From Parietichytrium sp. I65-24A (taxonomy: Eukaryota; Sar; Bigyra; Thraustochytrida; Thraustochytriidae): 64,000 nt of DNA. The stretch spans positions 1,945-65,944 of the forward strand of contig BLSF01000099.1 of the NCBI GenBank assembly GCA_012862575.1. Direction: 5' to 3'. The position numbers were made by a program, and so were the translations under genes. The notes beneath the pieces are model-generated. The model was not told the origin of the DNA. It was given only the letters and a program-made list of their open reading frames with translations, and ran no database searches. Within the stretch, counting starts at the first letter, position 1, and the number at the start of each line of letters is the position of its first letter. Of the stretch, positions 1-64,000 are shown piece after piece.

Positions 1-2
1 TT

Positions 3-1250
3 GGCCCTGAGGGCGGAATCTCACTCGCGCGGGGTCTTGCAGCTAATTGTACACTGAAGCACCTTGACATTCATAGCAATAGAATTGAAGAAGCTGGCGC
101 TCGCGCCATCGCCGAGGCTCTGAAATCGAACAACACGCTCTTGAGTTTCGATTTGTCGAACAACGGGCTCAAAAACACCGGTTTTGCCTCAATAGCCGAG
201 GCTCTGAGGGTAAATTCTTCTCTTCGCGAACTTGTTCTTCAATCCAATGAGGTTGGGGCTGCAGGGATACAAGAGCTCTTGGATTCTCTGTCAGATAATA
301 GCACGCTGAAAAAACTAGATCTCTCGTGGGTGAAGGCAGATGTTTCCGGGTCCTCGAAACTGCTCGAGGGACTCTCAGCAAACCAATCGTTGACGGATCT
401 CAATCTTGCGAACGGGGCCCTCAGTGGATTTGGAACGGCCTCGCTCGTCGCGGTTCTAGAATCGAACAAAACGCTGATCTCCTTGAATATATCCCGAAAT
501 CGACTTGACTTGGGAGCGTTTAAACTGTTGTCGGAGATGCTCTCGGTAAACTCTACCCTAAAAACGCTCGTGTTAAACGACACAACAAAAGAGGAATCGG
601 ACGCGGAACACATCGCTGCTGCACTGACTGTAAACACGTCTTTAACTCACCTTGATTACGAGTCGAACTGTTTGTGGGCTTCCGGAACCATGGCGATAGC
701 CCAAATGCTCAGAACAAACTCTACACTTGAACAACTTAGCCTTTCCCAGAACCAAGCTGGAGAGGAGGGTGCACAGGCACTTGGTGAAGCCCTTGAAGTT
801 AACGTCGGCCTGAAGGAGTTGAACCTCGAATCACAACAACTGACTGCTCGTTTTGCTCAGCCCATAATTGAGGCTCTTAGGGTGAATGAGACACTAACAT
901 CTCTCGATCTTTCGTACTCTCCACTGGAAGATGATGGCGCAGTTGCGTTGGGAGCTGCTCTCGAGGTTAATTCCACTCTTCAGACTCTGGGCTTGTACTG
1001 TTGCGATATCAACGATTTAGGCGCCACCACACTCGCCCAAGCCCTAGAATCGAACAGGACACTGACGACTCTCGATTTGGGGTCGAACGGTTTTCAGGAG
1101 AAGTCTACAGTGACTGCATTTGCTCGTGCGCTACAAAAGAACTCGACGCTGTTGGATCTCTTTCTAGTGACATACTGGGGTCTCGATCATGACACGATGC
1201 TTGAGATAGAGCACAGATTAAAGTTGAATCTCACTTTATGTCGAATTTAA
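3..1250 (+). CDS. LRR protein, array copy A (5' end outside window)
   Basis: The frame is open from the left edge, so the N-terminus lies outside the window. It is built of about 28-residue repeats of the ribonuclease-inhibitor / NLRC3 type (N-x-T-L-x-x-L-x-L-x-x-N followed by a GA-rich helix). No kinase, NACHT, TIR or membrane segment is visible, so a soluble cytoplasmic recognition or scaffold protein is the natural guess; its partner is unknown. It aligns with copies C (4079-5884) and D (6788-8617) to the common C-terminal end LCRI/VCRI. Relative to C it lacks 96 bp (32 codons, one repeat) just after position 309. The missing block is bounded in C by the same hexamer CACGCT, as expected for unequal recombination between adjacent repeats. 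Family certain; function unknown. Confidence 0.85.
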   Translation, partial: GPEGGISLARGLAANCTLKHLDIHSNRIEEAGARAIAEALKSNNTLLSFDLSNNGLKNTGFASIAEALRVNSSLRELVLQSNEVGAAGIQELLDSLSDNSTLKKLDLSWVKADVSGSSKLLEGLSANQSLTDLNLANGALSGFGTASLVAVLESNKTLISLNISRNRLDLGAFKLLSEMLSVNSTLKTLVLNDTTKEESDAEHIAAALTVNTSLTHLDYESNCLWASGTMAIAQMLRTNSTLEQLSLSQNQAGEEGAQALGEALEVNVGLKELNLESQQLTARFAQPIIEALRVNETLTSLDLSYSPLEDDGAVALGAALEVNSTLQTLGLYCCDINDLGATTLAQALESNRTLTTLDLGSNGFQEKSTVTAFARALQKNSTLLDLFLVTYWGLDHDTMLEIEHRLKLNLTLCRI

Positions 1251-1765
1251 TTGGTGCATCAAGACCCAATTCTCAGTTTACAACCCCACATCTTGATCGA
1301 CCAAGAGACCGTTCATAGCTTGAAATTTCACGATCAGCACCATGAGTTTTGACAGTGAGTGATGTTTCCTTCTCAAAGCATTCAGTAAAAGTTGTCTGCC
1401 GAGAACGAACACGTGAGGAAACGTGAGGAAACGGTCGGCGCCTAATTAGCTACCACAATCACAAACCTCGCCCTTGGACTCGTTTCTATTCTTCTGCCCA
1501 TGATGCTGATCAAAACATCGTTCCTCTCAAGCTCATCGATTGGTGCTCTCGAGATCCTTCTTGTTTTGGTTCCACACAAATCGACTATCGACAAGTTGGT
1601 CGCAAAAGTTGTCGAGGGAACAGATGAATGATCACTCTGGTAGGATTTCCCGATTTTCCGCTACTTGTGCCTCTCGTACCAAACTTGGTTTGATCGACTA
1701 AAACTCTGGCCAAAATTTTTGCCACCCCACAGATTATAGTTGCGAACTTCGCGTTGTTCGATGGC
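1251..1765 (+). repeat. Duplicated 3' flank of LRR unit (copy A)
   Basis: The non-coding sequence after the stop of copy A is nearly identical to 5885-6345 after copy C, and its first ~300 bp to 8618-8915 after copy D. The duplicated unit therefore includes downstream DNA, not just the gene. Differences here are scattered single bases and small indels, in contrast to the clustered changes inside the coding repeats. Confidence 0.8.
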
Positions 1766-1786
1766 TTTGTCTTATATTACCACCCA

Positions 1787-2998
1787 GTTTCTGTAAAAAC
1801 ATACATGACCTTCCTCCTTACCACCCGGAAAATTGAGGCGTACACCAATTTGGGTACGAAGGGAAAGTCACTCCAAGATGACTTCCTTTGTAGAGGACTT
1901 GGACGGGAATGAAACGAAGCTTTTTTTGATGAATTTCCTTGCGTCTGAGAGAAGATACAGAGGTTTTTGTGATGTGGCGCATTGGGCGCCAAGATCTCGA
2001 GCGTGAACGCCAGGAGCCTGCCAAGGTTTGTAAAGACAACGGAAAAGAGCGAGGATGGTGGGATTGGCTTACAGACAACACAACTTGAGCCTGGGCGTTG
2101 TTGCAAGCGGAAGCGATGCGATTGTGGCGCCTGCCCTATTCATGAGTGTGAATGTGATGGTGTTGCAATTTCGAGCAAAGCCACACGGAAGCACGGCAGG
2201 CCCAAAGAAAGCAAAATCAAGGAGACTGTCGACGAGAAACGTGCCAAAGCTCGAGAAGCTAAACTGCTGAGCACAGCAGCTATCGAAAAGAACCGATTCA
2301 GGGGACGTCGAGAGGGCTTACGAAGAAGGCTTCGAAGGCGTTCGCGACAGATGCTGCTCAAAACTGCTCTCGTTATATAAGTGCAGACACGAAGGACATC
2401 CAGGAACTCTTTGGGTTCGGCGTGGCGGACAAGACTTTCAAGATGGGGCCGTAAAAATTGCTTCAGAATCTTTGAGAGAGATATCCTGGTCGGTACAATT
2501 TGCCGGGATAACTTTCGGGGACAAACCATGCAGGCATTGCAAGATCTCATCGACGAGCACAAGGAAGTCGAGGTTGCCGGCGCATAGAAAACCACGCTCA
2601 CCTCGTAACCTGCTCTTGAACTCTTTACTTGTCGCTTTCAGTTGTCATTGGGCGAAAGTGAAGAGGAAGTGACCGTCTCAAGGAAAACTCGTCTTGAAGT
2701 TCGACAACATGAAACAGGCTCTGCAAAAGACCAGAAAAAAAGCATTTCAGCATCTAAACAGTAAAAATTTCTATTGCGTTTGACTAGTTCCAGCCTCTGT
2801 AGCCACATTTCTCGGCGTGCGCGAACGAGAAACACTGCCCGACACCGGTTTTGGAGGTTTCTCGCTGAGCGGAATCTGCCAAAATTCTCAGACTATAGAT
2901 TTTCAAGGTTCCCAAATTCTTCGGTTCTAAAAAATCCCGGGTAAATCCCACGTGGTATATCCGGTACTGTTTTTACAAAAACCGTTTGTTACAGAAAC
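1787..2998. mobile_element. Unclassified 1.2-kb insertion-like segment with short inverted ends
   Basis: This segment is present after LRR copy A but absent from the matching flank of copy C, where homology resumes near 3007 (GAGTGTCCCTC). The ends carry a 10-bp inverted match: GTTTCTGTAA at 1787-1796 and TTACAGAAAC at 2989-2998. No clear target-site duplication is visible. It contains small ATG-started frames, including one at about 1982-2380 whose product is basic and cysteine-rich (CCKRKRCDCGAC) with an AT-hook-like KHGRPK, and another stretch near 2381-2587. I recognise no transposase or other known domain. It could be a degraded DNA transposon or simply sequence that copy C has lost. Confidence 0.35.
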
Positions 2999-3217
2999 CT
3001 TAAAAAGAGTGTCCCTCTTTTAGGTCAACAAAAATGAAAAGTGAGTCGCCTGGGTTGCCATTAATTAACTTTAAGCTTAGCTCGTGAAACTCGTGTAATC
3101 TCGTGAAGCTGAAAAGCCAAGATCATACTAGCAGCGAGATTAGAATTTTAATTAGGGTCAGGAGAACGAAATGACATTCTGACATTCTGAGAATTCTGAG
3201 TGACATTCTGAGTGAAC

Positions 3218-3394
3218 ATGTATGTAATATATGGACGGGAGGTGTGTGCGAAGCGGGTTGGAGGGCAGCGCGAAGAGCACAAGAAAGAGCGCAAGGGAGA
3301 GGAAGACAAAGAGGTAGAGGAGAAAGAGGGGCCGGTGCCCGTTCGAACGCTCCACAGCAGGCCATCCGTGTCTGCGTTGACTGCGGAACTATGA
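3218..3394 (+). promoter_or_regulatory. Upstream ORF overlapping the start of LRR fragment B
   Basis: A 58-codon ORF opens at an ATG (MYVIYGREVC...) and its TGA (3392-3394) overlaps the main ATG (3391) in the form ATGA. The same arrangement is kept in copy C. Such overlap is compatible with termination-reinitiation or uORF control of translation; that is inference. Confidence 0.35.
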
Positions 3395-3795
3395 ACATGA
3401 GAGGTGGGCAGCGGGAGCTGAGGGTTCGAGTGCTCTCCTGGAGTGAAAGGAGAGGCGTTTTGTATGAGTTGGCGAACAATCGCACGCTGGAGAAGCTGGA
3501 GATGGAAAGCAGCCGAGTGTCGTTCTCTTCTCTCTTCGAAGTACTTCAATCGAATCGCACACTGACCTCCTTGAGTTTATTGCATTGTTTGTCCGAAAGT
3601 ACGGGATTGTGTGGACTTGAGAATGTCCTGGCGACGAACACGACGTTAAGGGAACTCAGACTGGATCATACTTCAATAGACTATGATGCCGAGGCTCTCA
3701 ACTTGCTCGCAGATGCACTCAGGGTAAACGCCACTTTGCTCACGCTTGATTTGAAGTCATCCAGAGTTGAACTGCAAGGCGTATGTGCCATTGCA
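3391..3795 (+). pseudogene. LRR fragment, array copy B (ends at ambiguous base)
   Basis: It opens with ATG (MNMRGGQREL) and is nearly identical to the first 135 residues of copy C: an N-terminal cap and about four LRRs. It ends at GVCAIA immediately before the n at 3796, after which the sequence jumps back to leader DNA. There are a few amino-acid differences from C in the cap (RVRVLSWSE versus RVKVLSKSE). As written it cannot make a full solenoid; whether it is a broken gene or an assembly artefact cannot be told from the sequence. Confidence 0.7.
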
Positions 3796-3905
3796 NGGAA
3801 GCCAAGATCATACTAGCAGCGAGATTAGAATTTTAATTAGGGTCAGGAGATGACATTCTGACATTCTGAGAATTCTGTGTATTCTGAGTGACATTCTGAG
3901 TGAAC

Positions 3906-4082
3906 ATGTATGTAATATATGGACGGGAGGTGTGTGCGAAGCGGGTTGGAGGGCAGCGCGAAGAGCACAAGAAAGAGCGCAAGGGAGAGGAAGACAAAGA
4001 GGTAGAGGAGAAAGAGGGGCCGGTGCCCGTTCGAACGCTCCACAGCAGGCCATCCGTGTCTGCGTTGACTGCGGAACTATGA
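3906..4082 (+). promoter_or_regulatory. Upstream ORF overlapping the start of LRR copy C
   Basis: It is the same 58-codon uORF as before fragment B, again ending in ATGA so that its stop (4080-4082) overlaps the main ATG (4079). In copy D the corresponding uORF (from 6612) starts within CCGGTA repeats and stops early, at 6672-6674, well before the main ATG. Confidence 0.35.
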
Positions 4083-5884
4083 ACATCAGAGGTGGGCAGC
4101 GGGAGCTGAGGGTTAAGGTGCTCTCGAAGAGTGAAAGGAGAGGCGTTTTGTATGAGTTGGCGAACAATCGCACGCTGGAGAAGCTGGAGATGGAAAGCAG
4201 CCGAGTGTCGTTCTCTTCTCTCTTCGAAGTACTTCAATCGAATCGCACACTGACCTCCTTGAGTTTATTGCATTGTTTGTCCGAAAGTACGGGATTGTGT
4301 GGACTTGAGAATGTCCTGGCGACGAACACGACGTTAAGGGAACTCAGACTGGATCATACTTCAATAGACTATGATGCCGAGGCTCTCAACTTGCTCGCAG
4401 ATGCACTCAGGGTAAACGCCACTTTGCTCACGCTTGATTTGAAGTCATCCAGAGTTGAACTGCAAGGCGTATGTGCCATTGCAGATGCGCTTTTGGAGAA
4501 CAAGGCACTAACTGAGTTAGATCTCTCCTTCAATTCTTTTGGCCCTGAGGGCGGAATCTCACTCGCGCGGGGTCTTGCAGCTAATTGTACACTGAAGCAC
4601 CTTGACATTCGTAGCAATAGAATTGAAGAAGCTGGTGCTCGCGCCATCGCCGAGGCTCTGAAATCGAACAACACGCTCTTGAGCTTCGATTTGTCGTACA
4701 ACGAGCTCAAAAACACCGGTTTTGCCTCAATAGCCGAGGCTCTGAGGGTAAATTCGTCTCTTCGCGAACTTGGTCTTCAATCCAATGAGGTTGGGGCTGC
4801 AGGGATACAAGAGCTCTTGGATTCTCTGTCAGATAACAGCACGCTCACACGTCTCGACCTCTACCAGCTTCCTGCCGCGAGACCGGATCGTATCCCAGGA
4901 ACCATGTCACTTAGCCATGTGTTGAAAGTGAACACCACGCTGAAAAAACTAGATCTCTCATGGGTGAAGGCAGATGTTTTCGGATCCTCGAAACTACTCG
5001 AGGGACTCTCAGCAAACCAATCGTTGACGGATCTCAATCTTGCGAACGGGGCCCTTAGTGGATTTGGAATGTCGTCGCTCGTCGCGGTTCTAAAAGCGAA
5101 CAAAACGCTGATCTCCTTGAATATATCCCGAAATCTACTTGACTTGCGCGCGTTTAAACTGTTGTCGGAGATGCTCTCGGTAAATTCTACCCTAAAAAAG
5201 CTCGTGTTAAACGACACAACAAAAGATGAATCGGACGCGGAACACATCGCTGCTGCACTGACTGTAAACACATCTCTAACTCACCTTGATTACGAGTCGA
5301 ACCGATTGTGTGCTTCCGGAACCATGGCGATAGCCCAAATGCTCAGAACAAACTCTACACTTGAACAACTTAGCCTTTCCCAGAACCAAGCTGGAGAGGA
5401 GGGTGCACAGGCACTTGGTGAAGCCCTTGAAGTTAACGTCGGCCTGAAGGAGTTGAACCTCGATGCACATCAACTGACTACTCGTTTTGCTCAGCCCATA
5501 ATAGAGGCTCTTAGGGTGAATGAGACACTAACATCTCTCGATCTTTCGTACTCTCCACTGGAAGATGATGGCGCAGTTGCGTTGGGAGCTGCTCTCGAGG
5601 TTAATTCCACTCTTCAAAATCTCCGCCTGTATTGTTGCCGTATCAACGAGTTAGGCGCCACCACACTCGCCCAAGCCCTAGAATCGAACAGGACACTGAC
5701 GACTCTCGATTTGGGGTCGAACGGTTTTCAGGAGAAGTCTACAGTGACTGCATTTGCTCATGCGCTACAAAAGAACTCGACGCTGTTGAATCTCTTTCTA
5801 GTGACATCCTTGAGTCTCGATTATGACACGATGCGTGAGATAGAGCACAGATTAGATTTGAATCTCACTTTATGTCGAATTTAA
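4079..5884 (+). CDS. LRR protein, array copy C (full length, 601 aa)
   Basis: The start is the first in-frame ATG (MNIRGGQREL); the frame is open further upstream only from a GTG. After a short cap there are about 20 RI-type LRRs ending in LNLTLCRI. No transmembrane, signal or enzyme domain is seen. It differs from D by long identical runs (about 200 bp around 4484-4698 are unchanged) broken by dense clusters of replacement changes at LxLxxN. Examples are FDLSYNELKNTGF against FDFSYNGLNNTAF, and LRLYCCRINELG against LRLPRCHISDLG. Intracellular LRR solenoids of this type bind proteins through the concave strand surface, so these changes fall where binding specificity would be set. Role in recognition is inference. 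Confidence 0.9.
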   Translation: MNIRGGQRELRVKVLSKSERRGVLYELANNRTLEKLEMESSRVSFSSLFEVLQSNRTLTSLSLLHCLSESTGLCGLENVLATNTTLRELRLDHTSIDYDAEALNLLADALRVNATLLTLDLKSSRVELQGVCAIADALLENKALTELDLSFNSFGPEGGISLARGLAANCTLKHLDIRSNRIEEAGARAIAEALKSNNTLLSFDLSYNELKNTGFASIAEALRVNSSLRELGLQSNEVGAAGIQELLDSLSDNSTLTRLDLYQLPAARPDRIPGTMSLSHVLKVNTTLKKLDLSWVKADVFGSSKLLEGLSANQSLTDLNLANGALSGFGMSSLVAVLKANKTLISLNISRNLLDLRAFKLLSEMLSVNSTLKKLVLNDTTKDESDAEHIAAALTVNTSLTHLDYESNRLCASGTMAIAQMLRTNSTLEQLSLSQNQAGEEGAQALGEALEVNVGLKELNLDAHQLTTRFAQPIIEALRVNETLTSLDLSYSPLEDDGAVALGAALEVNSTLQNLRLYCCRINELGATTLAQALESNRTLTTLDLGSNGFQEKSTVTAFAHALQKNSTLLNLFLVTSLSLDYDTMREIEHRLDLNLTLCRI

Positions 5885-6345
5885 TTGGTGCATCAAGACC
5901 CAATTCTCAGTTTACAACCCCACATCTTGATCGACCAGAGACCGTTCATCGCTTGAAATTTCACGATCAGCACCATGAGTTTTGACAGTGAGTGATGTTT
6001 CCTTCTCAGAGCATTCAGTAAAAGTTGTCTGCCGAGAACGAACACGCGAGGAAACGTGAGGAAACGGTCGGCGCCTAATTAGCTACCACAATCACAAACC
6101 TCGCCCTTGGACTCTTTTCTATTCTTCTGCCCATGATACTGAAAAACATCGTTCCTCTCAAGCTCATCGATTGGTGCTCTCGAGATCCTTCTTGTTTTGG
6201 TTTCACACAAATCGACTATCGACAAGTTGGTCGCAAAAGTTGTCGAGGGAACAGATGAATGATCACTCTGGTAAGATTTCCCGATTTTCCGCTACTTGTG
6301 TCTCTCGTACCAAACTTGGTTTGATCGACTAAAACTCTGGCCTAA
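5885..6345 (+). repeat. Duplicated 3' flank of LRR unit (copy C)
   Basis: Homologous to 1251-1765 and 8618-8915. It ends near the GTTGTTCGATGGCTTT shared with copy A; beyond that, A carries the extra 1.2-kb segment while C continues to GAGAGTGTCCCTCTCTTAGG near 6413. The rest of the spacer to 6787 holds the leader of copy D, including a CCGGTA microsatellite at about 6616-6636. Confidence 0.8.
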
Positions 6346-6787
6346 ATTTTTGCCAAATTCCACAAGTTGTTCGATGGCTTTCCAAGGGTGCTTTATAGAA
6401 GCCTTTTTTCATTGAGAGTGTCCCTCTCTTAGGTCAACAAAAATATACAAAAATGACAAGGAAGTGAGTCGCCCGGGTTGCCATTAGCTCGTGAAAAGCT
6501 AAAACCCTCCAGACATCTCCAGACTCCAGACTCATGATCATACTAGCAGCGAGACTAGAATTTTAATTAAGGTCAGGAGAGCGAAATGTTAAACACATTC
6601 TGACATTCTGAATGTACCGGTACCGGTACCGGTACATGTATGTAATACATGGAGGGGAGGTGTGTGCCAAGTGAGGTGGAGGGCCGCGCGAAGAGCACAA
6701 GAAAGAGCGCAAGGGAGAGGGAGACAAAGAGAAAGAGGAGAAAGAGGTCCACAGCAGGCCATCCGTGTCTGCGTTGACTGCGGAACT

Positions 6788-8617
6788 ATGAACATGAGAG
6801 ATGGGCAGCGGGAGCTGAGGGTTGAAAGTCTCTCCTGGAGTGAATGCAGAGGCGTCTCGTATGAGTTGGCGACCAATCACACGCTGGAGAAGCTGGAGAT
6901 TCAAAGCAGCCAAGTGTCGTTCTCTTCTCTCTTCGAAGCACTTCAATCGAATCGCACACTGACCTCCTTGAGTTTGTGGCATTTTTTGTCCGAAAGTGCG
7001 GGATTGTGTGGACTTGAGAATGTCCTGGCGACGAACACGACGTTAAGGGAACTCAGACTGGCTCATTCTGCAAGAGGCTATGATGCCGAGGCTCTCAACT
7101 TGTTCGCAGATGCACTTAGGGTAAACGCGACTTTGCTCACGCTTGATTTGAAGTCATCCAGAGTTGGACTGCAAGGCGTGTGTGCCATTGCAGATGCGCT
7201 TTTGGAGAACAAGGCACTAACTGAGTTAGATCTCTCCTTCAATTCTTTTGGCCCTGAGGGCGGAATCTCACTCGCGCGGGGTCTTGCAGCTAATTGTACA
7301 CTGAAGCACCTTGACATTCGTAGCAATAGAATTGAAGAAGCTGGTGCTCGCGCCATCGCCGAGGCTCTGAAATCGAACAACACGCTCTTGAGCTTCGATT
7401 TTTCGTACAACGGGCTCAATAACACCGCTTTTGCCTCAATAGCCGAGGCTCTGAGGGTAAATTCGTCTCTTCGCGAACTTGATCTTCAATCCAATGTGGT
7501 TGGGGCTGCAGGGATACAAGAGCTCTTGGATTCTCTGTCAGATAACAGCACGCTCACACGTCTCGACCTCTGCCAGTTACCTCCATTGAGAGTCTACCAG
7601 TTTCCTGCAGCGAGAGCGGCTCGTATCCCAGGAACCATGTCACTTAGCCATGTGTTGAAAGTGAACACCACGCTGAAAAAACTAAATCTCTCATGGGTGC
7701 AGGCAGATATTTTCGGATCCTCGGAACTACTCGAGGGACTCTCAGCAAACCAATCGTTGACGGATCTCAATCTTGCGGTCAGGGCTCTTAGTGGATTTGG
7801 AATGGCCTCGCTCGTCGCGGTTCTAAAAGCGAACAAAACGCTGATCTCCTTGAATATATCCCAAAATCGACTTGACTTGCGCGCGTTTAAACTGTTGTCG
7901 GAGATGCTCTCGGTAAATTCTACCCTAAAAAAGCTCGTGTTAAACGACACATCAAAAAATGAATCGGACGCGGAACACATCGCTGCTGCACTGACTGTAA
8001 ACACATCTCTAACTCACCTTGATTACGAGTCGAACCGTTTGCGGGCTTCCGGAACCATGGCGATAGCCCAAATGCTCAGAACAAACTCTACACTTGAAAA
8101 ACTTAGCCTTCGCGAGAACCAAGCTGGAGAGGAGGGTGCAAATGCACTTGGTGAAGCCCTTGAAGTTAACGTCGGCCTGAAGGAGTTGAACCTCAATGCA
8201 AATCAACTGACTACTCGTTTTGCTCAGCCCATAATAGAGGCTCTTAGGGTGAATGAGACACTAACATCTCTCGATCTTTCGAACTCTCCACTGGAAGATG
8301 ATGGCGCAGTTGCGTTGGGAGCTGCTCTCGAGGTTAATTCCACTCTTCAAACTCTCCGTCTGCCCCGTTGCCATATCAGCGATTTAGGCGCCACCACACT
8401 CGCCCAAGCCCTAGAATCCAACAGGACACTGACGACTCTCGATTTGATGGCGAACGATTTTCGGGAGAAGTCTACAGTGACTGCATTTGCTCATGCGCTA
8501 CAAAAGAACTCGACGCTGTTGAATCTCTCTCTAGTGACATCCAGGAGGTTCAATTATGACACGCTCTGTGAGATAGAGCGCAGAGTAGAGTTGAATGGCA
8601 CTGTATGTCGAATTTAA
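6788..8617 (+). CDS. LRR protein, array copy D (full length, 609 aa)
   Basis: It starts at the ATG of MNMRDGQREL; an upstream extension exists only through GTG. The architecture matches copy C: cap, about 20 RI-type LRRs, terminal NGTVCRI. The 8-residue length difference comes from an in-frame insertion in one irregular loop (LDLCQLPPLRVYQFPAARA against LDLYQLPAARPDR). The leader lacks a 21-bp block present in B and C. The last repeat is the most divergent, with roughly ten replacements in 25 codons relative to C. Probably expressed from its own promoter, as each unit carries its own leader and 3' flank. Confidence 0.9.
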   Translation: MNMRDGQRELRVESLSWSECRGVSYELATNHTLEKLEIQSSQVSFSSLFEALQSNRTLTSLSLWHFLSESAGLCGLENVLATNTTLRELRLAHSARGYDAEALNLFADALRVNATLLTLDLKSSRVGLQGVCAIADALLENKALTELDLSFNSFGPEGGISLARGLAANCTLKHLDIRSNRIEEAGARAIAEALKSNNTLLSFDFSYNGLNNTAFASIAEALRVNSSLRELDLQSNVVGAAGIQELLDSLSDNSTLTRLDLCQLPPLRVYQFPAARAARIPGTMSLSHVLKVNTTLKKLNLSWVQADIFGSSELLEGLSANQSLTDLNLAVRALSGFGMASLVAVLKANKTLISLNISQNRLDLRAFKLLSEMLSVNSTLKKLVLNDTSKNESDAEHIAAALTVNTSLTHLDYESNRLRASGTMAIAQMLRTNSTLEKLSLRENQAGEEGANALGEALEVNVGLKELNLNANQLTTRFAQPIIEALRVNETLTSLDLSNSPLEDDGAVALGAALEVNSTLQTLRLPRCHISDLGATTLAQALESNRTLTTLDLMANDFREKSTVTAFAHALQKNSTLLNLSLVTSRRFNYDTLCEIERRVELNGTVCRI

Positions 8618-8915
8618 TTGGTGTATCAAGACCCAATTCTCAGTTTACAACCCCACATCTTGATCGAGTTCATCGCTTGAAATTTCACGGTCAGCACCAT
8701 GAGTTTTGACAGTGAGTGCTGTTTCCTTCTCAAAGCATTCAGTAAAAGTTGTCTGCCGAGAACGAACACGTGAGGAAACGTGAGGAAATGGTCGGCGCCT
8801 AATTAGCTACCACAATCACAAACCTCGCCGTTGGACTCTTTTCTGTTCTTCTGCCCATGATACTTGCAAGCTCATCGATTGGTGCTCTCGAATCCTTTTC
8901 GTTTTGGTTCCACAC
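8618..8915 (+). repeat. Duplicated 3' flank of LRR unit (copy D), end of array
   Basis: It matches the other two flanks until TTCCACACAA near 8915, after which the sequence is unique. This marks the right border of the array. From there to the polymerase start at 9196 I see only a (CTCCTG)n run at about 9084-9107. Confidence 0.75.
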
Positions 8916-9195
8916 AAGCAAAGCACACTGCCATCAACATTGTTCACTCCACGTGCCTAATCTATCCACACCTTTCAGGTCTGTTGCCACGCGACGCCTT
9001 TCGGCCACTCTGCTTCTCCTATCTCCTATCTCCTATCTCCTGTCATTGACTGTGAATCTCTTTCTTTTCTGCCTCTGCAACTACTCCTGCTCCTGCTCCT
9101 GCTCCTGCGCCGCTCGGATGCTCCTGCGGCGCAGGCTGGTTTAACTCCATCCAGTCTCGGTGGGAACCGCGAGACTTTCTCGCACTTTCGCGGCG

Positions 9196-10851
9196 ATGAT
9201 CCGCGACGTGAAAGGCTCGGTGGCGGCAACGGCGGCGGCGGCGGCGGTGGTGGGCGTGATCGATTTGGACGCGTTCTACTGCCAAGTGGCGGCACGGGGT
9301 CTGGCAGACCACGACCCGAGCGCGCCCTTGGGGATCCAGCAAAAGTACCTCGTGGTGACGTGCAACTATGCCGCCAGGGCGCGGGGCGTGGGCAAGTTGA
9401 TGGGCACCGCAGAAGCCCTGAGAAAGTGCCCCGAGCTGAGGATTGTGGACGGGAGCGACTTGACACCATTCAGGAGGGCCAGCGAGAGTATTTTGCAAGT
9501 TTTAGATGGGTTTGGCGCGCCGGTGGAGCGGCTGGGAATGGACGAGGCGTTTATTGACCTGACGGAACTCGTGGATCGCCGCCAGGGGGCCGAGGCGCAA
9601 CTGCCCACGGAGCGAGTCAAGGTGGAAGGCGCATTGGTTGGGGAGGCCAGCGCGCAGGTGCTTGATCGGCTCGCGCTGGGTTCGCAGATTGTAAAAGAGA
9701 TCCGCGCCGCATTGCGCAAGGAGTTGGGCTTTGCCTGCTGCGGGGGCGTGTCCACGAGCAAGCTCGGAGCCAAGCTTGCTGCCGAAGTCAATAAGCCTGA
9801 CGGACAAGCAGTTATCACGCCTTCGGCTATCGAGGGCCACGTCAAAGACATGCCCGCTTTGCGGCTGCAAGGAGTCGGGCGAGGCGCACTCAAGCTGCTA
9901 TATCCTCTGTTTCTACACATGTTCCCTGAATGTCTGGAAGTTGGGCACTATACACATCTGCAGTGCAAACACATCCGCTTACTGCCTTTGAAGAGCATGG
10001 AAGAGGCTTTGCAGAATCCGCCTCTGGCCAAGTCCATTTACGACAAGGTTCGAGGCATAGATCACTCCCCAGTGCAACCATCCGGGCTTAATAAGACCTT
10101 GTCGCAGGAGGAGACCGCCCTGCCGCACCCCAACACGATGGAGTCCGCGATGGCTAGGCTACAAATTTTGTGTGACAGAGTTGCAGACATGGTTCAGGCA
10201 AGGAAGCGCAAGCACGGGGACCTCCCAACGCTCATTCGCGTCTCGGTCTCCGACAAACAAGGCAATGTCAAACTCGCTCGCTCACAGCGAGTGCACAAGT
10301 CTAGGCAGCGAACGGTCGACTCGCTGGCTTTTGAAAGCGGCAAGGCTCTTTTCCGTTGTGCGGAAGGGCTCCTGCGTTCCACGATATCTTCTGACAAACC
10401 GTTTTTGCTGTGTCGGATGAATCTCGCAGCGACAGAGTTTGGGAAGAGTGGTCTAGCAAAAAGTAGAGGTTTGCACTCCTTCTTCAAAGAACCAAGCCGC
10501 TCGCAGTCATCATCCGTCCTATGTGCTTCCGAAGACGACCGCAGTAGCAGGACTTCGCAATCGCCCGACAGGCCGCCTTCACTCAACTCCCCCAAAGGTC
10601 ACGGGGACGATCAAGCTGGGTCTGGCTCAAGTGGATTGATCGGGAAGAGGGGGCGCAATCCGACGGCACAAGAAATAGAGGCACTCGTGCAAGACGGTGT
10701 AGATCTGTCTGTTTTCGAGCAGCTTCCCAAAGAGATGCAAGACGAGATTCTTGCGAATGCCGAGCGCAAGCGAGAAGCCGCTGCGAAACGACCGCGCAAA
10801 GAAGTTCTCGAATCGTTTTTCTCGCCTAAACGGCCAGGAAACTGCTCTTGA
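9196..10851 (+). CDS. POLI: DNA polymerase iota (Y-family translesion polymerase)
   Basis: This 551-aa Y-family polymerase inserts nucleotides opposite damaged bases during replication bypass in the nucleus. The palm motif DLDAFY carries metal ligands D23 and D25; RLGMDEAFIDLTE carries D116 and E117. The stretch LGIQQKYLVVTCNYAAR with downstream GVGKLM is characteristic of iota rather than eta or kappa. Helix-hairpin and little-finger regions follow to about residue 410. The C-terminus has a ubiquitin-binding UBM motif (VFEQLPKEMQDEIL, about 505-519) and two PIP-box-like motifs (GLHSFF near 425, VLESFF near 537) for PCNA. The start is the first ATG (MIRDVKG); an upstream extension relies on GTG. 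It is convergent with NMD3, 180 bp away. Confidence 0.9.
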   Translation: MIRDVKGSVAATAAAAAVVGVIDLDAFYCQVAARGLADHDPSAPLGIQQKYLVVTCNYAARARGVGKLMGTAEALRKCPELRIVDGSDLTPFRRASESILQVLDGFGAPVERLGMDEAFIDLTELVDRRQGAEAQLPTERVKVEGALVGEASAQVLDRLALGSQIVKEIRAALRKELGFACCGGVSTSKLGAKLAAEVNKPDGQAVITPSAIEGHVKDMPALRLQGVGRGALKLLYPLFLHMFPECLEVGHYTHLQCKHIRLLPLKSMEEALQNPPLAKSIYDKVRGIDHSPVQPSGLNKTLSQEETALPHPNTMESAMARLQILCDRVADMVQARKRKHGDLPTLIRVSVSDKQGNVKLARSQRVHKSRQRTVDSLAFESGKALFRCAEGLLRSTISSDKPFLLCRMNLAATEFGKSGLAKSRGLHSFFKEPSRSQSSSVLCASEDDRSSRTSQSPDRPPSLNSPKGHGDDQAGSGSSGLIGKRGRNPTAQEIEALVQDGVDLSVFEQLPKEMQDEILANAERKREAAAKRPRKEVLESFFSPKRPGNCS

Positions 10852-11032
10852 AACTCTGCTTTTGACTGACGTAAAGTGTAGATCTGCATTGGACTGAAGA
10901 AAATGTTAATAATCATCATAAATTGGAAGAAGACTGAAATGACAAATTCTATGTACTTGTTAGTTTTTGGCAAGCTTCAAAGGAGGAAAAAAACACCGGT
11001 GTTTACTCAAGTCTTTCTGCGGGAAAACTATT

Positions 11033-12655
11033 TCAGTTTGCTCCAGAGCTCAAATGTGAATCCTCATCAACGACCTGAGCTGTATCGTCTGCGATTTCGC
11101 CGTCCTCGTCTTCAAACACCACCTCATCCCCATCTTCGAATACCACCTCATCGCCCTCTTCAAATGGTGTGCCCTCCCCATCCAGACCCTCCTCGCCGCC
11201 TTCTTCCACGGTTTGCAGGTCTGGGCCGTCCTCTTCCTCAGATACGTCAAAGTCTTCATTCTCCAGATCCATGCCCTCAAAGTCATCTGCAAGGCTAGAT
11301 TCCGCAATAGACGCGGAAGTCCCATCATCGGCCTGGTTCCGGTAGTCGCGACTCTGAGTTCCCTTACCCTTTTTGGTCTTCTTCTTCTTCTTCTTCTTTT
11401 CAGCGCCTTTTGCGCCACCTCTGCCCTTCCCACTTTTGCTCTCATTTACTTTTTGAACGAGCACAATCGAGGGCAGTTCCCTTCCTCGTAAAGGAGCAAG
11501 AACATCGTCTCCGTACACTGAGTTCGTAAAGTCATACCCCAAAACGAGGTCGCCCGGTGCGAGGTGAATACCAATATGAGACACCACTAAATAGCGGTCG
11601 TCATTTACACCGAGGTCCACACTACGAGCGACTTCCACTTCGGCAAGCGTAGTTTCGGAGGAAAAATCCAACGGCTGGACGTCGAGAACAGCAAATTCAA
11701 CCATCTCGCGTGAGGACGCAAGTGCAGTAAATGCATTAGGCCAAAACTTGGACTCTGAGAGCTTGGCGCGTTCAAGGGTAGCCGGGTCCACGAGGTTAAC
11801 GTTGCGTGTAATACTTTCGCACAAGACTGCGCCACACTTACCCCCAAACAACGTCATCTGCAACTTGAGGGGCAAGATTATAAAGTCGTTTTTGCAAACG
11901 GGAACCACCTCCACATTGATGGTGTGTCTGTAGTGGCTCTTGTTGTTTCGCACATCTGTCCCCTGAAGCTTCTTGCTTTCCTTGCGGCGGGCAGGAACGC
12001 AGCTCAAGACGTGCTCGCTAAACTTTGTTGCGGTGTTCTTGTTTGAAAAGTAAAAGTCAATACCGGTGGCGACCGGGACGATGTTCATAGCGGTCTGAGC
12101 AGCACCGTCGCGCACGAGGCGGTTCTCAAGATTCAGCAGGGTTCGCTTGTACTTGACTTGCTGCCTCACCTGCACGATTGTGGTCCAGTTCTGGTCCGTC
12201 GTCTCCTTCACGCACTCGTCGCAGAGTCTATTCTTGATGACAAATTCAATCGTCATGCCTTGCCGCACCATTGCCTGGTTGAACACCTCCTTCTCCACCA
12301 CCACCTTGATTTTAAGCCTCTTGCTGTGCGGCTCGGTCCAGATCCAGTTCGCGTCCACAAATTTTGCGCCGCCTTTGATGCTCTTTCCCTTTCCTCTCCC
12401 CAGACCATGTACGGACTTTAGACACAGAGCCAAGAGCTCCGCCGACTCGGGCTCGCATCGCAGCCATCGCGCTTCTGCTGCAGGCTTGATCTTACCGCAC
12501 GTGGAGCAGCTCCAGAGCACTTGTGACTTGGAGATGCCTTCTGTCACATCCACGCGGTCCTTGAGGCAGTTCAGGCACATGTTCGCGTCGTTCGCCTTCA
12601 TAGGCACGCCGCACATGCAGCACGCTATCGTACTCAGCTCCGCCATAGCGGCCAT
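11033..12655 (-). CDS. NMD3: 60S ribosomal export protein NMD3
   Basis: NMD3 is the adaptor that links the pre-60S ribosomal subunit to the exportin CRM1. About 540 aa, close to the family length of around 500. The N-terminal zinc-binding region shows four Cys pairs (CCMCG, CLNC, CSTCGK, CDEC). The central region contains family signatures such as FYFSNKNTATKF and the HTINVEVVPVCKNDFIILP block. The tail has a lysine run (EKKKKKKKTKKGKG, nuclear localisation) and a very acidic stretch (EGDEVVFEDGDEVVFEDED) where export signals lie in other species. Start at MAAMAELST; MAELST three codons later is possible. The 5' leader is strongly purine-rich in the gene direction. Confidence 0.95.
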   Translation of the reverse strand: MAAMAELSTIACCMCGVPMKANDANMCLNCLKDRVDVTEGISKSQVLWSCSTCGKIKPAAEARWLRCEPESAELLALCLKSVHGLGRGKGKSIKGGAKFVDANWIWTEPHSKRLKIKVVVEKEVFNQAMVRQGMTIEFVIKNRLCDECVKETTDQNWTTIVQVRQQVKYKRTLLNLENRLVRDGAAQTAMNIVPVATGIDFYFSNKNTATKFSEHVLSCVPARRKESKKLQGTDVRNNKSHYRHTINVEVVPVCKNDFIILPLKLQMTLFGGKCGAVLCESITRNVNLVDPATLERAKLSESKFWPNAFTALASSREMVEFAVLDVQPLDFSSETTLAEVEVARSVDLGVNDDRYLVVSHIGIHLAPGDLVLGYDFTNSVYGDDVLAPLRGRELPSIVLVQKVNESKSGKGRGGAKGAEKKKKKKKTKKGKGTQSRDYRNQADDGTSASIAESSLADDFEGMDLENEDFDVSEEEDGPDLQTVEEGGEEGLDGEGTPFEEGDEVVFEDGDEVVFEDEDGEIADDTAQVVDEDSHLSSGAN

Positions 12656-13597
12656 TCTCCCTCTCACTCTCTCCTTTCCTTTCGCTCACTCAATCGCTCA
12701 CTCACTCTCCAATTCAGCGGAGGACGGCTAATTCACAGCGGCGAGGCCGACACAAAGTCTCGTCACACCCTGTCTGTTTCCGCGGATCGTCCTTGTGCTT
12801 GTCCTTCGGGAGATGCTTCCACCATTCCCGCCACCTACGACTAGCTAGCCAGCCTAGCCAGCCACTCCCCTTCTTGGACGTCTTGGACGTCTTGGACGTA
12901 GAGAAAACTCCCGCACTGGTTGCAAATAACATTCCAACAACTTCCAACAGCACTGGAAGTCTCAAGTGACAGAGTCACCAGGTCATTCACTGTTTGTCAG
13001 TGCTGTTTTGCAGTCGTTGAACAGGCCAACGTTGGACTTGATTGGAATTTGCTCGAAAGTGAGTTGTTGTTCAGTCCAACGTTGAACTTGAATGGAATTT
13101 GCTCGAGTGAGTTATTGTTCTGGGCAATGTTGAGAGCTTGATTGAAATTTGCTCGAAAGTGAGTTATTGTTCGAAAATGCAATGCAGACGCGTTGACTGG
13201 GGAATTGGAATTGTGTTTTCTGGGAAAGGAGTGCTCGTGGGGGTACGTTTGTTCTGTCACGGTGATGTTCTCGCGACTTGGGGATTTAGCGTACCGGTGG
13301 TAGATTGTTCAATCGACGAGCGAGTGTTGGTTCTGGCCCAGAAATAGGCGGCAGAGGACAAAGAAATAGACTCGAACCTGAGTTTTATCGGTTATGGGCT
13401 AATAGTCGCAGAGAGGTGAGGACGACAAAACAAAGAAAGGGGAACTTGATTTCATTCCACCCCATGACAAGAAAGCAAACAAAGAATCGAAACGATGGAT
13501 GCTCGATTGCGAGAATTATGTGGCTATAACTTCTATGATACCTACGAAGATGAGTCGCAGAGCTGCATCGAGTTCACGTCCTTAGACGGGTCTTGAA
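12656..13597. other. Intergenic region with 3-copy tandem repeat
   Basis: It lies between the NMD3 start and the kinesin stop. A repeat of about 50-60 bp, with core TTGGAATTTGCTCGAAAGTG and variants, occurs three times at about 13016-13180. A short TCTTGGACG triplication lies at about 12872-12899. No gene can be supported. Confidence 0.6.
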
Positions 13598-15790
13598 TTA
13601 CTGTCCAGGAGAAGGGGGCTTGGGCCTGCGCTTGCGGAACCCGAACGTTGGAGTGAGGCTCAATCGCGATTTGGACTTGGGTTGGGCAGGAGACGGCGGC
13701 AAGGATCTTGTGGATGCAGTCTGGTTAAACCTGAAGAAGCGAAGTGAGCGCGGACTTGATGGCGGTTGACTTGGCGCGTCCAAACCAAGAACTTTGATCG
13801 CCTTGTCGAGGCTCGCACCGTGTTTCTGAGCAGAGGCGAGTCGAGCTTCGCTCTCTTTCCAGCTTTCCTCCACCTCTCGAAGCATATCTGTCTTCAAAAC
13901 AAGTTCTGATTCGACAGCTTGGAGCTTGGCGGTAATCTGCTCTTTCTCGTCGAAAACGTTTGAGAGCTTGCTTCCCACAGACTCGAGATATTCTTGCCTT
14001 TGCACCAAGCTCCTCTGCAGCATAGATTTCTCAAAGACGGCATCAGTAAGATCCTCCTTGTACTTGGCAGTTGTTTCCTTCATTCGCTGTCGCTCCAACT
14101 CGAGCTCCAGCTCCAGACGCTTCCGTCGCTCAGATTCGGCGGCGAGCCGGGCTTCTGTCTCCTTGATTTTATCTTCATACCTAGACAGCCTCTCATTCTG
14201 AAAGTCTCTGATACTATCAATTTCCTCCTGGATAGAGTCTCGTGGCTTTGAGGGCTTTGGAGTTGGCTGCGATGTCATGAATTGCGAGTCCATTAATAGT
14301 GAGTCGATTTCGTTTGCGAGGTTATCGATGGAGACTTCTTCGTCGGTCAAGACGCCATGCGTATTCTCTGGCCACAGCGCTATCTCGGACAGCCTGCGGA
14401 CTCGATCTTTTGAGGTGTTGCTCTCACTTCCGCTTCTGTTTAACTCTTCCAGGACCATTTCGTTTGATTGATTGAGCGTGTCTTCAATTTCCTGAGACAA
14501 AGACGCGACGGTGAGCTTCTCTAGAGCCTCGTTGTCCAAGAAGCCACTGCTGTGAAAGCTTGGGACGCGAGGAATCTCGGTGATGCTTTTCTCTAGGACA
14601 CTAAGGCTGAGGCGCTTTCTTTGCGGGACTTTAAAGCTCCTAGGCACGTCAGTTTCCACAAATCGACATTTCTCTGCGAATCGAAGTGTTTCCAAGGTCT
14701 CTGCCCTCTTTTCCGCCGCCACCGAAATATTAAAAACAATCGACAAGAGCGAGTTTCCAGTGAGCGAATCTCCGAGAACTCTGGTAAGTTTGGATTCCCT
14801 GAATGCAAAGTGTCGCTGCGAAGGAGTGTCAGGAAGACTCCGATCACAACTGGACGCCATGCCCTCCAATACACGTCGGAGAGTGAGCAGCGACTTGTTA
14901 ATAGTAGGCGACTCTTTCACGTCAGGAGAGCTTCGATGGCCCTCTGCGCCAGCAAGGTCAACAAACGTAAGGTGCGCGCCACATTTGGTTGTGCTGGAGC
15001 CTTTCGGCTGGACGTGAAACCTGCAGATTGCATGCGACTTGCGCCCTTTTCTACTTTCGTCTGTCACATTTTCGAGCGCCTGTTTGCGAAACTCCAAGCC
15101 CTTTTTCAACAGCATCTCCACCTTTTCAATGGACGAGCATGGTTCTTGCGCGAGACCTTGTATCACAGTGTTGCCATGCTGATCCTCCATCATATTCAGC
15201 CCCTCGTGCCCTGAGATACAATCCCTCACTCGCTCATTACATATGTCAAAAAAGCTAAAATAGACCATGGCCTCTTCGCGATTCTCATCACTTGGCCGAG
15301 GTAGGGCTTCGCCTTTATTGCATTCTTCCTCGATTGGGTTGGCGATGCTATTTCCGTTGTTCCCTTTCTTCGGCGTTCCTGCACGATGATCGCTTAGCTG
15401 ACGGAAAAGAGACCGAGCAGATTCCAATATTATGCCATCCGAAAGCTCATTCCCTCGGCCTTCGAAACTTTCGTGTCGCTGGTCGCTATCTTCGCATGCA
15501 AATCTTCCAAACATTGTGTACGATTTACCGCTTTGAGGCTGCCCGTAGGTCAGAATCGTACCGTGCTCGCCAAGGACAACTCTTTGAACGGCCCTGAGCG
15601 CTGTTGCCTGAAAGACTGCCTTAGATCCTCTGTCGCCATCGATCGCGCTGTCAAACAGCCACCTTGCGCCATCATACTTGTCACTTTTACCACTTTCGTC
15701 GTGCAAGGATCCACTCTCCTCGTCCACGGTCCAGCACGCGTCTTGACCTTCCGCGCAAGGTCTTATGCACGCAGCCACTTTAATCTTCAT
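13598..15790 (-). CDS. Kinesin-like motor protein
   Basis: A 730-aa plus-end-type kinesin with an N-terminal motor (about residues 1-380) that hydrolyses ATP to move on microtubules. The P-loop is GQPQSGKSYTM (83-93), switch II is DLAGAE (278-283) and FRESKLTRVLGDSL is the conserved a4/L12 region. Switch I is unusual: the canonical SSRSH is replaced by GRKSH (249-253). The RxRP motif near the N-terminus reads CIRP. A long acidic, Ser-rich neck is followed by coiled coil (about 520-660) for dimerisation and a basic Pro/Ser tail. Subfamily not assigned; kinesin-7-like features are weak. Start is the first ATG (MKIKVAACIR); upstream extension only via TTG. Confidence 0.9.
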   Translation of the reverse strand: MKIKVAACIRPCAEGQDACWTVDEESGSLHDESGKSDKYDGARWLFDSAIDGDRGSKAVFQATALRAVQRVVLGEHGTILTYGQPQSGKSYTMFGRFACEDSDQRHESFEGRGNELSDGIILESARSLFRQLSDHRAGTPKKGNNGNSIANPIEEECNKGEALPRPSDENREEAMVYFSFFDICNERVRDCISGHEGLNMMEDQHGNTVIQGLAQEPCSSIEKVEMLLKKGLEFRKQALENVTDESRKGRKSHAICRFHVQPKGSSTTKCGAHLTFVDLAGAEGHRSSPDVKESPTINKSLLTLRRVLEGMASSCDRSLPDTPSQRHFAFRESKLTRVLGDSLTGNSLLSIVFNISVAAEKRAETLETLRFAEKCRFVETDVPRSFKVPQRKRLSLSVLEKSITEIPRVPSFHSSGFLDNEALEKLTVASLSQEIEDTLNQSNEMVLEELNRSGSESNTSKDRVRRLSEIALWPENTHGVLTDEEVSIDNLANEIDSLLMDSQFMTSQPTPKPSKPRDSIQEEIDSIRDFQNERLSRYEDKIKETEARLAAESERRKRLELELELERQRMKETTAKYKEDLTDAVFEKSMLQRSLVQRQEYLESVGSKLSNVFDEKEQITAKLQAVESELVLKTDMLREVEESWKESEARLASAQKHGASLDKAIKVLGLDAPSQPPSSPRSLRFFRFNQTASTRSLPPSPAQPKSKSRLSLTPTFGFRKRRPKPPSPGQ

Positions 15791-18158
15791 CTTCCTGAGG
15801 CTCTTTCGTCCTTTCTCAGCGCCGTGTCGGGGTTGGTTTTGACACGCTTGCCGGAGGAGAGAAACTCGTCTCAGCAGCAAGGATCAAACAATATAGGCAG
15901 ATAATTCATACACATGCGCTCATTAGCGACTTCACTTGTTCGCTTCTTCGCTCCTCTTCGCGCTGCGTCGGCGTCCAAAAGTCCGAGTTTTGTCCGCGGA
16001 AGGCCTCTTGCAGACTCTTTGGACTCAACCTTTTGCTTTGCTTGTTCCGGAGGTGTACCATCCCTGATTAACTTCAATCAATCAATGATTGCGGTCAGTA
16101 GTAGCAGTACCAGCTCGTGGACTCTTCTCTTCTCCCATGGGGACTCTCGGTCTCCTCTGTCTTTGTGCTGTGCTCCAAACTATTCCAAACTCATGTGACG
16201 AGGGCCAATTAGTGAACCGAATGGCCTGTGCAGTGCCCTTATCCTCCATTCCATTCATTTATTAACTCGGTTACTCATCGTCAATGTATATATATTTTGA
16301 TCGTTCCTTCACCTTTTCTACCTTTTCTCCTTTTTCTCCAACGATGAGGATGAGATCGCCGGTGGACAAAATGACCGTTTCAAGAAAGAACAACGAAGTA
16401 GACGCCTAGGTTCATGAGTGTTCATGATCAGAGAATGACACGCGAACAACGAAGTAGACGCCCAGGTTTGCAACCGGTACCTTTACTGAGCACTGAGTAT
16501 CACTGTGGTACACTCGTGCACGGCCTTGGCGCCAGTGCGCTGGCTGCAGGCTGTCTATGCCAGAGCCCTGTGTCAATGCGGGCTGTCGTAGAACAGCGAC
16601 AGGGCCATCTATCAGGCTGCTCTGTTTCGCGCAGCCTGCTGGCGTCGGCGCAGACTGCGAACGGCTTGCCCTTTGTGATTGTTGCAAATCTTTCAGAGTT
16701 TGGAATAATTTAAAATCTGGAACTTGAACGTTCATCGCATTTTCGTGGCAAAACCAAATCTTAAATGAATTAGAACTCAGAATTAATTATTCCGAATTGT
16801 GTGTTCGTGTCAAAAGCGAAATAATTATCATGTTAGGCTATGGAAGCTGTTCTGTGTTGGCTGTGTATGTTGATGTTGAGTGCTTTTCCTTCTGGACAAC
16901 TTCGCCGTGGCAAACACAAACAACTTGAAGCAGAAGGAGGTAGAGAGAAACGCTTCACAACCCCGGTTCTTCAGCCAGAAGTCGTGGGTCACCCGCCTAA
17001 TTCGACATATATGTCTACAGATTGTGATAAACAGGACATATACGCCTGACCAGGTTTAAGGAGGTTTGTGAAGTGTCGACAGACGAATGAACAATCGAAG
17101 CTTCTGTACAACTTCTAGTGGCAAATAGGCTTCCAATTGCATCATCATTATAGTATACAACAAAAGTTTAGGTTATATTGCGTAATCAAGTGGTGACGTG
17201 CAGCAGCACACAGTCTGTGCAGCCACTCCCTGGCGACCCTGATCTTATAGTCCTAACCAGCACAAACGTTAGCAGTCACCTGAAACTAGTCGAGCAAAGT
17301 TCTGCTACTCCTCCAAGTCGCCGCTCATTGCGGTTGTGCTAGCCCTAACTCCCATTCACAACACATAGGTCAACCTATCTTTCTCGCTAGCAAGTGCCAT
17401 CACTGACGCTTAGTCTTTCCGCTAATCCCTGAGTAGCCTGGACCCAAAGTGAAATAATTGAAATTAGTTGACACGACCAGATCCGTAGCCTGAGTACCCG
17501 GCTCTAGCATAAACGATAGTAGTCAGCACATTGGCTACCTTAGCCAGACTCCAACTCGCAGCGTAATCCGCGCTACCCGTATTACAAACCCATCTCTACT
17601 AGCCAAGCGCTAACCTCTCCGTATCACACCTTAACCACATCTACCCTCTCCAGTAGGAGCCGAGTCTACAGAAGCTTCTAGCGATGGTAGCCAAGAAGCC
17701 TATGTTCGCGCTGAGGGAAGAGGACTAGTCCAACGAGCTTGGATTACGCGTAGTGAGAGAGAGAGAGATAAGAGATAAGAGTACAGAGAGTACAGAGACA
17801 GACGGATCAGATTCAAGACAGGGAGAGAGAGATAGAGAGAGATAGACAGAGAGAGCGAGCTACGGGAGAGCAGACCAGAGACAGTGTCGGAGCAGACAGG
17901 GAAGCAGCGAGCAGAAGGGCAAAGATACGAAGATACAAAGTAAGTTGCGAGAGCTGGAGCGGTCTGCGAGTAGTGCTCGCGTGTTGCGGTTCGTGTAGGT
18001 GTGTGTGTGTGTGTCTGATTCGTCGGACGCCAGGGCTTGATTAGATTAAGATTAGATGAGATTTCAGAGTAGTTGGTGTGGCGAAGGGTTTCGGGTTGGA
18101 GTTGACAGGGCGGTGAAAGTGGACTGACGTGGTTTGGTGGTGCAGCGATTCGAGGAAG
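15791..18158. other. Intergenic region between kinesin and ETFA
   Basis: No convincing gene. It holds a 25-bp direct repeat (GAACAACGAAGTAGACGCC, at 16387 and 16444), an AT-rich stretch at about 16720-16830, a segment at about 17200-17660 with many CTAG/TAGCC words, a (GA)-rich tract at 17752-17875 and a (GT)n run at 17999-18014. The last two probably belong to the ETFA leader. TGGTGCAG just before the ETFA start looks like a 3' splice site, so a 5' UTR intron is possible. Confidence 0.4.
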
Positions 18159-19166
18159 ATGATGCTTCAGACAGCAGGAAGGGTGGCTCGCCTCGGCGGC
18201 GTGAGGCAGCTGTGCGCAGCGCGGAACGCATCCACATTGGTTGTTGTCGAACACGCTGACGGGAAGATCGGCGAGCCAACGCTCAATGCAGTGACTGCTG
18301 CGAGCAAGGTGGGAGGTGAGGTGACCTTGTTGGTCGCCGGATCCAAGGCAAAGGCTGTCGCTGCTGAGGCAGGCAAGATCGCCGGTGTTAGCAAGGTTCT
18401 CGCCGCTGAGGGAGACGCATACGACCATGCTCTTGCAGAGAACATGACTGCTCTCATCACCGAAGTGCAGTCCGGAAAGAACTTCTCCCACATCTTCTTC
18501 CCATCCACCAACGTGAGCAAGAACATTGCTCCACGTCTCGCCGCCAAGTTGGATGTGAACCCAATCAGCGACGTCCTGGAGGTGCTTGGAGAGGATAGCT
18601 TTAAGCGCGCCATGTACGCTGGAAACGCTATCGCCACTGTCAAGTCCAAGGACTCCGTGAAGATTGCAACTGTACGTACCACCGCATTCGACAAAGCTGC
18701 CGCTGAGGGCGGATCTGGCTCTGTTGAGGACGTGTCCGCTCCAGCAGACACCGGCAAGTCCACCTGGGTCTCTGATGAGGTCGCAAAGTCTGACCGCCCA
18801 GATCTCACTTCTGCTGAGAAGGTTGTGTCCGGAGGCCGTGGTCTTAAGAACGGAGAAAACTTCGAGATGCTTTACAAACTTGCTGATAAGCTTGGCGGAG
18901 CTGCCGTCGGAGCATCCCGCGCTGCTGTTGATGCTGGGTACGTGCCAAACGAGCTTCAGATCGGCCAGACCGGCAAGGTAATTGCCCCAAACCTCTACAT
19001 TGCTGTGGGCATCAGTGGAGCTATCCAGCATCTTGCTGGAATGAAGGACGCCAAGACCATCGTCTGCATCAACAAGGACCCAGAGGCTCCAATCTTTAGC
19101 GTGTCCGACATCGGACTCGAGGCCGACTTGTTCAAGGCTGTTCCAGAGATGATCGAGAAGTTGTAA
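18159..19166 (+). CDS. ETFA: Electron transfer flavoprotein, alpha subunit
   Basis: A mitochondrial matrix protein that with ETF-beta accepts electrons from acyl-CoA and amino-acid dehydrogenases and passes them to ETF:ubiquinone oxidoreductase. 335 aa, the normal length. The N-terminus ([18 protein letters not shown]...ARNAS) is an Arg-rich targeting peptide. The N-terminal alpha/beta domain spans about 20-205. The C-terminal FAD domain has [40 protein letters not shown] and the [12 protein letters not shown] end. Start taken at the double ATG. A 490-residue open frame on the opposite strand is a codon-bias shadow. Confidence 0.96.
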
Positions 19167-19506
19167 ACTCAATAATTTTCCTTTGTCTCCTTGCCCGCTA
19201 TCTCGCGTTCACATCTTGTGATCTCCACAATTTTAGCGTAGACTTCAAAACACAAGCCGCCATTGAATTTTTACATTTGCTTTCTTGTAAGGCAACGGAT
19301 AGTTATCAGGAAATTTATTCTTCTTTCTTAGAATTAGCGCCCTAGACGTTTCAGTTTTATGATTAAAAATAAGAAGCTCGCTCGAGCACTGCATCTGAAT
19401 GCCCGACACACTCCTTCAGGCCGCTTGCCTTATAGTTTTATTTTCTTACTGTTAGTTAGTCAGTTCCAAGCTGGTATAAGAATGGACCTTCTGGACCAAA
19501 CATCGA
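19167..19506. other. Convergent 3' spacer, ETFA / dioxygenase
   Basis: AT-rich 340 bp between two convergent genes, holding their 3' UTRs. Nothing else seen. Confidence 0.5.
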
Positions 19507-20376
19507 TTATATTAAAATGCGAACGATACGAATGGCGTCCAGAGAGGTCTCCTCGTCGTGGGGGCCCATGCAAACATCGTCTTGGGTTCTGTCTCCACTG
19601 AGAACCGCAAGGACATCTTGCAACTCCTCTTCCTCGCCGCTCCGCATTACCATGCCAGCCCTGATTTTGACAGCGCGGAGCTCAGCAGCCTCGCGAAGCG
19701 GGCGTTTTAGCTCCTCTTCTTCCTCTGGAGTTACATCAGTGTTGTCCGGCACTTCAGACAGCAGAGAATCGACAAAGCCAACCAGAACCATCCTCTGGCC
19801 TCGAGTAACAGCCGCGCCTGCGTGCAACACTGCGCCATCATGAGCAACAGCATCCCCTTGCTCCACCGCCAGCCCGGATACGCTCTCCTCGAGCACATCG
19901 GATCCGCCTTTAGCGCAGCACCGTTTCCCATCAATCTTCGGAAATGCTGTTCCTCCGCCGTCAAAATCCTGCGGCTTGCTCAACAGCAAATTGAATGACA
20001 TGAGCGAGCCGTCCTTGTGCATCTTCAATTCCCGCTGCGCATCCGCGTCGTAGAGTACGAAGAAGAGGTCCTTCAAAAAGAGATCTGCCGCGTGCAAACC
20101 GGCGTGTTTCGCCAGCGCCGGCAGGACTCTGCCTCGCACTAATTTATTCGTGAGCGCCACCGCTCTTGCTGACAGCTCGAACCCAGGAAGGTCTGTCGTG
20201 GGAAACGCCGCATGCCTCGCCGTGGTCCACCCTCCGCGTCTCGTCGCTGCTCTGTGCGCGCATTCCATCAGCCTGTCCGCATCTCTTCCGCTCGCCACGC
20301 CGCTCAGGTGCACCACGGTCTCGCGGACATCCCTTCTCCCGAGGTACTCGCGTCTCCTCGCGGAAGCGGACGCCAT
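19507..20376 (-). CDS. Prolyl-4-hydroxylase-like Fe(II)/2-oxoglutarate dioxygenase
   Basis: A 289-aa jelly-roll dioxygenase of the P4Hc type. The facial triad is visible: H120 and D122 in KMHKDGS, and H185 in VLHAGAAV, with R195 (TRGQRMVLVG) as the 2-oxoglutarate anchor. FDGGGTAF and VEQGDAVAHDGAVLHAG are typical of the fold. No signal peptide, so a cytosolic or nuclear substrate is more likely than collagen-type secretory proteins; the substrate is unknown. The C-terminal 80 residues are acidic and charged, outside the catalytic core. The ATG sits 10 bp downstream of a (GA)n tract in gene orientation. Divergent from the pseudouridine synthase gene. Confidence 0.8.
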   Translation of the reverse strand: MASASARRREYLGRRDVRETVVHLSGVASGRDADRLMECAHRAATRRGGWTTARHAAFPTTDLPGFELSARAVALTNKLVRGRVLPALAKHAGLHAADLFLKDLFFVLYDADAQRELKMHKDGSLMSFNLLLSKPQDFDGGGTAFPKIDGKRCCAKGGSDVLEESVSGLAVEQGDAVAHDGAVLHAGAAVTRGQRMVLVGFVDSLLSEVPDNTDVTPEEEEELKRPLREAAELRAVKIRAGMVMRSGEEEELQDVLAVLSGDRTQDDVCMGPHDEETSLDAIRIVRILI

Positions 20377-21112
20377 GGACCCACTTTCTCTCTCTCTCTC
20401 TATTGCGGTCCTTTTTGTCCCAATTCACGTGTTCCTCGTTCCTCGTTCTTCGTTCCTCGTTCACTCTTCTCTCTACGCGCTTCTCTCCCGCGCCACTGTT
20501 GTCATGTCAGCCGAGCCGGGCGGTCCCCACCGGGTTCTGCGAGCGCGCAGCAGGAGCCCGGTTCCTGGGTTTCCCGGGCAGCAAAGTCCCGGTTCCCGGG
20601 TTCTTCGCGGGATGCCTGGTGCCTGGCTAGGTAAGCCGCAGAGGAACGCCAGCAGAATATTCCGAGAACTGGCGCGGCGTACGACGTTGTGTCCTCGGGA
20701 ACTCGAGGGGTGCTAAGGGGTCATGGTTAGTGGGGATAAGAGTAGTGGTAGGGTTTGGTGTAGCCGGATTGTACGGTGTGGCGGTAATGTGTGAGTTGAG
20801 AGGAGTGGTTGTTGTCTCTGTTGTCTCGGCCGTGGCGGGACAGCGGGAGGGAGCGAGTGGTGAACGCAAAAGTCGGGTTCTCCGGACGAGAACCAGAACC
20901 GAGGGCGTTTGTTCGAGAGCGAGACGGAGAGACGGAGAGACGGAGAGACAATAGCGTTCTCGCTTTGGTGGCAGCACAACTGCGGCGGAGAAGTTGACGT
21001 GCAAAGTCGATCCATAACCAGTCGAGGTAAAACGTTTGTATGTATGTATGTATGTTGTATATTCTACCAAGAACAAAAGAGTTGCAAATAAGCGACTTGC
21101 ACTTGGACGTGA
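20377..21112. promoter_or_regulatory. Divergent promoter region, dioxygenase / pseudouridine synthase
   Basis: 736 bp between divergent starts. It contains a (CT)n run at 20386-20401, a GC-rich stretch with repeated CCCGGTTCC/CCCGGG words at 20550-20610, an octamer repeat (GAGACGGA)n at 20921-20949 and (GTAT)n at 21036-21055. No gene seen. Confidence 0.5.
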
Positions 21113-22396
21113 ATGGCGACTCGCAAGCTGCGAACTTGCAGAGTGTGCGGTGTACTACATCCGCCGCACGAGCTGATTGGGAACTTGCGTCATCCTGCGG
21201 TGAAGCGCTCGAGAGCGGAGAGCAATGCTTCGGCTCTCTCGGAGGAGGCCACCGGGGCCTCGGTCATGACAAAATATCAAGAGGCGAAGCTTCCAAAAGA
21301 TGCGGAGAAATCGTACCGGAGAGTGCGTGGCATTTTATCGTATAACGGTGCGGCCTATCACGGATTTCAACGGCAGAGTGTCGGACGATGGACGAGCCCA
21401 ACTGTACAATCAGCTATCGAACAAGCTATGGCGGAAGCTCTGGATTTGATTCCAAGCGGGAAAACTGTTCTTGGGGCGTATGAAGCCGAGGGGGGCAAGG
21501 AAAATATGCTGATCGGTCCGATGTTTGGAGTTGAGCCGCCTTTCGCTGTCGTCGGTGCGAGTCGAACAGATGCGCAGGTGAGCGCTCGCAGTCAAGTATT
21601 TCATGCAGATGTTCCTCTTCCGAACCAGACTCCGAGCTGGGTGGAAGACTTGCGATTGCGAACGAACGCGATTCTCGACGGGAGCGCAGTCATTGAGGCG
21701 ATGGAGGATGTCCCCCCTGATGTTAATTTCAACTCTGGCCGAGGGGCATGCGGGAAGCAATATTGTTATACTCTATATGACGGTATCGGAGCAGAGTCAT
21801 TCTCCTGCGCAGAGCTGTATAGCGCGGGTTATCGAAAACACCACGTTGACAGTCTTGTGAGACTCAACGTAGCTGAAATGAATCGCGCCGCTGAAGGCTT
21901 CCTCGGAACGCACAACTTCAGACTTTTCACTCGGTCTGCGGTAAAAACGCGAACTGCAAATTGTGAACGTACCATGGTTCGCGCTCGAGTTTATAGAACC
22001 ATGGAGAACAAAGTGGGTAGCTTCGAAGATGACCACCAGTCCGACGGAGACTTTGTACAGTTCCTGATTGAAGGAGACGGGTTCCTCATGTACATGGTCA
22101 GGAGCATGATGACAGGACTGATTCAGGTGGGTAAAGGGGAAAGGACGCCTGAAGACCTGTGGAAATATTCTTTTGAGGTTCCGCCGGAGAGCGAGATCAT
22201 TAAGAGCAATCTCGTTTTCGCGCCAGCACAGCCGAAGGGTCTATGTCTTTCGAAAGTGTACTACAGAGATTCTTCCATTCTTAACGGCTTGCTCGCGCTT
22301 CCAAGTGTGTGGCCCCAAGAACTTTTGTTTTCTCGGCGAGAAGTTGCGAGCGCAAATGCAAAACGCCAACCGAATGGCAGACGAGAAGAAATTTAA
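21113..22396 (+). CDS. TruA/PUS1-type tRNA pseudouridine synthase
   Basis: A 427-aa enzyme of the TruA family, which isomerises uridines in tRNA (PUS1/PUS3-type) and sometimes mRNA. The catalytic Asp is D153 in ASRTDAQVSARSQVFHAD; the usual RTDxGVHA is altered to RTDAQVSA but the Arg-Thr-Asp core is intact. The N-terminal fold motif YNGAAYHGFQRQ (about 77-88) and the later FLGTHNFRLFTRSAVKTRTANCERT and GDGFLMYMVRSMMTGLIQVG match the family. A short N-terminal extension with CRVCG might be a single zinc knuckle. Whether it is PUS1- or PUS3-like cannot be decided by eye. Confidence 0.88.
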   Translation: MATRKLRTCRVCGVLHPPHELIGNLRHPAVKRSRAESNASALSEEATGASVMTKYQEAKLPKDAEKSYRRVRGILSYNGAAYHGFQRQSVGRWTSPTVQSAIEQAMAEALDLIPSGKTVLGAYEAEGGKENMLIGPMFGVEPPFAVVGASRTDAQVSARSQVFHADVPLPNQTPSWVEDLRLRTNAILDGSAVIEAMEDVPPDVNFNSGRGACGKQYCYTLYDGIGAESFSCAELYSAGYRKHHVDSLVRLNVAEMNRAAEGFLGTHNFRLFTRSAVKTRTANCERTMVRARVYRTMENKVGSFEDDHQSDGDFVQFLIEGDGFLMYMVRSMMTGLIQVGKGERTPEDLWKYSFEVPPESEIIKSNLVFAPAQPKGLCLSKVYYRDSSILNGLLALPSVWPQELLFSRREVASANAKRQPNGRREEI

Positions 22397-22745
22397 TAGC
22401 ATTAGCAAAATGTAAAAGTGCGACCGCCACATGAATAGGATGCCTAGCTTGCTCTGCCAAGCGTTTGTCTATGGCAACGAGTGATGACTCTGCGCAATTT
22501 GGCGCATTCGTATTCATCGCGTCGTTTGATATTCTAAAACTACCATAACATGCCTGGAAACCCCGACATTCCGGTATCAATTAAGAGACCAAACAAAACA
22601 AAACAACGAGACGCTGAACCATGCATTAAATAAAAAACACTTTTCATTTGATGACATCTATACTAGCCAACCAGAGTTGGCGTGCACACGCAATGAGGGA
22701 ACGATTGGAAAAGAGTCGATCAAATCCACTGACATTCCTCGCTTT
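22397..22745. other. Convergent 3' spacer, pseudouridine synthase / CFAP97-like
   Basis: AT-rich 349 bp with the 3' ends of two convergent genes. Nothing else seen. Confidence 0.5.
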
Positions 22746-23225
22746 TCAGAATTCAAATTCGTTGTTGCTGGTTTCAAAGCGGCTTTGCCCGCTGCTCTTC
22801 GACGGCCTTGATTTGATTCCTTTTGTCGAGTTTAACGAGCTAGTCGACGCTTTCCGCACCAAAGGCACTGTTACACGCACACTCGCAAGTCGCTTGGCGA
22901 AGGCCTCATTCTCGCGAGCAATTTGAGACTGTTTCAATTTTGTGGCCGAACTTTTTGATGTCGTTCTCTTCTTTTGCGCAGCGCATATTGACTCCTTGCC
23001 CTTGCGGGAGCTTATAGAATTTATGTTTTTCAGAAGCAGCTGATTTTTCCGCTCAATTTCTCTCTGTTCCAACAATCCGAACGTGTAATTTTTCGTGAGA
23101 CTTTTCGCCGAGTTCGTTCTAGCCAAGGTGTCCCCCCTTCTCCCTCCGGAGAGCTTGAGCCCGTCGAAAGCCCCCGACATGATGCGCATGTCCATGTCTC
23201 GTTCCTCTCTCTCGTCTTGATGCAT
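22746..23225 (-). CDS. CFAP97-like small ciliary protein
   Basis: A 159-aa basic protein with two copies of the signature seen in CFAP97/Hemingway-type proteins: EIERKNQLLLKNINSI (about 55-70) and QIARENEAFAKRLASV (about 100-115). Between them is a Lys/Ser-rich linker. These families act at cilia or flagella. The ATG is clear (MHQDEREERD) and there is no targeting sequence. The match is to a short, low-complexity motif, so it remains a moderate assignment; a generic coiled-coil protein is the alternative. Confidence 0.5.
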   Translation of the reverse strand: MHQDEREERDMDMRIMSGAFDGLKLSGGRRGDTLARTNSAKSLTKNYTFGLLEQREIERKNQLLLKNINSISSRKGKESICAAQKKRTTSKSSATKLKQSQIARENEAFAKRLASVRVTVPLVRKASTSSLNSTKGIKSRPSKSSGQSRFETSNNEFEF

Positions 23226-25710
23226 TGTGTCGTGTGAATTGCCCTGCGAGACTCACAGCCACGGCCGAAGACTGACCGAGTCAGACCACACACGCTCTAT
23301 CCTGTACCAATTCCAACGCCACTCTGCTCAGACCTTGGCGCCAAATCACTCGAAGGAAATAGGCGACGACAGCCTTTCGCGCGCGAGCCAAGCGTCATAC
23401 AGCTTCCGCCAATCTGCTCACAACTATGCGGGGCAAGGCAGAATTTGCAAGCAAGTTGAAGTTCAGGTCTCCTTGTCCACGTCCGCTTCGAATAATATTT
23501 CCATCAATCAGCAAGCTGTGACGGATATAGCATGCCAGACGGGGACTCGATCGTAGAAGCTGTCACGACTGCAACTCCCTCGACTGGTCCAATGGGCCTA
23601 CTACATTGTAGCTTTCATTTGTCCGGCGATGTTTCATTTCATTTCACGCGACTTGTTCACCTTCCCCCAACTCTCTTCCACTGCAAGTCAACAAACCCGC
23701 AACTAGAAACCTCGGGTGGGACGTATTAGACTGAAAAACAACGCACAGATCCATGGTATAGTTGGGCGACGGAACGACTAGGAAGACGATATTGTATACT
23801 AGATGTCTCTCATTGTGTCGTGACGAATGCAAGGTTTCGATAAACGGGATAGATCCGGTACGCGATTTTTCACTAGGCAGGCAAGCATACACTGAGCACC
23901 ATGTGATGACTGTCAAGTCAGAAGTGCGAGAGTGCCAGGCCACAGCAAGCAATTGTGGCGATCACTGCTTGCGGCGATTGGCCTAAATTGGACCAAAAGA
24001 GCGAGAATGTTTTAGTTTGGTATAAATCCAAGTGCAAGGCCGCAAGAAAGTGTTTGGCGAGAGTGTAAACATTACGCCTCGTATTCGGTATCATGTGGTG
24101 CGCTCCACACGACTTGGACAATTTTACAGAGGTGCGAAACTAGTAGCAGCTGTGATCACTGAGGTTACTGAGGTCTCCTGGACTATGTTATTGTCGCTCC
24201 AAGTTGCAACGCTTTCGAACGCCAAACGACCAAGAGTTACTCACACCAAAATCCTACACAACGAGCACTGAGCAGCAAACATCGCGACCGACATTCGCGG
24301 CATTGCTGGAAACTCACTGTCAGTACTCCGTCGCTCGTCGTCAGCACTTTAATTTTAAGCTTGCTATGCGTAAATCAATCGTGATAGTTTTGCTGCGATC
24401 ATCCCAAAATCAGCGTTGCGCAAGCCTAATTTCCGACACACATTCCTGTCCTGCGATGTATCCCTTAACAACGGCATACCACCCCTAGCACATCGCAAAG
24501 CGGGCACGGACTCAAATCTTGGCCAGATATGGGCTCATATCAGCTGTGTGCACTACCAGAAGCACTAATAAAATGCCTACCGTTGGGGTAGGTGCGTACA
24601 ATAGTACGTAATTTCCTCGAGTAGTCGCTAGCAGCGGCGGGTAAGGGTGAAACTGTTTCGGGTACAACAAAATATCACAGAGTGGGCTTGCGCCCATGGA
24701 GAATGATGAGGATGGGGATGAGGGTGAGGAGAAGTCGTGTGAGTGAGTGAGTGAGTGAGCGAGTGAGCGATTTACGGCTGGGTACAAGTATATGCACTGT
24801 TAAGATTTGTTGAGTGTTGTAAAAAACAGGACGTTGAAAATAATGATGGTGTTGACAGTGTTGACGTCGAATGCGGAGCCTCTGATCGCTTATTTCTCAT
24901 TTCCGCCGCCCAGCATCTGTGAGACTATTGGATGCGTGAGATGTGTGAGAGAACAGCGACCTGGCCGATGCGAGAAATGAAAGAGCCCCAAGGATCGAGG
25001 GATTGCGAGTAATCTCAGTGCCGAGTGCCCGAGTCCCGGTACTCCCGGTACTCTACTAATGGGTACTGACGGTGAGCACGGAAGCTTAAACCGCGTAAAG
25101 AGGGCGTGGGTGCAGAAGCAACTTGAATGAGTGTGGTCCAAGTCGGGTTATGATTCGGTGTTGTCGCTTGAATGGCAGATTGTGCCTTGGCACGTGAAAG
25201 CAGCTCACACTACCCGGGTCAGTGGGCTACACTGGCGCGCATGGCCACACTGCCTAAAACGGAAGCAGTTTAGTGAAGCGAGGTGGAAGTCGGGCAAGGC
25301 CAGGTTGAAATTGTATCCGTGACTAGCGGCGTCTGTGCACCAAGAGCTCTCCAGCTCTCGAGCCGTGGCCGTCGTGGCCGGTTGGGATTGTTTGGGATCG
25401 TAGTTGAGTTTCGGAATTGCCAATTCGTGAGTTGTGTTATCTACTGCGGGACATAAGCATGTGGTAAGAAGGACGTGTGTGCTGTGCGTGTGCGTGTGTT
25501 ACTTTTTCGAAATTACTGAAGATCAATGTGAGCACAACACTATCCACCAAATTGCATGTGGAGATGCAGCAGACCCCCAACACCGCGAGCACGGTGAAAC
25601 TTCGTCTCCGTGAGAAACTTTCTGTCTCTCCTCGTCTGGTCAGGCAGCTCGCTTAGATCTAACCCAAAGTCCAACCGCGTGCGAAGACCCCAACAACGAA
25701 TTCAACGACG
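23226..25710. other. Intergenic region upstream of the histidine-brace candidate
   Basis: 2.5 kb with no supportable gene. Contains two instances of the CTCACTGTCAGTAC-type motif (24314 and, reversed, 25061), a (GAGT)n run at 24738-24769 and scattered short ORFs without coding character. Confidence 0.45.
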
Positions 25711-27114
25711 ATGAAGGTCTCGGCATCACTCTTGCTCATCGCTGGGCTTGCAAATGTCGCTCAAGGACACGTCAAGGTGTTCTTCACACCAACCGAGATG
25801 GCCGTGCGAAACGCAGGGGGGGCTACATCTGATGGATCTTTCAGTACTAGCGGACCTTGCGGAGGTGTGAGCTCGTACTCGGCAAACGGCGTTAACGAGG
25901 CAGAGGATGGCCAGGAGCTCTGCGTGCGAATCAACTACAACGGTGGCCACAAGACTGATGCAAACAAGTTTCGCACAGTTTTCCAGTGCGGTGCCAACGT
26001 CGGGAACGAAAAGAGCTTTGAAAGCTTGACCCCGCTCACGCTCAAGGAGAAGGCTGGCGTCACCACTGAGATTGACGCTGATGGAGTGCACATCTCTGCG
26101 CCAGACGGCAACAGCGTTTCCGCAGGCTACACCGCCTGTGTGGACCTTCCCGACCAAGGACTCGACGAAACCGTCGCCGAGACCGACCCTCAACGACAAT
26201 GCACGCTTTCAATCCTGGACCAGCGTGATTGGGGTGGTTGCGTGGACCTCAAGTTGAATGACAAGCCAAAGGTTGTGACGCCAACCAGCCCACCAACCCC
26301 AATTCCCCCGGTGAGCTTTGACTCTTCCTCAGCCGGCACCTACAAGCTCGACGCGTGCGACAGCGAGAGCGGCGGTGTATGCTGCATTACCGGGTACATT
26401 GGAGTGACTAGCACCGGGAAAATTTCGGCAAATCTGAAGGCGGTGACCCACGCAGAGTTCCTCGACGCGACCGCAACCACTGATCCTGACGCCGACTTTT
26501 GCGCAAGCTTTGCAAACACCGTGTCTGCAACCCTCGAGTGGCAAGGAGACGCAGCTGGTACATTTAGCAAGGTTGCCGCCTTTGACCCAGCCGCGACTTC
26601 GGCAGTCAGTTCTGGTGACAAGACCCCTGCCACTCAGGACTACGAGATCATCCTCCGCGATCCAAAGACGAACGGTGTAGCCCTCATCAACGTTGGGTCG
26701 GACGAGCCTCTCGTGTCTGACGGAAGTGCGACGTACGCAATGACTTACGATGCCGGTGTTTCACAAGGTCTGATCCCTGCAGCCAGCACAGATACTGGGT
26801 CTGACACGGGTTCTGGAACCCCCAACTCTGATGACTCAGACAGCACTTCTGAAACCGAAGAAGAGTCCACGAACATGATGCCGTTCATCATCGGGGGAGC
26901 CAGTGTTGCGGTGGTTGGTATTGCCGGCTTTGCATACAAAAGGCGCCAGTCCAGCAGCGGCGCCACCGCTCCGGCCAACTACCAGGGCCAAGGCGTGGTC
27001 GGCTACCCAGGTTTTGAGCAAAACCAAGGATATGGTGGAGCTCAAGGCTATGGCATGCAACAGCCCCAGCAATATGGTGGCCAGCAGCAGCAAGCGTACC
27101 GCTCACCTTACTAG
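25711..27114 (+). CDS. Secreted, membrane-anchored protein with candidate histidine-brace copper domain
   Basis: 467 aa. The signal peptide MKVSASLLLIAGLANVAQG has a good cleavage site (A-Q-G), and cleavage would leave histidine 20 as residue 1 (HVKVFFTP). An N-terminal His plus a second His (H80 in NYNGGHKTDANKF) is the ligand set of lytic polysaccharide monooxygenases and related copper proteins. GPCGG (48-52) and GQELCVRINYNGGH resemble the 'GPCGG ... W-x-E-x-x-x-H-P-G' layout of LPMO-like secreted proteins. Six Cys (50, 71, 93, 143, 164, 177) could form three disulfides in this domain. A second Cys-containing beta-rich domain (about 195-345) follows, then an Asp/Ser/Thr stalk, a TM helix (389-409) and a 58-residue Gln/Gly/Tyr-rich cytosolic tail. 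Could bind copper or cleave polysaccharide at the cell surface; not shown. Confidence 0.75.
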   Translation: MKVSASLLLIAGLANVAQGHVKVFFTPTEMAVRNAGGATSDGSFSTSGPCGGVSSYSANGVNEAEDGQELCVRINYNGGHKTDANKFRTVFQCGANVGNEKSFESLTPLTLKEKAGVTTEIDADGVHISAPDGNSVSAGYTACVDLPDQGLDETVAETDPQRQCTLSILDQRDWGGCVDLKLNDKPKVVTPTSPPTPIPPVSFDSSSAGTYKLDACDSESGGVCCITGYIGVTSTGKISANLKAVTHAEFLDATATTDPDADFCASFANTVSATLEWQGDAAGTFSKVAAFDPAATSAVSSGDKTPATQDYEIILRDPKTNGVALINVGSDEPLVSDGSATYAMTYDAGVSQGLIPAASTDTGSDTGSGTPNSDDSDSTSETEEESTNMMPFIIGGASVAVVGIAGFAYKRRQSSSGATAPANYQGQGVVGYPGFEQNQGYGGAQGYGMQQPQQYGGQQQQAYRSPY

Positions 27115-27381
27115 GTGCACAGACTTAGGAAAGAACTGAACGCAAAGACGGGGTACACGCATGACTTGGTACTGTAAAACGTTTGTTTTTTAAGAAGGTG
27201 GTGTAGAATACAGCTCACTGAGCAATAAGACAATTTAATTTACCTTTTCTGAATTCAAATTCACAAGGCCCTTTGGCCGCTCGAAGTTTGTACGTGTTCA
27301 CGCTTGCCTACCTTTCCGATTCCACGGATCAAGCATTTCGGTGTCGAACTAGCCCGAGGTTTTCAGTACAATGGACACGAT

Positions 27382-28455
27382 TTAATGAGCACATGAAGAA
27401 GAATGTTGGTGGGGCACCTCAACTTGCGAAGGTTTAGCACTAACATGCTCATGCGGAAATGTTCTGGTGCAGCCCTCTTTCCCACAGAACGAGCTCGCTG
27501 GACGATCCTCTTCGTCATCCTCTGTACTGGTTGCTGCCCCACTGCCAGCTCCATGCGCACTGGTTTGCAGCTGGGTCCACCACGCTTTTAGGCCGAAACC
27601 TCGCTCAAGCTCTTTTTTAGAAGAGGCGGCCACAGGCAGCAGTTCTGGCCCTTCGTAAGCCACAACGAATGGAAGCGCGAAATCCGTGAGGCCAAGATCG
27701 GAAAATATTGCCGATCGCAGAAGTGGGTGATTTCTACCAAGGTCGCCAACAGGCGCTATGCACACTTTAAATAGCTGCGCAGGAGCCCCTTCGCGCATCA
27801 GTCTCCCCAGTTCCTCTACCGCCGCAACGGCCAAGCCAGTCTCTTCGGCTGCGAAAACAACCACCTTGACATGCGCCGAGTCGCCAAGAAATGCCGCCAA
27901 AGCCCGCTCCGAAGAGCACCTGGCGACCGTATTCCCCTTCTCTTCCACCGGCGCATGCTCGAAGCCTTCCATGAGCGCATCCAGCTCCGCGTCCGAGTCG
28001 TCTTCTTGCTCACTCTGCACCTCCTCTCCATCCCGACTTTGACCACAATCTTCCGCGAGCGGGGATCCGTCATTCATCATTCCAAGACGTCCATCTCTGG
28101 CCCACTGCGCGGCAGACTGAGCCGGGAACAGCTCTTGCGAGGCCAAGTGGCCGCGTTCGCTCTTGGCCATCTCGGCGCTGCGCACGGGGTCCACCTGTCG
28201 CAGCGCGTCGCGAATGATGGCGCTCTTGCGCTGCAGCTCGCGCTCCGTCAGACAGCACTGCGCCAGCCCTGCGTCCGCGGCGTCAACGTCGTCCAGCCAG
28301 CTCTCCGCGTGGCTCTCCCCGCACCTCGCCTCGTCGCCTGAGTGCGAGTGAGAGTGAGAATGAGAGTGAGAAGCGCAGTGCGAATGGGGGTCGGACAGCG
28401 CCGCCTGTACCTGTCGCCGCACCTCGTGCGGGCCCACCAGCCGAGGAGCATCCAT
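27382..28455 (-). CDS. Thioredoxin-fold protein with His-Ser repeat and C-terminal C-x4-C-x5-H-x-H motif
   Basis: 357 aa. The N-terminal part carries a HSHSHSHSHS run (about 30-40), then charged helices. The core at about 178-290 (VKVVVFAAEETGLAVAAVEELGRLM...LPFVVAYEGPELLP) looks like a thioredoxin fold of the phosducin-like/TXNDC9 type without a CxxC active site, so a chaperone-cofactor or scaffold role is likelier than redox. The C-terminus has CGKEGCTRTFPHEH (C324, C329, H335, H337), a probable zinc site, and a final His/Cys-rich tail. The His-rich ends suggest metal binding. Start is ATG, preceded by GAGAGA leader. Family assignment is tentative. Confidence 0.6.
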   Translation of the reverse strand: MDAPRLVGPHEVRRQVQAALSDPHSHCASHSHSHSHSHSGDEARCGESHAESWLDDVDAADAGLAQCCLTERELQRKSAIIRDALRQVDPVRSAEMAKSERGHLASQELFPAQSAAQWARDGRLGMMNDGSPLAEDCGQSRDGEEVQSEQEDDSDAELDALMEGFEHAPVEEKGNTVARCSSERALAAFLGDSAHVKVVVFAAEETGLAVAAVEELGRLMREGAPAQLFKVCIAPVGDLGRNHPLLRSAIFSDLGLTDFALPFVVAYEGPELLPVAASSKKELERGFGLKAWWTQLQTSAHGAGSGAATSTEDDEEDRPASSFCGKEGCTRTFPHEHVSAKPSQVEVPHQHSSSCAH

Positions 28456-29082
28456 CGCCCGACTTTTCTCTCTCTGTCCTGCTGTCCTGCTGTCCTGCTG
28501 TCCTCTTCGCTTTGGCTGTTTTCGCTTGCTTGCTCTCTATTCGCCGACCTTTGCCTCTCTAAACCTCTCTTTGCCCTTGGTATCCTTTCGTTGTGCCCCT
28601 TGCGTCGCGTCTCGCAAATGAAAAGCGTTGCGGAGCTTTGGCGCCTTTGTCACTTTTCCAACTTGTCCTGTCCTGTTTGATTTTGAAGGTTGATGAAAGC
28701 GCTGGGAGTGGGAGGTAGTGAGATAGTGGGAGTGGATGGGAGTGAGCAAGGGCTATGCTGTACTGAGTGCCGGTACAAGTGATGTCTCTGAGTTTGAAGA
28801 GTTTGAAGCAGCGATAAGATGGTCTCGGTTCAATGGCGAGCGATGTGCGGCTGGTTGTGCTACTAGGTACTCGAGTGCTCACTGACTGTGCTTGTGACGC
28901 GAGAGCTGTGTCAACCTCGACAAATGTGGCAGGTGCAGGTTGGATTATAATTGTTGGTACCGGTGGAGGTTTCAAAGTTGGGGATTTTATGGATATTGCA
29001 AAGTATGTAGTTCAAATTTCAATACGAATGCGCAGAATTGCTCTGACTGTGAAGAGAGGGTACAGCGATGGTCTGATTTGGT
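28456..29082. other. Intergenic region, thioredoxin-like start to FTO stop
   Basis: 627 bp. Holds a (TGTCC/GCTGTCC)n run at about 28473-28503 (purine-rich leader in gene direction), and GTACTGAGTGCCGGTAC at about 28760, about 305 bp upstream of the ATG. No gene seen. Confidence 0.45.
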
Positions 29083-30570
29083 TTACTTTTGTTTGCGAGT
29101 GGCCTTGCGCAGAGCGGTGACGTGAGGCTCAAGGTCTGCTGGAAATAGTGAAGGCGAGTCACAATCGGGGTGGCCATGGATCGGGCGGAAGGCTTTGGGG
29201 ATGCGGCGATAAGTCGGGTCGCGCAACCGTGCCTCCCACTCATTGCGCTGCTCAAGTTTGGTTTCGAGAATGTAGACAAGCATCTTGAAAGCCTTGGTTC
29301 CGTGCAGTTCCGACGTTTTCCGGACATGTTGGTAAATTCGCAGGAGCTCAGCGTCCACGAGAGCCCACTTGGCCTCCAAGGATTCGATCCTTGGCGCCCA
29401 CCAAGATGCATGCTGGCGCTTGTGCACGGCGCCTTGGCAGTAGAATTGCCGAATCCACTGGAATTCGAGGTCGTTGTCGACCTCCCCGATGCGTCGAATA
29501 TTTGCCGCCGTTATCTCGATCGGGCCATCGGCAATCTCTTTGAGGACAGCGTCTGCTCGCGTCAAAATGGAGTCGTATGTGGCGTCTTGCGTTAGGGCAA
29601 CGCGATGTGTCGAAGCAAAGCGGGGCGAATCCCCTGCAACGACAGCGTGCATTTGGTGGTGGTTAAAGTTTCCCAGCATATAGTAGCATTCACCATCGCG
29701 CAGGGGCTTCCGAACGGGCGGGGCAAGATTATCACGCTCGCAACACATTGCTATCTCCCAATCCTGAGTGCCGGTGCCGATGGTGTGTTGATACACGGCG
29801 ATGGTGCTGTACGGCTCCAGGGTACTGTCCTTGTGCCAGTTGACGGCCAGATCCTTTTCCTGTTGAAATTTTCCGTCGGGCTTGAAAGGCAAAGTCGGTT
29901 GTACTGGAATTGAGTCGTCTTGGGCGTTCTCTCTCGAGTTGGTCAAGGCTGCGTTGATCAGCGTAAGGTTGAAGTCGCAGCGACCGACGCCTGCCGAGTC
30001 TGCCACGTGACCCTTTATTTTACGTTTCCTTTGCAGCCAACTGTTGCTTTGAGACTCCAAATATTTGTTCAGTTTGTGTATGGTGGTGAGCGCACCTTGG
30101 CACACGCTATCGTCGGTCCACGGCAAGGCGAATAAGCGCAGCTTTTGGTAAAGATAGGTGATGCCTTCCTCTCCAACGAGAACACGTTGAACCCGAGTAA
30201 CATTCACGCGGTCTCCGTACTGGACACAGTCATAATGAAAGTACCCTTCCTGCATAAGCCTTTGCAGCGCAAGGCTCGTCTCCTCGTGCAGCTTGCTGCT
30301 CTTGATCATCTCGCTTTCAAAGCCAAAGTACGTTCGCTCCAGCACACTCCGAAACAATTTCCCATCTTCTTGCGTAACGAACGCTTGCACAGGCGCACCG
30401 TGGAACGCCCTAGGCCCGGGGTCTTTCATTCGCTTCACTGTCCGTTCTCCTTGCTGTCCATCCTTCTTGCCTCCGGGGCCTCGTTCCTTGGGCGTTGTCT
30501 TTTCCGCCGCCTTTGGCTTTTTGCGCAAGATCACCTCCTCTTCCACTCGCTTGCCCTTGCGTTTACCCAT
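29083..30570 (-). CDS. FTO: FTO-type RNA demethylase (Fe(II)/2-oxoglutarate dioxygenase)
   Basis: 495-aa homologue of FTO, which oxidatively demethylates N6-methyladenosine and related bases in RNA. Aligning by eye with human FTO: [21 protein letters not shown] corresponds to VQRVLVGEEGITYLYQKLRLF. The iron ligands are H246 and D248 (VNWHKD) and H308 (QMHAVVAG). The 2-oxoglutarate anchor is R317 with R323 (SPRFASTHRVA). The FTO-specific C-terminal helical domain is present (FQWIRQFYCQG, WWAPRIESLEAKW, EWEARLR). R145 matches the human substrate-contacting R96. The basic N-terminus (MGKRKGKR, RKKPK) is a likely nuclear signal. All key residues are intact. Divergent from the reductase-like gene. 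Confidence 0.93.
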   Translation of the reverse strand: MGKRKGKRVEEEVILRKKPKAAEKTTPKERGPGGKKDGQQGERTVKRMKDPGPRAFHGAPVQAFVTQEDGKLFRSVLERTYFGFESEMIKSSKLHEETSLALQRLMQEGYFHYDCVQYGDRVNVTRVQRVLVGEEGITYLYQKLRLFALPWTDDSVCQGALTTIHKLNKYLESQSNSWLQRKRKIKGHVADSAGVGRCDFNLTLINAALTNSRENAQDDSIPVQPTLPFKPDGKFQQEKDLAVNWHKDSTLEPYSTIAVYQHTIGTGTQDWEIAMCCERDNLAPPVRKPLRDGECYYMLGNFNHHQMHAVVAGDSPRFASTHRVALTQDATYDSILTRADAVLKEIADGPIEITAANIRRIGEVDNDLEFQWIRQFYCQGAVHKRQHASWWAPRIESLEAKWALVDAELLRIYQHVRKTSELHGTKAFKMLVYILETKLEQRNEWEARLRDPTYRRIPKAFRPIHGHPDCDSPSLFPADLEPHVTALRKATRKQK

Positions 30571-31022
30571 CCTCTACGCAACAGCAGGAGCAGCAGCCGC
30601 TGCTTGTTCTCGTTCTTGCAATTGTACTTGCAATTGCAATTGTACTTGTACTTGCACTTGTCTTCGCGCTTTTGACAGCCCGAGTGTCTCTCTGTCGTGG
30701 CCTTTCAAGATGGTCTCACTTCTCTGCCACTCACATCAGTGTCAGTGTGCAAACCAACCTGTGTCTTACTGCAGAGAGTAGCGAAAGCTACACAAAGGAA
30801 TGCCTCCCTCGAAACATCTTGGGTAGATTTCGCGGACTTGAACAATCCTTCCCCTCCGCTATTCGAGCTATTCGAGCGTGGTGCATGCGGCACGAGAGAG
30901 GCTGAGCGAGGGGAACAAGATGGATGGAGCTGGCCGCACGCTTTGCCGAGGCCGAGACAAGGGAAGAAAGGGGGTCTCTCGAATGCGACCGCTGTTCGGA
31001 GCATAAGAGCTGATTGGGGGAG
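30571..31022. promoter_or_regulatory. Divergent promoter, FTO / reductase-like gene
   Basis: 452 bp between divergent starts. Contains a (TTGCAATTGTAC)-type repeat at about 30614-30660 and a CTCACATCAGTGTCAGTG element near 30730 related to the dispersed palindromic motif. Any shared regulation is conjecture. Confidence 0.4.
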
Positions 31023-31823
31023 ATGGGCGCGACGATCCTGCACACCTGTTGCGTGGTGCGTAAGCTGGGGTGGCGAGTGAGCCCGATATGGCACGCAGAC
31101 GCACCGAAGAGTGTGCGAGACTTTGCCGTCTTGAACGCCTCGAGAATGGCGAGCGACGTATTGATAACGTCCGCAGCGAATCTGAGGGCTGAAGTCGGAA
31201 TGGAGACCTTGCCGCAAATTGATGACATGAAAGGATTCGGTGACGCTGATATCCACCTAGTTCAGCCCAAGTTTAAGAGCATTGCAATTCTGGCTAGCGG
31301 GACCTTGCCGGTTCCCTGGAACGGACAGTTCGTTTCGCAGGCCTTGATGGAGGGACGCCGCGTGCGCGTCTATGTCCCTCAAGCGAAATTGAACGCCGCT
31401 CGTGAGTGTTGGGAGAAGAGCATCCCTGCAGAAATTGATGTCTTGGGCATGAAAGGCGACGGTCTCGTTGGCCTTTTTGATGCCGAGAAGGAGCGACTTG
31501 GTGTTGAATCATGGGGGTGCACCACGTTTGGCGTTGAGTGTGGACCGAAGTCATGTCTCCATCCTCACCACGGACTGTACACGGACAAGATTCGGAAACT
31601 TGGCGTTCGCCGAGCTCTGGTCTGTACAGAGTTTGAAGGAAACGTTTCATCGAGGTTACCACTGATCGACCCTCCGATTGAGCCCGCCCAAATCATTTCG
31701 AGCAATGTTGACTTGAGAGAGGTGCAACGCTTACAATGGAGCTCTCTGGAAGGAAGCTGGTCAGTGTCGGTGTGGAGCGAGAACGGAGTTGCAATCCCCA
31801 AATTGGACCTATCGTTTTTGTAG
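31023..31823 (+). CDS. RibD C-terminal/DHFR-like reductase domain protein
   Basis: 266 aa starting at the first ATG (MGATILHTCC). The layout resembles RibD C-terminal reductases, which reduce a riboflavin-pathway pyrimidine with NADPH. LNASRMASDVLITSAANLRAEVG corresponds to the 'R-x-x-A-D-A-v-l-v-G-x-x-T-l-R-x-E' helix-strand. The block ERLGVESWGCTTFGVECGP corresponds to the 'l-v-E-G-G-P' strand, and ALVCTEFEG to the last core strand. The usual N-terminal S-x-D-G-K substrate motif is not visible, so the N-terminus may lie on an unseen exon or the activity may have changed. No second domain. Confidence 0.45.
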   Translation: MGATILHTCCVVRKLGWRVSPIWHADAPKSVRDFAVLNASRMASDVLITSAANLRAEVGMETLPQIDDMKGFGDADIHLVQPKFKSIAILASGTLPVPWNGQFVSQALMEGRRVRVYVPQAKLNAARECWEKSIPAEIDVLGMKGDGLVGLFDAEKERLGVESWGCTTFGVECGPKSCLHPHHGLYTDKIRKLGVRRALVCTEFEGNVSSRLPLIDPPIEPAQIISSNVDLREVQRLQWSSLEGSWSVSVWSENGVAIPKLDLSFL

Positions 31824-32301
31824 CCAGAACACTAGCTAGTAGCTAGACTTGTCCTGGTACGGTTCAAGTTCTCACTCGTTTGAACGGGTGTGCTCGTTCA
31901 CAACTTGAACAGTAAGATTTCAGTTCAGATTGAGAATGTGTGTGTAGATAGATGGAAAAATAAAAGAAAGACTTGCATTGGCGAAATTTTTTTTGTTGCT
32001 GGAAAAGGTATTGTATTGCACAGTTCAATTATCAGGTGGTTATTGTTTTCTGAAAGGCGAAATGCTTCACTTGGCATGGAGGCAAAAAGGGCGCTCGAGG
32101 TGAGCCGCGCGCCTTCCTCTGTAGACACTAAAAAACTCATGCCAGCCGCGAAGTATTCATGTAAAAATCACCCAGACAGTCACTCAAGTATTGGATTCAA
32201 AACTTTTGGCTAAAATTCAAAAACCAATCGCCAGCATTCGCTGGGATTGGCACACAGACAGACAAGACACAGACAAGCGCAGCGACGGGAGAGCAGACCA
32301 T
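31824..32301. other. Convergent 3' spacer, reductase-like / MYB
   Basis: 478 bp, AT-rich, holding 3' UTRs; AATAAAAG near 31960 could serve as a poly(A) signal. Nothing else seen. Confidence 0.4.
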
Positions 32302-33915
32302 TTAGTTTTCACGGAGAAGAGTGCAATGCTCGCGCATGGCCTGGGAGGAGATCCCACGGAGAGCGCGTGGCAAGTGCTTTGCGACTTCATCAATGCGGCA
32401 CTCGAAGCGAACAGTGATTTCGTGCAGCTGAGACTCGAGCTCTGGGGTCCAGACAACCTCCTTGTCCTTTGCGCGAGCGCGCTCAATGCTCTTGAAGCGA
32501 GTTTTCACTCCGTTCTCAGTGCGGCCGTTGAGGTGGCGCTTGATCTCAGCCCAGCGGTTGCCGAGCTTGTCGTGAAGTTTGAGGAGAAGGTCGTCTTCTT
32601 CTTGGGTCCACGCCCCGCGGTTGATAGAAGGGTCGAGGTTGAGGCTCCAGCGCTCACGGCACTGCTTGGCGGTTCTGCCAGGAACCTTGGCAGCGATGTC
32701 AGCCCAGTTCTTTGGCTGGCTGCTGCTCATGAGCTTGAGAAGGAGGTCATCCTCCTCCTTGCTCCACATGCCCTTGACAAGACCAGGCTGGAGGACCTTC
32801 TTCCACCTCTGGAGGCACTGCACATGGTCGCGATCTTTAACCATCTTGGCAATCGCTTTCCAGTTCTGGCCGTTGTGCTGGTTGACCGCAAGGCGGAGCT
32901 CCTCGTCCTGCTCTGGTGTCCACCGGCGAGCGGTCTTCTTTGTCTTGGAGCTGCAAGAGTCCGGGTACTCGGTGGAAAGAGGAGCAGGTTCGCTCTTCAT
33001 CTTGCGCCCAAGGAAGCTCTTGGCGAGCTTGGAGCGCTTGGAGCATGGCTCAGAAGAGGTCGAGGCGCTGTCGTCCATGGAATCCATGTCTTCGTCATCG
33101 TCGTCGTCGCTGCCTCTGGACACTGGGGAAGAAGTTTCCAGGGCTGACAACGGGCGCTTCTTGCTTACAGGGCTGACAGAAGAGCTGATGGCTGCTGTGG
33201 TGGTGCTGACCGTGATTGAGGAAACTGGGGTTTCCGGCTTGATTGCCGGGAGTGGTTGTGCGGTGGAAATAGCGAGCGGAGCGGTCTGTTTGACTGGAGC
33301 AGCAGCAGCAGTAGTTGTGGCTGGGATAGTTTCCGCAACAGGGCTGCTTGGTGCGGTGGCGTTGTCGGTGCTTGGTTTACAGAGGTCGGCGTCAAGTGGA
33401 TGGAAGTCCAAACAGTCCTTGGAGAGGATTGGCACCTCCACCAAGTTATCAGAGGAGTTGATCCAATCATCATCCGAGTTGTCCTTGCCAACTGCTACTG
33501 CCTCCTGGACGATGAGGTCAAAGTCATCGTGGAGGAGGCTGTCGCTTCTGTCGAGTTTGTTGTTTACGTCTGGGGTGTTTGAACTGCTGGTGCTGGTGCT
33601 GCTCTTCAGGCGCTGGATCTCATCATCCTTGGCGCGGAGCTGAGCCTGAAGGTAGGAGATCATTTTCATGGCCGAATCAGAGTCTGACGAGCCGAGGTCC
33701 AACTCGGCTCTCTTGGCGCTCTCTCCGCGAGGCTCGAAGATTGGGGCGTCATCGAACACTGCAAGGGAGTTGAGCGGGGTCTCCATACCCTCCAGAAACT
33801 CATCGCTGATGTCATCGAGCATATCAATCCCCCCGTCGAGCTTGAGCAGGTGCTCGGCGTCGAAGATCGAGTCAAGGCCCACCAAGTCCTCCTTGTCAAC
33901 GTCGAGAAGTCCCAT
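32302..33915 (-). CDS. Three-repeat (R1R2R3) MYB transcription factor
   Basis: 537 aa from the ATG of MGLLDVDKEDL. Three MYB repeats lie at about 330-375 (RRWTPEQDE...WKAIAKMV...QRWKKVL), 382-427 (MWSKEEDD...NWADIAAKVPGRTAKQCRERW) and 433-478 (AWTQEEDD...RWAEIKRHLNGRTENGVKTRF; the last Trp is Phe). This is the c-MYB/3R-MYB arrangement that binds AACNG-type sites, often at cell-cycle genes. A fourth, degenerate repeat-like segment (VVWTPELESQLHEI, about 488-535) follows. The N-terminal half is acidic with a short coiled coil (about 83-105, MISYLQAQLRAKDDEIQRL) and Ser/Thr/Ala-rich activation-type sequence. KRSKLAKSFLGRKMK is a likely nuclear signal. Confidence 0.92.
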   Translation of the reverse strand: MGLLDVDKEDLVGLDSIFDAEHLLKLDGGIDMLDDISDEFLEGMETPLNSLAVFDDAPIFEPRGESAKRAELDLGSSDSDSAMKMISYLQAQLRAKDDEIQRLKSSTSTSSSNTPDVNNKLDRSDSLLHDDFDLIVQEAVAVGKDNSDDDWINSSDNLVEVPILSKDCLDFHPLDADLCKPSTDNATAPSSPVAETIPATTTAAAAPVKQTAPLAISTAQPLPAIKPETPVSSITVSTTTAAISSSVSPVSKKRPLSALETSSPVSRGSDDDDDEDMDSMDDSASTSSEPCSKRSKLAKSFLGRKMKSEPAPLSTEYPDSCSSKTKKTARRWTPEQDEELRLAVNQHNGQNWKAIAKMVKDRDHVQCLQRWKKVLQPGLVKGMWSKEEDDLLLKLMSSSQPKNWADIAAKVPGRTAKQCRERWSLNLDPSINRGAWTQEEDDLLLKLHDKLGNRWAEIKRHLNGRTENGVKTRFKSIERARAKDKEVVWTPELESQLHEITVRFECRIDEVAKHLPRALRGISSQAMREHCTLLREN

Positions 33916-34492
33916 CTTTTTCGATTGCCGGACCCCTTGCGCGTTTCTTCTCAACTTGGCGCCAAGCAAGTGTATATCTTTGTTGCCTTGTCAACTATTT
34001 TGTCTTGGCTCGCGCGCCACACTTGCAGCTGGTTCTGGTTGCTGGTTGCAGAATGCAGGTCGTTGCGGGTGCGATGGAGAATGGGTTTTGTTTCAAGCTT
34101 TTCACAGACTCCGTTTTGACATCGAAAACATAGATGGCGGTCTGCTTGCCTCGAATTCCCTTGCTGTTGTAGTTCACGGTTTGCAGCATCGTGTGTAATG
34201 AAGGGCTCCTATTTCCGCTGTTTCCCTATTTTCAAATCCTATACGCCTCCCTACGCTCCGTTACGCACATGCGTGGAGAAAACCTCAGACTCAGACCGCT
34301 CCTACCGCTCACGATAGTGCCTGGTAGCACCGGGAGAAGGAAGGCGCAGAGAGGAGAAGCGGCGTCACCGGCCTCCTTCCCTTTTCCTGTGGTCAGGTCT
34401 CCTCACATCAACGCTGTCTCCTCTCTCAGAGTGCGAGCTCTTCATTCTTTCCGCTGCCTCACTCCCTCTGTCCTGTGGGCGGATGATGAATC

Positions 34493-34585
34493 TGTCTCTC
34501 TGTCTCTCTCTGTCTCTCTCTCTCTCTCTGTCTCCCTCTGTTTCTCTCTCATGCTCTCTCCCATGCTCTCTCCCATGCTCTCTTC
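34493..34585. repeat. CT/CTGT microsatellite and CCATGCTCTCT minisatellite
   Basis: A run of TCTCTGTCTCTC units is followed by three copies of CATGCTCTCTCC. It lies about 580-670 bp upstream of the MYB start. Confidence 0.8.
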
Positions 34586-36142
34586 CCCTCTGACTCACTT
34601 CGGGCCTCCTCACAAATGACTCTCGCCCTCACATTCCCCCCTCTCTCTCTGTATTCTGCTGTCTCTTCTGTGCATCGGCTGCTCCAAAGACCGATGCACC
34701 TCACATCAGACGAGTCTCCCTCACGAGCCTCCCGCTCTCCTCCCAACTCGTTCTGCCCGCTATTGGGTGCTACCGATGGTGATAGCAGTCCTTCTGTCTT
34801 ACGGCGGTCCGGCTGCCAGGCTCCTCTCGGCATTTCTTCAAAGGAGAGAGTTTGCCCGACTCACCTGGCGCTGCCACCCAGCTCTTAATTCCCCAGGGGA
34901 CAGCTGCCGGCTGTCAGGAGACAGAGCGGTAAGAGTTTGATATACGCTCCGTAAGGCGTGCATTTTTGCTCCGGCGATTAGAGCCTTGAAGTGCTGAAAT
35001 ATTCCTCGGATGTGGAGAACATAACAATATTCTATGTGTTATCGTAATAACTTCCCTGGGTCTTGTATTTATAAGATAGGCTTACGGCAAGTCATAGCTA
35101 TGACCTGTATCGCCAAATCATAGTAATCTGCGTAATAGTCTTCAGTACGGAAAGGGTCTAGGAAGATGATAGGCCAGCCAGAGAAGGCGCTGAACTAATA
35201 AGCATATATATACACTCTTATGACGACGCTCCCTGTTTTGGAACGCCAGTGGATATCAGATATGGCCGCGGACTAGGGTTTATTCTGTCAGATGGGCATA
35301 GCGTCGCGCTGGTGCATCCCCAGTCTCAAAGCGCTGGGGTCAATACTACTAAAATCACTATGTGGCACCTTTAAGAAAGAGGTAAAGTGGCTTCCGTGCG
35401 TGACACGGTTTGGACGGCTTTTCAAGCGACTTGCAGCCTGAGACTATCTATTTCTACGAACCTTCGTTAAGATCTGCACGTAAATTCGCATTCTTGAGCC
35501 CGGAATGAGTAATGGGAATCGGTGGTTGGTTGTTTCACTGGCAAACACAACAATGAGCTAAAGGCAAGCTTGAGTGAAACTACCAGTGAAGATTGCGAAG
35601 AGAACAAGGGGTGCAGATCGTATTAGATCTGCTAACCAACTTTAGTCGCACTGTGTTATATATTGTCTATGGTCTGCTAACCTAAAAATGGCAATTGCGT
35701 CGAAGGCACAGGCACTTTTTGATGATTGCAAATTTCGTTGACTTTGCATCTCTCGTTGCGTCTCTTCTCGTTTTGTTGAACGCATAATGGGTAAAGGATC
35801 AGGACAAAGCTGTGCGTCTCAACACTCGGGAGCCCGGAGAGGCTCCAGGATCCCAAGCGCTTGTATTGTAGCTTGGTAACGAAACGGGGCCACAGGATCG
35901 TCGGAAGCGGGGGAAACTTGGGATGAAGCGCGCGCTTCGCCTATTTGCGATACGAATCACTTGGCAGATTGGAAGTGCACGAAAGTAAGGTGCTCTGGAT
36001 TGCGTTGGTGTGCGCCTTAATCATTGGGCCGATGAGTCGACAGAATCTTCCGCGTCATAGAGTATGCGGACTCGGATGGAGAGGTTTGAAATGGTTTGAA
36101 TCCCCCTTGAATCAGCGCTTTGTTGTCACGTTGATGGGGCAA

Positions 36143-36690
36143 GGAAGAGATGGTAATAGCTTGATGGATGACTGACTAACTTTGTGCATCACGACATGTA
36201 CTGAGGGTGTGGTGTATAGTAGGCTAAAGGCATATTGTTTAATGGTGTTTCAGGGTGTTTCAGAAGACATCTCTAAAATTAGAAATTTGCTTTGTAAAAT
36301 ACTTGTCGATTAAAATTGAAAATTATGATCTTCATTGGAAAAGAAGAGAAGCAGCTTTCGTCTCTATTGAAATTGTTGAGGCGAAGAAAGAGATGGCGCT
36401 TGCATCAAGGTTATAGCTTGATGGATGACAACTTCGTGCATCACGACATGCACCGAAAGTGCGGTGTACAGTAAGCTAAACGCATCACTTGTTGTGTTTT
36501 GTCTGGGTGTTTCGGAAGACATCTCTAAAATTAGAACGCAAATTTTGTTTTGAAAATAAATACTTTTCAGCAAATACTTTTCAATTATATAAATAAAATC
36601 AAAAATAATAATTTATGTGATTTTCATTGAAGAGGAGCAGATTTCGCCTTTTTCAAAATCGTTCAGTCGAAGTGGGTGAGCGTAGACGAA
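36143..36690. repeat. Imperfect tandem repeat, about 250-290 bp unit, two copies
   Basis: Copies share GCTTGATGGATGAC (36159 and 36418), TGTGCATCACGACATG, GTGTTTC(A/G)GAAGACATCTCTAAAATTAGAA and TTCATTG-GAA-GAG-AGCAG (36331 and 36623) in the same order. They are separated by substitutions and small indels. No ORF is conserved between them. Confidence 0.75.
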
Positions 36691-39600
36691 GACGAAGAAA
36701 ACCAAGCGTGCTCTTTTTTCACATTCATCTTCATTCTCCAAAGGTGTGTGCCTATGTGGCAGATAGATGTACGTAGGAAGTCACGCATATTCTCAACACC
36801 ACGCGAATAGCGAACGAAGAGATCTTGTGAGACGTTCTGTCAACAATGAAAAAAAGGTTGAACTACAAGGGGAGATATATGGTAAAAGTCGCTTCTTCTG
36901 CGCCACACTCGGAAGCTGCGACTGACTTTTGAGTTTGCGAGTTCGTTCTGTATGAGAGAGTACTGGTCCATCAGTGAGGATGTTGAATCTCCCAGCTCCC
37001 CAAGCCGATCACTTTGAGACGCAGAGCAAGTTTGAAACAAAGGAAGCAACAAGACAAGTGCAATGGTGCTTGTATAACAATATTCCGAGCTTGACGGTCC
37101 GTGTTGCGCACGACTGCTGGAGTGGTATTCTATTATATTCCGATTACCTTTGCTTCCCGGCACAATTTGTAACTTTCCTTTTCTCGCACCCCTTTCAGTT
37201 TAAACCTTGCAGCCAGAGATATCCAAGCAATGCATGTAGTGGAGATACCTTCACCTAGCCTCGTTCAAGACGAGGGGTATGAAGTGCATGGCGTGCATGA
37301 TGTGCATTGGTGGCTGGTGGTTGGAAGAGGAATGGGTTGACGGCATGGCAAATGATTGGATGGAATGGAGAGGATGCAACTCGGGCTAAGTTAGCAGTAG
37401 TAGTCTCGTCGTCGCTGTCTCCTGGGGCACACTAGCGAGACTGAATAGAACTTAGTAGCACTCCCTCTCCTTAACTGGTGACGTAGAGACCAACGATGAT
37501 GCGGTATGAAGGGTGTAAAAGTGATTTGATTGGCAGAGAAAGGATATCTTAAGTTCCGCCTTCTCAGTCGGAAGCGAAACGATTTCTCGAAAAAATGAGA
37601 TTCCAGAGAGACAGGATGAGTGTGCGTCCTTGAGTTTTTCGAGCGCTCTTTCTCACAGTCAATGAACCTTCAAATTTTGCACCAAATGAAATATGAATTT
37701 TTTTCTGTAAATTCGCATGAGTCGACTGGGGAATGGGAAATTGGGCTGGCCGCAGCGGGCGGGCCATCGTCGATCTGACGTCGCCAAGCCTGTCGGGCCA
37801 TCTAGCTAGAAACCATATATAGTTGTTCAGCCAAATTTGAGCGTGCATTAAGTTCAGCGATCCTCTGAAGCTTGTACCAACTCGATTGTCTGGCCACAGT
37901 AGTGTGCATGCATGTGTTGGGTTGCATTGAAAATGAACATGTGTCGCCTGTTCTACTTTCACCTTCACGTCCGCCGAGACAACTCGCGTGGCTCAACCTG
38001 AAAATCGCGCTGTTTTTTCTTTTTCCGGAAAAGTCGGATAGGCTTTAGATGAATGAAAAGGCCCTTTTTTTCACTCCTAAAATTCTAAACTGACAGTATT
38101 TCCTCAAGTTCAACTTTGCTGGGCGATGAAACATCTCCTAATTACACACTTTTCACAAGTTCAGCGCATAAGTGGAGCCCCTAAGATCTTGATAAAGATT
38201 TCTATGGCTTTGATTGCCTATTAAACAATTCGGTAGAGGTCGGCACGCGCTCTCGCTGTCTCCTCGCTGGATCATCGGGGAAATCATCGTCGGCAATTCC
38301 TAAAAGCTCGGATAAACCGCGACCCCTGAATCCCCAAATCCGGGGGACGCGTCCCATAGTCTTGTTAGGCTTGTTCAATGAAGAGATGGTTACTACAGAA
38401 TTTTTACAAGATGGAAATGAAGTTTTCACTTTCGCTTCGTTTTCTCAAGTTGCTTTTGTTCGTTGCGCGTGGAGAGGACTCGAAACTTGGTGCAAACACT
38501 GTCCACGTGAAAAGAGTGCTCAGTACTCAGTGCCTGTTATTGTACTGCTGTGTTGTGCTGCCTGAGCCGCCCGAGTTAAAAGATCTTGATGGAGCAAAAC
38601 AAAACAAAAACGGCCGCTGAGAAACCTGGGACTATAAGTACATCATCACTCTCCGCTGTTGTGTAGACCCAATTGGGCCATCCGAGATTCTGCAGAGACT
38701 TGAAATGAAAAATTAAAATATGACGACTCTTGCAATTTTAGCTCGAACAATGTTTGATTGGCGCTTGTGCAAGTCTTGCAGAATTTGGAGCTCTTGCTAC
38801 AAGCAAACGAGAGACGGTTAAATGTCGAAATGGCACGGAACGCTTGAAGCAAGCCGACGTTCTGATAACCTGGCGATCACAGTGCAAACTACACCAATTT
38901 AATTTTCTTTTTTCTTTTTTAAAAGTTGTGAAGAAAGCAAGTTTGGAAGGCGATTCGGCCGTTGCAGAGCTGGCGCTCCGTGGCACCACTCCATCCATGC
39001 GAAACAACAAGCTTGCTCAAAAGGAAAGAAGTTCGATTTTGACAGTTAACGGATGGGAGGCAGAAAGTAATGTGTGAGCTGCAACTTGAAGGGAGAAAAG
39101 GTTTGGAGAAGAACCTGCGAGAGGGCTTTGAATGACTAAGCTTCTTCACAACTGGCACGCTGGGCCAGGGAAAATAACGTCCTCGCAACCGTGAAGAAAT
39201 GAACATTGTGTTTTTCCCTAGCACATGGAGGTACTGGGAGCGTTCTTGATGAAAGCAAGAACGTCGATACTGTCGATACTGGATGGGACGGGCAGAGACG
39301 AGAGAAAGAGAGGGACTGGATGTTCGCAATTCCGAATTCTGATCTGCAATTTTCTTTCCCTCATCATGCACACTGGACTCAAATGAGAAAAGTTGATATG
39401 GAGTAATAGACAGCGCGTCGGCTGAACCAACAAGCCAGCGTCTGCTCCTACCTTGGCCTTCTACCCTTCTTAGCAACGTTCGCACCCTTTCCTCTTTGTC
39501 AGGATAGAGATGACGAGTCCCTTTCCGGGATGTAAAGAGAAATGATGAAATAGAAATAGAAATCGTCAGAGTCAGACTGCCAGCAAGAACTCCGTCCGAA

Positions 39601-39837
39601 CTCAGAACTCATTGTCACTACGACTACCCGGTGCTGACGGAGGCGCGCTTCCTTGCACGGCCACAGTTTATCGTCACTTTTACGAAGTGATGACCTCAAC
39701 AGCAAATTTGCAACTCGAACAGCGCTCCAAGGATGAAATCAATTCGTCCTTACCCCTCTTAGCTACTGCTCATAAGCACATCGATCGACTCATAAACTAA
39801 TCAGGGCCGAGTGCGACAGGATGCGACAGGAGGGGTC

Positions 39838-39915
39838 CAAGAGGACCCACGACTCCCAGGAGACCCAGGAGACCCAGGAGACAGCCAACACGATCCCATC
39901 CCATCCATTCCCATC
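39838..39915. repeat. Short minisatellites (AGGAGACCC)n and (CATCC)n
   Basis: Three CCCAGGAGAC units are followed by CCCATCCCATCCATTCCCATCC. No gene nearby. Confidence 0.6.
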
Positions 39916-42900
39916 CAGTCCAAGTCCACACGCTGTCTAACTGACAGCAATAAGGGTACATAGCGCAATCCCTAGTTTGGAATGTGCCAGGGCCAGCTGC
40001 GTGTGAATCAAAAACCGACGTTGGCTACGTGGAGTAAGAATCTTCAGTATGTATTTTCTCCACAGCCCTTGCGAGTGGCAACCGCGCGCAAACGCGGGCC
40101 ATGGGCCATGCTCTGAACTTGTTTTTTTCCCTTGGATTTTTATGGTCTGTTTATACGAGGCTAGCTCCGGCTTCACGCGGAACAACTCTCACCAAAGTCT
40201 TCTTCCTTACTTTTTACTTTTTCATGTTTCTTCTTCCTCTCCTCTGCCACAGTCAATCAAAGTCGAACTTTTTTTCTTTTTTTCATTTTTTCATGAAAGA
40301 ATTCAATTTCCGCGAAAGAAAAACAAGTGCCTGTAGCTCAGGAGGGGGAGGAAGACAGCAACAAAAAAGAAAAAAGAGAAAAGAGAAAATTGTCTTGATC
40401 AATCAAAAGAAGAAAGATGGATTGGAATTGAGCTTTCCTCCCCTCTCGCTTACTGTTCAGGGCCGCCACTTCAGAATCCAGCGAATGTCCAGCCAGATCC
40501 GATCCAATACCGGGTCGTAGGGGTTTCTTACCATTCGATAGTCTTGAGAAAGCGTCCCACCCGGCCAAGTTTTTCCGGCACCTGCGATTTTTCGGGGAAA
40601 TTTGCGCAATTGGATTTCTCCTTAAGGAGGCCTAGCGGGCCATCGCGGGGGTTACTCGAAACTAAGAGACTTGTACACGGAAGAATTCCAACCAATGTGG
40701 CAAGGCGATGTGGAGAGCTGCACCCGTACTTTAAAAATACCAGACTCGCGCACGATGAGCTTCGGTGAGTCCGTGTCAAGTTCAGCGCAAGGCCGCGAGC
40801 TCGTGGCGCGCCATTTTGGGCGAGTAACTAATAGTTATAATTAGATACAGGTAAGAGCGTGCATTTTCGTGCATTTTGTACATGCACCTCGACTTCAGGC
40901 TCCGTTTGGGAAAAGGTACAGCGTTGTATGCCGAAACGATACTACAGCGATGGCTCGGGAGAGTAGGACTGGTGTGTGACAAACTCTGCGGTTTCTTTCC
41001 ACCCGCACTCTTTGGTCAAGTCGCAATTGCGGTGAAAAAACTCGAAATAATGGGAGGTTTGGGCGAATGGTCAAAACGCCTCGCGAAAATGTCAACTTTC
41101 CTTTATACCCTTCGCTGGGGTGCCAGGAAATATATTTCACTCGATTGCGAATCAAGGATTCACTGGCTTTGGGCTTTTGGCTCGTGTGCGTGAAATTCCC
41201 TATGCTTCGCACAAAGTTCTCTTTTCCTCCCTTCTCCTCCAGGATACAGCACCAATGAGGCTGGCTATGAGACAGTAGTAGAGTAGTGCATTCGATTTCT
41301 TCCTCCTCCTCCATTTCCTCCACTCGTGTTTTTCCTCTCATGAAAGAGCAAAGACGCGCAGCAGTAAGGGTCATTATTTCATATTATAGTGTCGTGCATC
41401 GGGGAAAATGACATGTCTCAAATGGAGAAGATGTACTACCCCCAGACAATCTCTGTTGGGCTGTGAATTTGTTTCTGAGCGTGCATGGGGGAGAAATTGG
41501 CAGCCAATATTGGTCAACACAGCGCACTCTTAAGCAACTCGAAAGTATCGGTACCGTCTGCTTGTCAAATTAGTCACACGAGCAGGAAAGAAGAAATTTG
41601 TGAACAAGCCTTTCCGGCAGGAGCGACAGGCGTGACGGAGTATTGTTCCGTCCATTCGTTTCTCTCTTCTCTTCATTCATACTATAACCCTTACCCTTGG
41701 CCCCACCTATAACTTTAGCGTACCTTGATGTGCTTCCACCGCACAACCGAGTCAAGCAAGCACTCGCACAGCAATTCTGCAGAGTTACTTGTACATGCAT
41801 TTCGAATGCGCCCAATTTGGTCTCATCTCCACAGACAAGTCCACTACACAATCACTCCAGGCTGCTGCCCCCCCCTCGGCAAGAGCTTTCGCTCTTCGAA
41901 TTTGGCCTTTTCTCGTCCAGTCACCAGAGACTCGGCTCACGTCTCACATTCACATGTGAAATCATTGCTGCGAGGGAAGAGAGCCACCCATTGTCTCTAT
42001 TGTCTCGTCAAGTTCCACTTGAGATTCCGTCAGCAAAGGACTATCAACTAGTACCTGCGTCTGTGGAAGGTGAGCGAAAAGACTGATAAACAGACAGCAG
42101 TGGTTCTGATGAGAGACTCGAGCGTCAGTTATATACTTTGTGCCACCATCTATATGGACTTATGCACCCCTGGCGCTAAGAGGGGTCAGTAGACCAAATG
42201 GTAGCACGATAGCGCAGAGCTTCTTTCACATTATCATTACATGCACACAGACCGACTATCGTCTTGTGTGAAGAAAATGGTGGACATGTTGTGGAGGGTT
42301 ATTGTACGATTAGACACTACTATTGTGACGATCCAAAGACGGAAACATTTTCTCGCTGTCGCTCTGTCTCCTATTCTGGCTTCTGAAGGGCTTTTTTATC
42401 CTATGGCAAGTCATACTGGCTCACTACTCTCGCACCAGCCAATTCTAGCTAGCCAGCATAACCAGCACGAAGCGTTTCATGTGACGGACATGTACAGTAG
42501 ACACGGAGGCAGATCAATTTTCACAGGCAATGAAGCACAGCCAGAATTAGTGGAATGAATGCAGGAGCTGAGATTCCTGCTGTTAACTTGCACGACAGCT
42601 GATGCACATTACTCAGTAACTTTGGGATAAAATTGATTCGTTTCGTTTCCAGATTCAGAAGTTTTTTTTTTTTTTGGCGTCTTTTCTGGGTAACTCGCAC
42701 AGCAAATGGATTATTAATTTCTCCCTTTTCTCCCCACCTTGAACTCACGTACAAGGTTTTCGAGTCCCGTTTACGCACGAGATTTGCTCTTTCGAGTACA
42801 GCACGCAGAGCCAAGGGTCGCGACGATTGTCACGGATTTCACATTTCAGCGCGGTCTGCAACCGTGCATCACCGGTAAATATCAACTCTCTCTCAGCGGC

Positions 42901-45900
42901 GAGGGATCGTGGCCTCTGCTGTTCTTTCTCCCGGAGAGTGAGGCAATATATGCACATGATGCACGCCCATTCTTTGCTGTTCTAGGAAGAGGTAGAACGG
43001 AAAATGTTACGCACTGGATTTGGTCCCTCTCCTCTTATTCGCTTGCCATCGGCCACTATCGGCCTGGAGAACGATAACTCGTTGAGCTGCTCCCGCGATT
43101 TGCTCGACACACTTTTGGAAATCAACTGTTGGAAATTTTGTTGAATTTTGATTGAATTTTGAGTTGACATGTGAATGAAATCAAGAAACGAAATAGTCCA
43201 CTACTAGAGCAATGCACGATCCATACATCATGGACTATGGATTACGCTGGACAGATCCTATTACGACATCACCACACGAACCCCACCGCTAAGCGTGCAT
43301 GAAGCTCTCGAAAATGAGCTCCTAGGTGACGAATAGCCAATTGATTAATAGTAAAATGCAATGGTGCCTTGCGTCGGGTGTGCGTCCAGGGAGATTTGAG
43401 CCTTAACAGATGGATACAATGCACGTTAAGACAGCATACGAAATGTGGGGGGGCGAACGCGCCGTCAGATGGGAAGGTGATATCTGCAAGTGACAGATGT
43501 GACAGATGTGCCAGCAGCCAGTCTTCAAAGCCTCACCCACTCGCTCACTCCAGTGGACAAGGCGCACATGTCCCTGAATGCTCTGCTACTCTGGCGCATA
43601 AAAGTGCATTCGCTGGATCTAATGTGCATAGTTTTCTTTCCTCGCCATCGTGAAGCTTCTCGCTTGTCTATCTTCTCTCACCCCTCTTGCCACTGTCTAC
43701 CGAGTATACCAATACTAACACTAGCGAAGTTTTTATTTATTTTGAAAAAAGTTCGCAACACGCTATGTGGCGCACGTGGTGTTTCACTTTTATTCTGCTA
43801 GTGACGTGGTTTCGAGAATGGGAAGGTTCTTTTGAGACCGGGAAAAAGAAAACGAATTTCCAATTAAAAAAAATTGAGGGATAAAAAGTCGGCTTGTTTT
43901 CATTTCAATTTCATTTCAAAAAGTAGAAAAAAACTTGAACTTCGCGATTTTTCATGTCGGGATTGTCTCAACCTATAAGTGGCAGTAGGAGAGTTTCAAC
44001 TCAAGAGTCGGAAAAGAAATGAACCTTTTTAGATTCTTTTTCAAACTTTTTTGGGTTTCTTCATGAACAACTTGGTGCGCTGAAAGCACAGCTGAGCCGT
44101 TTCTCCTCCCTCGGATTCCTCGGATGCACCCCTCTCACCATTCCCCATCATTTCATGATCTCATCAGGGTATCTTTAAGTGTTCCGTTTAGATCGCAGCG
44201 TACTAGTACACTACTCAAAGGAATCTTCCAATGCGAAAAATTGGGATTCATGAATCCGAAGTGTTGCAACCCCGCCCGCCGGGCTAGAATTGTGAAAAGT
44301 CATCCTCCAGTCAGGTCGATTGGTGTGGATCACGCATCACCGTGACAAGCCATCCTCTTCCCGTCTCTGCCTCCTTTCCTGCAGTGGTCTTCCCTCTTCT
44401 CCGAATATCAGATGTGCATCTCGACGCTCCCTTGCTGCAATTTGCAAAGTTTACTTAGATTCCAGAGTACGTGTTGAGAGCGCAGCACGTCTTGCCGAGT
44501 TGGCCTGCCTGAAGCGCTGAAGGGCGCCTCTCTGGTTCTTGCTCAAGTCTGAGCTGAAAGGGCAACACTTGAACCCCTTGTATCCGCAACGCAGTACGCG
44601 GCGCATAGACCACCCTCCAGACTTTTAGACCAACAAAAGTCAAGAGAATCTTTACAGAGAGCAGAAAGTCTTCCTTGCTGACAGGCGTCTTTTGTAATAC
44701 TAGTTTTCATTTTCATTGCTATTCTATTCGCTATGCTACCGGTACCCAGGCGAAGCCATTTTAAATTTTTTGCATCTTCAATGATGAAAACGTCGAAAAC
44801 ACCTCTGTTGGTCAACATAGCGGCGTAGTAACGCAAAATTGCAGGCCACAGTTCGTTAGCTGCGCCACTGTGGACAAGCCGGCACACAGTGAGTAGATTA
44901 GTGAGTGTTTAGTCGCTGAAAGACTTCAGGCGCCAACTTTTTTGCTCCGTCCGGGAGAGGAGAGAGCTTGAAGAGCTTGAGCCTCGGGGGGGAGACCTCG
45001 CGCTTCTACCGCTCGGAAGTTCTCAGTACCTCAAGTATCCCGAATGCACAAATGCCTGCCTGCCATGTGAGCAAGGCCAATCCGCTGGGAAGATAATTAC
45101 CTTACGCATACGCGGCGTGTTGCGCTTTGGGTTGGGTGGTTGGGTCATTCAGGTCGGCAATAGTTGTTCGGTGTCGGCGGTGGGTGGGAAGAGGAAAATT
45201 TTCATTTTATCTTTTGCATGTTGCATGCACCTTTTGCATTTTACCTTTAGTCGAAAGCTGCGGGCGACACACTGGAGTCCGGGCCAAGAACTCGATCGGA
45301 GACGGTGTTGAAATGCCAGTCACTGCAACTTCGTCTGAGTCTCAGAGAGTTGCGAGATACGTCATCGAAACCAAGACGCATGTCAAGAGCAACCAATTAC
45401 AATCAAAAAGAAGACTTGGAATGAATGATTGAATGAATGATTGACTGTGAGACAAAGAAAAGGAAGGAACACGTGTGGCAAAGCGTCGAGCGCTTCTCAT
45501 CTCAAATCATTTCTCTTATCGCAGATAGCTCATAGCTCCGCAGCTATCTCTCAGCTCGTCCACCCATGTTACATTGCAGTACCATAGCTTTCACATTCAT
45601 ACGTGCACCCTTTCCACCTTTCCACAGTGATTCAACTTGTGTTGCGTGCCCAAGACGTTCAAATATCTCCATGCGGATTCAAGGAATTCAAGGAGAAAAG
45701 GACATCTCTGTTCAAATTTTTGAGTCGATCGAGGAAGTGCTTTTCACTGCCTAGGTGTAGTACACCCGAGTTGAGCGAGGTCTAGTAGGTCATATCGACA
45801 GACGCTATCTTCAGCCTGCAGCCTGATGTGGAACCAACAGCGCGCCTGAAATAGTACAAAATTGTACAATATCAGAATTTGCGAGGCTGCCAGGATGGGA

Positions 45901-46070
45901 ATGCAAGGGCAGCAAGAAGTTAGAAACTCATTGTGGTTGGTTATTTCATGTTCGAGAAAATCGCAATACATCGATCATCGAAGAAAATCCATCGCTCTTC
46001 CTATCGATGGGCAAATAAAGTTGGGGGCTCGGCAACATGCGCGCAGGCAACACCCAAATGGGTCAGGTCA

Positions 46071-48057
46071 TCAGTGCAGGACCTGCTCGATCGGACTGTC
46101 GGCATAGCCTGGCGTGTGCATGGTGGACTCGATGAACTCGAGCATATTTTGCGGCCGTGGCTTGTGGGTTGCGAGGCCGAGCTCATAAGCACGCTCTGCC
46201 ACCTTTGCTGCGATATTGGCAGATACTTGACGGATGCAGTTCAATGGAGGGTACAACGAACCACGGTCGCGGTCAGACTCGGTGACTTGCTCTGCAAGCG
46301 CCACACTGGAGACGTAAAGTAGCTCGTCCGGAATGGTGGTCGCTTGACATGCCAGGACGCCGAGGCCAACTCCAGGAAAGATGTAAGCATTGTTGCCCTG
46401 GCCGGGCTCAAAAGTGCGCTCGGAGCCATCCTCCAGGGTTGCCTTCACCTTCCCAAATGGAGACCCACTGGCGAAGAAGCACTTTCCGTTTGTCCATTCA
46501 TAAGCCTCCTTGGCAGTGCACTCCGATTTGCTTGTTGGGTTGCTTAGAGCGAAAATCAAAGGCAGTGGGCAGTATTCCGCCATGTACTGGAGGATGCTCT
46601 TGGTGAACGTCTTTGGGATCGCGCTCACTCCGATCAAAGCAGTGGGCTCAATCAAGTGGACCGCGTGCTCAAAGGCAATCTTGGACATGTCCTCGACCTC
46701 CCACTCGGTTCCCTTGAGATGGGAGACAAGTTCTTCGGTAATCTCGTGGGCAAAATCCACCTTGTGATGAGCCAGTTCGTCTTTTCGGTTCTTGCTCACG
46801 AGCCCCTGGCTATCCACCAGCCAGATATTTTTGCGGGCCTCTTCAAGTGAGATCTGGCCGTCGCTTTCCTCCTGAATGGCGTGTGCAATAAGGTTCGCGA
46901 TACCGGTTCCTGCCTCGCCTGCTCCGAAGAACATAAATCGGTGTTCAGCAAGGGATTTGGCGCAACCTTCCACGGCACTTGTCTCCGGGATGGACGCAAT
47001 CACGCCAGCCAGCGTAACTGCTGCGGTTCCTTGGATGTCATCGTTAAAGGTGCAAAATTTGTCTCTGCTGTTCTCTAGCAAGCGGAACGCATTGCTGTTG
47101 CCAAAGTCCTCGAACTGCAAAAGGACCGATGCGCCCCATCTTGCTTTTGCGGCCCCCATAAACTCGTAGACAAGCTCGTCGTACTTGTCACCGCGAACGC
47201 GCTCCTGTTTGAGGCCCATGTATAATGGGTCCTTGAGAAGCTCCTTGTTGTTGGTTCCTACGTCAATGCAGACCGGCAGGCAGTAGTGGTGGTCGATACC
47301 AGCGCAAGCCGAGTAGAGCTGCAGCTTGCCCACAGGAATACCCATTCCGTTAATACCGAGGTCTCCAAGCCCCAGGATTCGCTCCCCGTCCGTGAACACG
47401 ATGACCCGAACATCGTCCTCAGGCCAGTTTGAAACGAGCTTTTTGACGCGGCCAAGGTCGTTGATAGTTACGTAGAGACCACGAGCCTGGACATCGAGAA
47501 CAAAGCGGGATCGCCACCGCACATTCGAGTTAGGAACAACTCATACTCACCTCGTCTTTCTCGCTGCCCAGAGAAAGAGAGCAACACGGCAAAATAAAAC
47601 TTACATTTGTCCAGCGATGGCTGTACTCCGTGCAAGCCTGACCGACAGTTGGGGTGTACACGATGGGCATGAGCTCTTGCACATTGGTGGTCAAAAGCCT
47701 GTAAAACAGCTGCACGTTGCGGTCAAGAAGGTTCATCATGTATTCATACTTCTCAATATCCTCGCCCTTCTTCCGGAGCTGCTTGAGCTCGCGCTCTACC
47801 TGCAAGTCCATGTCCTCTACACCAGCGGGAAGCAGACCTTGCAGACCGAGGCGCTCCCGCTCGTCAACTGGAAACGCCTGGCCCTTGTTCAGCCTTGGAT
47901 TGAGCAAGACGTTTTTGCCCTCGGCAGCCATCACCGGCTGTCCGCGAATACTCATCCTTGGCGACTGCGTGAGCTTGCTCTCGTCCTTCTTCGCCATGGC
48001 ACCGAATTTGCCTGACATGCGGGCCACAAACCCCTGCACTTTTTCTTGCAGTGACAT
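46071..48057 (-). CDS. Malic enzyme (two exons)
   Basis: Exon 1 is 48057-47605 and exon 2 is 47486-46071, giving 622 aa. The enzyme decarboxylates malate to pyruvate, producing NAD(P)H. Splicing joins ...EYSHRWTN to ARGLYVTIND in phase, restoring the family block. Catalytic Tyr is Y134 (IVYTPTVGQAC) and Lys K205 (GMGIPVGKLQLY). Metal ligands are E277 and D278 (LQFEDF) and the NDDIQGTA aspartates (300-301). The dinucleotide fold is FFGAGEAGTGIANL (about 338-351). No clear mitochondrial presequence, so it may be cytosolic and supply NADPH; cofactor specificity cannot be read reliably. A GTACTCACTGTCAGT-type element lies 281 bp upstream of the ATG. Confidence 0.95.
47487..47604 (-). other. Spliceosomal intron in malic enzyme gene
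   Basis: 118-nt GT-AG intron in phase 0: donor AAT|GTAAGTTTTA, acceptor GATGTCCAG|GCTCGT. Removing it rejoins the conserved malic-enzyme sequence. It is the only intron I can place with confidence in the window. Confidence 0.92.
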
Positions 48058-50106
48058 CTTCCCGCCACAACTCTCTATTCACCCGGCTATATCTCTACTC
48101 CCAAAGCTCCTCGTCTGTCCTGACGTTGTCGTATGTCGAACGACAGCTGCTTCCACCTCTTCCGGGTCCAATTTCCTCCACGTCCGTCGATTGATGTCGA
48201 TGTTGAAGCTCAATGCCAATGTCAATGCCAGGGTTTTCGGTCTTCCTCACGTCTGTCTGTCTTTGTCTGTCTGTGCTCCCGTCTTCCTTGCCCACGGCTT
48301 CCTATCGGGTAGTACGGGTAATTGTACGTGTAGTGACACTGACAGTGAGTACACTGCACTCTCCCTCGTTCGCCTTTGTTCTCCCTCGCCACACCTTACA
48401 TAGCACACCACCTACCACACCTCCGGAAAAGATAGATCCTGGGCCTGTGCCTACTACGCCTGTGCCTGTGTCTTTTGCCCTCCCGATTGGCGTTGGGGAT
48501 CTGCCGCTCAGCGTGACGTTGGCGGTGAGGGACCAGTGATGTTGACGATCGACGATTGACGATTATTATTCACAGTCAGTAGTTGGTAAATTTGCATTCT
48601 TTTTTTGGTCAAAGCTGTCAAAGCGGTCTGAGCGCACTCTTTGCCGAAGTAGGAGTCCTTACACGTTTTTCCCAGCAAGTCTTGGTTCGACTCGAGGTTT
48701 ACCGGCACTTCTACTCATAGCAGTATTAGGCGGGAGAACATCATTTGTCGCGGCTAGTGATGGCTAGTGTGCAATCGCAAGACGCTAGCCTGAACTCGCT
48801 ACTGGTTCGGTATGGCTGAGGCTATGCAGGATCTCCAAGCATATCTTCTGGCCTTTGCTAGGGGTAGTTCTTACGTCCGGAGGGACTCCTCGAAATCCCT
48901 CCTAGTTTTACCATTTTACAACTAAGCCTATCTAGAAACTCTACTCCCTGCTAGTGAGAAGGGCCTCCTCAGCTCGCTCGACCTACTGCTCTATTACCCG
49001 TATCAGTAGATAGATAGGAAGAATAGGAAGTGAAGGAATAGTGGCTTTAGCATGTGGACAAAGGGGGCTACTAGTGTGCGAGTGGTGTGCGCCTGGTATT
49101 GCCAAGTTCAATGAGTGCAATGCATTGACAGTGATCGACTGTGAAGGCAGGTCGCGTCATGCCATTGACTTCGTCGTGCAATGCTACTCTCCTGCCCACC
49201 CCCACCCTGCATGAGAGCAGTGTTGCGTTTTCCTGCGGAGGTGTAACCTGTTCAGCGAATTAATTTTCTTGAAATCGAAATCAAAATCAAAATCGAAAAC
49301 GGGGTCGCTTTCGAGAGCCCGAGAAGCTTTGATACACGGACAAAGCAAGAGCCTTAAATATCGAATATTTGCGTAACCGAAATGAGTGCTGAGTACGACA
49401 AAGTTGCATCGCCACGAATCGGAAAAGCGTTCAGTTCACAGTTTTCTTGGTCTTGGTCAGCCGCCAGCGTTTCTCCAGAATTCGGGAACTCCACTCACCT
49501 TTGGGAGCCTGCACAAAAACAAGAGGGAACTCGAGGTGACGGGGACGAAAGAAGCATTGAAGATGGAGCCCCTGAGAATCTTCGAAGACATATACAACTG
49601 AACTCAAAGCAGTTCATCTCGTTGGATTGATCAAGTTACGTATGCGAGAAGTGCGGGAAAATCCTTAGACGAGCTGGATATCCACCTCTCCAGCTATGTC
49701 AAATGGCTTGTCATGCAGAGAGGTAAAGACTTTCAGAGCTCATACTTCATATATCTGTCTGAAATGGGCTACAACTTGTGCCAAAAAAAATGGCATGGAA
49801 ATTTAGATGCTCTTCTTCAAAGCATCACAACTAGCACAGAAAAATGATGGTGGAAACAGGGGGTGGCGGGCCGAGAGCCATGGACGACCCTGATTTCCTC
49901 AGAGTATCGGTACCATTACCGGTCATGAAAGGGAGGCCAATGAATAGGTCAATCGAATAAATAGTTTACGAATTGATGATTCAGAGCACAGTAATGACTT
50001 GGAAACAGTTGGCAGATACAGGGACGGGGGGCAGCAGAAGAAAGGACACATACGTGTACTTGTAAGACGCAATCGATGAGACAGGATGAGGTCCTCGCTA
50101 CAGAGT
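48058..50106. other. Intergenic region upstream of malic enzyme
   Basis: Two kilobases without a supportable gene. Contains the palindromic element at 48338-48352 and an AT-rich stretch near 49250-49310. An 82-codon ATG-started frame at 49382-49630 was considered and not accepted. Confidence 0.45.
48338..48352. promoter_or_regulatory. Near-palindromic element upstream of malic enzyme
   Basis: ACTGACAGTGAGTAC, one arm of the GTACTCAC(A/T)GTCAGTAC motif seen intact at 55220 and 60536. It sits 281 bp upstream of the malic enzyme ATG. Function unknown. Confidence 0.4.
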
Positions 50107-51006
50107 TCATCCAAGCGCTGCGGAGGAGGAAGACGAAGACGCTGTGAGGGGAAACGGAGGACACTCGCCGCAAGAGACTCTATCAAAGTCGATGTTGCCA
50201 AAAATAGGATGGGCCTTGAGTTCTTCGAAGCCGGATCGGGCGCCGAGGCGTTGGTCGATATCAAGCGTGAGAACTTGCTTGATAAAATTTGCTAATGGTT
50301 TGGCACAATCTGCCTCCGGAATCTGCCGGTCGATTGGCACAGTGCAGATGTTCTTGGCGGTCTCTTGACTTGATTCAGAGTACCACGGCAAGTCGCCGTA
50401 AAGCAATTCGAATGCAATGACGCCATATGCCCACCAGTCAGCCTCAAAACCGTGCGGCTTCCTCATAAGCTTTTCTGGTGAGGCATAGTGAACAGTGCCG
50501 CTATGACAAAACACCGCAGGTTTGCAATCTCCAACTCGCAGTGCATTCCCGAAATCAATCAAGCAAATGTGCCCGGAAGACTTGACACCAATATTTTCTA
50601 GTTTGAGATCCTCGTGGATCACCTGCGCCGACTCGTGCAAATGTTGCAGGGCTAGTCCCAGCTCGGCGAGGCATAATAGCAAAGAGTGCTTCGTCATGGC
50701 CGCGCCGCGCTTCAGGAACTCGAAAAGATCCCCCCTCTCGCAGTTTTCAAGCCCAATTGCCAACGTCTGTCCGTGTTTCTTGAAGAACAAGAGCTTGATA
50801 AGAAAAGGGGACTCGCCTATGGAGCGCAAGATCTCTACCTCTCTGTGTGCTGCAGCTGCGCACCTATCCGCCGAAGCGTTCACTAGCTTCAAAGCTATCC
50901 GGCCGCTGCGATAAACCGCCGCAGTTGAGCCAGTCGAAACAGAGTTTGCCGGTGTCCCCAGAATCTCGGTGGCGAGCCGGTGGCCGTCCACGACTTTGTC
51001 AGACAT
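50107..51006 (-). CDS. Protein kinase with HED catalytic loop (AGC-like), paralogue 1
   Basis: A compact 299-aa Ser/Thr kinase, almost only a catalytic domain. Glycine loop TGSTAAVY (25-32), ATP-binding K40 (RIALKLVN), helix-C E57 (AHREVEIL), DFG 151-153 (LIDFG), and TVHYASPEKL for the P+1 loop. The catalytic loop reads HEDLKLEN (131-138), with the HRD Arg replaced by Glu while the catalytic Asp and Asn are kept. HGFEADWWAYGVIAFELLYGDLPW is AGC-like, as is the C-terminal LGARSGFEELKAHPIFGNIDF. A poly-Ser tail ends it. Because the essential residues remain it is probably active but not regulated by the HRD-Arg/activation-loop-phosphate contact. Shares its peculiarities with the kinase at 53866-54939. 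Confidence 0.9.
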   Translation of the reverse strand: MSDKVVDGHRLATEILGTPANSVSTGSTAAVYRSGRIALKLVNASADRCAAAAHREVEILRSIGESPFLIKLLFFKKHGQTLAIGLENCERGDLFEFLKRGAAMTKHSLLLCLAELGLALQHLHESAQVIHEDLKLENIGVKSSGHICLIDFGNALRVGDCKPAVFCHSGTVHYASPEKLMRKPHGFEADWWAYGVIAFELLYGDLPWYSESSQETAKNICTVPIDRQIPEADCAKPLANFIKQVLTLDIDQRLGARSGFEELKAHPIFGNIDFDRVSCGECPPFPLTASSSSSSAALG

Positions 51007-53865
51007 TCTCTCCCCAAGTCAACACCACGGTCGCGAGCGAACCCGTGCTTTCCTTGCCCGCGCACTCCGAGCAAAGTGGTCGTTCCTGGTCCGTTCGAAG
51101 CAAGCCGACAGGAGAGCCGAGCTGACTGCTCCACCCTCCCAGCTGTGCAGAGCAGTCTTTCGTCTGCTTCTCTTGTAAAAGGGATTTGTTGGCTCGAGCT
51201 TCACGTTACTTTTCGCCTTTCCATCCACAGTCAGCCAAAGTTCGCCTTTCACGCCTGGAGTTATCAAGTTAAGACTCTCTCTGCCTGCCTACGCCTGACA
51301 AGGTTGCTGACGGGTGACAGCGCGCTCGCTTCGTCACGTCTACTCAAAAAGCTAGCTCGGCCTGGGCGTTTCATATAATTATTACTTCGGAACAGTGGTC
51401 CACTGTGGTGGCTGCAAACTCTACAGTTGAATTTGATCTAATTACCGGTACTCCATCTTCCGTGCAAGCACTGGCCTAGTCTTCTCCGCGGCAGACCTTA
51501 TGCGCTCCATCAGGGTGTGCGTGCTCTTCTCATCTCTTTCCCGTCCCTTTCACTTCCCTTTCCTTCTTCCTTCCTTCCTTTCTTGCTTTCTTCCATGTCC
51601 GCCTCAGAGAGTTGCTCCCTTTGTCCATCTGCGACGCTTTGCAGTTAGTTTCGTGCGCTACTGCCGCGCCAACGAGGTAGTGCTCCTCGCGTGGCCGTCG
51701 CTACACAAAACCAGTACCGAGCATGGCCGCATGGCCTGCAGTCCTGCCTGCTCTTACTGCTCTTGTGCCGAGACAGGGTGGTTCCCAGTTCGCTTGCAGT
51801 CAGCGGCGTAGAAGCACCCGGGTCTTTCCAGACAGTCGTTTCGTGATGGTTTATGTTTGCACGATGACACGATGACAAGGCCATTAAACCATCAACTTCT
51901 GCTTTGCTTCTCGCTACTGCTGATCGAAGGATTGTGGGTGATGGAGGCTTACTGGCTGTGATGTCGGAGTGCGTGCCACATTGACTGCTGCTTGCTCCAG
52001 TTCGGTGAGTCACGATGTGGGAACTCTGACTAGCGGGCTGTGAGGCGCACCTGCAGACGTGACACGTCGCCTCAGTCTGCCCGCAAAGTAACGACCAGCC
52101 AGCCCTACACTGCTGCTGTATTTAGCATTTGCTTCTGCATTTACTGCATCTGCAAAACTAGAATAGAATTTAGGAAAAGAGAAATACTAAACAAAAACTA
52201 AAAAGCCTAACGACTTACGATTTCAATGTTCATTTTTTGATTGATAGAAGGGGCGCGCCACTTATTTAGGTATCCATTAATGGGTACTAGTAACATTGTT
52301 CTCCGCACACAGCGCCAATAGGGCTAGCTAGCACTGGCCAATAGTACTCCCGCGGAGAGGAGAGTGGAAGGAAAGGCGAGAGGAATGAGAGAAACGAAAG
52401 ATGGGGAGTGATGGTCGTCTGAGGAGGCATCTGCAAGGGCACGATAATGTTGAACAGGTGAGCAGCAAACATCAGTTCAGAATTGTCAGCAAACGCAGCA
52501 ATGGCGACGCGAGGGAGTGGAAGGTGGAGACGTCTAATATTGTCAGATCGATTGGTAATTGACGGAAAAAAGCCTAGCCGGCTGTCCCATTTTGACCCCG
52601 CCTCCCTCACTCTCCCTCCTTGACTGTGAGAGCGCAAAGCATTAAACTTAGCGCACCTTCTCCCATAGGTTCGGTCTAGCCAGCAGTTGCCCAACGTGGC
52701 CCAATTACTAGCTGAGTGAATACCGATTCGCCAAATTTCCTCAATCACTTCATTCAGACCGGGACAATTTTCGTGGGACATGCTAGTCGCACACTCGTGC
52801 AAGAAAGTCAAGAGCGGAATTTTGAAAGAGAGATACAGAGTGAAAGGAAGGGAACGCTCTTGAGAAGAAAGGGGAAAATTAATCCTGACTTACGTACACT
52901 CGTACACTCACCCATCATCGCACCCACGCCTTGCCTCGGAATCAGCAGTCTCCCTCCGATCTCGCCGTGCGTCAATGAAAGCTGTGCAGGTTGTGCAGGG
53001 AGCAACGAGTTGCGAAGACCTGGACACCAAGAATGTGCGAGTTTCCTCGGGGCGGACTTGCAAATATATATATTATTCTTATTATCCTCACTGTGTAACG
53101 TTATCAGAAGGGAAGACGAGGGAACGCCAATTTATTTTCGCATGCTCCCATGTGGCCGTGCGGTGTCACATATTTCATGAAATTGAAAATCTTGGACTGA
53201 TGAATGGAAGGCCATACAGAATCTCGAATACGAAGAAATGTGGCCTTTGGACTGGTACATCGCGAGGAATAACAAGGCCCTAAGACGTTTCTTATAGACA
53301 ACGTACAGCACGAGCTACCATACTTGAATACGGTATCTCAGGGTACCAAGTATTCGTGTGGATTCAGCACGATTCTAAAGAAACGAAACGCTCGATCTCC
53401 CAATTTCTTTTCCGATTTTCGATTTTTCCAATTGAAATCACTGTCAATCAAAATCAATTGACTATAATTTTGAAAATTGTTTGAAGTTAGGCTAGCAGAG
53501 AGCATTCGTACACTCACATTCAATGAACATCGATATAGGAAATGAACGAGGGGAAAAGAAAGTCCAAGAATCTCTGGGATGGCAACGAAGAGGAACGGGA
53601 CTCTGTCCCGCGTGCTGAATCGTGAAAATTCGAAGAGTTGAGTTCGAAAAGAGGACCAGATGGCACGCTCAACGGCTGCTCGATCAGATACAGATAAGAA
53701 TACATTGGTTGAGAATATGTACAACAAAGAAGGGTAGCAAATAGGCACTGTAGACGAGACAAAGCATCATGATATGGCTGGCACCTCTCCAATCGGCAGA
53801 AACACAGTGGTGCCGAAGATTTCGACGGGACGGCAAGCATGCATACATATATTTATATCTGTCGC
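51007..53865. other. Intergenic region between the two kinase genes
   Basis: 2.9 kb with no supported gene; includes AT-rich stretches near 52130-52230 and 53390-53480. A 174-residue open frame at 52287-52811 (-) opens with TTG and lacks any domain. Confidence 0.45.
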
Positions 53866-54939
53866 TTAATAGAGTTCCTCGAAGAGTGAAGAGCTGTCTA
53901 GGCAAGCAAAATCGATGTGGTCGAATATGCTGTCGCAACAGATTTCTTTGAACCCTCCGCGGGATCCCAAACGACTTTGACGGTCCAGAGTCAAAAGACG
54001 TTGAGTGAAGCTGAGAGCCCCCGCCAATGAGGAGTCTTCGCTTTGGTAGGTCTCTATCGGAGATGTGCAGATCAAGCTTGACACCTCGTCTGCAGACTCT
54101 GCATCCCAAGGCAAGAACCGGAAAAAGAGCTCAAAAGCCAATACGCCGAATGACCACCAATCCGCTTCGAAACCGTGAGGCAGACGTTGCAGCTTCTCGG
54201 GGCTTGCATAGTGTACAGTTCCGTGCTCGCAGAGAACGCTTAGATCGCCGTTTCCATCGAGATCCGTCTCCAAGTCCAGCTGGACTGAGAACCCAAAGTC
54301 TATGAGTTGAACTTGACCGGTGGAGGAAACGGCGATATTCTCGGGCTTGAGATCCTCATGAATGATCCCACGAGCGTGCAAAGATGACAAGCCTGAACCG
54401 ATCTGAGCAAGGCAGAGTGGCACCTTGCGAAGCGGGATGCTGATGTCAAACAAGTCGCCGTATTCGCAAAACTTCATTCCAATCACTGAGTACGACCTTT
54501 TGCACACAGAGAAAGCATATTTTGCAATAAACGGACAGTCCGCGCATTTCTGCAGGATCTGAATCTCGTTGCGGGCTGCTTGCGAGAACAAGGCACTGCG
54601 TGTGCGAATCACCTTGACAGCGACTGTCCCCGAGTACGGAGTCCTCCCGCATAACACAGAAGCGGTTGAGCCGCTCGCAACGAGTTGTATATCAGAAGCG
54701 AATCTGCTCGCGCACGCCACCACAAACCCTTTCACTGCTGCTCGCCGGAGCAATCCTTGCCTGCAAAAGTGTACAATTGTTGCTGCCGCGCGGTGCCTCC
54801 TGACCTCCTCCTTGTTCTTTGACTCTGGGTAGCGTTCTTTCCTCGCAAATATAGCTTTCAATTCTCCTGGCTCCAACACCATCTTTGTTTTGTTTTTATT
54901 CGGGTTTGCATCACTCGGAGATTCCGACACGCAGCCCAT
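53866..54939 (-). CDS. Protein kinase with HED catalytic loop (AGC-like), paralogue 2
   Basis: 357 aa from the first ATG. The N-terminus MGCVSESPS resembles dual-acylation (myristoyl/palmitoyl) signals and could tether it to membrane, though position 6 is Glu, not Ser/Thr. An IQ-like segment (AATIVHFCRQGLLRRA, about 52-68) could bind a calmodulin-type protein. Kinase domain: SGSTASVL, K109 (VAVKVIRT), E125, HEDLKPEN (194-201) with Glu for the HRD Arg, DFG 214-216, EHGTVHYASPEKLQRLPHG, and the AGC-like FEADWWSFGVLAFELFF. The C-terminal LGSRGGFKEICCDSIFDHIDF matches paralogue 1. The frame is open upstream to 55047 only through TTG. A perfect 17-bp motif lies 281 bp upstream. Confidence 0.9.
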   Translation of the reverse strand: MGCVSESPSDANPNKNKTKMVLEPGELKAIFARKERYPESKNKEEVRRHRAAATIVHFCRQGLLRRAAVKGFVVACASRFASDIQLVASGSTASVLCGRTPYSGTVAVKVIRTRSALFSQAARNEIQILQKCADCPFIAKYAFSVCKRSYSVIGMKFCEYGDLFDISIPLRKVPLCLAQIGSGLSSLHARGIIHEDLKPENIAVSSTGQVQLIDFGFSVQLDLETDLDGNGDLSVLCEHGTVHYASPEKLQRLPHGFEADWWSFGVLAFELFFRFLPWDAESADEVSSLICTSPIETYQSEDSSLAGALSFTQRLLTLDRQSRLGSRGGFKEICCDSIFDHIDFACLDSSSLFEELY

Positions 54940-55219
54940 CGTTCGCTCAAGGACACGAAGCGCCTGAAGAAGAGCACTGTATTTGACCTCGCGCCAGGGC
55001 TCTACGCTATGTCTACGTCTACGTGGCGTGAGAAATGGGTTTGCCAAGAATCAAGACAACTTGGCTCTGGGAGAATCTGCCAACTCAAGGATAGCTCGAC
55101 CGCCTAGCACACAAGTGAATGCAACTTTCAAAACTGTGGTCAGACGGTGACTTCTATGAGGTCTCTTGCAGCAGGACCCCTTTCCATCTTCCTGCCACAG
55201 CTAACTTTCGAATCGTGTC

Positions 55220-55236
55220 GTACTCACAGTCAGTAC
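55220..55236. promoter_or_regulatory. Near-palindromic 17-mer upstream of kinase paralogue 2
   Basis: GTACTCACAGTCAGTAC: arms GTACT/AGTAC flank CACAGTC. It lies 281 bp upstream of the chosen ATG of the minus-strand kinase, the same distance as the related element of malic enzyme. Confidence 0.45.
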
Positions 55237-57509
55237 CTTAACTGTTGGTTGGTTGTAGGACGGTATCAGGGCCGGTCCCGGAACTGAAAAAGTGAGAGTG
55301 ATTACTTGCAAGTACGAACACTCACCGTCAGCAGGCGACTGGAACAAGGGTAAATCCACTCGATGGCAGATCAGATCAGCGATGCAGACTTTGCCAGCCA
55401 CATATATGTGTGTGTATGGCCTCCAAACTAAACGAAGAAACACTTTTGTGGGTTGAATCCTGGAGAAAGATCACCGCGGAGGGGGGGACCTTTCCCTCCC
55501 TCCTCCGGGGCCTAAACTTGATTTTGACCAAGCAAGCTCTTCGTCTCGACTTTGAGGCACTTGGACGCAGCAACTGAAAGCCAGGGATCATCTCGCTTTT
55601 TTCGCGCGCCGAGAATCGCGCGATCATCTCGCAAGCAGATGCTATCGCAGGAACACGATCGACCTCACAAATTCTCAGGTCTCTGACGGCGTTCGTGTCG
55701 TGGGGCCAAGCTCCCGTGCAAGGCCCTACAATAACTAGTACGTGTACTCTCTTGACGACTGCCATGAATACTTTTTTATCACCCCAGCTGCTCCTCGCAA
55801 CAAAATTTCCGGTGGGATAGAACTGATAGAACGCGTTTCAAGTTCTCCCCTTCCCGCCGGTCACACACACTCCGCGTCTCCTTACGGCAGAGCTACTCCA
55901 CTGCGCTAGCATGACCATTTCTGACCACAGCGACCACAGTTCCTCCTCATCCCTTGCTTGGCAATACACTCGAGTGCTGCTACTAAACTATGGCCTCGTC
56001 CACCTCGTTTCGCACTCACGGGCTTGGCCATGGCCCCGACCTTTCACACCTTCTTCGCCTTCTTGTCTTCTTTGTATTCTTTCTCTTCTTTGTCTACAGA
56101 GAGAGAGAGAGAGAGAGGGAAATGGAGAGAGGGATGGACAGACTGCGACTGACAGTGGAACCAAAATGCAGACCGAGACAGAGAAAGAGAGAGAGATGCA
56201 CAGAGAAAAGAGGAACAAAAAAGTGCCGGCGCTGGTAGAGTACTACTATGTTGCTGGTATTGGAACCTGCTCGCCCACGTGCGAATGTACCTAAACTCTA
56301 CCATCACCGGTTCCACCGAAGGTAGTAGAGCGTGGGTAGGAGCCTTGATGTGGACTGGCTAATGCCAATCGAGTTTCGGAGGGTAGCGCATTTCGCTATT
56401 GCACGGATAAGACAATTTGAGAAGGCGGATTAAGATGGCTTCTGCCTTTCCTTCTCACTCCTGCCTCCTGCCTCCTGCTTCCCACTCCTGATTCGCTTGC
56501 TTCTAGCTTGTTGCTCTTGAAACGGGATGTCTCTGGGCCACGGCGCTGCTGGACGGGCTTGGGGCGAATGCATATTTCTGTGCCACATTGGCGCGCGACT
56601 TTATGGGACAATCTTGATATGTCATTCATGATAAAGTGCACGGGTTCTGTACTCTGTCTAGCTAGTGCGGGTACTGAGGTCTGAGCACTCGAGAAAACGA
56701 AATCAGCACATCGGCACACATCTCGCTTTGCTTTTGCATCTTTCTTTCATGAGACTGTGCACTCTAGACACAGATTCTACTTTTTTAATCTTTCACGCGA
56801 TCAAAAAAGTCACGAGCTCGGCCTCTTGCGAAGAGCGTTTCGAGACCCAAGGAGCTTGTAAATTGATCGGGCGTTTCGGAGTTGATTCTTTGGACAGAAA
56901 AAGTGGTCATTTGCTGGACAATTACAAGATATTTGCAAGACGAATTGCACCTCAGAGAACGTCCGTCTTGCGACCCTCGTATTGCAGAACGCAGAATAAG
57001 TTTTCAGAATTCACACGTCGTCAGAACAGTTCTGTTCTTAACATGATCTTCCATACTCTATCTTACTCCCATCATCTCCCATCTCGCCATTCCGAGAAAA
57101 CGCACCCTTAGTAGTAGAGTAGCGGTACCTACTGTCCGATGGAACTGATGGAACTAGTAGCTAGAGTGGAGAAATCGTTTCAGGGTGAGAGGACTTAGGG
57201 GCCCCGCTAAGAACCCTCGGGGTTACGGGATCCGGGAGGGTCTCACAACATCCCACACACAGTTTGTCTCGTGTGTGATTTTCCATTTCCTTGAATGACT
57301 TTGACCTGGTTGCAACTGCTTGCAACTGCTGAGAGGAAGGCGATTGTCGGTCGGCAGGGTGAGAGATGGCGAGAGTGGCAGTAGCAGCCATAGCAGCCAA
57401 GCCTTCAATTGTCCTTCGCTCGCTGCCAATCGCTTCCACAGTCAATGCACCTTTGCCGTCCAACGCAGCAACGGAAGGCAATCTTCGGATGGCCATCTCT
57501 TGCGATCGA

Positions 57510-57545
57510 TCCATCGATCCATCGATCCACCCATCGATCCATCCC
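57510..57545. repeat. ATCGATCC minisatellite
   Basis: Four to five degenerate copies of (C)ATCGATCC(A) in tandem. Non-coding context. Confidence 0.75.
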
Positions 57546-57756
57546 TTTGTGAAAGTGCCAGTGGGAAGCATTGATCGACTGTCAGTTCTTGTTTCTTTTG
57601 TTAGGTTTAATTTAATTTTTTCAAAATTAGAATTTGACTTGATCTTGCTTGATTGATGTTGAGAGAAAGTAAAAGAAATGACTGTGAGGAGTGTCAGGAC
57701 TGTGAGTGCGCAAGCAGCATTGCATTGTGCACCACGACGCCCTGGCCAGGGTTTGC

Positions 57757-57806
57757 AGCCGCAGTCGCAGTGCCAGTGTAAGTCGCAGTCGCAGTCGCAG
57801 TCGCAG
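57757..57806. repeat. AGTCGC minisatellite
   Basis: About seven copies of (C)AGTCG(C), some degenerate. Non-coding context. Confidence 0.75.
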
Positions 57807-59100
57807 CTATTATTTAAACAGCGATAAGCTAAGTTGAGCTTGCAAATTCCGAATGTTCTGACAACAAATTCTGTTCTGATACTGTGAATTTCGGATCCTG
57901 TTCTGAATTCTGCAAATGCTCAACGCTCACTACTAGCACTGAGCATGCTGCAAACGTTTGTCATCAATTGCCAACAGATGCACGATACAGAGCTGCTGTT
58001 CACATCATCTCACATCAACCCGAGCTTGAACCGGCTGGAGTGCGGCCGGTCAGCACTACAGTCCGGCCTCAAGACGAACTACCAGGACTTACTCAAGCCA
58101 TCGGTCGACCGGCAAGGTCTCGTTCCAGCCTCGGCGCGGGGAACCTTCCTGCAGACACTGAGGAGCGTAGGTTCCCCGGCTGCCGATGCCTCTGGAAGAA
58201 TTGAACTGACTGACAGTGAAAGAGTGTCAAGTTCCAGTTTCCTGCAGACGGACGTACAAGGTACTGAGTACGTGCTCGGCTTTCTTCATTCTTCACAATT
58301 CACAACTCACAATTCACTTGTGAATGGTTGATTTTGAACAAATTAAAACGGAGTAACCTTAAATTAATCGTCGCGCCTGCGACCCGACCTGCGGCTCCTG
58401 CGGCCAAGGTCTCGCACCTCGCGAAGACGAATTGCTCTTTATTTCCAAGATCAGGCAATAGTGGCCACTAGGTAAAGATAAAATGTCATGATTGAGGACC
58501 CCGCCTGTCTGCCTCTCTGTCTCATCGCGCCAAAGAGAGGATGAATTACCCCGGACAGTCCCAGTTTCGCGGCTCACTCTTTCGTTCGTGCCACTATTTA
58601 TTCACCTAACTGTAAATCCACGCACGACAAGGAGGCTTCCTCTCGCTGTTTGTAACGCGAGTTTCCTTCGTCAACTTCAAAATTTTACAGAGGAGGAATG
58701 CACGGTCCGTTTTAAAGGCTGGGGCCAAGCAACTGCCTTTCCCTCGTCCTCTGCTGTTGATGCAACGATATGCAACGCGCAAAAAGGGGGGTTCTGAATG
58801 ATCGTTGATTTCGCAACGTTCAATTCCAGTCGCGGTCGAAATTTGCGAATTCGGTGGGGTGGTATGGTTCGCGCATCAGCAAATGAATCGACCTTGCCCA
58901 ACCACGGTCCTTCGCTTTGCAACGGCGGAACTACAACCTGCGATTGAAGTGATTGCAAACGTAAAACAACTGCCTCTTTTTTCGTTCTGCCTTTCTCATT
59001 CTGGCCCTCTGTCCACGCTCGTTACTCCCGGTCATTAATTCTTTTGATTAGTATTTCTATTTTTCTATTTGCAGTTAGTGTGGAACGATTTCATTTTCAC

Positions 59101-60213
59101 TCAGCAGCAAGCGCCTTCGTAAGACCTGGTACCTTCAAAATCCTTTGGGCAATAATCCAACTGTGCAGTACCAGCATCGCCCAGTCCGAGATTCAAAACC
59201 GTGTCTTCCTCTACATGAAAAACAGCACGCTTGTACATGTGCGCCTCTTGGCAGTGTTCGCAAGGTCTTCGATCTAAATCAGTGCGCGGGGCACCCTGGG
59301 TGTAGTTCCCGTAGCCGCCAAACCGCTCTACTAGGATTGGTAAACCCCAAGGAGGATACGAAACGCCGTCCAAGTCGCCGGAGGGGTAGCTCGGGACCTC
59401 CAGCCAACCGGTGATTGCATGTGCGCGCGGGCCAAACTCCGGGTACCCTGCCATCCCTGCGATGTCGTCATCCGAGCTAGATCGCTGGCGCTTGGCCTCA
59501 GTCTCGCCTTCGGGCTCGGCTGCCTTTCCCGGTACGAGCTCACCAAAGCGTTCTTTCGGAATGATACGAATAAATTGGTCTTCCAAATCAGCCCACTCCT
59601 CCATATCCATGAATACCTGAAGAAGTCCCGAGTTGCCTGTGATTGCCTGCATTCTTCGAGGCACAGTCTCGAGATCGATTTGGAACAAAAAGATCAAGCC
59701 ATCAATTCTCTCCAGATCGGACGAAAAGATTGCCGGTGCGCCTCCAATGCGAGAAGAGGTGATTGGGTCACTCTCCGATGGACCTGTCTCAGAAAACTCC
59801 CAACAGAAGCTCGGCAGATGGAGTTTGTGCCACCATAAAAAGTCCTCGGTCTCCTCAAAGCCTTCGGCGGTTAGAGCCGTCGCCCATTCCTCGGCGTACT
59901 TGGCGACATCTTCGACCTGTTTTTTCTCAATCTCTGGCGTTTCGGGGATCAGGTCTGTCTCCTGGGTCCTTGATCGCAGAGACATGAGGTCCTTGAGTAC
60001 CACTCCGCGTACCTGTTTGACCGCTCCACCTCCGCTCTCTGCATCCCAGTACAATTCCGCGTACTTTGACTCGCTCTCTTTGGTAAAGCGCCTCGCAAAC
60101 TTGTACACCTTGATCTCCAGCTCATCTCGAGCGTTGTTCTCAATCTCCTTGGTCAGCTCCGCGGGCAGCTTTTCGGAGACGCTCTTCGGCAGGGTCGGCT
60201 CCGAGGCGCTCAT
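59101..60213 (-). CDS. DUF1963/YwqG-like protein
   Basis: 370 aa from the first ATG (MSASEPTLPK). The region from about 155 matches the YwqG/DUF1963 layout: SSRIGGAPAIF (S-K-x-G-G-x-P), then LIFLFQIDLETVP (f-l-g-Q-I-n-l), GLLQVFMDMEEW (G-l-L-q-f-F), and near the end NLGLGDAGTAQLDY (l-x-L-g-D-x-G). The N-terminal 150 residues are charged, helical and specific to this protein. Function of the family is not established. Two CxxC-like pairs (CEHCQ and the C-terminal CC) are extra. A 17-bp palindromic motif lies 323 bp upstream. An upstream frame extension uses GTG and was not taken. Confidence 0.7.
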   Translation of the reverse strand: MSASEPTLPKSVSEKLPAELTKEIENNARDELEIKVYKFARRFTKESESKYAELYWDAESGGGAVKQVRGVVLKDLMSLRSRTQETDLIPETPEIEKKQVEDVAKYAEEWATALTAEGFEETEDFLWWHKLHLPSFCWEFSETGPSESDPITSSRIGGAPAIFSSDLERIDGLIFLFQIDLETVPRRMQAITGNSGLLQVFMDMEEWADLEDQFIRIIPKERFGELVPGKAAEPEGETEAKRQRSSSDDDIAGMAGYPEFGPRAHAITGWLEVPSYPSGDLDGVSYPPWGLPILVERFGGYGNYTQGAPRTDLDRRPCEHCQEAHMYKRAVFHVEEDTVLNLGLGDAGTAQLDYCPKDFEGTRSYEGACC

Positions 60214-61003
60214 CCTCTCTCCCCAGCTCGAGTACTCTCTCACAAGTGAATATGCTCAGTCCAGATCGACTTGGGGTTCTGCTGCTGCGCTCACCTCTTG
60301 CTCCCAACACATTCCCACACATTCCCACGCAAGCATTAATTTAAAAAGAGTGATTGAAGTTTGACATTAACCTCTGTCAGTAATTATACTAGCAAAAGAT
60401 TTTCACAACGCCCACACGAATTCTGACATAGTTCCTATACGTAATAGGATGTCATCCTAGTTGCCGCTGGGTTTCTGCATCTGGCTCTCGTAAGAATATG
60501 CCAAGGCTCACTACAGAGAACAATATGTAGAAACGGTACTCACTGTCAGTACGCCTCAAGTAGCGAGAGTCGCAGAAGCGCACACCTGGAGGGTTGCTTC
60601 GCTTAAGTTATTGAGGCATGTAGAGGTGTCCAGGTCTTGTGAGCAGACTTGAGAAATGATGTGGTGCGGACATTAACAAGCCTCGACGAACTCAGACAGC
60701 TGGTGCTGGGTTGTGATTCGACCAGCTGGAGGTGCTGGGTCGTGATTCCATGCACAGTCATCATTTTCTTTGACGTGGGCTGTGAGAGGCTGGGGCCAGA
60801 CTAGTGCCGCTGTTCATCGTTGGCGAAAAGGTCTAATTTATGAAGCATTACTATCTTTTCAATGGACGTGCCTTTGAATGCCCCCTCTTTTCGCCTCAAT
60901 TCCCACCACACTAGTCATGTGCTAGCAATGCATCGGCAACGGATAGGAGGGCCATTTGGGGGATGACAAAACTCACTGCCAAGACGATCAATCTCGGGGA
61001 CCC
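60214..61003. promoter_or_regulatory. Divergent region, DUF1963-like / uncharacterised ORF
   Basis: 790 bp between divergent starts, containing the palindromic element at 60536-60552 and a duplicated AGCTGG-TGCTGGGT-GTGATTC block (about 60698 and 60722). No gene seen. Confidence 0.45.
60536..60552. promoter_or_regulatory. Near-palindromic 17-mer upstream of DUF1963-like gene
   Basis: GTACTCACTGTCAGTAC, differing from the 55220 copy only at the central base. 323 bp upstream of the minus-strand start. Confidence 0.45.
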
Positions 61004-61522
61004 ATGATGGCGAGCGTGAGATGGCGCCCCCATCGCCTCCCCAAGCCCCAATCCGCAGGCGCCAGGTTCAAACCCGAAACATTGGCGAACAGGATGCTGT
61101 CTCTGGACTGGGTTTCTCTTCACTCGCAAGGAGGAGTGCGGGCTCGGAAGAGGGCGCCAGAAGATGAATGTGGCTCGCCCAAGGACTCGGTGGCATCTCC
61201 CAGCACGGAGTCGTCAGGCTCGTCGTGCAGCTTTGCGTCGCGTTTTTCCGCGGCGGATTCATTTGCCGAGAGCGTCAAGTCTCTTTCGATGCAGAGAGAT
61301 GAGCCCGAGTCGCCGTGCAGGACTCTATTTCGGAGCAAGCTGCTCGCCATGAGAAGGACCCACCAGTGGAAGGATATACCGCTGGAATTCTTCATCGACG
61401 CCCAGGTCGCAGACCACGAAGATGATTTCTCCCCGGCTTCGCCTCAATCAACTGGCTCATCTGCTGCTCCTGCAGATCCACTGATCGCCATCTTTCCGTG
61501 TCTGGAGTGGCTCTTCAGCTGA
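61004..61522 (+). CDS. Uncharacterised Ser-rich protein (172 aa)
   Basis: Not recognised. The frame starts at a double ATG (MMASVRWRPH) and its codon use (G/C-ending codons) resembles its neighbours. The first 60 residues are basic, then a Ser-rich stretch (SPSTESSGSSCSF...SVKSLSMQRDEPESP) that could be phosphorylated, then a more conserved-looking block MRRTHQWKDIPLEFFIDAQVADHEDDF and an acidic/Ser end with IAIFPCLEWLF. No signal peptide or TM segment. Possibly a small regulatory protein with a short linear motif; no function is claimed. Confidence 0.5.
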   Translation: MMASVRWRPHRLPKPQSAGARFKPETLANRMLSLDWVSLHSQGGVRARKRAPEDECGSPKDSVASPSTESSGSSCSFASRFSAADSFAESVKSLSMQRDEPESPCRTLFRSKLLAMRRTHQWKDIPLEFFIDAQVADHEDDFSPASPQSTGSSAAPADPLIAIFPCLEWLFS

Positions 61523-61992
61523 TGCTTCGGACACCCATCTTTAGAAGGTGGGTATTCCAAACGAGCTCTTCAATGCGGGGCGCTCGGCATTGAAGCTGTG
61601 CTCTGGGCATTGAAGCTGTGCTCTTGGCTCGTGCGCAGAGACGCAGAGACGCATCTCCCGAAACTATTTATGCCTATTGGATCTCGCGTCCCGAGGTCTT
61701 TCCCGTTAGTTTAGCAAATCCTTCGTTCGCGGATGGAACATAAACAAAGTGAACACTCGAGTTTCATTTCTACTTTATCGCGTGACCGTTCAACTAAAGT
61801 CGGTTGCCAAAAAATTGATCCGGTAGCAGACCTCAGACTTACCCTCAAGTCTAATGCCCCCCTAGCGAGCGAGTGGTTTCAAAGTTGCAAGGGATATGCG
61901 AGCTCTTGAGCACTCTTCGCGCACACGCAAAGGGCGCGAGCTTCCTGACGTGAGAAACGACGAGCAAGTATTGCAGAGGCGAGGAGAAAAGG
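61523..61992. other. Intergenic spacer
   Basis: 470 bp. A near-tandem GGGCATTGAAGCTGTGCTC duplication at about 61585-61625, then AT-rich sequence; the purine-rich leader GCAGAGGCGAGGAGAAAAGG lies directly before the next ATG. Confidence 0.45.
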
Positions 61993-62460
61993 ATGGCAAA
62001 GTCAGCCCTGGCACTGCTCGTGCTTGCGCTCGTGCTAATCCAAGGCTGCCATGGCGCCCTCAACTCGAGGAGTCACCACACCTACCTTTGCGACGAGCCG
62101 GGCAAGCTGGACGGAATTCGAATCAAGCGATCGATGGACATGTCTCTGTGCAAGCAGAGGTACGGAAAGAAGCTCTATTGCTTTCATTGCAAATGCGAAT
62201 GGGTCAAGTATTGGGAGGCAGCGAGTGCTTGCTTCAGCGACGACACCGACCTTCACGCACGGCTACTGGAAGACCAACTCACTTGGCAGACAGATTATTC
62301 CATGTACTGTCTTGGACTTGATGAAGCCTCTCCGTCCGAGGAACCGCTCCAACTGTCCTTGGACGAGACCAGCGATTACTATTGCAGCCCCGCTGCGAAG
62401 CTCCAGCGCGCCGCCTTCCTTGTCGTTGTGACTGCTCTAGCTCATTTGATTGCTGGCTGA
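61993..62460 (+). CDS. Small secreted Cys-rich protein, probably GPI-anchored (155 aa)
   Basis: Not recognised. The signal peptide MAKSALALLVLALVLIQGCHG (cleavage near 21/22) is followed by a compact domain with eight Cys (33, 53, 63, 66, 68, 80, 106, 131), enough for four disulfides, including CFHCKC. The C-terminus (SPAAKLQRAAFLVVVTALAHLIAG) is a small-residue site, a spacer and a hydrophobic tail with no cytosolic end, as in GPI-anchor signals. A cell-surface protein is therefore likely. It could be a ligand, adhesin or defence peptide; the sequence does not say which. Confidence 0.7.
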   Translation: MAKSALALLVLALVLIQGCHGALNSRSHHTYLCDEPGKLDGIRIKRSMDMSLCKQRYGKKLYCFHCKCEWVKYWEAASACFSDDTDLHARLLEDQLTWQTDYSMYCLGLDEASPSEEPLQLSLDETSDYYCSPAAKLQRAAFLVVVTALAHLIAG

Positions 62461-62833
62461 GGAGAAAAGGAGGGAAAGTGATCCTGATCCCCATGGAATT
62501 TGTATCAGCAGATAACTAACTGCAATCGAAAAGTCTCAAAAGCCTCTGTGCGTGTGTGTTATGTATATATAGAATAGAAGAACTCGCATTATGACAAGAG
62601 TTTGCTCAGCCTGAGAGCACCCGACCGTTCAAGCGGGGTAGGGGTACATCTCTTTCAGCTGAACAAACCCACAGAAATAAGAACTGGTAGAAAAAATTCG
62701 GACTTTATCTTGCCGATAACGCCAGTGCAAACGCAAAGCAAAGCCCATAGTTGCAAAGGCGCGGGGTGTGTGTGTGTTGGGGGGTGGGGGTGCAGTGAGC
62801 AATTAAAATTCTCTAAAAACAAGTCACATACAT
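62461..62833. other. Convergent 3' spacer
   Basis: 373 bp between convergent genes; ATGTATATATAGAATAG near 62560 and a (GT)n/G-rich run at 62767-62793. Nothing else seen. Confidence 0.45.
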
Positions 62834-64000
62834 TTACACTCTGGCGACAAAGCCTTGTTCCTGCTCAAAATGGGCGACATGAGGGTCGAAAGAGCTCTGC
62901 CGATTCTTTACGCGGCGTTGCGACAGCGGCTCGGCCTCATTCTGATTCAATCTTTCCCCAGAGCCAGCAGTTCCAGTGTACCTTCCGTCTGTTTCGAAAG
63001 AGTTGTAGAAATCCTGCTCGTCATCGTCATCAGCCTCATCGTGAAACAAGAACCGCTCCCGTTCATACTGAAGCTTGCGCTTGTTCCGCTTTCGCCTGTT
63101 CAGGAACACCAAGAAGAAAACAATCATGACGCAACTGAGCAACAACAAGATCAAAGCAAGAGACAGATTCTGCACTTGTTTCTCGTCTTCTTGGGTCTCC
63201 TCGGTACTGGCACTCTTGCCAAGGGTTGGCGTAAGCGTCGTTGGCTCCAGCGTCGGTGCAAAAGTCGGCGAAGTGGATGGACTGTGAGACGGTGCCTTCG
63301 TAGGAAACCCTGTGGGTCCTGGCGTCGGAGACTTGGAAGGGTGTGCGGAGGTTGTTGGGCCGCGTGTCGGCAAAGGCACCGGAGGCTCGGTGTCATCTGA
63401 ATCTGGGTCCCTGAGGACAAAAATTTGAGCGCTGTCGTAGCGAGAGTCGCATGTGTACAGTCTCACAAAAGCACCAGGCTCGTAATCCGCATTATTCCCT
63501 GTCGACGGTGTGGTCGAGCCTTGGTCGCAGAGTACCCGATCTTTGAAGGGTGTGCCGTTACATGCCATCACGGTGATACAATACTCCACTCCGTCAGAAG
63601 TCTCCTCCAGGCGAATTTTAAAGCCGTTTGTCGCCGATTTCCGGGTCCACCTTACCTTGTTCAAGCCGTTTTCCGATGCAAGAGCCTCGGTCTTGTCCCA
63701 AAGCGTAAGAGTGTCCTTTTGCACTGCGCTCGGAAAGTGGTTGTGCGAATAGTAGAGCACAACATCGTTGTTATTTGGTGAGAGGAATCCATCAGCCGAC
63801 AGAGTCCACATCATCTTTTGAACATGGAGGTCACTCTTTGCGGCATTCTTCACGTAGGATTTTGTCTGCAGCCACAAGCCCGGCACGGCCACAAAGTTGC
63901 TATCGCGTGTGGAAAGCCCAAGACCAAGCATATCCTCCCCGTCGTTGTTGCTCCATCTCAGCAGCACCAAAAGCTCGGTGAACTGGTCCGCATTTTCCGG
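62834..64000 (-). CDS. Single-pass membrane protein with PT-rich stalk (N-terminus outside window)
   Basis: The frame is open to the right edge (PENADQFTEL precedes LVLLRWSNND), so the N-terminus is missing. 388 residues are visible. An extracellular part with Cys (CITVMACNG, LCDQG, YTCDSRYDS) leads to a Pro/Thr/Ser stalk of PT-x-x-PT units (PTPGPTGFPTKAP, SPTFAPTLEPT), a type frequent in stramenopile surface proteins. Then a TM helix (LSLALILLLLSCVMIVFFLVF), a stop-transfer NRRKRNKRK, and an acidic cytosolic tail of about 90 residues. Extracellular domain not recognised; it may be carbohydrate-binding or a receptor ectodomain. Confidence 0.8.
   Translation of the reverse strand, partial: PENADQFTELLVLLRWSNNDGEDMLGLGLSTRDSNFVAVPGLWLQTKSYVKNAAKSDLHVQKMMWTLSADGFLSPNNNDVVLYYSHNHFPSAVQKDTLTLWDKTEALASENGLNKVRWTRKSATNGFKIRLEETSDGVEYCITVMACNGTPFKDRVLCDQGSTTPSTGNNADYEPGAFVRLYTCDSRYDSAQIFVLRDPDSDDTEPPVPLPTRGPTTSAHPSKSPTPGPTGFPTKAPSHSPSTSPTFAPTLEPTTLTPTLGKSASTEETQEDEKQVQNLSLALILLLLSCVMIVFFLVFLNRRKRNKRKLQYERERFLFHDEADDDDEQDFYNSFETDGRYTGTAGSGERLNQNEAEPLSQRRVKNRQSSFDPHVAHFEQEQGFVARV

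Follow-up and report, generated by a model that had tools for sequence, protein, structure and literature searches.

The start of the window, by which we mean the whole analysed stretch of 64,000 nucleotides, probably carries a recently formed tandem array of genes encoding LRRs alone, which arose by duplication, was reshaped by recombination between copies and came under positive selection; one edge of the predicted proteins may bind a changing partner. All copies lie on the forward strand. Copy A (positions 3 to 1250) is an open frame of 415 codons representing only the 3' part of the gene, its 5' end being lost in the run of 1,944 N with which the scaffold opens, and copy B (3244 to 3795) is a 5' fragment stopped by a one-base N at 3796. 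Copy C (4079 to 5884) and copy D (6788 to 8617) encode 601 and 609 residues, respectively, counted from the first in-frame ATG, and the frame of C stays open for 75 codons 5' of this ATG. The reading frames of A, C and D are intact and the three copies are near-identical, in agreement with an earlier note on this DNA. That note also described long identical stretches; a true run of 221 nt is found between C and D (4472 to 4692, equal to 7181 to 7401), but the pair of intervals it quoted (4484 to 4698 and 7191 to 7405) is 2 bases out of register and gives 155 mismatches in 215 positions as quoted. Copy D carries an in-frame 24-nt insertion relative to C (7571 to 7594), and a repeat of 32 residues in C (4841 to 4936, coordinates by arithmetic from the alignment) is absent from A. 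The spacer between A and B contains an inserted dispersed element (1781 to 2980) outside the LRR genes, which was considered as part of the LRR system and rejected, based on its dispersed copies (a 97% copy on contig C19 and weaker pieces at other sites) and its imperfect terminal inverted repeats.

An assembly artefact, in which some copies are alleles placed side by side and the array consists partly of haplotypes of a heterozygous genome, was also weighed. B and C are quite likely alleles of one gene: they differ at 7 of 552 bases, adjoin the one-base N and have 355 identical nt in common as far as that point, and a gap also cuts A. For the array, however, such an artefact is improbable, because 3796 is the sole N of the window and C and D thus lie on one gap-free stretch, because their flanks and silent histories differ, and because the replacement pattern would require selection even between alleles.

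The products of A, C and D are ribonuclease-inhibitor-type (RI-type) LRR proteins with repeats of about 28 residues, each an LxxLxLxxNxLxxxG motif plus a helix, and are predicted to form a horseshoe (pLDDT 78 and pTM 0.74, with four sequences in the alignment). All repeats of the array genes fall within one open frame rather than in one exon each. Only LRR_6 and LRR_1 were detected by Pfam in A, C and D; neither ROC-COR domains nor a NACHT or NB-ARC domain accompanied them, although an upstream exon is conceivable. A fold search with the predicted structure ranked ribonuclease inhibitors first, and the sequence matches include ribonuclease inhibitor and NLRP/NOD LRR domains. The array proteins resemble these domains in repeat class and predicted fold, but have no NACHT domain, and identity is 16% to 25% across the 50 fold matches listed. 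The top two PDB sequence matches were trypanosomatid doublet-microtubule LRR proteins (9y6s_4e, E 9.6e-42; 9e5c_0t, E 5.2e-37), which would fit an axonemal or cytoskeletal protein whose copies are adapting to an intracellular partner. We regard such a structural role as highly unlikely, since these scores are those of long repeat proteins sharing a consensus, the fold search places ribonuclease inhibitors first, and diversifying selection at an edge is not expected in conserved structural proteins.

Most codon changes alter the amino acid, as had been claimed: C and D differ at 91 of 643 codons, 77 of which change the residue, and the corresponding figures are 31 of 47 for A and C and 58 of 75 for A and D. 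The motif variants quoted previously were recovered in A, C and D. Between C and D, replacements at repeat positions 9, 10, 11, 12 and 14 number 7, 6, 5, 10 and 8 of 20, in comparison to 0 to 3 of 19 to 21 at every other position of the repeat (numbered 0 to 27). Taken together this is 36 of 100 versus 29 of 472 (Fisher p = 8e-14, the position set being chosen on these data), and the same set gives 13 of 71 versus 18 of 344 for A and C (p = 6e-4). The proposed clustering at LxLxxN is therefore real by repeat position, but the hot sites are mainly the strand end and the following loop (xxN.L.x), and less so positions 5 and 7 of the strand (2/21 and 3/20). By model class, replacements fall at 35 of 116 positions in the loop after the strand, 12 of 86 in the strand, 15 of 243 in the helix and 3 of 127 in the loop before the strand, and the leucines, the N-x-(T/S)-L turn and the helices are nearly fixed.

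Strong support was obtained for positive selection acting along an edge of the putative binding surface. The exposed LxxLxLxx positions of plant NLR proteins are known to be under selection, and the exposed repeat positions for our codon model were set in advance, following work on those proteins. For A, C and D together, dN/dS was 4.08 on this face and 0.87 elsewhere; a face value of 1 was rejected (p = 1.7e-7), none of 200 null simulations matched the observed signal, and the predicted face register scored best among 28 shifts, the data being three recombining copies from one genome with gaps. The replacement excess on the predicted exposed face, for which the earlier note had proposed a per-site dN/dS check, was borne out, and positive selection as its cause is strongly supported. 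For C and D alone the face dN/dS was 6.5 (p = 8.6e-9). Relaxed constraint, under which the exposed edge drifts freely on a conserved scaffold, is an improbable explanation: exposed loops are often less constrained, and the pair A and C alone, with a face dN/dS of 1.81, is compatible with 1 (p = 0.10), but neutrality of the face is rejected by the three-copy and C-D tests. A diversifying recognition LRR family should have a dN/dS that exceeds 1 where its repeats are exposed, and the array does so, A and C alone not being significant. Whole-gene Nei-Gojobori values were not significantly greater than 1 for C-D (1.57, p 0.09) or A-D (1.18, p 0.61), and were 0.58 for A-C (p 0.07), 0.60 for B-C (p 0.65) and 1.02 for B-D; the ratio was significantly greater than 1 only for C-D over codons 185 to 658 (p 0.009).

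Copy D is the fastest-changing copy and the effect of selection is greatest there. The branch model gave a dN/dS of about 18 for the face of D and a likewise high value of 3.6 for the rest of its repeats, and the ratio of singleton replacement to silent changes was 46:3 for D, 23:16 for A and 10:2 for C. The signal comes largely from this one lineage, which has very few silent changes.

Targeted diversification or local hypermutation, as the earlier note had suggested, would mean that the edge codons are mutated or templated by a dedicated process and that selection is secondary. No sign of targeted mutation was found. The changes made by DGR-type hypermutation are adenine-biased, and the changes unique to D showed no base preference (12 of 314 A, 10 of 298 C, 15 of 284 G and 12 of 297 T). 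Donor segments were sought in the array and 29 overlapping LRR loci (107,861 bases). A 12-mer with the D base occurs in the array or the other LRR loci for 25 of 109 difference positions, and in the other loci alone there was no donor excess, with matches for 14 of 109 D bases, fewer than the 20 of 109 for the C bases of those same positions or the 339 of 1820 for identical positions. Silent changes were no more frequent at the hot positions seen here than at the rest (3 of 48 versus 18 of 268 sites; P = 0.0012 under equal targeting, the edge having been defined from these same data). The mask fixed in advance, for which power is limited, gave counts of 5 of 47 versus 16 of 269, a ratio of 1.8 that lends the idea some support but is not significant and fits both equal targeting (P = 0.08) and none (P = 0.19). 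The very high local density of replacements in D also speaks for targeting, as do its adjacent changes, 17 in comparison to a random mean of 6.1, although the maximum over 2000 random sets was also 17. The 46:3 ratio in D, however, would require selection or a targeting of codon positions, and we consider targeted diversification a very remote explanation.

Recombination between the copies is supported, in the form of segment exchange and repeat loss. The gene conversion or repeat shuffling proposed earlier holds to this extent, with a breakpoint and a lost repeat, but not as a shuffling of patches. The best-supported breakpoint lies in C at 5621 to 5626 (position by arithmetic from alignment columns); silent sites upstream of it resemble D, and the downstream sites and the 3' flank resemble A, with 5 of 1000 permutations being as good and the interval being broad. 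The 3' flank of C (5885 to 6190) is more like the one of A than the one of D, and the 11 singleton substitutions in the first 255 columns of the 3' flank alignment are divided into 6 for D, 3 for A and 2 for C. In its 5' flank, D departs from C at 23 of 123 aligned bases and from B at 54 of 236, both in indel-rich alignments. The scattered single-base changes ascribed to the flanks are thus present, but accompanied by indels.

A search for further array-like copies in the rest of the genome found no other close gene pair. Genome protein and DNA searches, and blastn among 30 loci, gave no other recent amplification of this LRR family; the best non-array match in the protein searches had at most 47% identity, with 68 of 151, 71 of 202 and 69 of 154 candidates scored, so that a lower-ranked gene pair might be missed. 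The LRR_6 family search gave at least 39 matches (150 of 372 candidates scored). No description of the array was found in the titles and abstract openings listed by searches of open-licence papers.

Plant NLR (NBS-LRR) clusters combine tandem duplication, exchange between copies and selection at the exposed LxxLxLxx positions; the array is like them in all three, and unlike them in having no NB-ARC domain and another repeat type. The brown-algal LRR-ROCO genes, which are stramenopile LRR genes, have 23-residue repeats encoded by one 72-bp exon each and joined to ROC-COR GTPase domains, with shuffled repeats and, in every repeat, four sites of the concave face under positive selection (PMC11378527). 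The array is like them in its positively selected repeat positions, but consists of LRRs only, its RI-type repeats being 28 residues long and lying in a single open frame. The Tetrahymena LRR expansions are tandem genes with young copies and unequal crossing over, comprising thousands of genes with 90-bp exons and introns and mostly purifying Ka/Ks (PMC6564038); the array shares with them tandem LRR genes in a unicellular eukaryote, recent copies and unequal crossing over, and differs in its three to four copies and its positive selection.

In the favored explanation, each full copy would form an RI-type horseshoe of about 20 repeats, mostly of 28 residues and with no other Pfam domain. New copies would arise by tandem duplication, segments and whole repeats would be swapped among them by ectopic recombination, and diversifying selection would fix amino-acid changes on the exposed edge, at the strand ends and following loops. 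The protein partner that this edge may bind would itself be changing, and the array products could be a small recognition, inhibitor or decoy set directed against a parasite or virus, or acting in self/non-self discrimination; the predicted fold and the selection make a recognition role plausible. A more specific proposal, a single-locus, LRR-only and effector-free immune or allorecognition array, separate from NLR and ROCO systems, in which exchange resets the silent backbone while the surface is driven apart, is put forward only tentatively and seems rather doubtful.

The pattern of selection at the edge is one that other organisms show in their immune and self/non-self receptors, and it provides statistical evidence, from one genome, for an arms-race-like predicted binding surface in a little-studied eukaryote. 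Because the proteins consist simply of LRRs, the array copies could serve as natural variants in a direct search for a ligand. Should the partner prove to be a virus or some other microbe, innate recognition in a microbial eukaryote would become directly testable.

The window covers positions 1945-65944 of contig C99 in a genome of 42.5 Mb and 172 contigs, and its first 8.6 kb is occupied by a tandem array of LRR genes. Copy A (3-1250) has lost its 5' end in 1,944 N, copy B (3244-3795) is a 5' fragment stopping at a one-base N, and copies C (4079-5884) and D (6788-8617) encode 601 and 609 residues, respectively, counted from the first in-frame ATG, upstream of which the reading frame stays open for 75 codons in C and 65 codons in D, so that translation may start further upstream, or an upstream exon may exist. 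C and D have an identical run of 221 nt in common. Between B (3391-3795) and C (4079-4490), 4 of 184 codons differ, all inside alignment codons 52-66, after which 355 nt are identical up to the N; this looks like two alleles, overlapping contig ends at the join, or recent conversion. Positions 1781-2980 are taken up by a dispersed element whose terminal inverted repeats are imperfect (79% over 24 nt and 92% over 13 nt); it has a 97% copy on contig C19 and weaker pieces on further contigs.

The clustering of replacement-rich changes by repeat position, described in the earlier note, was confirmed. C and D differ at 91 of 643 aligned codons, and the residue is altered in 77. With the register set from the repeat consensus, replacements at repeat positions 9, 10, 11, 12 and 14 numbered 7, 6, 5, 10 and 8 of 20, respectively, and at most 3 at every remaining position. 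Pooled, these edge positions, which were picked on the C-D data, carried 36/100 replacements in comparison to 29/472 elsewhere (odds ratio 8.6, p = 8e-14), and the same set applied to A-C gave 13/71 in comparison to 18/344 (p = 6e-4). On the structure model of D, the residues differing between C and D fell in loops after strands (35/116), strands (12/86), helices (15/243) and loops before strands (3/127).

The proposal of positive selection was examined with a codon model of our own code (MG94-type, F3x4, three-branch star, ignoring recombination between copies) and a face mask set beforehand, whose positions (5, 7, 9, 10 and 12) come from plant NLR work. For A, C and D, the face had a dN/dS of 4.08 and the remaining positions 0.87; two rates were favoured over one (2dlnL 41.3, p = 1.3e-10) and a face value of 1 was rejected (2dlnL 27.4, p = 1.7e-7), the largest statistic in 200 simulations under that value being 7.3. 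Of the 28 registers through which the mask was slid, the predicted one ranked first both by dN/dS and by LRT; shift 2 came next (36.3), and it has positions 7, 9 and 12 in common with the mask while also covering 11 and 14. The face value was 6.5 (p = 8.6e-9) for the C-D pair by itself and 1.81, compatible with 1 (p = 0.10), for A-C. In the region common to the three copies, replacement to silent singletons were 46:3 in D, 23:16 in A and 10:2 in C, and when D was given rates of its own, its dN/dS was 18 for the face and 3.6 for the rest, compared with 1.8 and 0.44 on the other branches (p = 6e-4). Whole-gene Nei-Gojobori ratios were weaker: 1.57 for C-D (p 0.09), 1.18 for A-D (p 0.61), 0.58 for A-C (p 0.07), 0.60 for B-C (p 0.65) and 1.02 for B-D (p 1.0); within codons 185-658 of C-D, dN was 0.058 and dS 0.023 (p 0.009).

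The earlier note had also raised a targeted diversification process, of which the exchange between copies held up. A is the outlier by silent coding singletons (16 in A, 3 in D), whereas D is the outlier in the first 255 columns of the 3' flank (D 6, A 3, C 2; Fisher p = 0.013, or p = 3e-4 with a longer flank whose tail aligns poorly). When the silent and flank sites were taken in order, the best breakpoint falls in C near 5621 and was matched by 5 of 1000 permutations. The 32-residue repeat at 4841-4936 of C (coordinates derived by arithmetic) is precisely missing from A, where the reading frame runs on across a junction at the conserved N-x-T-L turn; in D, that repeat carries a 24-nt insertion.

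Targeting found no such support. No base was preferred among the D-unique changes (A 12/314, C 10/298, G 15/284, T 12/297), of which 28, 13 and 8 fell at codon positions 1, 2 and 3, respectively. Silent singletons showed no rise on the observed edge, itself picked on the data (3/48 sites in comparison to 18/268), and these counts disagree with targeting as strong as that of the replacements (P = 0.0012); with the prior mask they were 5/47 and 16/269, compatible both with equal targeting (P = 0.08) and with none (P = 0.19). Donor 12-mers in the other LRR loci showed no excess for the D base (14/109) over the C base (20/109) or identical positions (339/1820). Adjacent changes numbered 17 in comparison to a random mean of 6.1, and 2,000 random sets reached 17 at most; such an excess could arise when the same codons are selected repeatedly, or through multi-nucleotide mutation.

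Pfam found LRR_6 and LRR_1 and nothing else in A, C and D, which have about 20 repeats per gene, mostly of 28 residues. The model of D (pLDDT 78, pTM 0.74) was built from four sequences, and ribonuclease inhibitors were its best match in a fold search; in a PDB sequence search, trypanosomatid doublet-microtubule LRR proteins ranked best, followed by NLRP and ribonuclease-inhibitor chains. Among the matches listed, no recent duplicates of the family were found outside the array: with three proteins as queries, non-array matches reached at most 47% identity, and DNA matches were on contig C99 only. Likewise, blastn among 30 LRR loci of the genome gave no further close gene pair. By hand count, of the 20 contigs that score best for other RI-type LRR loci, 8 have their matches no more than 20 kb from a contig end (binomial p = 0.009 against 0.16, with a threshold set post hoc), and the placement may be subtelomeric; the start of contig C1 showed no telomere repeat. 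The neighbours of the array, by Pfam a Y-family polymerase (IMS, 9160-10851), NMD3 (11033-12667), a kinesin (13598-15880) and malic enzyme (46071-47522), have long open frames, which suggests an intron-poor genome. An ORF on the minus strand at 29086-30570 carries both FTO domains (catalytic and C-terminal) by Pfam; the FTO family has a patchy distribution.

In plant NLR clusters, genes are duplicated and exchange sequence, and exposed positions are under selection; the array shares this mode of evolution with them and with ROCO receptors. In brown-algal LRR-ROCO proteins, PAML identified positive selection at four sites of each repeat, on the concave face (PMC11378527), and tandem expansion of Tetrahymena LRR genes, with unequal crossing over proposed, came with mostly purifying Ka/Ks (PMC6564038). 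The array differs in that Pfam found the defining domains of neither NLR nor ROCO receptors, and since it lacks them, its sequence would make it a diversifying LRR array in the broad sense rather than an NLR or ROCO gene, with a function that we infer.

D contains no stretch of 19 residues scoring above 1.55 on the Kyte-Doolittle scale and, by eye, its N-terminus from the first Met is unlike a signal peptide, so that a role as cytosolic sensor, inhibitor or decoy seems more likely than one as a receptor at the cell surface, although an upstream exon could alter this. Ribonuclease inhibitor and plant receptors contact protein partners through their LRR faces. The array has been shaped by tandem duplication and by exchange between its copies, together with positive selection on one edge of a predicted RI-type (ribonuclease-inhibitor-type) horseshoe, and by analogy with the LRR faces of these proteins and of brown-algal receptors this edge would touch a changing protein partner, for which parasites, viruses and self/non-self determinants are candidates.
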